A stretch of 64,000 bases of DNA. Origin: Paratrimastix pyriformis. Taxonomy: Eukaryota > Preaxostyla > Paratrimastigidae. A program made the position numbers and the translations under genes. The stretch lies in assembly GCA_027972325.1 (NCBI GenBank), contig JAPMOS010000004.1, positions 62,001 to 126,000 of the forward strand, read 5' to 3'. Shown one piece after another: positions 1-64,000 of this stretch; within the stretch, counting starts at the first letter, position 1, and each line of letters starts with the position of its first letter. The notes below the pieces were generated by a model. It saw only the letters and a list, made by a program, of their open reading frames with translations, made no database searches and was not told where the DNA came from.

Positions 1-3000
1 CCGCATGCAGCGGCGAAACCTGCAGGAGCTCGGCCTCGACTACCTGCCCGCCCCGCTGCCCGCAGGCCCGGGAGAGGACGCCGACCAGGAGGCCAGCGGC
101 GGCGGCGGCTCCGAGGATGACGAGGACGAGGAGGAAGAAGAGGGGGATGAAGATGAGGACGAGGAGGAGGACGAGGACGAAGAAGAAGAAGAAGAAGAAG
201 AAGAAGAGCCTCCGGCCGGGGCGGGCCGGGGCCTGGGGGCGGTGCCGATCGAAGTTGCCGAGGCGACCGACGGGGCCCAGCCGCCACCACACCGGGGGGG
301 CGCCCTCGAGGACGCCGCCCGGCCCGAGCGGCCCATGTCGGAGATCCCCGAGGAGCCCGCCTCGACGCCGCCCCCCCCGGGGCCGGGTGACGTTGCCACC
401 GCCACCGCCGCCGGCCGGCCGCCCCTGCCCCCGGGGGCCCGTGGTCGGCTGGCCGGTCAGCCGCGGGCCGGGGCGGAAGTGGCCTGGGGCCGGTCCTCGA
501 TCAGCGGGGACGCCGAGGAGGTGCTGGCCGTGCCCGAGCTGCCCCTCGAGGAGCCCGACGAGGACCCCGCCCAGCTGCCGGCCCGCCCCCCGCAGCCCGA
601 CGATGCCCACGGTCCGTCGGCCACCCCCCCCCCCCCCCCCCCCGATGGCCGCCACGCGCATCAGCCCCCCACGCCTTCCCCCGTTCTCGCCCGGCTCTCT
701 GCTCAGACAGCTCTCTGCGGGGGCCCTGCGGGGGGCACGGATGCGTGTGGGCAGCCTTCCAGACGCTGCGCCAGTTCGTGCTGGGGCTGCCCGAGCAGCT
801 TGCCCGGCCCGAGATCACCGAGGTGACGGCCGACGGGCGGGTGCTCCGGTCGGGGGTGCGCCTCTCGACCCGGCAGACCCTGGGCAGCTTCCTGGAGGGC
901 CCCTTCTGGCGGTGGACCTCGCTGGGGGCCGTCCTGCTGACTCTGCTCTTCCTGTGGCTCGACCCGGCCCCCCAGCTGGCCCGCATGCGGACGGGCTCCC
1001 AGCCGGCGGCCGACCCGGCCCAGGCCCAGGCCCTGGAGGCCCTCCACGAGGCCTGCGCGGCCATGGACTGGCTCTACGTGGCCTTCTGCGTGGTCGAGCT
1101 GTGCCTGACGGCCGCCGGGCGGGGCCTCCGGGCGGCCCTGCGGTCGGGCTCGGTGTGGCTCAACGGGCTGGTGGGCCTGTCGATGGTCTTCAACCTGTTC
1201 CCCATCCACGCGGCCAGCCCGCCCTTCGCCCAGGCCTTCGTCCGGCCCCTGAAGGGCCTCCGGCCCCTGCTGCTGGTCAGCCACATCACCGAGGTGCGCA
1301 AGGCGGCCCTGAGCGTGGTCCTGGCCCTGCCCGAGCTGCTCCAGCTGGCCGCCCTGGGCTTCCTGATCCTCTTCGTGGTGGCCGTCGTGGGCATCGAGCA
1401 GTTCGGCAGCTGGTTCGGGGCCACCGACCGCTACGCGGTCACCTTCGCCAACGTCTTCACCGCCATGCAGTCCCTCTACGAGCTCATCTCCCAGGAGGGT
1501 CCGTTTTTTTCGCGCGCCGCCCCACCCTCGAGACGACGACCCACTCGCTGGGGGGGTGCACTCGACATGGAAGCGCCCCTTGGCTGGTCCTGAGCCGCCC
1601 TGGGGACTGTGTGTGTGTGGCGTGCAGGCTGGCCAACGACGGCCTACAAGTTCGTCGTCAAGGCCATGGACTACGGGGCGAGCCCGCTGGGGCCGATCAT
1701 CTTCTTCATCCTGGTCACCTTCGTGGGCCTCTTCATCAACGCCATGCTCATCAGGTCCGTCGTCCGACGGCCCGCGCCCGCCCGCCACCACCGCCGCTCC
1801 TCGGTGCCCGCCGCTCGTCTCTCCCCCTCACTCTTCTGCCTCCGCTCCCTCCGATCATCGTGATGCACCTGCACGCGGACCTCTCCACCCCCCCTCCCCC
1901 CCTCCCCCTTCATCAATCAGTACGCTGACGAGCCGGGTGCCGGCCAACATGACCCGGCTCGAGGGGCTCGACCTGCTGCAGCCCGAGGAGCGGCGCCTCT
2001 TCAAGCTGCTCATGGCGGCGGCCGAGCTGCGGCCCCGGCGCGGCAACACCCTGCCCACGGCGGCCCACGGCCCCGCGGCGGAAGGCGGGGCTCAGCCAGG
2101 CGGCCGCGGCGGGGCTCGCCGAGGGGCCGGGGGGTGGTGGCTCTGGGCGCGGCTGCAGGCGCACCGGTTGATGAAGGCCCGGCCCGTGGCCGTGGCCCGG
2201 GTGGTGCTGACCCTTGCCTCGGTGGTCTCCTCGGCCCTGGTGCACCGGGCCCAGGGGCCCGCCTGGGACGGGGCCCTCTTCGTGGTCAACCTGGTCTTCG
2301 CCTGCCTGTTCTGGGTCGAGGCCGCCCTCGAGCTGGCCGGCTGGGGGCTGGCCCGCTATCTGGAGCGGCCCGCCAACGGGGTCGACCTGCTGGTCTGCCT
2401 GATGGCCACCGTCAACCTCTGGGCGCCCGCCGTGCCCTCGCTGTCCTTCCTGCGCCTGGTCCGGCTGCTGGGCCTGCTGGGCCCGGGCAGCGCCCTGCTG
2501 CTCTCCCTCCGGGCGGCCGCGCCCCGGCTGCTGGCCACCACGGGCCTGCTGGTCATCGTGCTGGCATGCTTCGCCACCACCGGGATGTACCTCTGGTACG
2601 ACACGGCCCCCGGGGTCCAGATCGACCACGGCCAGGTCGCTATTCCCCCCCCACCCACCCACCTACCCCCCCCCCCCCCCCCCCCCCCCCACACACACAC
2701 ACAGACACACCACAACCACCACAACCAACCACAACCACCACAACCAACCACAACCACCAACAACCGACCCCCACCAACCACCACCGCGTTTTGCTCTCGC
2801 CTTCCGCGGTCTCATTGGCTACCCCACGGGCGCCTGGATGGGTGGGGCGGCATGGCGTGGACCGGGGTGTGCAGGGCTTCGTCAACTTCAACTCGCTGGG
2901 CACCTCGATGCTGGTGCTGGCCCGGTGCATGACGGGCGAGGACTGGTCGGCCGCCCCGCGTCGCGCCTGGGAGGGAGGGAGGGAGGGACGGAGGGAGGGA

Positions 3001-5335
3001 CGGAGGGAGGGACGGAGGGACGGAGGGACGGAGGGACGGAGGGACGGAGGGACGGAGGGACGGAGGGACGGAGGGACGGAGGGAGGGACGGAGGGACGGA
3101 GGGACGGAGGGAGGGACGGAGGGAGGGAGAGCCCATGGTCACGCCTGCTCACCCGTCGCTGCTTGTCTCCGCACGCTGCCGCCCTCTGCTGCCGATCCGC
3201 CGCGGGGCCGCTCCAGGCCGACAGTCATGAGGTTCGCATGCCCCGTGCCCCCGTGCCCCACCCCCCCCCCACCCCCCCACCCCCCCCGATCCAACCTCCC
3301 CGCCCCTCTCTGCGGGACCGTCACCACCCTTTCCTGACCTGGTGGGGCACGGGGCGGGTAGGACTGCACGGTCGAGCCGCCCGACTGCAGCCTGCCCGGC
3401 AACACGACCGACCTGACCGAATACCCCATGGTCGCATGGGGTCCGCGCCTGCCCCCCACACACACACACACACACACACATATACGGTTGCACCGACCGC
3501 GTCTCGTCTCTGCCCGCGCCGCCCCGGAACGCAGGGACCTGCGGCAGCGGCGCCTGGGGCCGCATTTACTGGATGCTCTTCTACTTCGTGGTGGCCTGGG
3601 TGCTCCTCGTCTGCCCACCCATCCCCCCCCCCCCCCCCACCTCCCACCCCCACGCGCACACACACGTACGCATGCCGCGACCGGTGTGACCCATGACATT
3701 GCGTGCTGTGTGGTGGCTGGCCGGGTGGGTGGCTGGCCGGGTGGGTGGCTGGCTCTGACTGGCTGGCTGGCCGGGTGGGTGGCTGGCCGGGTGGGTGGCT
3801 GGCCGGGTGGCGCGGGGCAGCATTCACGGCGCTGCTGATCGGGCCCCTGAAGGCCTCCATCACCGAGCGGGAGGAGTGGGAGGAGGAGCTCGACCAGGCC
3901 GAGGGCGGCGACCAGGAAGGGGCGGCGACGGCCCGGGTGACGAGGAGAAGGGCGCGGGCGCTGGGGCGGCGGCCCCGCCGGGCGGCGAGGGGCAGCCCCG
4001 GGAGGAGGCCCCCAAGGAGCAGCGGGCGGGCCGGCGGAAGGGGAAAGATGCCGTCTCGACCTACCTGCGCCCCTCCGACCTCACCCAGTTCGTCAGGGTC
4101 CGCACCATCAACCTGTCGCACCCCCCCCCCCCCCCCCCTCCCCGAGCTGCCTGGCTTATCGCGTCCACGGCGCTGTGATTTGGGCGACATGTGCGGGCGG
4201 GCGGGGCTGCAGCTGTGGCGCAAGTACGACCCCTACGGGACGGGCTTCGTGCCGCTGGGGAGCTGGAGTCCCTCTTCGGGCGCCTCTCCTACCCCTGGGC
4301 CCCGTACTCCAGCCAGCCGGCCCCGGCCAGGCCCATGACCAGCCCCGCGCCCAGGTCCGCCCCCCCCCCCCCCCCCCCCCCCCGCCCGCCCGCCCGCCCG
4401 CCCGCCCGCCCGTGGTGTCGACCAATCCCCTCGCACACCTCGCGCACCCCGGCCGATAGGGCGCCGACGCGGTCCAGCCCGTGGCGGCCACAGACCCTGA
4501 CCCACAGATGCAGGTCTGCATCCCTCACCCACCCACCCCGTCCGCGGCCCCTCCGCTCGTCGGTCGTCGACTGATCTCGCCGTGGTGGTTGGTCCCTGCT
4601 CTTGGGTTGGCCCTCTTGGGCGGGCAGGAGGTCGCGGGCCTTCATCTCGCGGCTGGGGATCCCCGTGACGGGGCCGGCTCGCGCCAGATCGATTGAGATC
4701 GCTCTGTCCTCGTTCCTGGTCGACCGCCCTCCTGTTCCTCCTCTCCTCCTCCTCCTCCTCCTCCTCCTCCTCCTCCTCCTCCACCTCCTCCGACTCCGAC
4801 TCCGACTCCGACTCCGACTCCGACTCCTACTCTTACACTCCCTCCTCCTCCTCCTCCTTTTCATTGGACCCACCAAAATCGTTGTGCCTTTGCGGAATGT
4901 GGGGGGTGACTGCAGACCCACCCCCGCTATCCGCAACGGCTGGTGGTGGTCCAGGAGCGAGACTGGGGCAAGTTCAACCACTGGACGGCCGCCACCCACT
5001 GGCTGCGGCGGTTCTTCTGCCCCCGGTCGACCATCCGGCTCAAGGTGACCCGCGATGCGGGCCGGGTCAGAATCGCCCAGGATTCACAGGAATACCCCTT
5101 CAGCGCGGATAGCTTCCCCAAGGGGCAGCCGGCCACCGTCACCATTGCCGAGTCGCCCTCCCTCAATGCCGCCCGCACCCGTGCCACCCTGAAACGGCGC
5201 GGTTTTTCTGCGTCTCCGTCGCCATCTCCTACGACAGGCGATCAAAATCCACCAAGAGAGCGCCTCGTCGTCAGTGGTCCCGGAACAGTCGAGGCGCCAC
5301 TCCATGTGACAACCCATTTCGAGGCGGAGGTTTAA
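1..5335 (+). CDS. Voltage-gated cation channel alpha subunit, domains III-IV and C-tail (5' partial)
   Basis: This is the 3' half of a four-domain channel of the Cav/Cch1/NALCN superfamily; domains I-II would lie upstream of the window. The first exon encodes an acidic linker (long Asp/Glu run, about 115-210). Domain III is in exons near 752-1502 and 1628-1754, with six membrane segments and the pore sequence LYELISQEGW. Domain IV is near 1916-2640, and its pore is in an exon near 2876-2955 (VLARCMTGEDW). Both pores carry a Glu at the filter position, which in this family favours calcium. The last membrane segment lies near 3535-3600. A degenerate EF-hand of the Cav C-tail type (LWRKYDPYGTGF) lies near 4206-4260, and the final exon near 4935-5335 ends at TAA. 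Voltage-sensor helices have few Arg/Lys. Introns carry C runs and minisatellites. Two one-base frame slips occur near 3930-3950 and 4255-4265, each next to a G run. Exon edges around 2950-3430 are uncertain. Identification as a Cav-type channel is firm; the subtype is not. Confidence 0.85.
2970..3130. repeat. GGAGGGAC-type minisatellite in a channel intron
   Basis: A tandem array of GGAGGGAC, GGAC and GGAGG units fills most of the intron that follows the domain IV pore exon. It has no coding role. Confidence 0.9.
3714..3812. repeat. 16-bp minisatellite in a channel intron
   Basis: About six copies of GGCTGGCCGGGTGGGT fill the intron after the last membrane-segment exon. Confidence 0.85.
4735..4860. 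repeat. Trinucleotide and hexanucleotide array in a channel intron
   Basis: Consecutive (CTC)n and (GACTCC)n tracts form a pyrimidine-rich stretch in the intron upstream of the last channel exon. Confidence 0.85.
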
Positions 5336-5460
5336 CTCTGCTACTTGTTTTGCGTGCGAGTTAGAGTGTACGTGTTGGTTGTCTTTTCCTTTCGAAGACA
5401 ACCCCCGGCTTTTTTTCTCTGTTCAATTGAGGGTGCGTGGACAGAGTCCATCGGGTGATA

Positions 5461-6743
5461 ACGTGGGAACTTATAACCCGAGAATCGCCACCAAACCCGG
5501 CACAATTGAAATTTGATTTTGGGGTCCTTCCGGGGGCGCACCCCTCGAGGCGTCAGGAGATCCGGAAACCCCAAACCCCAAAGAAACTCAACGTAGGCCC
5601 AGAGAATCCCGGTGAGGGATGGCTGGTCCAGGACCTCGATCAGATGTCGACCTCATTCCGGACCCAACCTGCCCAAATGGCAGCAGAACAGAAAAACTAA
5701 CATGCGGATCTATTGCAACTCGACGTGTTACGTAGAAACATGCAAAAATCACGATGCGGCGCCGAGGTCGGGGGGTGACGCGGCAGGCAGGCAGGGTTGG
5801 GGCAAGGCAATCGCCCCGGCACGGAGGCGGTCATGGCGCCTGGAACAGGACAACACGTGGCCCGTGTCCAAGGGGAGGCATATATTCACACCCCCGGGAG
5901 AGGTGGGGGCGGGACACTGTCAGCTGAGTGGGGGTGGGCAGCGGGGGCATGGCAGGGCCGCAAAACGCGGAGTCAAAGCGCCGCGGAGGGGTAGGTGCCC
6001 CCGGGGGGATCCCTCCACCATGAATCGATGGAACCCCGGAGTCCCGAGGTGAAGGCAAGAACTGGCGTCTCGCCTGCAAAACGCGTCACCTTTGCCGGGG
6101 CGGCGATGGGGTCCCCTGATCCGGGGGGCCACATGAATTCTGGCCCCTGTGCTCTGGGTGTTTCTCCGGGGCGCCTCGGGTGTCCAGGGAACTGGAGGGG
6201 ACCATCAACGGAAGCCACCCGACCAACTGACGCGGACCTCCTCCCTCTGCCACGCCTCGCCGAGACGGGTCAGGGGCCCCCGTGGCCAGGAAAGCGGTTG
6301 TGCGCTCGGCGCATGCATGGTCCCGCGGATGGCAACCACAGATCGCGGAAAGACTGTGGACGGGCGTTTGGGATCGAGAGGATTCGTGATGGAATGAAGA
6401 CAGACGGGGTGGTCGAAGATCATCAGTCGACATTTAATGTCGGTGAAATGTTCGGGTTGGACACAGTTCCACTTTCAAAAGATACGCCAACGAGTTGTGG
6501 CCACTCTGCAGGGAGTTCGCCAGTGAAAGGCTCTTCTTGGACGAACAACTTCAACAAACTGGTTTCGATCGAGCCTGGTCGATCGGTTTGGCTGCAGCCT
6601 TCGCCGCGACAGCGGGTAAAACTCGGAGACCCGTCCGGTCTGACGGGCCAATTGGGAGCCCCCAGAGTCGCTCCGAGCTCTGCCGGCGAGGCCGTTTTTG
6701 GTGTCGGGTTTGGTGGCGATTCTCGGGTTACAGGTTCCCACGT
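5461..6743. mobile_element. TIR-bounded DNA transposon, probably non-autonomous, with TA target duplication
   Basis: Positions 5461-5503 and 6701-6743 are inverted copies of each other (40 of 43 bases match by eye). The ends read ACGTGGGAAC inward from both sides. Each end is flanked directly by TA (5459-5460 and 6744-6745), the target duplication expected of Tc1/mariner-like elements. The 1283-bp body holds no open frame that I recognise as a transposase, so it is best read as a non-autonomous derivative. The element occupies nearly the whole interval between the channel gene and RPN10, whose start codon is only 80 bp away, so it sits where RPN10's promoter would be. The superfamily is inferred only from the TA duplication and the terminal repeats. 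Confidence 0.75.
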
Positions 6744-6824
6744 TAGTTGACTGTTCTAACATGAATAGAGCCGCAATAACCCGACGGAAGCTCAGCTCAC
6801 GCAAAAAGGATCGCGAAGCCTGGA

Positions 6825-8323
6825 ATGTCCGAAGCTACCGTGTTCTGGTCCGTCCATGACTATCGGAATAGATTTCTTGTTTCTAACTTTCACCGCCAAT
6901 TCCGCGCTTGCTTTCCGAATCCGACTGTAGCGTTGACAATTCAGAGTACATGCGCAACACCGATTACTCTCCTTCCCGCATGGACGCCCAGCGCGCTGCC
7001 GCTTGTTTGGCAATTGATTCCAAATCGAGCAAGAATCCCGAGAGTACTGTCGGACTAGTGAAGATGGCCCCACCCGAAGCTCTTTCAAGCTGCACCACAG
7101 ACATTGGTACTGTTCTTCGACAAATGGAACAGATGCAACTTGAAGGAAGGACCGCCCTCCAGCCTTCGATTCAGATCGCTCAGGTTTGTCCTGCAGGCTC
7201 GCCACCGCCGCACAGAACTCCCGCCCCTCCGTAGCTGGTGCTGAAGAGGCGCCCCACCCGCGAGCAAGCTCAACGCGTGATTGTTTTCATTGGAAGTCCC
7301 ATCGCTGAAGATAAGGCCTCTCTCGAGAAGCTCGGGAAGCAGCTTCGCGTCTGTGTCTCCGCGCCTCCTCCGGCTTCAACTCCTTCTCTCTCTCTCCCTC
7401 CAGCGCTCGAACATCGCCTTGGATGTTGTCAGCTTTGGGGAAGTGGTCGATAACACCGAAAAACTGGAGACTTTGGTGAACGCCGCCAATAAGGACGGCA
7501 ACAGTCACCTCGTGACGATTCCCCCCGGCCCCTCCATCATGGCTGACTGCATTATCAGCTCTCCCATCATTGACGCCTCTGCCATTGGGACGATTACTGG
7601 TGGCGTTCGGGGACCCGCTGGCGCCGCCACTGGTGGGGATCTCTCCCAGGATCCCGAGCTGGCCTGGGTCTGGCCTTTGGCATGAATGATGGTGGGGCAG
7701 GGCGGGACGTGCTGTGCTCGTCGGATTCTCACACCGTCACTTCCCGTAGGCACTCGAACAATCTCGGATGGAAATGGAGGCGCAAGAGAAGGCCGCCATC
7801 GAGGCCAGCAAGAAATCTGACGCAGCGACCCCCGCCGGACCCTCAGGCACTGCCGGTCTGATCTGTGGCCGTTTGCTTTTCCTCGCTGACCCTTCAGCAG
7901 CCATGGAGCTGGACGACGACGCTTTGATGCAGCAAGCACTGCTTATGTCCCTCGAAGGTGCCCAAGCTGCAACTCCCGAGCACAAGGCGCCCCCTCCCCC
8001 CTCTGCTCCCGCCACGAGCACTCCCGCCACCCCCGCCCCCGCCCCCGCTGCCCCTGCCGCCAAACCGACGGGGGCTCCCGAACTGGATAGCGATATGGTG
8101 AACGTGCTGGCCGACGAAGAGTTTGTTCGGAAAACGATGATCGATCAGGGTCTTGACCCCGACGACCCCACCGTCCAGGTCTGTTGATCAAAATCTGCTG
8201 ACTGAAATGGTTCACAACCATTCATAGGCTCTGATCGCTTCGCTCAGGCCCGATCACCCAGCTCCAGCCAAGCCAGCCCAACAACCGCCGAAAGAAGAGA
8301 AGAAGGATGAGAAGAAGGAGTGA
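6825..8323 (+). CDS. RPN10: 26S proteasome ubiquitin receptor RPN10 (PSMD4)
   Basis: RPN10 sits at the lid-base interface of the 26S proteasome and captures polyubiquitinated substrates. Exons: 6825-6847, 6931-7183, 7235-7348, 7404-7667, 7750-7855, 7901-8178, 8228-8323; together they give an uninterrupted 377-residue protein, the usual family length. The first exon-exon join restores the family signature CVDNSEYMRN at the start of the VWA domain. SHLVTIPPGPS is another family hallmark. Two ubiquitin-interacting motifs follow: DPELAWALEQSRMEMEA (split over the 7667/7750 junction) and an ELDDDALMQQALLMSL segment in exon 6. The tail is Pro/Ala-rich and then Lys/Glu-rich, as in relatives. All six introns are 45-86 nt, and donors are GTCTG, GTCCG or GTTTG. 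The start codon was chosen because it matches the conserved short first exon. Confidence 0.96.
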
Positions 8324-8504
8324 ATTGGCAATGTTGCGTTGATTCCACTTTCTGTTGAATATTCATGTTAGATGGTGTTCCACAAAAGGACGCCTCCGAA
8401 CGCAATTCTTCTGCTGTTGTTTCGTTGGGTCATCAAACAACCCGCCAAAGCCCAATCGGGTTTTGCTCCTATAGCCGGGGTGTTTCATTCCTAAGCAAAC
8501 AAAA

Positions 8505-9378
8505 ATGAGGCCAATGCCTTCTCGTGGTGGGCCGCGCGGTGGTTTCCGCGGTGGTCGCGGCGGCGGTTTCCGCGGTGGCCGTGGTGGTGGCTTTGGCCGC
8601 GACCAGCAATCTTATGGCCCTCCTGCCGAAATCATTGGTTCGTCTTCGACCGTATTTCCATCCATTTCCGACCGCATTACTGTCCCTGCGTTTAGAGATG
8701 GGCGCTTTCTCTCATGAGTGTGAGGGCGATCTCGTTTGCAAGGCCACCACCGATAAGGTGCCCTACTTCAACGCCTTCATCTTCCTCGAAAACAAGAGCC
8801 AAATCGGTAAGGTTGATGAAGTTCTGGGCCCCTTCAACGAACTTGTCTGTTTTCTGCGCTCCATCCATTTTTCCTTTATATCAAAAAAATGTTTCCCCAG
8901 TATTTTTCCGTGAAGCCCGATGAGGGTATTAAGGCCAGCTCGTTCAAGGCCGGCGACAAGGTTTACATCAGCAGTGATAAGATTCGCACCAAGGATTCCC
9001 TCCTTCCTAAGCCCAAGTCTGTCTTCCACACCCCGAACCCTTCTCTAAAACACGCATCATTCTTTCTCTCCCACGAAACTCGACCTGCATTCCTTTTTTG
9101 ACATCGGTCATTATTAATAGGCCCACCGCTTCCGGTCTGTTCGACACCCCTCCTCGCTTTTCGTTCACGTCCTCCTCCACTTTTCACCAGCCGGTGGTCG
9201 TGGTGGCCGCGGTGGAGCTCGCGGCGGTGCTCGCGGTGGCCGCGGTGGCGGGTTCCGTGGTGGCCGCGGTGGCGGGTTCCGTGGTGGCCGTGGCGGCGGG
9301 TTCCGTGGCGGCCGTGGCGGCGGGTTCCGTGGTGGCCGCGGTGGCGGGTTCCGTGGTGGGTTCCGTGGCTCGAGCTGA
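8505..9378 (+). CDS. GAR1: H/ACA snoRNP core protein GAR1
   Basis: GAR1 belongs to the H/ACA ribonucleoprotein that pseudouridylates rRNA and snRNA in the nucleolus and Cajal bodies. Exons: 8505-8637, 8696-8844, 8901-9016, a 14-nt micro-exon 9121-9134, and 9191-9378; together they encode 199 residues. The layout is the classic one: an N-terminal Gly/Arg-rich segment, a central core beginning [13 protein letters not shown] with [16 protein letters not shown] and [15 protein letters not shown], and a second long Gly-Gly-Arg/Phe tail. The micro-exon is needed to keep the reading frame between KPKP and the C-terminal RGG array. The gene follows RPN10 on the same strand after 181 bp and faces CDK10 tail to tail. 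Confidence 0.96.
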
Positions 9379-9829
9379 AGTTAACGTTAACCAGTCGCAA
9401 GCACGCACCACCACCCCACCCACCCCTCTCTCCCCCCCGGCGCTTGCTCCTCCTCCCCGGCCGTGTCCGCTGGCTGGGTGGCTTCTCGTTGTCGGCGTTG
9501 GCTCTGGTGAGGCTCTTCTCTCGTCCTCTGCCTTTCCTTCCCCGGAAGAACACCCCTTCGTCGTCCCCCACACGCGGCTGTCGGCAGGGCGCGGTTGGTT
9601 AATTTTTTTTCGAAAGGAAACGAGGTGGGTTGATCCCATTCCATGAAGCCGAGGTGGGGCGAGACCAAACAAGCCCTCACCAGCTCAGCTCAGCTCAGCC
9701 CTCGAGGAGCCGGACGCCGTCGGTGGCATCTATCGCTCTTCCCGCGGTCCGACTTGGGAGGAGGCGAACCGCCGATGGGCGCGATGGGCTGTTGTTCTGT
9801 GGGGGGCCCTGGGGCGCGGGTGGGGCCGA
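9379..9829. other. Intergenic interval between convergent GAR1 and CDK10
   Basis: This 451-bp stretch between two stop codons should hold both 3' untranslated regions. I see only a short AGCTC tandem (about 9680-9705). No gene or structured element is recognisable. Confidence 0.6.
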
Positions 9830-12136
9830 TCAACCGCCCGCGCGTGCCTTCTTGGTGCCCCCCGGGGCGGCCGGTCGGCTCTGCTTCCCGGGCCGACTGG
9901 GACCCGCGGGGGGCGCGTCGGCTCCGTGGTGTTTGTGCCTGCATCGGGCGGCGGGCGGGCGGGCGATGAGCACACGGTGTGCCGGGGGTCAAGCAAGGGA
10001 AAGGAAGGGAAAGGAGGCGGGGATGGGGTCTGGACCTGTGCTCGCCCACCGTGGCGGGGAATGTGGGCATGAGGTCGATGGGCTTGGGCAGGGGCGCGTC
10101 GCGGAAGTAGGGGTGGTTGAGGGCATCCCGGGCCGTCTGAGTGCGCGCGGCGGATGGGCGGGAGAGGAGAGGAGAGGGTAACGGTCATGCCGTGCATCGG
10201 GGCAGGTGCCCCTGGGGGAAGTAGGCCGGGGTGGGGCGGGTGGGGCGGACGATGCGCCTGCGGGGGTCGTAGAGGAGGCACCGGCTGAGGAAGTTCTGTC
10301 CCTGGGCCGAGATGCGCCCGTTGAAGCGCTCCTGGATCAGGTTGTACCTGCCCCCACGCCGCCACACGGGTGCGGGTGTCAACAACGGCAATGCCCCGTC
10401 AATGGGGGGGATATTGGTGGTGGTGGCGGCGGCGGCGGTGGGACAGACGGGTGGGTGGGGAGGGTCAGCTTGGCCACCTGGGGCAGGCTGTTGTAACCGG
10501 GCCAGATGCGCTCGTGGGCCGAGCCCAGCAGCTGCGCCGAGCCCCGCGCCGCCAGAGAGGTGCACCGTCAAGTGGGGCCGAGTGATGATGGGCCGGGCAT
10601 GAGGGCATGGGGTGCATGGGGGCATTGGGGCATTGGGGCATTGGGGAATTGGGGCATTGGGGAATTGGGGGCGCATCGGTGGGCATGGGGGCACGCATGG
10701 GTGTGTGGTGGTGTGGGTCGGACCTGGGCGATCTTGTCGAGGACCCCGATCTCGTTGCGGGCCGGGAAGAGGGGCGCCCTCAGGATGAACTCGGCGAAGA
10801 TGCACCCAATGGCCCTGCGTGTGTTGCGCGTGTGTGTGCGTGTGTGGAGTAAAGAGGGAAAGAAGTAAGTGTGTGTCGTGTAAAGAATGAACGAAGTAAC
10901 GGGAAAATAAAACAAAAACCAGAGAGGTAGAAGAGACAGCACGAATGTCACTGCACCCGTGGGCGAAGGAATCCCCTGTGGAGGGCGTTTGATAGGCTCG
11001 TTAGGGAGAGGACGGACCTGCCGTCGTGGCGTAATGCGGAGGGACCCCCACCAGGTGGTAGCAGTGAGTAGCGGCGCAAGGGGATTTGCACAACCACCCA
11101 CCACCACCAGATATAGCAGGGAGAGCACGCACACCCAACGAACGACCGGTCCATATGTCCAGTCCCTTCGGAGCGAATCGCGCACCCAACCACCCCTTCA
11201 CCACATCGGCCCGTCATGTGCATAAGTGAACATCGGCGCGCAACACCGAACCCGAAAAGCTTCGGGTGGGAACCCGGAGGCTCCCGTCCGCCGAAGCGGA
11301 TAGCAGCCGAAGTAGGCCGCCAAGACCCGATGAGCATCGGGAGAGAGCCATGTGCACTCTCTGATCAAAGGACGCAGCCGGAGCTGCCTTGGTGTGCGAT
11401 CCCCGAAATTCGGGGAGAGAGTCCGGAGACCCTCTATGTCCGACAGAACGGACTCAGCCGCGGACCGCTCAACTGGCTGGGGACCTCTGTGGAAGTCCCC
11501 CTCCGAGGAGCAGGAATGGCTGACGAATGTGTGTCGTGTAAAGAAGGAACGAAGTAACGGGAAAATAAAACAAAAACCAGAGAGGTAGAAGAGACAGCAC
11601 GAATGTCACTGCACCCGTGGGCGAAGGAATCCCCTGTGGAGGGCGTTTGATAGGCTCGTTAGGGAGAGGACGGACCTGCCGTCGTGGCGTAATGCGGAGG
11701 GACCCCCACCAGGTGGTAGCAGCGAGTAGCGGCGCAAGGGGATTTGCACAACCACCCACCACCACCAGATATAGCAGGGAGAGCACGCACACCCAACGAA
11801 CGACCGGTCCATATGTCCAGTCCCTTCGGAGCGAATCGCGCACCCAACCACCCCTTGTGTGTGTGTGTGTGTGTGTGGGATGGAGGGGAGGAGCAGACCA
11901 CATGTCGACGGCCGTCGTGTACTCGCTCGCCCCCAGGGGAGGAGCTCGGGGGCCCGGTACCAGAGGGTGACCACCTTGGGAGAGTATGGCTTGATGGGGT
12001 CATCGAAGAACCGGGCCAGCCCGAAGTCGGCCAGCTTCAGATAGCCGTGGTTGTTGTACAGCAGATTGGAGACCTGCGCGCCGACCAGAGCGTGTTGTAT
12101 GTGTGCGTGCGTGTGTCTGTGTCTGTGTCTGTGTGG

Positions 12137-12168
<32 letters not shown>

Positions 12169-12987
12169 AAGGGGAGGCGCGTACGGTCTTGGGTGGCCAA
12201 CACGCCGCACAGGCAGCACAGGCACACCCTCCCGTCCTCTCCCCCATTCCATCCTCCCTCCCTCCCGCTCTCCTCCCCCCCGCCTTCCGGCCGGCCGGAC
12301 CTTGAGGTCCCTGTGGATGATCCAGTTGTCGTGCAGATACGAGATGGCCGAGAGTAGCTGCACCATGAGGCATTTGATGTCGGCCTCCGTGAAGGGCGCC
12401 CCGCGCATCTCGAACAGGCCCGCCAGGTCCTGCGGCGGGGGTCGGCATGGGTGAGGCGGGCTGGATGTGAGCCGGCCGGCCCTGCGCGCACCTCCCTTAC
12501 CCCCTCTTATTCGACAGACATGTTCGCAGTATTCGTAGACCAGGTAGACACTAGAGACCAAACGGGAAGAAGATGCGGGCCGGGTGGGGGTGGTGGAGGC
12601 AGACCTGTCCACGTTGTGACCCACGACAACCTCCTTGAGCTGCACAATGTGTGGGTGTCGGATGGATTTAAGCAACTTGATTTCGCGAAGAGAGGTGACA
12701 GGGACACCGTCTTTCTCCCGGTCGAGGCGAATCTTCTTGAGAGCAACGATGGAGCCATTCTGAGTATCGACGGCCCGGTCTATGGCAGCGCTCGTTGTGG
12801 GGGAAATGCATTGCTACAGACATACGATTCCGTAAGTGCCTTCTCCAATCTGGCCGAGCTTTGTGAAGGTGTCTACACTCCGACACCGACCCACCTTGTC
12901 CTCCTGTGTTGAAAATGCCATTTCGGTGTCTAATAGTTCGGGAACAGGAGCCTCATCGACGGGTTTGATGGTTTCATCCTCTTCCAT
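9830..12987 (-). CDS. CDK10: Cyclin-dependent kinase 10 (CDK10-type Ser/Thr kinase)
   Basis: Exons in transcript order: 12987-12822, 12779-12605, 12550-12520, 12429-12301, 12073-11899, 10814-10724, 10531-10449, 10347-10251, 10136-10036, 9938-9830; about 385 residues. All kinase landmarks are present: GEGTYGIVY loop, VALKK lysine, PVTSLRE helix (in place of PSTAIRE), HRDLKVSN, DFGLAR and the activation segment [16 protein letters not shown]. The segment LKEVVVGHN and the end motif LMPTFP followed by a basic tail match CDK10 better than CDK11. CDK10 pairs with cyclin M in animals; that partner is inferred, not visible here. One base appears to be missing in a C run just after the APE motif (about 11935), where the frame shifts and then resumes as the family sequence EYTTAVDMW. 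The fifth intron (10815-11898) carries a pair of 329-bp direct repeats. The gene is divergent from the LRR gene. Confidence 0.93.
10606..10680. repeat. GGGGCATT tandem repeat in a CDK10 intron
   Basis: About eight imperfect 7-8 bp units (GGCATTGG / GGAATTGG) lie in the intron between the sixth and seventh CDK10 exons. Confidence 0.8.
10870..11198. repeat. 329-bp direct repeat, copy 1
   Basis: It is nearly identical to 11528-11856; I find two mismatches by eye. It begins TGTGTGTCGTG and lies wholly in CDK10's fifth intron. I see no coding capacity conserved beyond chance. Confidence 0.95.
11199..11527. other. 329-bp spacer between the direct repeats, rich in short inverted repeats
   Basis: The spacer is the same length as each flanking repeat but unrelated to it in sequence. 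It holds several perfect short hairpin candidates, for example CCCGAAATTCGGG-like, CCCGATGAGCATCGGG and GAGTCCG/CGGACTC pairs, which suggests a folded RNA or a compact element core. I recognise no RNA family or ribozyme core. Confidence 0.5.
11528..11856. repeat. 329-bp direct repeat, copy 2
   Basis: This is the second copy of 10870-11198, in the same orientation and offset by exactly 658 bp. The copy stops where a (GT)n run begins. Confidence 0.95.
12105..12168. repeat. GT repeat followed by a 29-nt G run (C run in the CDK10 sense)
   Basis: A (TGTCTG/TGTG)n tract leads into an uninterrupted G run at 12140-12168. In the direction of CDK10 transcription this is a C run inside the intron between exons 4 and 5. 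Confidence 0.9.
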
Positions 12988-13107
12988 CTGAAAACCGTCA
13001 GAAAAGAAGACAGCAACTGCATCACTAAACCTTCCCTGTTCGCCTGCGTTCTGCGTAAAGAACCTGAGGACAGACCGGCTCGCTTTTCCCAGTTGGCCAA
13101 ACTTTTG
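12988..13107. promoter_or_regulatory. Shared upstream region of CDK10 and the LRR gene
   Basis: Only 120 bp separate two divergent start codons, so both promoters and 5' leaders must fit here. It is locally poorer in GC than the gene bodies. I see no TATA box or other named element. Confidence 0.55.
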
Positions 13108-14143
13108 ATGGAGTCTCTCTATTTATGTAATCATTCTCTCGTACAAATCCCACCAATTCCTCAATCCACAATTGTCCTATGGATAGCGGATAACAACATC
13201 AAACGGATTTCGAATCTGAGCAGCAATTTCCGTCTCAAAGAGCTGCATATCGACCATAACCAGATCGAAGACATCTCCGAACTCTTGCAACAGCGAAATT
13301 TGGAAGTCTGTTGTTGAGTCGTTCACCCCCACTGACAGCTTTGCAGGTTTTAACCCTTGCGCACAATTCTCTTCGTGAGCTTCAACCTGTTGTGGACGTG
13401 TTGAAGAATCTTCATTTTTTGAAAACTCTCGACCTCACCGGCAACCGGCTGACGGATGATCGTTCCTATCGACTCACGCTCATCGAGAACTGCCCGCATC
13501 TACTGCTCTTGGATAATCATATAGTGACCGAGCAGGAACGCCTGCAAGCGCGTAGTCGCTTCGGGAGTCGTTCCGTCACCACAGCTGCGACGACCAAGGG
13601 AGTATCCCTCAGGTCGCGTTCAACTGCCGACATCATCTTGCAACAATCTCAGCTGACCAAGGTCTTGCCGCAGTGTTTCCCATTCGTCTCGACTTTGGCT
13701 CGCTCAGGACCTCTCACGCTACTGTAACGCACATCGTCGGCGGGTGGCCCAGGAAGAGGAGGAAAAGGAGCGGCAACAGGTCCGTCCCCGGACATGTCCT
13801 CTTGCTTGCCCACCACCACCCCGCTCCCCCTCCCCAGTTGGAGTCCGAGCGGGCCACCATCCGAGCGCGCACAATGGCCGTCCTCAAGGCCCCCCTCCCT
13901 AAGGCCCTCCTGCGAAGGGTCGATGATGCCCCCCGACCCGACCCGGATCTCCCGGCCCCGGCCCCCCCGGTCCCGCCTGCCCCGGGGAGGCGCGATTTCT
14001 TTGTGTTCCCTTCGTCACAGCGCGGGCCCACCGGCACGCCAACCGCCCCCCGGGCGGCCTCGCGGGCCATGACCCGGACACGGGCTCGCAGCGTTGAGTG
14101 CCAGTCGAGGTCTCCAGTCCCCCAAAAGGCAATCTTCATATAA
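13108..14143 (+). CDS. Small leucine-rich-repeat protein with LRR cap
   Basis: Exons 13108-13305, 13347-13661, 13708-13779 and 13838-14143 encode 296 residues. The N-terminal half has about five LRRs (LWIADNNIKRISNL, LKELHIDHNQIEDI, LTLAHNSLREL, LKTLDLTGNRLTD) closed by an LRR-cap segment, ENCPHLLLLDNHIV followed by TEQER. The middle exon adds a short Glu/Lys/Gln-rich helix, and the tail is Pro/Arg-rich and probably disordered. The architecture resembles axonemal and centrosomal LRR proteins, but no subfamily can be named. The three introns are 36-58 nt. The stop codon is 9 bp from the stop of convergent RBM42. The first in-frame ATG at 13108 is taken as start. Confidence 0.85.
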
Positions 14144-14152
14144 CACAGGAAG

Positions 14153-14832
14153 TTAGATGATGTGCTTATTCTTGTTCTTTTTGTTGTAAAAGCTCCGCTC
14201 CTGCCACTTCGATTTCTTCAGCTTAATGGGGCGGCTCCCAACATACTGGCCGTGCATCTCCTTGTAGGCCTTCAGGTAGTCGTCCGGGTCACTGAAGCTC
14301 ACAAACCCATAACCCTTGGTCTTGTGAGTGCGGTTGTCCTTGACGACTTTTGCCTTGTTGAACGATGCGTACTTCGAGAAGGCCCTTGTCAGCATATCGT
14401 CGGTGACTTCCGTCCCCAGATCACCGCAGAACATGCGATAATCATCTGCGAATGATGAGTCAAGAAACCCCGAAGAGACTGTACAAACAGACTTTCTGGC
14501 CACTCGAGAAGAGTGCGGTCTTCCCATGTTTCGTCTGCTGCTTTGCGAATGATAGTTCGTTTCATCTTTCGAAACTGTTGGTGCTCGGCCGCAGATTCTG
14601 GAGGAGGTGGAGGAGGAGTCCGAGCTCCTGAAGGAACGGTTGACGTCACACCACCCGCCATCAGAGCAGCCATCGGCGGAGGGCCAGGCGGTGGTGGGGG
14701 AGGAGGGAAAAACTGTTGTTGCCCGCCCTCCATCTCGGTATCCCATTGTTCATAGTCCGAGACCGGGTTTGGTCGTCTGTACGGTCTTTGGTGAGCTTCG
14801 GGAACCACCTGTTCGCGGCGCTCGCGGTCCAT
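14153..14832 (-). CDS. RBM42: RNA-binding protein RBM42
   Basis: Exons 14832-14493 and 14445-14153 give 210 residues. A Pro-rich N-terminal region leads into the family-specific bridge KMKRTIIRKAADETWEDRTL and then one RRM with RNP2 FCGDLG and RNP1 KGYGFVSF. The C-terminus YVGSRPIKLKKSKW is diagnostic of RBM42. RBM42 associates with the U4/U6.U5 tri-snRNP and hnRNP K in animals. The single intron is 47 nt with a GTCTGT donor, and the join restores NDYRMFCGDLG. The protein is shorter than the human one because the N-terminal region is reduced. Confidence 0.94.
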
Positions 14833-15061
14833 CAGTCGATAGTTCCCGAGGGGAAGGAACACTGTTACACTTTCTTTCTTTCTCGTGTTAGTGCAGCCTC
14901 GTGGGAGGCTAACTGAAAATTACAAAAGGAGAATCTCAAAAGGTTTTTATCCCACCCCCCACCCACCCAATCCAACCATCCACCACCGATGGCTCTCTCA
15001 TGAGGCGACAACGAGGTTGTGTGGAATACAAGAACAGGATTTTTCGGTCAAGCCAATCTAA

Positions 15062-18000
15062 CTAGCGAGCCGACGTTCTCCCCGAACGCGCCGAGTTGCG
15101 GGAATGAGCCGAATGAGCGGAGGTGGGCCTTGTGGCGTTGCTTTCCCCTGCGGCTACAAGGGCCGAGAGAGATTGCAGGGCCGGCCCGGAAACGGCCAGC
15201 CCCGGACCGCGGTAGAGGGGCGAGCCGCCAGGGGACGCCGCACCGGCCGGGGCCACAGCCGCGCAGACGGTCTCCGGGGCGATCAGTGCCTGGGTGGGGT
15301 ACGCGGCTTGGTTGCGCACCCACAGGTTGACCAGCCGTGTCGAGGAGGGCGTGGGCGGGGTACTCGGCGGGGTGCTGGGAGAGGTGCCGCCCGAGAGGCC
15401 GCGGAGGGACCGCGAGCGGGTGAGGGACTGCAGGGGCAGGGGCGCCAGGGTCGGGGTGCCCCCCCGGCCCTCACCGCCCCCGAGCGGCGCGGGGCTCATC
15501 TGGGGCGAGCAGGCCGGCGAGATGGGCAGGCGCCCGCTCCGTGGAGTTGCGAGCTGGTCGTCAGCGGGCTGCTCGGAGCGGCTCAGTCGCGACCTGAAGG
15601 GCAGCGGGCCATGAGCACACCCGAGCCGGGGAGGAGGCGGCGGCGACAGACTCGGGGGCGCGGCCGGCCGGAAGGGGGGCCGGGGAGGGCACCTGGGGCG
15701 AGGGGGCCTCGGTCATCGAAACCAGGAGCGCCTCCGGGTGGGGCGTCACCAGAGCCGCGGCCGGGACCGCGCCCTCGGGGGGCACCTCGATGCCCAGGCC
15801 CAGGCCCCAGCCGCGGGCCGCCGGGTGGGCGCCCTGACCGGCCAAGGAGGCAGGCGCCGGCTCATCAGGGGCGAGGTCGTCGGCGGGCTCACGAGTACTG
15901 CCCGGTGCGGGTGCGGGTGCGGGTGCGGGTGCGGGTGCCTGGGCAGCATCCGGAAGTGCGGCTGCCGCGGGGGGTTGAACGGACGGCTCCGAGGAACACG
16001 GAGGAGAATTTGCTGGGTCTGCGACCGCAGCAAAGGGGGTGGTGGGGGCCTCAGCTGTGGCCGCAGGGGCTGCGTCGGGGGCCGAAGGGGCACCACTGGC
16101 AACCTGGGGGGCCGGAGGACGGAGGCCCGCCTCGGGAGCCCCCGGCGGGGCAGCGGGACCGGCCTCAGGGACTGGGGCAGCGGGACCGGCCTCAGGGACT
16201 GGGGCAGCGGGAGCCGGCTCGGCCTCGACAGGAGCCGAGGGGGCCCCAGGCACCGCAGGTCCCTCGGCTGGAGCGGGCCCGGCCTCGGGGTGGGCGGGGG
16301 GCGGGGCGACTTCGGGCGGGACGGGGGCCGTCTCCGTCTCGACGGGGGCAGGAGCGGACGCCTCGCCGATGGGCGCGGGCGGGGCCTCGGCTGGTGGGGA
16401 GGGGGCCGCCTCCTGAGGGACGTGGCTCGGGCTCGTGGCCGGCAGGATCGGCGCGGGGGAAGCCTCGGCGTGGGCCTCTGGCGGCGCCTCCAGAGCCTCG
16501 GCCGTCCCGGAAAGGGGAGTGGGGGGAGCAGGCTCGGAAGCAAGGGCCTCGGGCCCGGCAGCGCCGGGGGCCGATACGCCAGGGGTTGCTTCACCAACAG
16601 GGGCCCCCGGACCTGGCTCAGCAGCAGCAGCCTCACCAGCGGGAGCCCCAGGAGCAGCGAGAGGCGGAGCCGCCATATCAACGGGGGCCTCAGGAGCAGT
16701 GGAAGCCGCCTCGGCGATGGGGGCCGCCTCCGGAGCAGCAGGGGCCGCCTCAGGAGTCGCCTCAGGAGCAGCGGGGGCTGCCTCGGCGATGGGGGCCGCC
16801 TCAAGAGCAGCGGGGGTCGCCTCATCAGGAGCGGCGGGGGCCGCCTCATCAGGAGCGGCGGGGGTCGCCTCATCAGGAGCGGCGGGGGCCGCCTCATCAG
16901 GAGCGGCGGGGGCCGCCTCCGTTTCGGCAACAGCAGTCGTCTCCGTGGCGGTGGGGGCCTCTTCGGCAGCGTCTGTGGCCGGGGCCTCTGCCTCGGCAGC
17001 ACGGGCTCCTTCAGTCTCAGGGGCCACGAGGATCGCCTCCGCAGTTGGCGCCGGGGTCGCTTCAACAGCGGGGGCCGCTTCCGGGGGGACAGCGGGGGCC
17101 GCTTCCGGGGGGACAGCGGGGGCCGCTTCCGGGGGGACAGCGGGGGCCGCTTCCGGGGGGACAGCGGGGGCCGCTTCCGGGGGGACAGCGGGGGCCGCTT
17201 CCGGGGGGACAGCGGGGGCCGCCTCGTCCAGAGGGGCTTCAGCCCGGACGGGAGCCGGTCCAACAGCCGGGGCCGCCTCAGCAGCGTCAGGGGCCTCGGC
17301 CGGACTGGGCGCGGGTGAAGAGGCAGGGAGGACAGGGAGAGCGGCCGCAGGGGCCTCCGGTGCCACCTCCCTCTCCGGCTCGGCGGCCACGTCTGCGGGG
17401 GCAACTCCCATGGCTCCCATGGCGATCAGGCCAGCAGAGGGCGCCTCTCCGAATCCCACCGCCACTTCGCCAGCGGGGGCCGCCTCGGCAGCGGGGGCCG
17501 TTTCGGCCGGTGCGCTGGCTCCCGGTGCCGCACCGGCAGCGGCTGCAGCGGGGGCCGCCTCGGCAACGGGGGTCGCCTCGACAGCGGGGGCCGCCTCTGT
17601 TCCAGCGACAGCAGCCACATCAGCGGGGGCCGCCTCGACAGCGGGGGCCGTTTCAACAGCGGGGGCCGCCTCGGTGGTGGCCTCGGCAGCGGCCCACGCA
17701 TCGAAAGCCTCCTCAGCGGCAGGGGCTGACTCCACCCCAATCATAGCAGCAGCAGCGGGGGCCGCCTCCGTGGGGGTCTCCGCCTCAACAACGGGGGCCG
17801 CTTCGACAGCGGGAACGGGGGCCGCTTCCGTGGTCTCCGCTGCCACAGCATCGGGTGCCGGTGCCGCATCAGCAGCAGGGGCCGCCTCAACAGCCGGGGC
17901 CGCCTCAACAGCCGGGGCCGCCTCAACAGCCGGGGCCGCCTCAACAGCAGGGGCCGCCTCAACAGCAGGGGCAGCCTCAGCAGCAGGGGCCGCCTCAGCA

Positions 18001-18729
18001 GCAGGGGCCGCCTCAACAGCCGGGGCCGCCTCAACAGCCGGGGCCGCCTCAACAGCCGGGGCCGCCTCAAAGGCCGCATCAGCAGCAGGGGCCGCCTCAA
18101 CAGCAGGGGCAGCCTCAACAGCCGGGGCCGCCTCAAAGGCCGCATCAGCAGCAGGGGCCGCCTCAACAGCAGGGGCAGCCTCAACAGCAGGGGCGGCCAC
18201 CGGTTCTGCGGGGACTCCCTCGGATGCGGGGTTCGGGGTCCCATGCGCATACGGGGCCGCCTCCGCGGGGGGACTGGCCGGGGGCGCAGCCTGGGGCGCA
18301 GGGCCCATCCGGGGTGGGGCAGCCTCCATTGCGGGCGCTCCCTCCGCCTCGGCGAGGGGAAGCCCGGTGCCGGTGTCGGCGTCGGTATCGGCAGCAGCAG
18401 AAAGGGGCTCCGTATCGCCCGGGGCGGGTCCCTCCGCCTCGGTGCCGAGAGGCCCGGCGGTGGCAAGGTCCGCAGTCTCAGCACAGCCAGAGGACCCCTC
18501 GGCCGAGGCTGGCTCCTCCTCCGGTCCCGCGGCCTCAGCATGGGCACCGCCTGCTTCGGATGGGCCGCTTTCGGCCTTCGCAGCAGCGGCGGGTGGCGGG
18601 GCAAGGGTGGCGGTCTCGGGGACAGGGGTCTCCAGGAGTGCAGGGGGGGGCCCAGGTTCGGAGGCAGGAGCGGTCTCCAGGGCGGACACGTGCTCGGCTG
18701 CAGGAGCGGCAGGCTCTCCCTCCTCGAGT

Positions 18730-18764
<35 letters not shown>

Positions 18765-20556
18765 GGGCGCGAGACAGGACGGCATGCCAACTGCCTCCGA
18801 TGAGACTTCCGGGAAGGGAGCGCCCACTTCGGGTGCCAGGCGTGCGGGGGCGGCCTCTCCCAAGGCGGGGGCGGCCTCTCCCAATGCGGGGGTGGCCTCT
18901 CCCAATGCGGGGGCGGCCTCTTCCGGTGCGGGGACGACCGCAGGGACCTCAGGAGTGGGCGTCTCCGCAACCTGCTCGCCCGCCCCTGCCCCTGCCCCTG
19001 TCCCTGTCCCTGCCCCGGGTGTGGACTCGCCGCTGCTGCTGGGCGGTGACCGGGCGGCGAACCGGGGCGAGAGGGGCGGCGCGGCGGCGGAGGGGGCCGT
19101 GAAGAGCAGCAGCTCGCCCTCGGCCACCAGGGAGAGGGCCGCCCCGGTGGGGCTGTGGCCGGACTGGGTCGAGGGCGTGCTGCCGGGGCCCTCGACGAAG
19201 GGCGGGCTCAGGGGCGGGCTGTCGAGCCCCAGGAAGGACTCCGCCAGGGGCGTCTGCGGGTGGGTGCCGTGGGGGCTCAGGCCGGGCGTGAGGATCCGCC
19301 GCAGGCCGTCGGGCGGGGGCGAGCCGGTCGGGGTCAGGGCCAGCGAGACCCCCGAGACGGAGCTCATCAGGATCCGCATCGAGCCGCTCTCGGCCAGCAT
19401 CCGGTCGGGGCTGCCCGGCACGGCCAGCAGCGGGCTGCGCGGGGTGACCCCGAGCACGAGCGCCAGGGCGGCGGCTGCTGCTGGGCTGGCGGCGGCCGGG
19501 TCGGCGGGCGCGGGTGCAGTTGGGGCGGCACCCATCTGGGGGGGTTCGGTGGGGAGCAAACCCGCCGCCCCGGGGGGGCCCGCCACGCCTGGCGGCTGGT
19601 CGGGGGGACACTCGGGGATGGGCGACAGTGCGGGGCCTTCGGCCTTGGCCTCGACCGGGGCTGCGGGGGCGGCGGGAGCTTCGTCAGGGACCCCCGAGCA
19701 GGGAGGGGGGCTCCCAGCGGGCTGGTCGGCCAGGGCCTCCGGGGCGGCGGCCTCCGGGGCGGCGGCCTCCGGGGCGGCGTCAGGCTCGGCCTCGGGCCCC
19801 GTCGCTGCTGGATTCTCGGCCCCGGGGGCGGCCAGACCAGGGCCGCCGGCCTCCTCTCCGGCCGGGGCTGCGGGAGGCGCGAAGGAGCGCCAGACCCCCT
19901 GGGCGGCGGCGGGGGGCGCGTGGAGGGGCGGCGGCTCGTCGCGCTGCTGCTGCTGCAGCCGGATGGGCGACCAGGGCCGCTCCAGGAAGACCTCCTCCTC
20001 GCGGGGGGAGGCCGGCGACAGGGAACTCAGGTTGGAGACGCCCCCCACCAGGCCCGCCTCCGCGCCCATGCCCATGCCCGCCAGGGCGGCCGCCACCTCG
20101 CGGGTGAGCCCCAGGGGCGGCGGGGCGGGCATCTCGGTGGACAGGGAGAGCCCCGGGGCGGGCGGGCTCCGGGCGGTGCGCGGGCCGGCCGACTCGTCCG
20201 TGAGGGGCGGCGACGGGGTGCCCGGCGGCGAGGCGGCCCCCGGGCCAGCGGGCGGCATGTCCAGCTCGGGGCCCGCACCCGCCTGCTGGGGCGAGTCGGG
20301 GCCGCAGGGGGCCGGGAGGGCCGAGGGGGGGCACAGCTCCAGGAGTCGCTCGATGGCCGGGATGAGGCCCGTCCCCAAAAGCGGCCCCGTCGGCTCACCC
20401 TCCCTGGCCGGCAGCCCCCAGGCCGACGGGTCCGTGGCCGCGGCCTCATCCGTGGCCGTATCCGGAGTCGGCGGCTGGGCGGCGGCGGGGCTCTTGGCCC
20501 CACAGGGCTGCGGCTGCGACTCCTCTCGGGGCGTCCCCGGGCCAGAGGCCACATCG

Positions 20557-20626
<70 letters not shown>

Positions 20627-23605
20627 TGTCGGCCGCAGGGGCCGCAGCCTGGGCCGGGGCCGGCACGATGGGGGTCTCAGGAGCCACGGGCGCCGTGGCC
20701 GGGCTGGCCGACTGGGCGGGGGAAGGTCCAACAGGCTCCGGGCTCAGGTTCTCCGATGGCAGTGCCGCCGAGGGCTCCTCGGGCTGCGGGGGCAGCCCCG
20801 CGGGCAGTTCGTGGGCCGAGAGCGGCCCGGGCCTTGGACGGGGGGCGTCACAGTCCGGCAAGGGGACGGGCTGTGCCACGCGGTCGAGGCCGCCTTCCTC
20901 GGGCCGGGGCGCCTCTGGGACCATGACAACCTCTGGAGCGGGGGCCGTCACCGGTGTCGTCGCTGGAGCGGGGGTCGTCTCGGGGGCGGATGTTTCCATG
21001 ACAAGCTCCGCGGTGGGGGCCGCCTCTAGCGTGGGGGTTGGCACAGGGGCCGCCTCTAGCGTGGGGGTTGGCACAGGGGCCGTCTCCTGAGCGGGGACAG
21101 GCACGGGGGCCGTCTCCTGAGCGGGGGCCGTCTCCTGAGCGGGGGCAGCCTCTGGCACGGGGGCAGCCTCTGGCACGGGGGCAGCCTCTGGCACGGGGGC
21201 AGCCTCTGGGGCGGGGGCCGTCACTGGGGCGGGGGCAAGGCCATCAGGAGGTTCGAGGACAAGGGGAGCGGCCCCCTCGTCGGGCCGAGGGGCAGCCGGG
21301 GCGCCCTTGATGGCCGGGACCTCGACCGGCCCCTCGGCCACACGGGGGGCAGCGGGCCCATCCCGGGGCCGTGCGAGTGCGAGCGCGAGGGACATCGGGG
21401 GCGCGTCGTCCTCGGGGGGCCGCCGGTGGCCGGGTCGTGGCAGGGGGGCCGCGTGGGAGGGCGACGCCTCGGGGGCGCGACCCGAAGCCGCCAGGGGCTG
21501 CGGGGGCTGCTTGGGGGTGGACGGTGGGCTCGGAGCCGCCGCCGCCGCAGCGGAGGCTGCCGGCGTGAGGGTCGAGAGAGCGGGCCGCTGTGCCGGCTGG
21601 GCGGAAGAGGAGAGGGAAGATGGCGGTGGGGCCGGGCCGACCGTCGGTGGCAGCGCCGGGGCGGTGGCGGGCCGGGCCGGAACGGGCGCCGGGCCGAGCT
21701 GGGGGCTGCTGGCCATGGCAAGGGGGCGCACCGGGGAGCCGACCACCAGATCGCCCCCCTCCGCGTCATCGCCCAGCGGAGCCTCCGCGTCGGTGGGGGC
21801 AGCCGGGGTCGGGGATGGCACCAGGGCCTGATCGACGCCCGGCCGGAGGGCGGGGGCCGTCACCGAGACCCCGTCCACCTGGTGGCCGCCGCGGGGCGTG
21901 AAGATGTCGGCCGCCAGGAGGGCAGCCAGGGTGCGGCCCTTGGTGGGGCCCAGCCGTGGCCCCGAAGCCGTGGGCGGGCGGGCCGGGGACCAGGCCGGGG
22001 GGGCCGCGGCCGTCTGCCTGGAGGACAGGGGCTGCTGGGGCGGCGTCACAGGGGGGGCGGCCTTCCCGAGGGCCTCGCGCGCCCGTGGGGCCGAGGGTGC
22101 GCCACCGCGAGCTGCCGGGGCCCGTGCGGCGATGGGAGGCGCGGCAGGCGGGGGCGGCGTCTGGGGGCTCGAGGAAGCGAGCGACTGCGGCGACTGCGGC
22201 GAGAGGGGCGAGGTGGCGGCGGTGGCGGCGGTGGCGGTGGCGGCGGCGGCGGCCGCGGGCTGGGGTGCCGGGGCCGGCCGAGGGGGCGTGGCCGCCTCTG
22301 GGGATGCCGCCCCCGCCGAGTCGAGCGGGTACGAGGGCAGGGGCTCCGGAGGAGCCCCGGCGGCCCAGTCGGATGGCGAGCTGGCCATGGGCGGGCCGGT
22401 GCGCCTGGGGGCGGGCAGAGCCGCCATGACTTGGGACACGTCGGGCGGGGAGGTCGGGGGCGGGTGGGGGTTGCGGGGCCGCCGGGGCCCGGGGTTGACG
22501 TGACCCGCCAGGGTGCCGTCCGTCAGGGGCTGGTGGGCCAGGGCCGGCCTCGGCCCGGCTGCTGCTGCCGCTGTCACTGCCGCTGCCGCTGCTGCTGATG
22601 ATGCGGGTGCGGCATCCGGTGGGTCGGGGCGGCCCCGCGAGGCGGGCGGCGGGGCCAGCGAGGGGACCCCGTCGTCGTGCGGTGAGCCGGCCGGACCGCC
22701 CGTGGCGGAGTGGCGGCCGACGGGCGAGCTGAGCAGCAGCTGGCTGAGGCTGGGTCGGGGCGGGGTGGCCTGGGGGGCGGGGCCGCCGGGCATGGCCGCG
22801 CTACTGCCGCCCGACCCGAAGGAGGCCGTGGCGGCCGCCTCGACGGTGAGGGGGCCCATCGGTGGCGCCGCCGCCGGGGCCCCGGGGAGCGGGTCGGCCC
22901 AAGGGCGGGGCATGGCCGTCGAGGGCCGGGGCCGGCTGCAGAGGGGCGCGTCGCCGCCCTCGTCGGCCGTCTCGAGGGGGGCCGGCAGCCGGGCCGAGAA
23001 GGCCGAGGGGCGCAGCGGGGCACGCCGGGCCAGGGGCGAGTCGAGGCCCGGGGGCGACCAGGGGTCCCGGGCCCCCTCGCCGGCATTGCCCTCGCCGGCC
23101 GCCATCCCCAGCAGCAGAGAGGCCTCCTCCTCCTCGGGACCCCCCGCCGCCCACAGCGAGGCCTCATCGGAGGCGCGAGGGCCCAGCCCCGGGGCCTCGG
23201 CGCCGACCGAGGTGCCGAAGGGGCCCAGCGGGGCCAGGGCGGGCCGGTGCAGGAGGGGCGCCTGCATGGCCACCCGGAGGCTGAAGCGGAGCGGCGGAGA
23301 GGCCGTCGCGGGCCGGACCACCGAGCCCGAGGCCGAGCCCGAGGCCATGGGGGCCCGCAGCTGGCCCGGCGGGGCGGCGCTGCTCGAGCGGTGGCCGGCG
23401 GCGGGCGGCCCGAAGGCCACCGGGGAGGCCGCCGTATAGGCCGAGCGGAAGGAGAGGGGCGAGGCCGAGTGGGGCAGCGGCGAGTGCCAGCCCGGGGAGG
23501 CCGCCCCGGCCGGGGGGGTGTCCGGGACGGCCCGAGGGGCGAGCCCGGGGGGCGACCCGCGAGACGGGAGCGGAGGGGGACGATGGGGGTAGGCCAAGGC
23601 GCCGG

Positions 23606-23657
<52 letters not shown>

Positions 23658-25269
23658 CCATTCGGGGGAGCGCGGCGGCGGCGGGACGGCGGCGGCGGGG
23701 GTGGCCCAGCCCCATGTGCCGCTGGGGCCGGGCGGATAGAAGCCCGCGCCCGGGCCGCCCCCAGGGGTTGGCGGCGAGTCCCCGGTGGGCGGGGGCGGCG
23801 GGGCGTCCGAGGCGGGCGCCTTGGCCCCAGCGGGCCCGCGGATGGGCGAGAGCGACAGGGACTCCTCGTCGACGTCGACCAGCATCAGGTCGCTCCCGCT
23901 GGGCGAGGCGGCCCCGCCCGGGCGGCCCCCGTGGTGGGCCCCCGATCGGGACGAGCGGGCCGACTGGGCGCGGGCCCGCGGGGCGGCCGGGTTTGAGGTG
24001 GCGGCCGCGGGCCCGCCGGGGAGGCCGGTGGGAGCACCCGTCGCACCGGAAGCGGCCGGCGAGGGTGGGCCCCCCCGGGGGGGCGGCGGGGTCCGGTCGC
24101 CCGGGGAACGGCGCTGCGGAGGCGACGGGGAGAGGACGCCCCCGGTAGCAAAGGCCTGCGAGGGGGGCAGCTGGGGAGTCAGCGGGGGCAGGAGGGCCGC
24201 CGGGCCGGCCGTGGGGGGCGGGGGGGTGGCCAGGCCGGACGCGGGAGAGGGCGGGGGGGCAGGGGGTGGAACGCCCCCCCCTGGGGGTTTGCCGCCGCCT
24301 GGGACGCCAGGAGAGGACGGCGCATGAGGCGCGGGCGAGGGGCCGGCCGCCGGGCCTCCGTGCATCAGCGGCGGCAGGAAGTCACCCGCGGCGGCGTGGG
24401 GGGTCGGGGGCGTGGGGGGGCTCAGATCGGGGGCTGCCGCAGGTCGGGCGGGGTGTGGCAGGGCCGAGCGGGGCCGGGAGCCGCTGCGGGAGGATGGGGG
24501 CGCCCGGCCGGGGGCCTGGGGGTGGGAGGCGGTGGGGCTGCCGCGTGGGGTGGCGGCCGGGCCCGAGGCGAGGGCCGACTGGGTGGGCGAGGGGGCTGCG
24601 GGCTGGGGGTTCGTGTTTCTTCCGACGTCGTGGCGCGAGGAGGAGGACGATGAGGACGATGGCGGGGCGGCGGCGGCGGCCGGTGGGCGGGGCGGGATGG
24701 GGGGTGGCGTCGGGGCCGCCGGGTTGGGCAGCTGCGGGACGCCTACAGGCGCCCCGGCGCGGTCGAGGAGGGAGACGGCAGTCCCAGGAGGGCCGTCACC
24801 TGGAGAGGCACGAGATGAGGCGAGATGAAGGATCCGCGAAGGCCACGTGCCCGAGGGGCCGGCCGAGCGGTCCGGGGAATGCGAGCCCGGGGCGGCACGG
24901 GCAGACCTCTGCCTCGGTTCGGGCGAGCTGGCTCGCCTGGGCCGTGTCCATGGGGTCCCGCTCCTCCGGCCCCTCGGGCCCCGTCGGGGGGGGCGCCATG
25001 GCGGGGCCAGCCGCCGACCTCCCCTCGGACCCGTCCAGCGGGCCCACCGGCGGCAGGTCCGTCAAAATACGGGTTGTACCGGGGCGGCTGAGGGAAGCAG
25101 CGCTGGCCCGGGTCGCCGGGCGGCTCGACCTCGTCGTCGATGAGCCCGTCCGGATCAGCGGCGCCCGCCCGCTGCTGCCCCCGCCGCTGCTGCTCGGTCG
25201 GCCAGCCGGAGGCCCCGCGGACCCACGGGGCGGCGCCGGGAGGGGATGCCGGAAGGCCCCTGGTTCGAT

Positions 25270-25300
<31 letters not shown>

Positions 25301-26697
25301 ATTGAGGGCATGAATGAACGGCGGCAGGAAACGGCGCAGGGCAGGGCAGGGCAGGGCAGGGCAGGGCAGGGCAGGGCAGGGCAGGGCAGGGCAGGGCAGG
25401 GCAGGGCAGGGCAGGGCATGACAAGGCAGGGCATGACAAGGCAGGGCATGGCAGGAGGACCAACCAAAATCGCGGGGTTCGCCTTGCCGGAGGCGAGCTC
25501 TTTGTGGCGCAAGATGCTGCAGTACATTTGGGGAGGGCGGTGCGAGGGGCGCCGGGGAAAAGGAAGGACGCACAGGTGACATGAGAAGTCCCCAAAGGCT
25601 GACCCGCCTCCCTTTCCCCGAGGCCAACCCGAGAAGGCTTACCTCAAGGGCCTGGTCGTAGGATGTGCGCAGGGTGGCCGTGATCTCGCTGGCGGGCCCC
25701 AACTGGCTCTCGGCCCGCTCGACGCCCTGCCGATACACGTCCAGGGCCTCCTCGTAGCGCTTGAGGAACTCCTGTGCGTGGGGGTGGATGGAGACCAGAG
25801 TGCCAGAGGGGGGCAGGCTGAACAATGAACAACGGAAAGCCAGACCAGCTCCACGCCGAGGTTGTGGTATGCCACACAAAGGGTCGAGGTTCGCTCCCGG
25901 GTGATAGCCTCGTCATCTGACTCTGGTCCTATGTTATTGCACCCGCAAGGAATTGCATTCCGAAAAAGGTACGGCCGTGCAGACCAGCCGTAAGGAGATC
26001 CAATCCCGCTCGGGCATATCCCAGAGCGTCGGCATGTCTGCCGGGCAAGATGAGGGTCGAGGCGCCACATGAAACGGACCTGCCGAGCTGCGAAAGAATG
26101 GCACAAAGATTCAAAGAAGTTCCAGCATCATCGATGCCAAGCGACTGCTCCAACTTCTGGGTTTTTTGGAGATAGGCAAGAGCAGTGCGCAATTGTCCTT
26201 GTCTTGGGGAGGCAATCAAAAGAGGAGGATCAAAACACCGGACCTCCTATAAAAAACGGCCAGATTATTGAAAGTGCAGGCGCGGAGTTGCTTGCGTGCG
26301 TCGTGGTTTTGTTGGCCTTCACGCTGCTCGGTGAGAAGTTCGGCTTTTTTCAACAATTCAAAAGCAAGCGCAAAGTTGTCTGATGAAAAAAGAAGGTGAA
26401 GTGGCGGGGCAGGACACCAAATGCAAACCCTGGGACAATGCCTGAGTGGCCAGCGAATTCGCCAACGTTGCGATTTCTTCGCAACTGGCCCATACCTCCG
26501 CACTGGTCACTCCGTACATTTCGCGTCGAAGTAAAAGACCCCGCTCCAGCCATTTTATGGCGTCTGAAAAATGGGGCCAAAGAGAAAAAAAAGCAGTGTG
26601 GCTGCTCCGAAAGAAAAAGTTGGTGCGAACCAAGGGGTTTTCCAACATCCTGTAATTGTTGAGCCCTTTGCTGGACTGCTCGGATCTCTTGCTCCAT
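15062..26697 (-). CDS. TPR protein with a giant Ala/Pro/Glu-rich disordered tail
   Basis: The first seven exons (26697-26631, 26563-26429, 26379-26244, 26202-26080, 26037-25985, 25928-25846, 25771-25643) join in frame to 242 residues of helical TPR-like repeats, for example KPLDAIKWLERGLLLRRE, NDARKQLRACTFNNLAVFY-like and CVAYHNLGVEL then EFLKRYEEALDVYRQGV. This is the kinesin-light-chain/TTC style. After small exons (25516 downward) comes one exon of roughly 9 kb ending at 15652, and after a 58-nt intron (15594-15651, GTCTGT donor) a last exon 15593-15062 with SLTRSRSLRGLSGG. The tail has two polyglutamine runs, a 24-bp tandem (PAVPPEAA) and dozens of EAAPAVEAAPA units. The minus-strand reading is supported by both flanking splices and by CAG-encoded Gln. 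TPR proteins are scaffolds; the tail's role is unknown. Exons between 25600 and 24800 are not fully resolved. The upstream-most ATG in frame is 26697. Confidence 0.75.
17068..17222. repeat. 24-bp coding tandem repeat, six copies
   Basis: Six nearly perfect 24-bp units encode EAAPAVPP on the minus strand inside the giant tail. The near-perfect nucleotide identity implies recent expansion or homogenisation. Confidence 0.9.
17876..18195. repeat. 15-bp coding tandem array (EAAPA units)
   Basis: About twenty units, GGCCGCCTCAACAGC and variants, encode AVEAAPAVEAAPA on the minus strand. A larger duplicated block containing an AADAAFE variant occurs twice. Confidence 0.9.
20558..20624. repeat. (CTG)n run encoding about 21 glutamines on the minus strand
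   Basis: A pure CTG run on the plus strand is CAG on the coding strand of the giant protein. Confidence 0.95.
23606..23653. repeat. Second (CTG)n run encoding about 16 glutamines on the minus strand
   Basis: Same unit and reading as the run near 20.6 kb. It follows RSPEWV in the giant protein. Confidence 0.95.
25270..25299. repeat. 30-nt G run (C run in gene sense) near a 3' splice site
   Basis: Read on the minus strand this is a C run shortly before a probable acceptor (CATCGAACCAG, just below 25270) of the TPR gene. Confidence 0.9.
25337..25452. repeat. GGGCA pentanucleotide array in an intron of the TPR gene
   Basis: About twenty GGGCA units, the last ones degenerating to GGGCATGACAA, lie in the intron between small exons of the TPR gene. 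Confidence 0.95.
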
Positions 26698-26770
26698 TCC
26701 TTGAATTGAATCGATCACAGAGACAGGGGCTATGCGCAGGGAGTGATTCGCTCCGTTCTTGGATCGCCAA
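26698..26770. promoter_or_regulatory. Shared 73-bp upstream region of the TPR gene and NXT1
   Basis: Two divergent ATG codons at 26697 (-) and 26771 (+) leave 73 bp for both promoters. No named motif is visible. Confidence 0.5.
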
Positions 26771-27339
26771 ATGAGTATTACTCAGGGAATCGTCGAAAAC
26801 TCCGCTCGAACAGCGATCGCATTTATCACGGTTTGTATTTTCGCAAGTTTGGGTCGCGATTTTACGACTTGGGGACCAGGAATGGTTCTATCGGACATAT
26901 GACACGGAACGTCACGTCTGCCCCACTGTTCTTCCTGTCGGTTCCACGTTCCCCACCATCTAGAAACTCTGCCGCTTCTATCGGCCGGAGAGTCAGGTTT
27001 TCTTCAATGGAAATCGATATGCAGGCGAAGCCATCGATGCCTTCTTCAAGGATCTCCCCCGCAGCCAACATACCGTCCTGACCATCGACTGCCAACCTGT
27101 GATGGGTCTGCATCCCTCTCGAGGCTCTCTCACATCTGCTTCGTCGGCCACTCTCTCCAGCCGCCCCCCCTCAAGGCGACCTCCCCTCGGCAATCATGGT
27201 CGTGGCCACCGGGCAAGTCAGCTATGGGAATGACGCACAAAAACCATTCACAGAAAATTTCCTGATGGTTCAAGACCCTCAGGGGCAGGCAGGCCAATTT
27301 TACATCATCTCGGACAACTTCCGGATGGTGAACAACTGA
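26771..27339 (+). CDS. NXT1: NTF2-related mRNA export factor NXT1 (p15)
   Basis: Exons 26771-26830, 26880-26915, 26964-27105 and 27176-27339 give 133 residues, the normal length for a single NTF2-fold protein. The fold signatures match NXT1 better than NTF2: EAIDAFFKDLPRSQH, LTIDCQPV, VVATGQVSYGND, FTENFLMVQ and the closing FYIISDNFRMVNN. NXT1 partners with NXF1 to move mRNPs through nuclear pores. Introns are 48-70 nt; donors are GTTTGT and GTCTGC twice. The gene is divergent from the TPR gene. Confidence 0.92.
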
Positions 27340-27566
27340 AGGGGCCACCACACCCGGGGTTTCTCCCCCTCCTCCCACCACCCCGTTTCTTTTGTGATTG
27401 CACATCTCTGCCCAACGCCTCATTCCCTGGGTGTTGCCGGCTCGGCTCGCCTCGTGCACCGGCTCTTTTATGGGTCTCGACCTTCTCGATTGCCTTCCTC
27501 CTGGCCATTCGCCAGAAACAGCATCAAACCAGAACTGTTTCATGATTGGGCTCAGGGAAAAGGCGT

Positions 27567-27606
<40 letters not shown>
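27567..27606. repeat. 40-nt uninterrupted G run between convergent gene ends
   Basis: It lies in the 299-bp interval between the stop codons of NXT1 and the orphan gene. Nothing else is recognisable there. It is a C run in the sense of the minus-strand gene. Confidence 0.95.
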
Positions 27607-27607
<1 letters not shown>

Positions 27608-27638
27608 CGTTCCCGCCAATCCGCCGGGAGTGGCGCGG

Positions 27639-29515
27639 TCAGGTCTCGCCTTCGTCTGGCCATTGGCTGAGGGCCCGGCCGAGCTCCTGGCAAAGAAGAA
27701 AGAAAAGAAGAAACGCATGGGGATGGGGAATGCAGGGGGGCAGCCCTGACGGACCCTCTTGAGCCGGACAATGTTGTCCCACCGCGCCTGGCGGGCCTGC
27801 GAGGCGCGGGTGTGCTCTTGGAAGGCGGCCGTGACGAGGCGCTGCTCTTGGAAGAGGGCATGCCAGGCCACAGCGGCCTCGGGGACAGGTGCAAGCGGTG
27901 TTGCGTGGGGGGGAGGTGGGGCGGTTGGGGGTTGTGGAGGTGGGGGTGGGGGTGGGAGTGCCCCGGAGTTGGGGGCGGCCTGCCTTTGGGCGAGGATGCC
28001 CAGGGCGCCCTGGATCTGGGCCATCAAGAGGGCCGGCGACAGGGGGAGGGCGCTGCCATCGGCGGTTGGGGGGTCGCCCAGGAGGCCCGCCACCGCAAAC
28101 CCGCGAAGTTCCTCCAGGGCATCCCGCAAGTCGGCCAGCTGGGCCTGGAGGACGTGCACGGCCGCGGTCATGTCGACCTGGGGGTCGGTCCACGGCGGCC
28201 CCGTGGCAGGGGTATCGTCACCCATGATGACAGCGATCGTGCCGAGGGTGCCTGGGCCGCCTGCCCTGTCCGAACGAGGCGGCGGCCCAGGGGGTGGTGG
28301 GGTTGCTGGCGGGGGTACGGGTGGCTTTCTCGAAGGGCTGGCCGACGAACTCGGGGTCGGCCGGGGATGGCTCCGACCCTTCGAAGAAGGAGATGGGGCG
28401 CCCGGCTTGGGTCGAGACCGGCGGGGCACGGTGGCTGGGGGGACGGGCGGAGACCCACCAGGGGAGGGCGGATATGGGCTGTGCCCAGAAGAAGCGGCCG
28501 TGCGGCGGGTGGGTGAGGTGGCGGGTGGTGGGGATGGCCGAGGTGAGGCGAGGCGAGGGGCCGAGGGCAGCGGGGGGGGCTCGCCGCCGGCCGCCGACCG
28601 GCGATCCAAAGGCGAAGCGTCCGCACGACCGGGGCTGCGTCCGGATGGAGGCGAGACCCGGAGGGCGGGTTCCGGGTCCATTTCCAAATTGCCTGCCGTT
28701 GAAAAAGGCCGACCAGCCTGCGCGCCTCCGAGTGGCGAAGCACTGCCCTCCTCGGAGGAGGAGGGGGACGGGGACGGGGAGGCGCTGCCGGCCGTCTCGT
28801 CGGCGAACCACTCATCCGACGGGACCGGGACCGGGTCGACCCCAAAAGGCTGGCGCCGCGGAGGGACAGTGCTCAAGTGGGACTCGGCTCGAGGCCAGAG
28901 GGGCTCCGCCACGACGCCCCGTGTCCCCACAGCGCTGGTCTGGGGGCGCCCCGCGACTGTCCTGGGTGGCGGCGTTGGGCGAGGGAGGAATGCTTGTGGA
29001 AACGACCCCGCGCCCCCAATTTGCGAGTGTCGACTGGAGCTTCTCGTCTCACCGACCGGGGGAAGTGGAAGGATGGCGCGGGGGCGCGGCAAGGGAGAAT
29101 AGGCCTGGAGTGCGGCAGTCAAGGCCTGCGCCACCCGTGGGGTGGGATTCGCCGAGTGTCGCCGGAGGCGCCTCCGCCTCCGCCCCTGGGGGACCTCTGT
29201 TGGGCGGGGAGGCGGCAAGCTCGCGATCATGTCCACCGGGGGGAGAAGTGGCAGGCGTGAAATCTCAGGCCCCGTTTGGATTCGCTGGCGGGCGCCCAAG
29301 GAAACCCGGGGAGAAGGCGGAGCGGCCTCTTCGGCATCGGGACGCGGGGGTGATTGTGGGAGGTTCCATGCGTATGAAAAATCCTGCCCCTAATGATGGG
29401 ACCGAGAAAGGGGAAAAAAACAGCACCAGACAAGCTCGTCGGGCAATTCAGAAGATGTTGGCTGAACTGAACTCGCTGAATTGGACGACTCGCATTCGCG
29501 GAAACTAAATGCCAT
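27639..29515 (-). CDS. Orphan Pro/Ser-rich protein with a C-terminal helix
   Basis: Exons 29515-29432, 29389-27755 and 27686-27639 join in frame to 588 residues. The N-terminal two thirds are Pro/Ser/Arg-rich and presumably disordered. The C-terminal third holds helix-forming stretches, MTAAVHVLQAQLADLRDALE and a final region around HTRASQARQARWDNIVRLKR, that could form a coiled coil. I do not recognise the family. The gene model rests on two GTC-type donors (GTCTGG, GTCCGT), matching AG acceptors and frame continuity. A 447-codon open frame on the opposite strand is a GC shadow. It is convergent with NXT1 and tandem to the CRT-like gene. Confidence 0.65.
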
Positions 29516-29696
29516 TATAAGTACGGACGAAAGCAAGCCCCCCCCTGTTCCTTCGCGTCCAAGCCACTTTCTCCCGAACCGTCGAGCGAGTGGTCGGTAC
29601 CCGAGGGTTCAACCGTTAGGACGGCAATCGACAAGGCACGATGACTGTCATTTCAGGCACAAAATGCATTGCGTTTCGAAGTGAGTTAAGTGGTTA

Positions 29697-31509
29697 TTAT
29701 TGAATTCCTTCGCCTTCTTGTGGGACGCGCATCCCCGCCATGATTTGATAGTCGGGATCTCTCTCCCTCGAGTACAGGAAATACTCGTTGATATAGTCAT
29801 GCCAAGCGAGCAAGGCATCCCGCGCTTGGACTGAGTCATCGTAGAGATCCTCCGGTCGGTCGTCGACGCCTGGAGGTGGATTGTCGTCCAGAAGAGGCTC
29901 TTGAATCGGGGGCGGAGCTGAAGCGGGTTGGCCGTCTGGGGTTGCCGTAATTTGTGGCGAATTTTCGAATGACCCGCAAATGAGGACGCCCGAGATGAGG
30001 GGGACCAATCCCGCCACAGTGAAAATTGTCAGCCCCGTGGCGTCCTCTGTCAAGAAGGAGGGATTAGTGACAAATATGCAAAGGCCAAGACGCGGACTTC
30101 CCATGAGCCAGGGCATGGAAAAGAGCACTTGCGATAGAGGGACGGTAATGGCGTTACTAAAGAAACTGTCGCTCGGATGTGGGCTTTCAGTTCGAACCAA
30201 GGGACGCCGGACCAGAGGTTTGCCGAAGAATACCGGATCAATGCGATACCAAGCGCCATCTGATAGGCCAAACCATTGAAGCAAATTCTCGGATTTTTGG
30301 TGCACAGACCCGGATCATGCTGAGAAAGTTAAAGAGCAGCGCAATCCACCAGGCATTCTGGCACCGATCATCGGGGAAGGTGTTGGTCCCCAAGAAGAGG
30401 CACTGTAAACCATCAACTAGATTACCCTAGGGTTATCGCCACTTCATGAGGACCGCCGGTTAGAGCGATAGAGACCTGTAGGTCCAAGCTTCTCTGTGGT
30501 CCAAAATAGGTATACGCAGGGTAGATGAGCAACAACATGGGAAACTCGAAGCAGCGCTCCCAGAAACCCATCGAAAAAACATTCTGTGGCCAAGCGAGCG
30601 GTGAAGAGGGGGAAGGGGATCCCACAGACAGCTTTGTACTGGCGAAAGATCCACTCTTTGAAAACATTGTTGATGGTGTTGGGCAAATCTGCAACGAAGA
30701 AAACCAGTGCTCCATACCAAGTGACTGGGCTGCCTTCTTCGAGCCTTGCGACGGATGATGACAGCGGCGGTCGAGGGCTCCGGAGAATTTCCAAAGTCCA
30801 AGCAGCAACGCTCGCCACCACTAAAGTGCCTCCTCCGGGGATGGGCAACCCGCCAGTGATCCAGGAATAGAAGTTCGGGACAAGAACAACGCCCATCCCG
30901 AAGAGGACCAGGTATGAACCGAGACACTCGTACATCGAGTATCTGGTGGGAAATGTCGACAGACCAAAAAAAAAAGCGCCAGCAGACCTTTTTTTGAGAA
31001 AAAGATAAGAGAAGAGGATTGTAAGGGGAAGAATAGCCTGCCCGAGTATGACCATCGCCTGACCGCCACTCGGCCCAATCAGAGAACCTCCAACAATTTG
31101 AAAAAAGTTTGTAAATGCGCCCGAGATAGAGAGAGGCAGGAAGATCCTGAGGGGGGCCGTGCCCTTCGGACGTTTCAAGATGCATCGTCTCACAAATGCC
31201 TGAAAAGTGAGGCGTTGTGGGCGGAAAACGAGCATGCGCACAGACCACTACTCCGAAAAGGAAAAGGGCACAAAAAAGGTTGAAAATGCTCGTCACAAAC
31301 GGGTAATTTTGCATTGTGTTTAATTCCGATTTAAATAGGATTGTAGTGCACGTTCCGCAACATATATAACAGAGCGCAACTATTCCCAAACGTATTTTTT
31401 GTCCGAAAGCGACACGGAGGAGCGGCGTCTTCCTCCGCTCTTTGCCGGCCATGAACGAGCGCCTGGGGAAACACATGCTGCAGGAGTAGGTTGCTGCTGT
31501 CTGAGACAT
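29697..31509 (-). CDS. CRT-like (chloroquine-resistance-transporter family) membrane transporter
   Basis: The protein belongs to the drug/metabolite transporter superfamily, CRT/CLT branch, which moves thiols, peptides or basic compounds across vacuolar or plastid membranes. About ten hydrophobic helices are visible. Family-like stretches include LGIVALCYICCGTCTTILFK, LNTMQNYPFVTSIFN, GPSGGQAMVILGQAILP, LTILFSYLFLKKR joined to YSMYECLGSYLVLF, LPNTINNVFKEWIFRQYK and DGLQCLFLG. The tail is acidic and Pro-rich. Introns are tiny: 45 nt and 46 nt, and possibly 22 nt and 29 or 41 nt near 30160-30320, where splicing is required to produce a hydrophobic helix (NGLAYQMALGIALI). One junction near 30420-30480 is unresolved. 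Start is the ATG at 31509 or the in-frame ATG at 31476. Substrate unknown. Confidence 0.8.
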
Positions 31510-34500
31510 GTCTCTCGAGCCCGATGCGCTGCCCCGTGCTGATGTTGGCGGTCGCCTAATGCCATTCTATTTGCGCAACTTCGAATGCATTTTGCATACA
31601 TCATTCACCAGATACTCGCATCTCCTGACGCCGGCCGAGGTGTCCCTCTTTCATACCGTTCTCCACGGGATATCTCCCAACTCTCGGCGCTTGTTTGTGC
31701 GGTTGTGCTCCCGCAAGGGCCCTTGGTTCCGTCAGTCAGGGCTTGTGTCGAAGTATGGAGTGGGCCCGGCATGCGGAGACGGCGGTAAGAGAGGAATCGA
31801 TCAGCGGAATCCTATCGACGTTCCTGTCTGCTGCACGTGCAATGTTTTGGAGATCAATCATATTGTTCGGTCAGACCGCCATTAGGGAGCTCGTCTCAAC
31901 CGGGTTAGCTCTTGATCGGCCCCTGATCGACCCCAGCAGTTTCGAGCAGCTTCCCGATGACCCCGACCATCCTCTGCACCATCTTTTCGCACTCCTTCAG
32001 GCCGACGATGTCCGAAGACTGGCGGGGACTTTTGGGGTTCCTCTTCGGACCAGTGGCCCCGCTCTACCCCGTCAAGTGGTGGCTGTGGCCCTGCTCCGGC
32101 ACGTTCAGACGCAACGCACTCTGGAAGGGTTCTTCAAGCAGTTGCCGGCCAAGCGAACGAACTCTGGGGGGCCATCTGTCCTCGATTGCCCGGAATCCAT
32201 GGGGAAGGGAGCGCTTGGTTCTCTTCTCCGGGCCACTCTCCAGATGATTAGTCTGTAGTCTGCCCTTGCTGTCATGGTATCCCTGCCCACTCAAACCTTC
32301 TGCGCACTTCGGCCACATCCGACAGATGAACCCATCATCTCCTTGCAAACGGCTGCTCTGGCGATGTGCGCCCGCCTCTTCCGGGTCTTTTTTCTGACAT
32401 GGTCGGCCGAGATCACCCAGTCCCTCGAAGCCGCCGCTGCTGGCAGCGGGAGACATGGGTACGCTCGAACCTTGTCCTCATCTACAGCCATGGAAGAGCC
32501 CGAAGAGGCTGAAGGGGCAGAAACACCGGCAACCACCACCACCAACCCAACCGACAGCTGCTGGTCGGGAGCCCGCTCGAGACGTCTCTCGGCCGAGTTG
32601 GCCGGCAAGTTGTCAGTTTTCGTGTTGGTGGGCATGGAGAAGATTCGTTTCCCTGCAATCCCAGCAGCTGCCTCTTCTCGTCTGCTGGCCCCTCCGCCCC
32701 CGGCAGGGAGTCAGGCCCCTCCATCTTCTGACCCGACTGACTGCGCCCTGTGTCAGCGAGCCCTCGGAGCCACATCGGGGGTCGTTGTGCCGCTGTTTGC
32801 ATCTCGGTCCGAACTGATGGCCTGGGAGGTCGCTATGGCGGAAGAGATCGTCTTGGGGCAGCGAGTCCAGGCCACCATCGAGGAACTGCGCCGATTCTTG
32901 CAGGCCCGCGGCCTCAAGCCGGGCGGTGGTACTCGTCGGGCGCGGCCGCCCTCCCCGTCGGCTTCGTCTCCCTCGAGCAATGAGGCAGGTGAACCAGTGC
33001 CGGGTGATGGGCGTGCCCCCTGCGACCAAAAAGCCGATGCACGCCCAGAGGAGTCGGCTCCTCGAGGGCGTTGTGCCCTCGTTGTGCTTGACGACGACGA
33101 CGATGACGAACCTGCCTTGCCGACCGATTCTCAGCCTCAGGATGATGGCGCGAGCCGCGAACGAGGCGAGGGTGGCCAGGACGAGGCCGAACTCGTGTCG
33201 GGCAGCGACGACGATGGCCGGTGCCGCAGGAAAAAGTCCCGGCGGCGCCCCTGTGCGGGAAGAAGCCGAGCGCGGCGAGTATCGGGGTCTTCCGGGGGGC
33301 GACCCGCCCGTGGCCGCACATGGAAGGCCGATGTTTGCCTCCAATTTCCGATCAGCCACGCCCCCTTGGCGCTCATCCTCAGGTCTGTCCGCTCTCATTC
33401 ATCCGCCTAACACCCCTCCCCTCCCCCCCCCCCCTCCCCTCCCCCCTCCCTCCCCTCCCCACACACACACACACAATGCATACACACACCACAGCATGAT
33501 GGAAGCGTTGCGCGCTTTTCCCTTGCCCCAACCCGGTCAGCCCTGCTTTTTGAACCGTTACAGAGCAGGTCACGTCTACGCGCGGGCTCTGGCCGAGAGT
33601 GGAGTCACTCTGTTGGAGCGTTTGCACCGCTACCCACAGGCGGTGGGCCTCTTACGCGTCCTCTTGGCCTCGCCTTGGCTCCCCTCAGCCTGTGCAGTCC
33701 CTTGCCTTGCGCGCCTCGCGACCGACCTGGGTCTGTCGGCGGCCTGACCTTTCATGACCGATCCTTTGTTGTAGGCCACCTTTCGCGTTGGACCGAAGCC
33801 GCCCGCATTTGTGCTGCTCCGCTGCGGCTGCTGGACCGACTGGAGCCGTCGTTGCTGGCTCGGATGCGCGGGGCGCCCCTCCAGCCCTCCTTCCTCGATG
33901 AGGAGCCCAAGTCTCCAGGAGCCTTGCATCCACCACCCGACCCCTCGCAGGTAAGTCTGCCCAGTTTCCCCGGAAGCCCAGGCGATATTTCGGAGACTTG
34001 TCTCTCTCTGCAATGTCATCCCTCGGGTCAACCGGCCGTCGATCACCCACCGTCCCCCCTTGCTTCCCGGCCGGCCTCTGATCCCCTTGATGGCCCGACC
34101 TCCGCTCTTGGAGACTTCGGGGGTTCGTCCCCATCCCACGGGGCGGTCTTCTCGCTGGACTCCGACCTGGCCGGTGTGGCGACTCTGCTCCACATGCACG
34201 ATATCATGAGGCGTCGGGCCGCGAAGCAGAGGGGCCAGGCCAAGGTGCAAGCTGCGTCCGGGACCCCTCCTCTGCCTGAAAGGGATCACGTGACAGAGGA
34301 GTGTGTTGTAAAGGTAGCCGCCTCATCTCAACCGCCAGTGAGGACTCCAGATGCGTCCCCCCTCCCGAGACCAGGCCCCGGTTCTTCCTCGCCCTCATCG
34401 ACCCCGCCCTCCTCCACTGGGCTTCCCTCCTCAGTTCTGGCCCCTGCCCCGGCCCCCATCACTGACTCGGATGGAGCGGATACCCTCCCGATCTCCCCCT

Positions 34501-36569
34501 CTGCGCCGCTTCCTACTGCTGCTATTGCTCTTCCTCCTCCTCCCAGTATGGTCCGCCCGCATTCCCGCCTCGGCCGAAGGACAGAACGATCCGCCCGTCC
34601 GGAGCGACCCGTGGTTCGCCTCTCGCCCAGCGGCCTCTCCTTGGCTCCTCTGAGGCCATCCCAGACCCCCCTGCCCCGGCCAGAAAAGACAAAGCGAGTC
34701 CCCAGAACCAACAGCGGGAGCGACCGCGGGCCGACAACCGTCAAGGGAAATCTGATTCGTCCCCGGCAGCACCCGCCTGCTCGCAGCAACAGCAAGCCGA
34801 CCGCCGTGGCTCCCCCGGTCGTGATTGTCCTCAGTGATGATGACGAGGGGGATCCAACCCCTCCCCCCAGCGACCACCAGTCCACCGCCCTCCCGGATAC
34901 AACAAGCACACCTGCCCAGCGTCACGTGCCACTCCCAGGCGAGACCCCCGCGCCAGCAGGAACCACCGAACTTTCGCCCCCCCAGCAGCAAGCGGATGGC
35001 AGCTCACGCGATGGTGGAGACGACGAAGTCATCATGCTCAGCGCCTCGGACACTGGCCCAGACACACTTCCTCCCCGTGCCCCGAGCAGCAGCGATGCCA
35101 CCCCCGCCAGCACGCCCGCTCACAGGGCCTCTCCAGACTCTCCCGACTCACGGCCATCCATCCGAGACGACCCACCTGCCGCCACGCTGCTGGAGCACCT
35201 GGCCGTTGAAGTACCTCTGCCTGCAATCTTGGGCGGTCCTGACGGACACAGCAACGTTCCATTGGACACCCTGCCCCCCACGCGGGTGCCCCTGGACTCC
35301 CTGTCCTGCCGGGCCACGGTGACTCATCTAGAGGCCGAACTGCTCACGGCCAAACGTGCCGGGAAGAGTGTCTTCCTCGACCAGGGCGGCGCCGACTGCT
35401 CAGTTGAGGTCTCGGCGCCCATCCCCTCTGCCTACCACCCGCCTCCCTCCACCGCCAACTTCCATCTCGACTCAGTTGCGATCTGGTTGGATCCTGGGGG
35501 GGTGTCGGCCTGGTGCTGCAGACACTCGTCCTGGATCACTATCGAACAGATCTCCACTGGACGTACGGCACCCAGGACTGGGGCAACAGCCTGGTGGGGA
35601 GCCTCTTCGGGACGCTTTTCTGGCCTGTGCTCTTCATGGACCCGGGCGGCCCCGACTACGCCGACTGGGACGAGCGCCTCCTCGCCGCGTGGGACCGCTC
35701 GGGATCCCTCGGGCCCCCTCGGCCTCCCGGCCCGGCCCCCGCGTGGTCCTTCTCTCTGACCCCTGACCCCGGGCTTGGACACCCGACCGCAGGAGCCACC
35801 GCTGTGGATCCGCAGCCCACGGCCCAAGCAACTGCAGTCTTCCAAACGCCCTTCCAGGACGCCCCCTTGGACATGGTCGCAGGAGAAACCCACTTCTACC
35901 GGAGCCGATCGGCCGCCATCCGGCGCCGGCTGCGCTTCCTGTGGGGTCTCTCGGGGGTCCAGGCCGAGGTGCTCGTGTGGTGGGCGTGCCGCCGCTATCG
36001 GGACATCCGTTGCCGGGGCATCAACTGGAGCCGCTTCACGGACGGGTACCTGGCGGCTGCGGCTGGCGCCTTGGGTGGGCCCGGCCTGGCCCTGATCTGC
36101 GAGGTCCGCCCATTGCAGGCGGTTCCACTCTTTCTCAATGCTGTTGTTCTCCTTCCTCCTGGTCCAGCTCATTGCCCGGGATCCGCACATGATGGCCGGC
36201 GTGCCGGACCTCTTCTTGTGGCGGGCGAGGGCGGACCAGGACCCGGCCCCGATCGATGTGCTCATACCACCCGCCACGCCCGCCGGAGGAGGCGACGATG
36301 CCGAGGGGGAGGAATCGCAACGGACGCCCCAGCCCATATCGGGCTCGCAACAAAAAACAGGCGACGCTTCGGCCGACTCGCCCGATGTGGATGCGACGGC
36401 CCTGCCCCCCTGGAGCCCAGCCGCCCTCCCCCCAGAGCGGGAGTGCCTCTTCGTGGAGGTCAAGGGCCCCCGCGACCATCTCAGCGACCGTCAGGTGGTC
36501 TGGCTCAATATGCTCATCAGCGCGGGCATCCAGGCCCACGTCTGCCGAGTCAGCGATCGGCCCCGATGA
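31508..36569 (+). CDS. FAN1: FAN1 structure-specific nuclease (VRR-NUC family)
   Basis: FAN1 cleaves 5'-flap and branched DNA in interstrand-crosslink repair. The order matches the family: N-terminal FYLRNFECILHTSFTRYSHL and LCSRKGPW; a SAP-like helix pair around 31990-32110 (LQADDVRRLAGTFGVP); LSVFVLVGMEKIRFP; a TPR-type helix region (PCFLNRYRAGHVYARALAE); GKSVFLDQGG; DHYRTDLHW; and the C-terminal VRR-NUC domain with VPDLFLWR and CLFVEVKGPRDHLS, carrying the Asp and Glu-x-Lys of the PD-(D/E)xK site. The N-terminal UBZ finger of animal FAN1 is absent. Large Pro/Ser/Thr-rich insertions of several hundred residues (about 32950-33300 and 34300-35250) split the helical region. Introns use GTCTG/GTCCG-like donors. 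Start is ATG 31508, with ATG 31559 as an alternative. Confidence 0.9.
33421..33490. repeat. C run and (CA)n in a FAN1 intron
   Basis: A C-rich stretch followed by (CA)n occupies the intron before the exon beginning near 33497. Confidence 0.8.
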
Positions 36570-36668
36570 CCGTTCGTCCGTGCACGCATGCATGAGCCGA
36601 TTTGGGTCCCCTCTCTCAAACATGGCACTGCCCAAGCGCTCCGTGTTGGTACCCCAAAAAAGACCCAA

Positions 36669-39600
36669 TCACCTCATGACAGGGGCGGACGCGGCCTGGT
36701 GGCGCTGGGCCAGCTCGGCCATGAAGGCGAGCACATCCCCCGCCCCGGCAGGGGCCAGGGAACCTCGTTGGCGAGCCAGGACCAGGGCCTGCCCCAGCGG
36801 GCCCCAGGCCTCGGGCCCCTGGTGGGCCTGCAACCACTCCGCATACTGCCCCACGGGGCTGCTGGCCTGGTTCGGCGAGCCCTGTTGCCGAACTCCGCTG
36901 CCTGTGCGGGTGAGGGGCTGCGCTGTCCCGGCGGCGGCCGGCAGGAAGCCGTGGGGCGAGGGCAGGACCGCCTCGGGGACCCGGGCGCACAGGTGGTGGG
37001 CCACCAGGAGCGGGCTCAGGGCAGCCACCAGGTCGCCGTGGCTCCGGAACTGGCGGGGGAGAGTGAGGACCCACCGTGGCGGGGGAAGGAGCAGCAGACC
37101 TCCGTGATCTCGAGGAAGAGGAGCGACTTGAGGGCCCGCATGGCCCGCAAGGGGGCGCTGCCGACCTGATCGGCTGGGGGGGGGGGGGGGGGGGGGGGGT
37201 TACGATGATGTCAGAGACCGATGGGGGGGGGGAGGGGGAGGGGGCGGGGGATGCAGACCGGGCTTGGACAGGGGCTGCATGGCGTACTCGACCCGGGCGA
37301 TGTCGTCCGCAAGGTGCAGCTTGCCGCCCTGCGCCCCCAGCCGCCCGCCCAGTCGTGACCGCGCCGGGTGGGGGGGAGCGGGCCGGCAGACCTCCCCCAG
37401 GGGCCTGACCAGGCAGGCCAACGTGCAGAAGTGGCGCAGCACCCGCCCGGTGAGCTCGGCGCAGCGGGCCCCGAAGTCGGCGTGCTTGGAGTAGTAGTAC
37501 AGCACGTACCGCCGCGTGTACTCGGCCTGCAGCGGCACCACAAATGCGGATGGGCAGCATCACCGCGGTGAGTCGCCACCCACCGGGCGGCCCAGGCGCG
37601 GGATGATGGGCAACGGGATGATGGGCCGGCGGGCAGCAGGATGATCGGGGGAGCGGACCAGGGTGGCGAAGTTGTCCGTGTGGCGCTGGAGGGAGAGGAG
37701 GGAGGAGGGAGGAGGAGGGAGGGAGGGAGGAGGGAGGGAGGAGGGAGGAGGGGATGAAGAAGCGGAGCGCGAGGGAGGAGGAGGAGGAGGAGGAGGAGGA
37801 GGAGGAGGAGGAGGAGGAGGAGGAGGAGGAGGAGGAGGAGGAGGAGGAGGAGCAGGGCGCGTAAGGAGGGCCTGCTGGGCGGCCCCGAAGGCGTCCTCCA
37901 CGATGCGCGAGCTGAGCGAATACAGCGGCTGCACCGTCACTGCGCCCAGGCCGCGCCCACATCCCGCGTCCGATTGATGAGCCGAGGGGCCGGTCCCCGT
38001 TGGCAGGGTCGCCTTCCCCCCCCCCCCCCCCCCCGCTCGGGATGTGTGGCCAGACCGCACTGCCTCAGGAGGCTCGTATGGGCCTCGGGGAGGGGGAGGG
38101 CCGCCACGGGGGCGCCGGGCTGCTGGGGGGCCGCGCCGGAGCCCCTGGGGCAGCCCAAGAGGTCGGCCATGGCCTCGCCCACCGAGTGAAGCGCCCCCGC
38201 CAGGGCCGCGTTGTGGGTGTGGGCCGTGGCGGCGGGGCCGTGGCCGCCCCGGCGCTGGCGAGGGAGGAGGAGGCGGAGGCCGGGGAGGTCGAGAGGGCGG
38301 CCGTGGCCACGGCCAGCGTCACGGGCGGGATGGGCATCGTCTGCCGCCCCGCAGCAGCCACCACGCCACACACCCCAACCGCCCGCCCCATGGGAGACTC
38401 GCAGCGGCGCTGCAACTTGATGCGCATCCGGATGCGGGTGCGCGCGGGGCGTTGCGGGTCGTGTGTGGGTGCCAGGGCGGGGTGGGCGCCCGCGTGCAGA
38501 CCGCGTCTTCGCACTTGGAGACGAACAGCTCGAGGGCTTTGGAGAAGTTCCGGCCGACAGCCCGAACGAGGTCCTCGCTTTGCTGGGCCTGCAGGGGCGG
38601 GGGATGGAAGGGGGGCGATGTGAGCACGGGTCGGAGAGCGGGCGCCCATTCGCGCCCATCCTGGCAGCCTCGGGGGTGGCACGGCTGGGGGGCGGGGCGA
38701 TGGCGGCCGACCAGGACGGCGTCCATCTCGGCGTGCATCTGCGAGACGAAGGTGGTGCTCTCGCGCCAGCCGGGCACCCGGCCTGCATCCCCCCGGGCCA
38801 CCGGCGCCCACCACCGCCGAGAGCCCATTGGTGAGGGCGGGGAGGGGAGGCAGGTGGGAGGGTGGGCACTCGCTCCATCGGGGCCCCTGCGGACCGCCGG
38901 CGAAGAGGGCCTCGACCCAGGCGAAGAGGCGCTGCTGGGAGCGCACCACGTATTGGTCGCGAAGGGGCCGCACCGCCTGGGCGAGCTGCCCCAGCACCAG
39001 CCCCGTCCACCCCGCGCTGCCCAGCCACCCAAAATACCCCCCGTCAGCACCGCCGAATGCCCGCTGGGCCCTCCATCCAACCCCACTCTCCCACCCCCAG
39101 CCAGAGCCGCGGCCGGCCGACCGACCTTGCGGAGCCGTTGAGGAGGCCCATGGCGTCGCGGACGCGGGTCTGGATGGCCTCCAGGGCCACCAGCAGCCGG
39201 GGGAACTCGTCCGTCAGGATGCCCTGCAGGAAGGGCGATCCTGCACCCGCCCCACCACCGATGGCGCCCACCAGCCCACACCAGCCCACCAGCCCACACC
39301 AGCCCACCAGCCCACCATCGAATCGGGATCGAAATCGGGGATGGGCGCGTGTATGGGAGCCGCGTAATGTGCAGCAGCGCGCCTTCGGAAGGGCAGCCGA
39401 GTCCGGGCCTGGCGGCCATCCGGGAGGCGAGGGCGAGACGGGGGGCGAATGGCGGACCGGTGCAGGCCGTCTGGAGGTCGGCCTTGAAGCCCTCCGCCAG
39501 CTGGCCCCAAAAGCCCACGAAGTACGCCCCATCCGCCACCTGCGCCCCCACCAAACGGTCCACCGGGCCGGCGCAGCGTGAGTGGAGGTCACATCCTCGA

Positions 39601-41350
39601 GAAGGTGGTGTCGGGCGAAGACATCTTGGGCTGGTGACGTCCCAACCCCACAGGGCGGCAGACCCCCGGCTGGCCCGGGAAGGCGCCCTGGTCGCGCCGC
39701 CTGGCGAGGACGGCCTCCATGGTGAGCATCTGGGGGGCACCAAAGCGAAGACGTGAAAACCCAGAACACCGTCAGCCCCTCCTCTCCCCCCCCCTCCCAG
39801 CCCCCGACCGGTCCCACAAGGCCCAGAGAGAGGCCGACCTTAATGCACACCTGGGAAACAGCTTCCTGAGCGGCGGCCACTCGCTCCCAAAGCTCCTGGC
39901 GCCACTGCGGACTCTCGACGCCAGACGGTTGGACCCCCTCTGCAAGAAATGGCAGAACATGACCATACCGGCATGATGATGATGGTGGTGGTCATGGTGA
40001 TGGTGTGGTGGTCATGGGTCATGGTGGTCATGGTCATGGTCATGGGCAGGGGAAGACCGCTCGGCGGCAATGCAGGAGCCGCGACGGACTGTGTGCCGGC
40101 CGGACGTAGAGCCGCGGGTCGAAGGCTGCCCGGAAGGCATCCCGGGCCTGGTTGAGGGCGTGGCCGGCCAGGTTATCGAGCTGCCCTCCAGAGGAACCCG
40201 CGACAAGGCGAGGGTGAGGGTGAGGAAAGATGTGGGATGGCCAGGTTATCGAGCTGCTCTCCAAGGCGAGGGCGAGGGTGAGGAAAGATGTGGGATGGCG
40301 AACGGATCGGGCGCGGGCCGACGGGAGGGAACGGGAGGGCGAGGCGGACCTTGGGCTTGAGCTCGCCCAGCACGGTGAAGGTCAGCACGCAAGTCGCCAT
40401 GCTCGACTGGTTCTGGGGGTGGGGGGGAGAGGGGGACGGGGTCGGTGGAATGGAAAGCCAAGGAGGAAAAGCAGAGGGTGGAAGTGGGGCGGAGGGGATG
40501 ATGTGTGGAAGGGAAAGGGGGCCGGGACCATGCTCTGGAAGCTCTGGAAGAGGAGCCCCGTGGCCTCGGCCCCGACGGCCAGCCGGCGGGCCTTCACGGC
40601 CTCCAGCAGCTGCACGGCGCTCACCTGGCTCAGCGCCTCGGGATTCTCCGAGACCAGATCGTCTGCCAGGGTGAGGATGACGATGAGGTGGAGTGTGTGG
40701 TGCGTGTGTGGGGGGGGGGGGTGGGGTGGGGTTGGGGTTGGGGTGGGGGGGGGGGAGGGGGAGCGCCACCCCGACAAACCGATGTCGCGCAGGGTCTGAG
40801 CATCCCGGGCCAGATCCTGGCCCAACATAGGGCCCTGGCTTTGTGGCTGGCCGTCGCTCGCAGGTGGGGGCGGGGGCGTCTTCTTGAGGCGCGCAAGGAG
40901 CCGGAAGAACCGCGCCACACGTCGGGTGAGCTCTGCGGGAGCCCGGGGGTGGCGAGATGGAAGTCAACACGGCGTGAAGGGCAGACCGAGGGTTTGGTGA
41001 GTGGTCACGTATGAATTTGTGAGTTGGCGGAGAGTCCGGGCAGGTCCGTCGGTCTCGCTCCGCATGCTGAACAAACGGATAGGAAGATCACGACAATGAA
41101 AGAGTGCAGACGTTACAACAGCCTCTTTAAGTGCCTTAATTTGGGACAAGGTGGCAGCGTGCGTCTTGCGAATCTCAGAGAGAGAGTCTAATTGGAGAAA
41201 GAGCTGGGGATACAGCTTCCTGGTCTCCTCCTTCAGCTCTTCGTCAACCAATTTCAACTTTTCGCCCAAATCAGCAAGAGCCTTTTCTGGATCATCAACT
41301 CCTTGGACATAAACGGCAGCATCGAAATCCGGAGAGGCGAACTTCTCCAT
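36669..41350 (-). CDS. COG5: Conserved oligomeric Golgi complex subunit COG5
   Basis: COG5 is part of lobe B of the COG tether for retrograde vesicles within the Golgi. The first exon gives FASPDFDAAVYVQGVDDPEK then a long coiled coil, as expected for a CATCHR-family N-terminus. The C-terminal third keeps the family pattern: LVRPLGE, GGKLHLADDIARVEYAMQPL, then RALKSLLFLEITE and the end segment SPVGQYAEWLQAHQ with AWGPLGQALVLARQ. The middle (about 40900-37600) is helical but diverged, and many introns carry G runs in the plus strand, triplet arrays and minisatellites, so exon edges there are only approximate. The last 100 codons are clear. The gene is convergent with FAN1 (99 bp) and tandem to the receptor gene. 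Confidence 0.82.
37176..37199. repeat. 24-nt G run in a COG5 intron
   Basis: It is a C run in the sense of COG5, followed on the plus strand by a G-rich tract to about 37250. Confidence 0.9.
37690..37853. repeat. (GGA)n array in a COG5 intron
   Basis: GGAGGGA units change into a pure (GGA)n run from about 37770. In COG5 sense this is a (TCC)n pyrimidine tract. Confidence 0.9.
39258..39320. repeat. CAGCCCACAC/CAGCCCAC tandem in a COG5 intron
   Basis: Five to six imperfect 9-11 bp units lie in an intron. Confidence 0.75.
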
Positions 41351-41550
41351 TCCTTGCCGCCTCCACACGGATCAGCCGCGTTCGCCTTTGGGGATTTTGA
41401 GACTGAGTCTCCTCTCGGGAAGAAGAGAAGATGATCGAAAGGAAGAAGAGAAGATCGAAAAATAAAAAGAGAAATTGAATCCCAAGGAATGAGAAAAGTG
41501 GAGACGGAAGACGGAGATGGAGACGGAGATGATGAAAGAACCCCAAAAAA

Positions 41551-43094
41551 TTACGACGGAGAAGGAGGCGGCGAAGGTGTGCGACTGCGTGGTGTACGCG
41601 GTGTACGCGGTGTGCGTGGTGGTGTGCGCGGAGTGGTGCCCAGGAGGGAGCGGGCCTCCTCGGGGTCGGACTCCTCCCCGTCCAGCATCTGGACCGAGAA
41701 GGACCGGGTCGGGTCCACGGCGAAACTGCTGTCCAGGAACGCGCCCGCAAAAATGGGTACGCTACCCCTGGAGGGCATATCCGCAGGGTAGTTCGTCCCA
41801 GGGGTCCCCGGAGGGGAGAAACTGCCCCCGACGAAGCTGCCCTTGTTGGCGCCCGCCGGATTGGAGGTGTGGGTGGGGGTGGGGCTGGCCTGGGGGAGCA
41901 GGGAGGTCTCGGCCGGGCGGAAGTGGGTCGAGAGGAATTGGCGGAGCCCCAGGAAGACGAAGATCCAAAGACCCTGTCCCGACTGGGCCAGGCTGGGCAA
42001 CAGGAGAAGAAAGTGTCAGGACCGGGAGGCCCGCTCCGCACGTCACACAACCCCGGTCCGCCTGTCCACGCCGACATGCACCCTCGGGCGCAGACCATTC
42101 CAGCAGAAACGGGATAAACTGCGAGTACTTCGGGGTGGGGTTGACCATCAACATGATCTCGTTGGTCAGCGGCAAAAGCTGCGCCACACAGGAAGGAGGG
42201 GCGGCGCAAGTCGTGGTGATGGATCTCGGTGGGGTGGGGAAGGCAGGTGTGGGTGCCGGCGAAGAAGGACCATGATCACGAGGTAGAGCACGATAAACGT
42301 GTTGACAAAGATGGTTGCGGCCGAGGCCGAGGCCTGCTGGACGAGGCGGCTGTTCATGTGCAGCTCGCGCTTGATCATCCACCAGCACAGGGGCGACACC
42401 AGCAGGAAGATGCCCGGGGGTACGATGACCATCAACCGGAAAAAGTGTGTCTCAATTCCGCACCTACCGAGCGGAGTCGATGAGAACCCGAGAGGCGCGA
42501 GCGGCGGCAGGGCGGGGCAGACCAGGGAAGCTCAAAGGGGCGGTCGCCCTCCCCGAAGGCACTGAAGAAGTAGCACGCCAGGGTGCTTGCGAGGGGGAAG
42601 GCCCAGTTGATCACCTGCGGAAAAAAGAGGGGAAAAAAAGGAAAACTCTCTTGGCCAACACACCTGGAAGACGAAATGAGTCCGCTTGAGGCTGTCCAAA
42701 GAGATATCGGTCGCAGAGGAGATGGCGAGAGAGATTGTCTGGAGAGGCGGCGTTAACAGTGAGGGAAGAAACCATTGAAGTGTCAGACTATTGAGAAGAG
42801 CCAGAATGTCGAGGCACTCCAGAAAAAGTGTAAGAGAATGGCCTGCACGGAGCAGCCGAGTTCCGGGCTAAAGTAGGTCCAGGGGAAAAACGAAACGGCA
42901 GTACCAAGGGTTGCAATGGATGTGGACAGGAAAAATATCCCTCCGTTCTTGCGAAACCCGCTTTTATCGAGGCCAAAAACGAGAATGTTCAGCAGTGAAC
43001 ATACTGCTCCTAGGCCGCCACTCACCATCGCTACATAACTGAGGATTGTGTATTGGTCGTCTGTCAACCAGTCATTTGCCTCGTAGCCGATCAT
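41551..43094 (-). CDS. Seven-transmembrane receptor (cAMP-receptor/secretin-like GPCR)
   Basis: Exon 1 (43094-42789) starts MIGYEAND and encodes three helices with a Lys-rich first loop: YTILSYVAMVSGGLGAVCSL, GGIFFLSTSIATLGTAVSFF, then a Cys-containing loop and QAILLHFFWSASTFWLFSI. Later exons add VINWAFPLASTLACYFFSAF, MVIVPPGIFLLVSPLCWWMI, ATIFVNTFIVLYLVIMV and SGQGLWIFVFLGLRQFL, giving seven. The cytosolic tail is Ser/Thr/Pro-rich and ends with tandem TPRTP units. The helix spacing and the QGLWIF stretch in the last helix recall Dictyostelium cAMP receptors, but the similarity is by eye only. Ligand unknown. Resolved donors are GTCTGA, GTGTGT and GTCTGC. It is divergent from PRP16. Confidence 0.72.
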
Positions 43095-43158
43095 TTTGAC
43101 GAAATTTCACCGGCTCGAGATAGTGAATAGGTCAGGGGTTGTTATTGCGACTGACGGA
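43095..43158. promoter_or_regulatory. Shared 64-bp upstream region of the receptor gene and PRP16
   Basis: The divergent start codons at 43094 (-) and 43159 (+) are separated by 64 bp. No TATA box or initiator stands out. Confidence 0.5.
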
Positions 43159-50244
<7,086 letters not shown>

Positions 50245-50551
50245 GCGGTGGAGAGGATCCGGGGGGCCATAGCTGCTTCCTGGTTGGTGGCTTCCACGAG
50301 CATGTGTTCCATTCCACCGAACGCGGGCGCCCCCAACGAGGGCGGCCGAGCCGGGATGAGGCACGAAGGCCAAGACAATGGAGAAAAAAAAGAAAGTTGC
50401 CCAAAATCACTCAACCGACAGGGGGCCGGGGACTACACACAGTGAGGAGAAAGGAGAAGAAGAGGAACGAAGCCGAAGAGGAACAGAAAACGGAAAACTT
50501 GCCGAAGAGGCAGAGACATCCCAAGCCCACCCGTGACGCGCCGCTCATTTT
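50245..50551. other. Interval between convergent PRP16 and SLC49-like stops
   Basis: This 307-bp stretch should be the two 3' untranslated regions. It is A/G-rich around 50380-50500. No gene or structured element is seen. Confidence 0.55.
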
Positions 50552-52491
50552 TCATCCCAGGGGTGCCGTCAATGCGCCCGTGGGCCCCTCGGCCGGGGGA
50601 AGGGCGTGCCTGGCCTCCTCGGACCCCCCAGGGGCGGCCCCGGGGTCCTGGCGAAGGAGATCTTCGTGGAAGCGCTCGAAACGGATGCGATGATAGCGGG
50701 CGGGCACCAGGGCCACCGCGACGAGCACCAGGGCCACCACGACGCACAGGAAGACCATCGACCAGAGACAGTGCTGCCCCGAGCCCTCGCCCGTGATGAG
50801 CAGGTCCATGGCCACAAGCAGAACCAGCGAGCACAGGTTGGCCGAGGTCATCATGACCGTCCCCGAGCTGTTCTCGGGCAGCTATTCCCGCAACAGCCCA
50901 GAGAGGGTGGTCAGAATCGCCGGAAGCCGGAGAGAACGAGGAGGGCAGCAGCAGCAAAGAGGACAAGAAGCCAAGAGGAGGACGCAGACCAGTGGGAAGA
51001 TCAGCTCAGCGGAATACTCCAAGGCGATGGGCAGGGCGGCTGCCATGAAGGCGCCCATCCCCACCGTGAGGATCCACAGGAGCGGGGTCCCCCAGGGAAC
51101 AGGCTGGGGCACGGGGGCCGCCCCGCCCCACATCCAGGGAGGGATGGTATACACGGTGAAACCCACCAGGAGAAGCAGGAAGAAGAGCCCAAGCAGCATC
51201 TGGAACAGTTTGAACCGTTTGTGCCGGTCCACGATGGGCCCGATGAGCAGAGCAGACACCATGCCTGCGATGGTCATGGCGCTTCCTTCGAGGTGGAGAG
51301 AAGGGGACGAGGGGATGAGGGGATTGAATGGATGAGGGAATAAGAATGGCCGATGCCTGGAAGAAAGGCAAGCAGGCTGCGTGCAGACCCAGCCAGCCGC
51401 TCGCGAGGGAAGAGAGGCCCATCGGGGCGATCACCTGAGCCAGCACCGTGCCCAGGGTCCAGAAGGCCCCGACCAGCGTGCCGCTCGACAAGATATGCAC
51501 CAAAAAGGGCACACAAGTGACCGTGTACCAGATGGTACTCAGTCCCTTCAAAAAGCTCGGGGGGGCCGGGGCGTAGGCGCCGGGGGGTGCGCCAGAGCCA
51601 GGGGCGGCAGCGTCGTTGTTGATGAGGGCCATCCGATCCGTCGTCTCTGCCTGAATGCTCTGGGAGCCATCAGGTCCATGTCTCTGGCGGCGCTGTTCGC
51701 TTTCCTGGGCAGCGGCCCGGGAGGGAGGCGATGGGGGGCTCGAGCGGAAGCAGAGGACAGTCACCAGGGCCACACCGGCCGATGAAGCGAAGAGGATCAG
51801 CAGGTAACCGGGCAGGTCGTCCCCCCGGGCCACCATGGACCCGGCAAGGGCAAATCCCACCGAAATACCCACACCCCCAGCCTGAGGAACACAAAAGGGG
51901 ACTCAGGGAAAGGGCGAACGGACGACGGATAGACCTGAGACCCGATGGTGGTCGAGAGAACCCGCTCCTTTTCACCGAACCTGGGGATCATCGTAGGGGG
52001 AAATCAAAAAAACCATCGCCAGACCATCGGAGAGAAAGTAATGGCGGGACGCCTAAGGTGAAGAGTTGGGCAAGGGAGGTCACCGCGTGTCCCCCAAAAA
52101 TCAGCCAGAAGCTCTTGATGAGTGAGCCCCACCAACGAATCCCCGTGCCAAGAACGAGGAGAATCCCGCTCGCCAATAATCCTCCCCTCATTCCGATGCG
52201 CTCGACCAGGGAATTGGCAGGAAGTGCGAACAACACAAAGGTCACCATCCATGTGGCGCTGAGGGCGTTGACCCAAAAAATATCTGCACCATAATACTCC
52301 GTAACAATAAGAGAGATTGGCGAGAATACAATCCAGGACACTTGAGTCCACAGGGCATAGAGCGCAAAGAGCCCAAGAATAAACCATCTTCGTAAATACA
52401 ACTATTTCAAACGATAAAAACAGTGTTACATAAACCAGCGAAACACTTGATTTCGTTGGGCACTGACCCGAAATGATTGCTCAGTTCCCAT
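50552..52491 (-). CDS. Major facilitator transporter of the SLC49 (FLVCR/DIRC2-like) family
   Basis: The N-terminal half reads [40 protein letters not shown] and [20 protein letters not shown], closely following the FLVCR helix 1-3 pattern. Later exons give [12 protein letters not shown], a cytosolic loop, [20 protein letters not shown] and the late FLVCR-like block [16 protein letters not shown] followed by [19 protein letters not shown]. About twelve helices fit. Family members carry haem, choline or related solutes; the substrate here is unknown. The coding sequence seems to start in a short exon at 52491 ([15 protein letters not shown]) joined to an exon that begins just after TAG at 52401 upstream of LYLRRW. 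That first junction (GTGTTT donor) is an inference. It is divergent from the LC8 gene. Confidence 0.82.
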
Positions 52492-52557
52492 TAGATTTGA
52501 ATGGTCCTGTCGGTACCCAACCTTTGGGGCTATTCTCCCAATACCTGCCGTTGGATC
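52492..52557. promoter_or_regulatory. Shared 66-bp upstream region of the SLC49-like gene and LC8
   Basis: It lies between the ATG at 52491 (-) and the ATG at 52558 (+). An in-frame ATG at 52501 would shorten it to 9 bp. No named motif is visible. Confidence 0.45.
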
Positions 52558-53119
52558 ATGTCCTCACCTGTTCCGACCGCGACAGCTGGCACGCCGCCTG
52601 CCATCACACCCCAACCAACCGCTCCTGCTTCCACAGATCCTCCAGCAACCACCCTTCCCTCTTCCTCACCATCACCCGTCCCTCCCACCACATCAGCCAC
52701 TGTTCCAGCAGCCGCACAACCGACCCCTTCTCCAGAACCATCGGTATCTGCGGCTCCCGCCGAACAGATTCTATCCTATATTTCCATCAAGGGCCATGAC
52801 TTCAGTACGAAAAATACCGATATGCCGTACGACCTCTGGCACTTTGTGCTCACTTCAACAGCCGAGATTTTCGATACTGTATCAAATGAGAGAGACTTGG
52901 CAGTTTCCTTGAAAAAGAAAATGGATGAGGTCGAACCCAAATCAGTTATTCCCTATCGTCAAACTCAATTCCCCCCCTCCCCCCCTCTTCCAGCAACGCG
53001 GATTACTTTGGCATTGTGCTGTAGGGTCTTCCTTTGCAGCCAACGTGAGCCACGAGCAGCGGCACTTCATCTACTTCTATTGTGATTCAACAGCCCTGCT
53101 CTTGTGGAAGTCTGGCTGA
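52558..53119 (+). CDS. DYNLL: LC8-type dynein light chain with a long N-terminal extension
   Basis: Exons 52558-52929 and 52994-53119 give 165 residues, against about 89 in typical LC8. Residues from about 80 onward align along the whole LC8 fold: KNTDMPYDLWHFVLTSTAEI, NERDLAVSLKKKMDE, then across the splice LLWHCAVGSSFAANVSHEQR, HFIYFYCDSTALLLWKSG at the end. LC8 is a dimerising hub on dynein and many other partners. The first ~80 residues are Pro/Thr/Ser/Ala-rich and disordered; they are not in the family core and may be a lineage-specific addition. The intron is 64 nt with a GTCGAA donor and a C-rich tract before the acceptor. It is convergent with the calpain gene. Confidence 0.93.
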
Positions 53120-53394
53120 GGACTCGACGAACATCTGATCCTCCTCCGGGCTACGTGCAAGGCGCCAAGGGGGGGGCAACGTGGTGGTGTATTTATACCG
53201 TTCGGTTCTCGCCAATAAGACAGGCGCCGAAAACCGAAGGCAGTGGGGCAACAAGATGAGGCGAGGGGGGCGAACGAACCCCAGGCGAAAAACACACACC
53301 AAAGAAGAAACACGGCAAACAAACACTCGACACAAAAAAACAGCTGCCATCCTATCATGCCAGCTGGTCTCACCCCGGCCCGAAAGCACCATCT

Positions 53395-54801
53395 TTAGGC
53401 GATGGGGGTGGTGGCGGGGTCGAGGAGGCTCAGCTGCGCCTCGGCCTCGGGGACGTCGGTGTACACGTAGAGCTTGTACTCGGTCTCGTCGCCCCGGGCC
53501 CAGGCCGTGGGCACCACCGTATAGCGGCCCGGCTCCAGCTTGGCCTCCACCACGATCTGCACGGGCACGCAGGCCACCACCCCCCAGGAGGAACACACAA
53601 CACGCCGGCACGACCGTGAGGGGCAGTCCAGCGAGGGGCGAGAGGGCCAGCGGGAGGGGGGGCGGGCGGCGGACCTCGCGGCCGCGGAGGTAGGTGGGAG
53701 TGTTGACCACAAGAGACGACTTGGTGACGGTCTTGGCCCGCTGCCCGTCACCCGCACCCCCACCCGGCCCGAAGAGATGAGACCAATTTGTTCGAGGCCC
53801 CCACGCAGGCAGGGCGGAGGAGGGGAGGGGGAGGGGAGGGGGAGTGGAGGGACCTTGCCGTCCTTGCGGAGGATGTGGAACCCGATCTGCAGCAGCTGTT
53901 CGCCCCCCGCTGCAGCGAAGAGAGCCAAGGACCCACCCCCAAGGCCCAGGCCACCCCGGGGAAGAGGACGGAACACGTGTGAGGATGCGGATGAGGTGGG
54001 GGGGACGGAGGCCAGGTCCAGGTCCAGGGCCAGGGCAGACCGCGCCTGTCGGCCTGGGAGAGGCGGACGCACAGCTGGGCGGGGGTGCGCACGTCCAGCA
54101 GGTACTGCGGGTTGGTCGAGAAGGCGTTCGCGGGCCCCGGGGCGCCGCCTGCCCCCCCCCGACCGCGGGCCCCACAACAAGAGGGCGCGATTCGTTGGGC
54201 GAGGGAATGGCGGAGGTTCCCCCGGCGTCAGTGCCGAGGGAGCGATGGAACGATGGAACGATGGAGCGATGGAGGGGACGAGGAGGCGCCTCGACGGACC
54301 GGCCGTGGGGCCGCGCCACTCGTTCTGGACGACCTGCTTGTGCCAGCTGGGGCTGATCAGCTTGCACACGTAGCTGGGGGCCAGTCCGATGGGCCGCGAC
54401 CGTGGGAGGAAGAGGAGGAGGAGGAGGAGGAGGTGGTGGAGGAGGAGGGGGGGAGTGAGTGAGTGAGCGCCAGAGGAGGATCTGTGCTGCCTATGCCCCC
54501 CCCCCCCCCCCCCCCCCGCTCCTTCCGCATGGCCCAGCAGCCCCCAGGCAGCGCTCCTGATGATGGGGGCAGGCTGGGCGGACATGTTGGCGAAGTTGAG
54601 GCAGAAGTCCTCGAAGGAGATGAAGAAGCTGCCGTCGTCCTGGTCGAGCAGGCGGAACTTGGCCCGCAGCTGCTCCGTCCAGCCAGGCCACTTGTCGCTC
54701 CAGTCGCCCGTCCATTCCTGCGGGGGGGGGGGGGGGGGGGGGGATGGTGCGGGTGAGCGTGATGGCGGGAGTGTGGGTGCAGTGTGCGCGGCAGGTGAGT
54801 C

Positions 54802-54881
<80 letters not shown>

Positions 54882-57800
54882 GGGGTTTTCCGCAGGGACG
54901 GACGCCGAATCCCCACGGGTTGCGCATGCGGAGCAGCTTGTGGCCACACTCCTCCTGCACCTTCAGGATGGCGTACGCATGGCCCTGTGCATGCCGCCAC
55001 CCCGACTTCAGGGGGCGACCATCACCCGTGTGAGCACATCCCGTCCTCTGCTTCGCCCCCCTCCCCCTCCTCTTCTTCTTCTTCTTCCTCCTCCTCCTCC
55101 TCCTCCTCCTCCTCCTCCTCCTCCTCCTCCTCCTCCTCCCTCCCTCCTTCTCCTCCTCCTCCTCCTCCTCCCTCTGGTCGGTGGATCTCTCGAGCAGGCG
55201 CGGGCGAGCGACCGACACAGGCCCAGGGCTGATGTCCCGGTCGGAGCCGGAGGGGTGCCGGCCCCATCAGGTAGCAAGCCTCCTGGTACTGGAGCAGCTT
55301 GGACCAGAGGGCCCCCGACTGGATGGCCTTCTGGGTGCTGGCCTGCTCGAGGGCGAACGTCTCCGGGATGCCGCCCGTCATGTCGACCAGCCCGTAGTGG
55401 ATCAGCCCCTTGGACAGGTTCGAGTAGCCCCGGTGCAGCTTCGCGTAGGCCTGGGGGGGGGGGGGGGGGGGGGGGGGCAGGGGGGCAGGGGCGGAACGGG
55501 CCGGGGCGAAGGGGAGGGGGGCGGAGCGAAGGGGAGGGGGGCGGAGGGGGGCGGAGGGGGGACCTTCTCGAGGATGGCGATCCAGGCCGTGGTGGCGGCC
55601 TCCTGGCGGGGGTGGGCGAAGGCCAGCGTGCCATCCTCCAGGACGGGCAGCTGGTCGTCCACAACCACGTCTGTCCCGCCGCCACGCAGGCCACACAACG
55701 CAGATCAGAGGCCAGCCCGGCGACGGGAAGAGGCGGCGAGGGGGCTGAGACGGTGTGCTGTGGGGGGGCGTGGCCACGGACCGTGGGCGACGCCGTCCTT
55801 CATGAAGCGGACGGTGTACAGGCCCCGGGTGGGCTCGGCCCGGCGGAAGAGCGCCTCGACCAGCTTGCGGTCCTGGGCCAGGGCGCTGGCGGCCGACAGG
55901 AGCCAGCAGTCGCCCAGGCCGCCCTGCTTGACGTCCTCCCCCAGCGAGTGGCCCTCGGCCGGCGGCGAGAAGAGGGTCGGCGCAGCGACCAGCTCCGAGA
56001 AGCGCTTCCAGCCTGCCGCCCCGGCCAGCCCCGGCACCAGTACAGGGCCACACCGCCGCCACCAGGAAGTCCCCCGGAAGATGATGCCACCACAGAATGG
56101 GTGGCGGGGAGTGTGGTGGTGATGATGGGGTGGGGTGTGCGGGGGCGGCGGACCCTTGACGGGGTTCTCCTCGGGGAGCATCTCGCCCAGGGCGGTCTCG
56201 CCGGGGGGGAACTCCTCGTCGGCGAACTTGCCCTCGGGCCCCAGCTGGGCCAGGACCTCCTCCTCGATGGGGCCCATGTGGACCACCTCCGCCTCGGCCC
56301 CCTCGGCCCCGGCGGGCTTCGGCTTGGCCGCCTCGGCCGCCACCCGGTCGGCCTCCTCCTGGGCGCGCCGGGCGGCCTCGGCGGCATCGCGGGCAACCCG
56401 CTCGGCCTCGAGGCGCTCGGCCTACCCGTGCCGGCAAGGAAGACGGATGGGTGTGCGTGTGAGGGAGACCGCCCCGGGGTGGCCGGGCGGGCGGGCGGGC
56501 GGGACCGACCTCCATCCGGCGGTGCTGCTCCTCGAGCCTGGCGCGCTCCTCCTCGAGGTGGCGCCGCTCGGCCTCCTCCTGGGTGCGGCGCTCCTCCTCG
56601 CGGCGCCGCTGGTCGGCCTCCTGCTGGCGGCGCTCCTCCGTCAGGCGGCGCTGCTCGGCCTCCTCGGCCTCCCGCATGCTGCACCGCCCCGACCCCCGCC
56701 CATCCCCAGGCGGCAGGCCAGGAAACCCCCGCGTCACGATGGATGGCCCAACCTCAGGTATGGCGGTGTTGGGCTGGGGATGCGGCGGACTGTGTCCACA
56801 CGGGGTTGGCGCGGGGGGTGGGGGGGATGGGGGGGTGGGGGTGGGGGTCCGGACCGGCGCTCGTACGCGAGGCGCTCCTCCTCCTTGCGTGCGGCCTCCT
56901 CGCGGGCCCGGATCTCCTCCTCGTCGCGCTTCCTGCGGGCGGCCTCCTCCATCAGGCGCAGCTGGGCCTGGCGCTCCTCGGACTCCCGTCGGAGCCGCTC
57001 GGCCTGGGCCTGGGCCTCGGCCTGCTGGCGGGCCCGCTCGGCCTCGGCCGCCTCGCGTTCCTGGCGGGCGGCGGTCTCCCGGGCGACCCGCTCGGCCTCG
57101 GCCGCCTCGCGGCGCTGGCGCTCGGCATCGCGGAGTCGGGCCTGCCGCTGCCGCTCGGCCTCCTCGATGGCCTCCTCCATGCGCCGCTGCGCGGCCTCCT
57201 GGGAAGCCATCGCCGCGTCTGCAGCATGCAGCATCAGCCAGACGGACACCCGGCCGGTAGACACGGACGGGGCAGGCAGCGAGATGACGAGACGCACGGC
57301 GATGGGCTGGCGCCTCTGGGAGGCGCCCCGGAGCTGCACGGATGGCAGGGGGGCAGGGGGGCAGGGGGGCAGGGCAGGGGGGCAGGGCAGGGGGCAGGGC
57401 AGGGGGCAGGGCAGGGGGCAGGGCAGGGGGCAGGGCAGGGGGCAGGGCAGGGGGGCAGGGCAGGGGCAGGGCAGGGGGCAGGGCAGGGGGCAGGGGCCGA
57501 CCGTACTGCTGCTTCTTTCCAGGTAGCGGGCCTTGTCCTCGGGGCTCCACTGGCGGATCTCCTGTGCGGTCAGGTTGTCGATCTTCATCACCCGGAAGAA
57601 TCGCTGCAGGGCCTGCTCCTCCAGCGCCTGCGCACCCACCCGCGCGCCGACCAGGGGGGAGGGGGGAGGGGAGACAGCCAGTCAGACGAAGAATGGGGGA
57701 GCACAGGCGGGGTAGCCAGAGCGCGGGGCGGGCGGGCGGGCGGGCGGGCGGGCGGGCGGGGCGCAGGGGTGGTGCGGACCCTGCTGACGGAAGCGCCCAG

Positions 57801-57919
57801 CATGACCAGGAAGCGGAAGTGGGCCTGGAAGCGCGACTCCTGCACGTAGCAGCTCATCGCCTGGTCGTCCAGCCGCGCCAGATCGGCCTGTCGGGCAACA
57901 GCAACAGCAACAGCAACAC

Positions 57920-57966
<47 letters not shown>

Positions 57967-58879
57967 ACAAGCAGCAGGACGTACGCACACGACATAAGTA
58001 TGAGACGAGGACGAGGTGGACCGGTGAGGTGCATTCTCTTTGGGCCTTGGGAGACGGGCAGGCGGGGGGGGGGGGGGGGGGGGGGGCGGACCATGGCCTT
58101 GACATAGGCGGGCCCCTTGAGGGCATTGGCCTTGGCCAGGTCCTGGTCCATCTTGGCGCAGAGTTCCTTCCAGGACAGTTTCCCGTTGCCGTCCTCGTCC
58201 CCATCCACGGGCGCCGGGGCGGCGGGGCAGCGGCGGCGGGGCAGGGGCCGTGCCGGCGGCAGTGGCGGGGTCGCCGGGCGAGGTGGCCGTCACCGAGACC
58301 GAGGGCGCCGCAGGGGCGGCGGGGTCAGCGGGGGCGGGCTGCTGGCCGTCGGATGTGGTCAGGGCGAGGCCGCGCCGGTCGAGCTGCTTCTGGGAGGCCT
58401 CCTCGAAAGCCGACTGGAGCAGGGCCCCGTCACGAAGGGCGCCACCCGGGCAAAGTCCAGGTACCTGCAGCCCCCTCACGATGACGTCTGTGAGCCGGGC
58501 CGAGGCGAGTGTGTGGTGGTGGTGGTGGTGGTGGTGGTGGTGGTGGTGGTGGTGGTGGTGGTGGTGGTGGTGGTGGTGGTGGTGGTGGTGGTGGTGGTGG
58601 TGGTGGTGGTGGTGGTGGTGGTGGTGGTGGTGGTGGTGGTGGTGGTGGTGGTGGTGGTGGTGGTGGTGGTGGTGGTGGTGGTGGTGGTGGCCAGGCCCGA
58701 CCGCAGAGGGGCTTCATGAAGAGAGCCGCCGCGATGCCCCACAGGATGACCTCGGCCAGGAAGCCGAAGGCCAGCAGGACGGGCAGGTTGGCCCGCTCGA
58801 CGGTCTCCCGCTGCGGGTCGTACGACCACACCGGGAAGATGTACCGCGAGAACTGCAGCCCACGCACGTCCGTCGTCCC

Positions 58880-58912
<33 letters not shown>

Positions 58913-59311
58913 GCGTCGCAACAACAGAGGGAGGCCAGGTGAGAATCAGGTCTCATGCGGCTGGGCGGCGGGACGAGGGTGGGGGCGAAGGGTGGGCGGG
59001 TGGCAGAAAGAGGGGCAGGCCGACCGATGGAGCCCAGCTTGCCAGCCAGCCCATGGCGGCCCCGAGGGCCGTGCAGAAGGCCAGGCAGCCCCAGGCGACG
59101 GTGAACCCGAAGAAGACGCTGCCCAGGATGATCCCCACGATGACGCCCCGCCCGCGCAGAGCAGCGCCACCACGAACAGGCTGGCCACGTAGGGCCGGGG
59201 CAGGTAGAATTTGTTGGTGGCCCAGCGGAGCACCATCGCCACCACGTACACGAGCAGCTGCGCCGGACACGAGACCCATGCACGGAGACACGATGAGGAA
59301 GGGGCATGGGG

Positions 59312-59348
<37 letters not shown>

Positions 59349-62300
59349 GTTCAGTCGAGGTGTGCCCCCGGGCGGGCCGACGGGTGCAGACCCCGTAGCC
59401 GACGAGGAGGCCGGCCCCGATGGCCCAGGGTTTGAGCAGGACGATGACCGAGATGCAGAAGGCCAGCAGCAGGGCCAGCGAGATCAGGAAGTTCACCCAG
59501 ACGAAGGGCACAAACTGCCCCCCAAGAGAGACCACCAAGCTGGGTGAAGGGGCCGGTTCTTGGGGGGGGAAGCGGGGGCGGACCTTCCAATGGTTGTCGT
59601 GCCACTGGTAGAAGGCCGCAGCCAGGCAGCACAGGGCCGGGTAGACGAGCAGGACGCACAGCAGGGCCAGGGCCTGCCACGTGCCTGCCCAATGCATGAA
59701 GCCCCCGAAGACGGCCAGCCCGTAGGCCAGCTCGATGCACAGTGCCAGCCCCAGCAGGACCAGCAGCAGCACCGAGGCGCGCAGGTGGTTGAAGTAGCGC
59801 ACCCAGATCATGTAGCACAGGGCCAGCTCGAGCAGGGCCGCCCCGGCCGACCAGCCCACCACCGGGTGCACGGTGAAGTGCAGGCTCAGCGAGTACCCCA
59901 GCAGGCAGAGGAGCAGGCAGCCGACCGCCAGGTGGAGCAGGTAGGTCGTCCCGGGGAGCCGCCCGTGGAAGAAGGCACGCAGGAAGTGCTCCTTGCTCAC
60001 GTCTCGAGTCTCGTGCACCGAGGGGCCACGCTGCAAGGGCGCGGCGCTCAGTCCCACACGGGCCGGGGCCGGGGCCGGGGCCGGAAGGGGCTGGTCCTGG
60101 ACGGCCGGGGCGGGAGCGGCCGGGGCTTGGGGCTGGGCGGCCGGGGTGGCGGGTGCCGCCTCGGCGGGGGCCAGAGAGGGCGGTGCCGGAACCAGCGCGG
60201 CTGCCTCCGATGGGGAGGAGGAGCCAGCCGACGTTGCCGCGGGAGGGGCGGCCGGGACAGCGGCGGCGGCGGCGGAAGGCGCCGTGGCTTCAACGGGGGG
60301 CGGCAGGGCGCTGCCCTTGGTGGAGGCATCCACGAAGACGACCGAGCTGACCGGGGGCAGCGCCCAGCGGGCCCGGGGCGGGACGAAATAGTAGTCGAGC
60401 CGGTGGAAGGCCAGGGCGGCCGTCAGGAAGGCGGCCAGGGCGAGGGGCACCCAGATGAAGGAGAGCAGCACGATCATGGACTCGGTCACGAAGTACAGGA
60501 TGACCCCCGTGCCCGCCGCGAAGAGCTCCGTCACCAGGCCCAGCACCACCACCGACCGGCTGAAGGCCCACCCGCCCCGCCACATCAGGCGCAGCGTGGC
60601 GAAGCCCAGCCCGAAGACGGCCACCAGCCCCATGGCAACGACGCCCATCTCCCACTGGGAGTGGTCCTTGGTGACCATCTGGAAGGGCAGCATGGCCTCC
60701 CGGCGCACGTAGACGCCGATCTCGAGGCCCCCGTAGAGCAGCCACAGCACCACCAGCAGCAGCTCGGGGCTGCTGACGATGACCAGGGCCCACTCGGACC
60801 GGGTGCGCGGCTTCTTGGGCGCGCCCTCCTCCGCCGGCCCGGCAACCCCGGCCGCCCCACCCGGCGCCGCCGAGAGCGACGCCGGGCCCTCGGAGGCGGT
60901 CGGGACCACAGTGGCGCCGGGAGCGGAATCGTCCGTGGTGGTGGTAGTGGCGGCAGCGGTGGCAGTGGCGACGGCGGCGGTCGGGGCCGGAACCCCGGCG
61001 CCCGCCACCAACGGGGGCCGACTGCCCGCCGCGGGGCTGCGGGTGGCCACGCGCCGGTAAGCGGTGGAGACGGTGGAGATGACCCCGGAGAAGAGGGAGA
61101 AGCGCCGGTCGATCTGGTTGGGGATGCCCAGCTTGCGGTGCAGCTCGGCCCGCCGGGTGTCCCGGGGGTCCTCGACGTGGAACCAGCGGCAGATCATGCA
61201 CACGCACAGGGCGCAGCCCCACAGGAAGAACAGGATCGTGTGGCCTGCACGAGAGGAGCGGGGATGGTGACGAGACGGCCGAGGGTACAGTCGGGATGAA
61301 CAGAGGCGTGCCGGGGGATGAGGATGAGGATGAGGATGAGGATGAGGATGAGGATGAGGATGAGGAGGAGGAGGAGGAGGAGGAGGAGGAGGGGCGTGAC
61401 GGGGCGGGAGCGTGACGGGGGCAGGGCGACGGACCGAGGAACCAGAACTCGGGCCCGGGGAAGATGAGGGCCGCCCGGGAGAGGACCAGCAGGGTTACCA
61501 CAACCATCGGCGAGCTCAGCTTCTCCCCCAACGAGAAGAGGTATCTGCACGCAAGAGCGGAGTGGATGAGATGAGCGGGGGTGGAGGGATGGGGGGGGGG
61601 GGGGGGGGGACACAGACGTGAGGAGGTCCAGCAGGACAATGGTCCCAGCCGTGACGAAGCCCAGCCCTACGTGGGGTGGGTGGGGTCAGTAAGGTGGGCC
61701 TGCGCCCGCGATGGTAGACAGACCCCCGTGGGAGCGCGTGTCGGCCTGGACCTGGGCCATGATCAGGACCAGCACCGCGTAGGCGACCAGGAACCCCAGG
61801 CTGATCAGCAAGAGCAGGAGCCCCAGGCCCATCCGTTGGCAGCAGCCCCGCTTGGTCACCTTCCGGGCAAGAGGCTGCGCCGCCCCGGGGGCGGGCGAGG
61901 TGGAGAAGAGCGTCGACCGACCGTCGGCGTCATCCTCCAGGGCAGCGGCGGCCGGGCCGGCAAGCTGACGCGAGACGAACTCCTTGAAGTCCACCAAGCG
62001 GCTCGGGGCCAGCAAAAAGACAATGTACTGGACAACAAGCATATTCCAGCACAGGAAGACGCTGCTGATACTGATATAGCTGGGGGGGAAGAAGAAAATC
62101 AGTGTTAGGAGAGACAGGCGCCGACGATAGAATGCGCAAACCTGTATGTGTTTCCTTGACCGGGGAAAAGAACGATAAATTGCCAGGCGCAGAAAAGACC
62201 CGCAAAGATCAGGAAACAGATGACGGTGGCCTTGCCAAGGCGCCAACCCTCACCCCACCACCAGCGGAAAAATCCAATAACAAACGCATAAAGGCCGATT

Positions 62301-62587
62301 CCAAGAATAGCAACTGTGGTGCCAACGACCCAAGGAGCAAGGATGACCCCTGAATAGATGCCCCAAGCCAGAAAGCCGCAGGCAGGGAGGAAGACCACGA
62401 CAATGAAAACCCATTTCGTAAAATGGTACCAAAATACGTGTTGAATTTTTAGGAGATCAGCCATCCGCCGGAGCTTGAAGCGAATTCGGAAAAGTCCCAA
62501 GAAGGCGGGGATCAGCATGATTGTCAAGGGCAGGAAGTATAAGAAGTGGAAAGTAAACTGGAGTCGTTCAAATGAAGATCCGTCCAT
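53395..62587 (-). CDS. Transmembrane calpain of the DEK1 (TML-calpain) type
   Basis: One minus-strand gene encodes a multi-pass membrane region and a C-terminal calpain protease. From 62587, MDGSSFERLQFTF starts a series of about 18-20 helices down to 58720 (for example FHFLYFLPLTIMLIPAFLGL, LLVVLWLLYGGLEIGVYV, LLHLAVGCLLLCLLGYSLSL). An exon join across a (GGT)n intron (58514-58690) links ALFMKPLC to DVIVRGLQ, then FEEASQKQLD. An EF-hand (DGDEDGNGKLSWKEL, about 58195), further helices and an Arg/Glu/Ala coiled coil (about 57220-56880 and 56680-56280) follow. The CysPc core has the catalytic Cys in GGLGDCWLLSAASALA (about 55925), the His in GHAYAI and the Asn in RNPWG (54900-55010), then EWTGDWSDKWPGW. 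A C2-like domain ends it (LEPGRYTVVPTAWARGD). No penta-EF-hand tail. A one-base frame slip occurs at a C run near 58215. Confidence 0.85.
54721..54743. repeat. G run (C run in gene sense) abutting a calpain 3' splice site
   Basis: Read on the minus strand it is a C run followed by GCAG and the exon encoding EWTGDWSDKWPGW, so it is the polypyrimidine tract itself. Confidence 0.93.
54802..54884. repeat. (GGGCAT)n array in a calpain intron
   Basis: About thirteen perfect GGGCAT units lie in the intron after RNPWG. Confidence 0.97.
55075..55172. repeat. (TCC)n array in a calpain intron
   Basis: It is pyrimidine-rich on the plus strand, so purine-rich in the sense of the calpain transcript. This is an exception to the usual strand bias. 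Confidence 0.9.
57342..57500. repeat. GGGGGCAGGGCA minisatellite in a calpain intron
   Basis: Imperfect 8-12 bp units repeat about fourteen times between the exon ending KARYLE and the coiled-coil exon. Confidence 0.9.
57896..57970. repeat. (CAACAG)n array in a calpain intron
   Basis: About twelve hexanucleotide units; in gene sense TTGCTG/CTGTTG. Confidence 0.9.
58514..58690. repeat. (GGT)n array of about 59 units in a calpain intron
   Basis: Pure GGT on the plus strand is (CCA)n in calpain sense. It lies between the last membrane exon and the linker exon. Confidence 0.97.
58879..58909. repeat. 31-nt G run in a calpain intron
   Basis: It sits next to the exon encoding TDVRGLQFSRYIFPVW and is a C run in gene sense, in acceptor position. 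Confidence 0.92.
59313..59346. repeat. 34-nt G run in a calpain intron
   Basis: Uninterrupted; a C run in the sense of the calpain gene. Confidence 0.95.
61316..61391. repeat. (GATGAG)n then (GAG)n array in a calpain intron
   Basis: In gene sense this is (CTCATC)n and (CTC)n, a pyrimidine tract. Confidence 0.93.
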
Positions 62588-62690
62588 TTCCTGTGTTGTT
62601 CTAAAGTTTCTGGTTCAAGAGGAAGCAAACGGCCCCGGCCGCGACAGTGGGGTCTTGTTAATATAACCCACTGGGCGCTGAGACAAGTGA
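62588..62690. promoter_or_regulatory. Shared 103-bp upstream region of the calpain gene and NRDE2
   Basis: It lies between divergent ATG codons at 62587 (-) and 62691 (+). A TTAATATAAC stretch lies about 30 bp before the NRDE2 ATG; calling it a TATA-like element is a guess. Confidence 0.45.
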
Positions 62691-64000
62691 ATGAACAGGC
62701 CGGAGGAGTCCGGAGGCGAGGATTGGCTTCGATGTGCCTCTTTCGCCAATGGTGCTCCTTCAGCACAAGAAGATCCCCCCCCGCCTCAACTTGCCTCCCC
62801 GATTCCCCGCGCTTTCGCAGCTGGGGCTGATGGCGACGTCCCACGCAACTTTGATGAGGAAGAAGGGAGCTACGATTTTGGTGATCGGCAACCGACTTTG
62901 AGGGATTCCGATTTGGACCGGTTCGATAATGCCGCAGGCCGCGAGAAACCCGAGATGACGAAAGAGGAGACGAAGGAAGAAGAAGAAGAGGAGGAAGAGG
63001 AGGAAGATGCCGACAGGTACGTCTTTACCTTCCGGAACTCCGGACGAGAACCATCGGAGAACCCAAGCAAGGGTGGCGAGTCAGAAGATTTGATGATCAT
63101 CGAGGACCCGGCCGCTCCTCCGTCCCTTCCCAAAGACCATCCCCGCGTGCGCTCTGAGGCGAAACATCGCAAGCACCACCGCCGTTCTTCAACCGAGGCG
63201 AAGGACAAACGGAAAGCTGACGAACAAAGTTCCGCTCGAAAGCTCAAGTACCTCGCTCTGGAGCGTCAGGCTGGCCGTCGACACTCAACCCAAGAGCGGG
63301 CACGCCCTGGCGCACCCAAGGAACACCGCTTCACCGAGGTGGGTCGCAGCGGCGGCACAGGGAGCAAATGGGGCGGAAAAGCTGGCGAGATGAGGTGGCG
63401 TGGGATCGAAGGCTCTGCCACGGTCGAGACCTTGGAGGGGTCTGTTTCAACCTTTTCCCCGTTTTCCCGTCCCCCTGACTGGTCCTGTAGAATGAAAACA
63501 CCTTTCTTCTTTGACACCAAGGGCGATTCGGATAATCTCTTGTTCGGACACATGAACCCGGTGCATGTCCCCTTCTACTGGCGCGCACACAATGCCCGGC
63601 TGCTTGGGGCCCACGGAATCCGCCTCTCCAAGGTCGGTTCTCTTTTTCGCTGTCACCTGTTCCTATTTTTGCTGTAGTGGATGGAGGCGCATCAAGAAAG
63701 CACAGGGCAGGTTCCATCTCGGCGCTACGACACGCGCATGTTGCCAGTCCCCAAGAAAGTCGCTTTCAAAGTCCAGTCTGTCGGCTGTAGGCACAGGCAC
63801 AGACACAGACACAGGCACAGACACAGACACAGAACAGGCACCCCCACAGGATCATCGCCCAGTGATATTCGGACTGTCTCGTCGTCCTCAGTTTTTTTTT
63901 TTTTATCCCCCTCGTTACTCCTCCCTTCTATTTTGACACGCGCCTACACCCGCACACCCGCACACTCTTTATCCTGTCGCAAGGCTCTTCCCACGGACAA
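62691..64000 (+). CDS. NRDE2: NRDE2/Nrl1 RNA-silencing and splicing cofactor, N-terminal part (3' partial)
   Basis: Exons 62691-63439, 63491-63632 and 63678-63770 are seen; the rest lies beyond the window. The N-terminal EDWLRCASF matches the DWLxxxSF box that opens NRDE2 proteins. An acidic run, then a Lys/His/Arg-rich segment (KHRKHHRRSS), precede the conserved block PFFFDTKGDSDNLLFGHMNP with VPFYWR and LLGAHGI, the motif that in NRDE2 comes just before the HAT/TPR helices. NRDE2 binds the exosome helicase MTR4 and splicing factors in the nucleus. Donors are GTCTGT, GTCGGT and GTCCAG. From 63771 the sequence is intronic, with a (CACAGA)n run at 63795-63834. Assignment is by motif order and moderate in strength. 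Confidence 0.7.

Follow-up and report, generated by a model that had tools for sequence, protein, structure and literature searches.

The 5' splice-site code of the major spliceosome has very probably been rewritten in Paratrimastix pyriformis, with the intron donor and the 5' end of U1 snRNA moving together. The donor consensus would have shifted from GURAG to GUCYG, and the U1 5' end from AUACUUACCU to AUACAGACCU alongside. At the level of the DNA this is based on the donor logo, the change in U1, a U6 box that has stayed as usual and the finding of both SNRNP27K and a METTL16-like gene; the splice junctions, the expression of U1 and the U1 5' ends are predicted from the same DNA. The pairing of U1 with the donor is close to a textbook constant, and to our knowledge the donor-matching end of U1 is almost constant among the eukaryotes surveyed to date. 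As all major introns depend on a few U1 genes, a change of nucleotides 5-6 should damage splicing everywhere.

Forty-seven introns were fixed by homology, 19 in PRP16, 18 in PRP8, four each in RPN10 and CDK10, and two in GAR1. Ten of them lie in the interval described in an earlier note on this DNA (Table 1), those of PRP16 lie elsewhere in the window, which is the whole stretch of 64,000 nucleotides analysed, and those of PRP8 outside the window on contig C456. GT-AG ends were imposed in the spliced alignments and no further donor preference was set. Position +3 was C in 44 introns and T in 3, position +4 C in 32, T in 13 and G in 2, and position +5 G in 44 and C in 3. Neither a purine at +3 nor A at +4, the usual marks of a major-intron donor, occurred in any of the 47. 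The pattern GTCYG accounted for 39/47 donors, whereas PRP8 and PRP16 contain 676 other GTs of which 4.6% fit it (p ~1e-44). The use of GTCYG donors across the window, as claimed in the earlier note, was thereby confirmed, as was the predominance of G at +5; its statement that +4 is always C or T does not hold for the two introns with G. For PRP16, where the same donors had been claimed, +3 was C in 19/19 counted introns (+4: C 16, T 2, G 1; +5: G 16, C 3). The share of T at +4 differed between the gene sets: RPN10, GAR1 and CDK10 together had 6 T and 4 C, and the pair PRP8 and PRP16 had 7 T and 28 C (p 0.02).

Table 1. Features within the window, with donors written as exon/intron
Feature	Position	Strand	Donor and support
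RPN10 intron	6848..6930	+	CTG/GTCCGT; spliced alignment to RPN10 homologues
RPN10 intron	7184..7234	+	CAG/GTTTGT (+3 T); spliced alignment
RPN10 intron	7349..7403	+	CGC/GTCTGT; spliced alignment
RPN10 intron	7668..7749	+	TGG/GTCTGG; donor sure (alignment), acceptor by eye
GAR1 intron	8638..8695	+	TTG/GTTCGT (+3 T); spliced alignment to PDB 3u28_C
GAR1 intron	8845..8900	+	CTT/GTCTGT; spliced alignment to PDB 3u28_C
CDK10 intron	10348..10448	-	CCC/GTCTGT; spliced alignment to 7ukz_A
CDK10 intron	10532..10723	-	CAG/GTCCGA; spliced alignment to 7ukz_A
CDK10 intron	12074..12300	-	AAG/GTCCGG; spliced alignment to 7ukz_A
CDK10 intron	12430..12519	-	CAT/GTCTGT; spliced alignment to 7ukz_A
PRP16 (DEAH helicase) gene, aligned span	43992..50241	+	19 counted introns; alignment to 10 PRP16 homologues
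PRP16 intron with GC donor	48767..48897	+	CCG/GCCCGT; GC-allowed alignment, outside the count of 47

The count leaves out the LRR, RBM42, NXT1, calpain, CRT and TPR genes, including one GTAAGC at 25642, as well as the other RPN10, GAR1 and CDK10 introns among the 28 of the earlier note. Four further rows were set aside: intron 19 of PRP8, where the alignment enters a C-terminal repeat; the PRP16 intron at 48840, where a stop codon was read through and which resolves to the GC donor listed in Table 1; and the CDK10 introns at 11922 and 11577, disturbed by an apparent frame shift recognised by eye. Apart from its GC the PRP16 donor at 48767 matches the donor logo. PRP16 introns upstream of about 44.8 kb have weaker similarity support. 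In RPN10 the alignment from 7668 ran to 7932, skipping a small exon recognised by eye only. The name CDK10 is that of the earlier note, the best PDB match being CDK11B.

The introns carry the marks of the major (U2-type) class in their GT-AG ends and in the G at +5, and the GT donors were kept in 33/37 introns of PRP8 and PRP16 when any donor dinucleotide was allowed. U12-type introns begin with GTATCC or ATATCC. The former was absent from the 13 distinct donor hexamers among the introns counted; AT donors were excluded by construction of the run. The sensitivity of the junctions was followed in PRP8 (18 introns) and PRP16 (19 introns). When GC was permitted beside GT, identical introns were obtained in 18/18 and 18/19 cases, the PRP16 donor at 47786 giving way to a GC donor 9 bases on, and with any donor dinucleotide before AG in 17/18 and 16/19 cases. 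With both ends free, 4/18 and 0/19 introns were identical and 16 and 17 were within 6 nt, so that the junctions are not fixed by an alignment of this type.

An unsupervised gene finder whose donor positions were left free, run on 264 kb, converged on GTCYG even when started from GTAAGT. The frequency of C at +3 was 0.776 from a uniform start (607 introns) and 0.767 from the GTAAGT-biased start (589 introns); with GT and AG held it was 0.73 (542 introns), with G at +4 at 0.21. When GT-AG was left free, 19-24% of donors shifted to GC, and the neutral-donor runs fused or misframed genes. The gene-finder set is broader than the homology set of five genes, yet noisy, and because of the drift to GC and the merged or misframed gene models the counts were based on homology instead.

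In the 56-Mb genome all eight full-length U1 genes found carry the 5' end AUAC-AG-ACCU in place of AUAC-UU-ACCU, their start being AUACAGACCUUG as compared to the usual AUACUUACCUG of RF00003. The compensating U1 which the earlier note had offered as its first option is supported by this exchange of U5 U6 for A5 G6. The copies sit on eight contigs, and their outer flanks are unrelated, with ungapped identities averaging 0.22 and 0.27; seven of equal length vary at 6/156 positions, none of them before position 62, and the eighth has an additional base near position 59. Each matches the RF00003 covariance model end to end (model 1-166) with E 2e-10 to 4e-13, but the scores of 50.8-60.2 bits stay below the Rfam gathering threshold of 69.5. 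An element CCCATAA stands at -59/-60 in all eight and is found as well upstream of U6 (4/4 found), U5 (two read of seven found), U12 (1/1) and U2 (one read of ten matches), so that the U1 copies look like real snRNA genes. The usual U1 5' end with UU was not found in Rfam, DNA and pattern searches of the genome. Behind CCCATAA, a U1-like start with nucleotides 5-6 left free was matched nine times, eight times with AG, once with GG and never with UU; the reversed control gave 0 matches. These searches score the best candidates only, and a very divergent U1 could escape them.

In the usual register U1 G6 stands opposite +3 and A5 opposite +4. In a calculation for unmodified RNA, duplexes of the 47 donors with the real U1 end had a mean energy of -7.24 kcal/mol, as opposed to -3.20 with the usual end. 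Of the 16 choices of nucleotides 5-6, AG ranks second and UU fifteenth, the best being GG with -11.06. Folded alone, U1 has its nucleotides 4-8 paired to a more 3' part of the same RNA and thus not free. C at +4, found in 32/47 donors, does not pair with A5 and is unexplained by the idea of a compensating U1.

The earlier note had also proposed a search for changes in U1 and U6, and while the U1 5' end indeed differs, the ACAGAGA box was unchanged in 4/4 U6 copies found. As this box is kept and U1 has acquired AG, nucleotides 1-7 of U1 (AUACAGA) are the same as the U6 box. Since ACAGA is already fully complementary to UCUGU, no change in U6 is required. G6 of U1 would pair with C at +3, or by wobble with U, A5 with U at +4, C4 with G at +5, and A7 and C8 with GU. 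The donor would then be passed to U6, whose ACAGA box may meet positions +2 to +6 via the heptamer shared with U1. Since G is opposite +3 in both RNAs, C at this position can form a Watson-Crick pair in both; A or G facing the G of U6 would be a non-standard pair. At +4 a pyrimidine would be favoured, C being tolerated or preferred despite facing A. The dominant U1 5' end is expected to be AUACAGACC and not the usual AUACUUACC. That C at +4 exceeds T (13 introns) though A faces +4 in both U1 and U6 brings up a speculative and rather unlikely extension, in which AUACAGA reads the donor twice, in U1 and then in U6, with the adenosine facing +4 modified, e.g., to inosine. If true, a modified adenosine at U1 A5 and its U6 equivalent which pairs with C better than with U would account for the lead of C over U at +4 and for the lack of A there.

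Among further components, a Methyltransf_10 gene (64.5 bits, motif CMCNPPF) was found, a putative METTL16 going by the motif; the family also matches in 5/14 prokaryote controls. An SNRNP27K gene is present (34.7 bits) with RQYMNRKG, the methionine of which is presumed to be Met141 (PMC10581693). Loop 1 of U5 is normal in the aligned copy, one of seven found. The U1-C protein was not found, the sole zf-U1 match being a protein with a WW-like stretch that we presume to be WBP4-like; the U1-C gene may be broken up by introns. The search for U11 gave no match, though a U12 candidate is present. A close relative was absent among the RPN10, PRP8 and PRP16 matches listed, and in a PRP8 tree of 27 rows the organism has a branch of 0.46 and is grouped with no other row with support.

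That the donor logo is an artefact of base composition or wrong junctions, with true GTRAG donors a few bases off, is almost certainly not the case. The sampled sequence is indeed GC-rich (C 0.325, G 0.325) and the introns of the gene finder are C-rich (about 40%), but while this favours C at every position it does not give 94% at +3. The PRP8 and PRP16 donors were moreover fixed against listed homologues 73-81% and 64-67% identical (about 50% for RPN10), and the enrichment of GTCYG over other GTs, the lack of purines at +3, the return of the junctions under free donors and the matching, independent change in U1 all speak against it. Loss of METTL16 or of SNRNP27K Met141 in the manner of Saccharomycotina, moving the donor off A at +4 with no role for U1, would agree with the absence of A there; it leaves C at +3 and the U1 change unexplained and is extremely unlikely, loss as the cause being rejected with a METTL16-like gene and SNRNP27K both found.

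It is also very unlikely that the U1 change is real but non-selecting, U6 and PRP8 driving recognition and U1 having drifted under relaxed constraint. The exact match of UCUGU to the U6 box, the G at +5 and the C at +4 unpaired by either RNA would fit such a drift. In the review PMC11732430 commitment to the site is ascribed to U6, and a red alga devoid of U1 is mentioned. Under drift, however, the same two bases in eight copies would be unexpected, as would the invariance of seven copies before position 62, and the change lifts the pairing with the actual donors to second of 16. A similarly low probability is given to a second, undetected class of U1, with G5 G6 (beginning AUACGGACC) or the usual UU, that serves some introns, e.g., the GUCCG majority. 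GG would pair best, and two U1 types are reported for one diplonemid (PMC12621601), but all eight full copies have AG. The one GG candidate, ATACGGACCT on contig C234, lies 50 nt past the start of a CCCATAA element; it has no Rfam match, by eye a U1-like continuation is absent, and it was rejected.

With the canonical U1/GURAGU system from yeast to human the proposed recoded system shares the register, the GU, the G at +5 and the U6 box; it differs in U1 nucleotides 5-6 (UU to AG) and 11 (G to U) and in the donor at +3 (R to C) and +4 (A to Y). In PMC4383343, nucleotides 1-10 of U1 are described as invariant from yeast to human. PMC10581693 reports ACUUACC of U1 as invariant in the 236 genomes with U1 found (227 yeast, 9 outgroup), raises an exchange of Psi5 to A in U1 as a possibility not found there, and describes yeast switches from +4A to +4U that accompany changes in METTL16 and SNRNP27K. 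This Saccharomycotina switch is likewise a genome-wide change of the +4 consensus with U6 ACAGA unchanged, whereas here a METTL16-like gene and SNRNP27K are kept, nucleotide 5 of U1 is A and +3 has changed too. The diplonemid S. specki is, by PMC12621601, also a protist with an altered U1 5' end, but there a C-rich variant exists beside a U1 with the usual end, while here all full-length copies found and the donor logo have changed. In the larvacean Fritillaria borealis (PMC13326754) unusual donors are likewise genome-wide and METTL16 is kept; for its non-GT/AG introns a U2AF duplication and changed m6A are proposed, and both of its U1 versions have identical 5' ends. A comparable case was not found in print in the open-access literature.

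Gene finders trained on GTRAG should give wrong gene models in this organism and its relatives. As the METTL16-like gene and SNRNP27K persist with no A at +4, the lineage provides a test of whether METTL16 and +4A are linked as proposed. With its U1 copies and donor consensus having moved together it would be a natural, genome-scale counterpart of the compensatory U1 experiments, and it allows one to test directly if the choice of donor still depends on pairing with U1, and how a shared code can be rewritten via a mixed pool of U1.

Introns were fixed by homology in PRP8, which lies outside the window, and in PRP16, RPN10, CDK10, and GAR1 inside it. A spliced aligner was written for this job which requires GT and AG and leaves the other donor positions unweighted, the references being homologues from the protein search (PRP8, PRP16, RPN10), CDK11B (for CDK10), and chain 3u28_C (for GAR1). 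This yielded 18 introns in PRP8, 19 in PRP16, four in RPN10, four in CDK10, and two in GAR1, 47 in total; four rows (PRP8 #19, PRP16 48840, CDK10 11922, and CDK10 11577) were left out. At donor position +3 there was C in 44 and T in three, at +4 C in 32, T in 13, and G in two, and at +5 G in 44 and C in three; the exon base at −1 was G in 33, and acceptor position −3 was C in 38. The replacement of GTRAG by GTCYG as intron start, proposed in an earlier note, was borne out by 39 of the 47 donors, compared with 4.6% of the 676 GTs elsewhere in PRP8 and PRP16, and the accompanying claim that +4 is always C or T held for 45 donors and failed for the two with G. When GC was permitted beside GT, the introns stayed identical in PRP8 (18/18) and nearly so in PRP16 (18/19), where donor 47786 shifts to a GC nine bases further on. 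Any dinucleotide permitted as donor left 17/18 and 16/19 identical, and with the acceptor freed as well the junctions of both genes became ambiguous. The PRP16 row left out above resolves, once GC is permitted, as an intron with donor GCCCGT; as this donor matches the new logo at its remaining positions, C at +2 seems to be tolerated.

For a wider yet noisier view, an unsupervised gene finder was trained on the window and 20 spaced 10-kb stretches from three other contigs, with codon usage seeded with RPN10. Started with free donor positions it ended at a frequency of 0.776 for C at +3 (607 introns), and started with a bias to GTAAGT still at 0.767 (589 introns); in both of these unanchored runs the second donor base became C in about one fifth of introns, which is unsupported by the homology set. 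When GT and AG were kept fixed, the frequencies over 542 introns were 0.73 for C at +3, 0.52, 0.21, and 0.21 for C, T, and G at +4, and 0.64 for G at +5. The donor logo is therefore not confined to a few genes.

Some further features were seen along these genes. By eye, CDK10 (window 10815–11930) seems to contain a one-base frame shift close to the APE region of the kinase, followed by an intron of roughly 1 kb in which lie two near-identical copies of a stretch of about 320 bases (10870–11200 and 11530–11860). Stretch L041 has, at about 2580–3270 and downstream of PRP8, a long frame of low complexity that reads (ADIEAQ)n. Near both ends of the window (334–4800 and 55266–64000) predicted proteins resemble, by eye, multi-domain ion channels.

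In the genome searched (eukaryotic, 56.06 Mb, 495 contigs), which contains the window as 62001–126000 of one contig, the Rfam U1 model found eight genes (E 2e-10 to 4e-13, bits under the gathering score), and a DNA search found the same eight and one 32-base fragment. The changed U1 5' end which had been looked for is present in all eight full copies, reading AUACAGACCUUG against the consensus AUACUUACCUGG: nucleotides 5 and 6 are AG instead of UU, and nucleotide 11 is U instead of G. The copies lie on eight contigs with unrelated outer flanks; the seven of equal length vary at six of 156 positions, none before position 62, and the eighth has one additional base near position 59. CCCATAA stands 59-60 bases upstream of each. 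Genome-wide, the pattern of CCCATAA followed by ATACNNACCT has nine matches (reversed control, none), which are the eight U1 genes and one ATACGGACCT; the latter was rejected as a further U1, having neither an Rfam match nor a U1-like continuation. The Rfam model, DNA, and promoter-pattern searches of the genome found no U1 with the usual 5' end.

In the standard register, as given in an excerpt of PMC4383343, U1 nucleotide 6 lies opposite +3 and nucleotide 5 opposite +4. Here G6 matches C at +3 and wobbles with U in the three remaining donors, and A5 matches U at +4. The mean duplex energy over the 47 donors is −7.24 kcal/mol with the real U1 end versus −3.20 with the usual one, and when the 16 possible pairs of nucleotides 5 and 6 are ranked by duplex energy AG comes second and UU fifteenth; GG would pair more strongly still with these donors, since most of them have C at +4. 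On its own, U1 folds more stably than its shuffles (z −3.35), but with nucleotides 4–8 paired with a later stretch.

The ACAGAGA box of U6, in which a change had also been looked for, proved unaltered, CGAUACAGAGAAGAUU being retained in four U6 genes. The exact complement of its ACAGA is UCUGU, and nucleotides 1–7 of U1 (AUACAGA) are now identical to the U6 box, so that C at +3 faces G in both RNAs. All 47 donors are able to pair with U6 at +3, 13 at +4, 44 at +5, and 23 at +6. U5 (seven copies; loop CGCCUUUUAC in one aligned copy) and U2 (nine matches above cut-off and one partial) look ordinary. U11 gave no match in the genome search. A minor spliceosome probably exists, because a U12 candidate has a U12-like 5' part and, at −61, the same CCCATAA element as the U1 genes; the U12 search also gives sub-cut-off matches in three of 14 control genomes.

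CCCATAA was found upstream of the U1, U5, U6, and U12 genes read and of one U2 gene, the U6 copies additionally having a TTATAA or TTATC stretch, and CCCATAA(T) appears to be this lineage's snRNA promoter element. Several copies of CCCATAAT/ATTATGGG occur in both orientations in L046, a part of another contig (G000:C234:201901-202400); the element may have uses beyond snRNA genes.

Features located in the window and in other stretches of the genome (L-numbers)
Feature	Location	Sequence or stretches	Remark
CCCATAA(T)	54-67 bases upstream of snRNA start	L005-L012, L001-L004, L042-L043, L045, L048	often behind a T run
PRP16 GC-AG intron	window 48767-48897	donor GCCCGT	alignment with GC permitted; outside the 47
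U12 snRNA candidate	L045:1501-1675 (-)		44.9 bits, under the cut-off of 53

No account of a wholesale change at the U1 5' end with a matching donor logo came up in full-text searches of an open-access library. Among the nearest cases, as far as the excerpts of these sources go, are one diplonemid species with a C-rich second U1 (PMC12621601), larvaceans, in which the U1 ends are unchanged and m6A is altered (PMC13326754), and nucleomorph U1, which retains the usual donor-binding motif. There were no close relatives among the matches listed in the protein searches, and in a PRP8 tree P. pyriformis has a branch of 0.46 without a supported partner.

At +4, C outnumbers T although A stands opposite in both U1 and U6. 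The excess of C is stronger in PRP8 and PRP16 (28 C and 7 T) than in RPN10, GAR1, and CDK10 (4 C and 6 T; p 0.02). This points to a preference for a pyrimidine, with local composition setting which one; inosine at the A facing +4 in U1 and U6 would also fit the pattern. A is missing at +4 in 47/47 donors. A Methyltransf_10 gene is present whose motif CMCNPPF suggests METTL16, the name depending on this motif because the family also matches five of 14 prokaryote controls. SNRNP27K is present with RQYMNRKG, whose methionine is presumably Met141. In yeasts, according to an excerpt of PMC10581693, loss of +4A accompanies loss of METTL16, and there is a correlation with SNRNP27K Met141; the same excerpt describes U1 ACUUACC as invariant in the 236 genomes where it was found (227 yeasts and nine outgroups), a change of Psi5 to A in U1 being named by its authors as a possible compensation unseen by them. 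With the METTL16-like gene and SNRNP27K kept, yet no A at +4, P. pyriformis therefore departs from the yeast rule as this excerpt gives it, and carries a U1 change absent from those yeasts.
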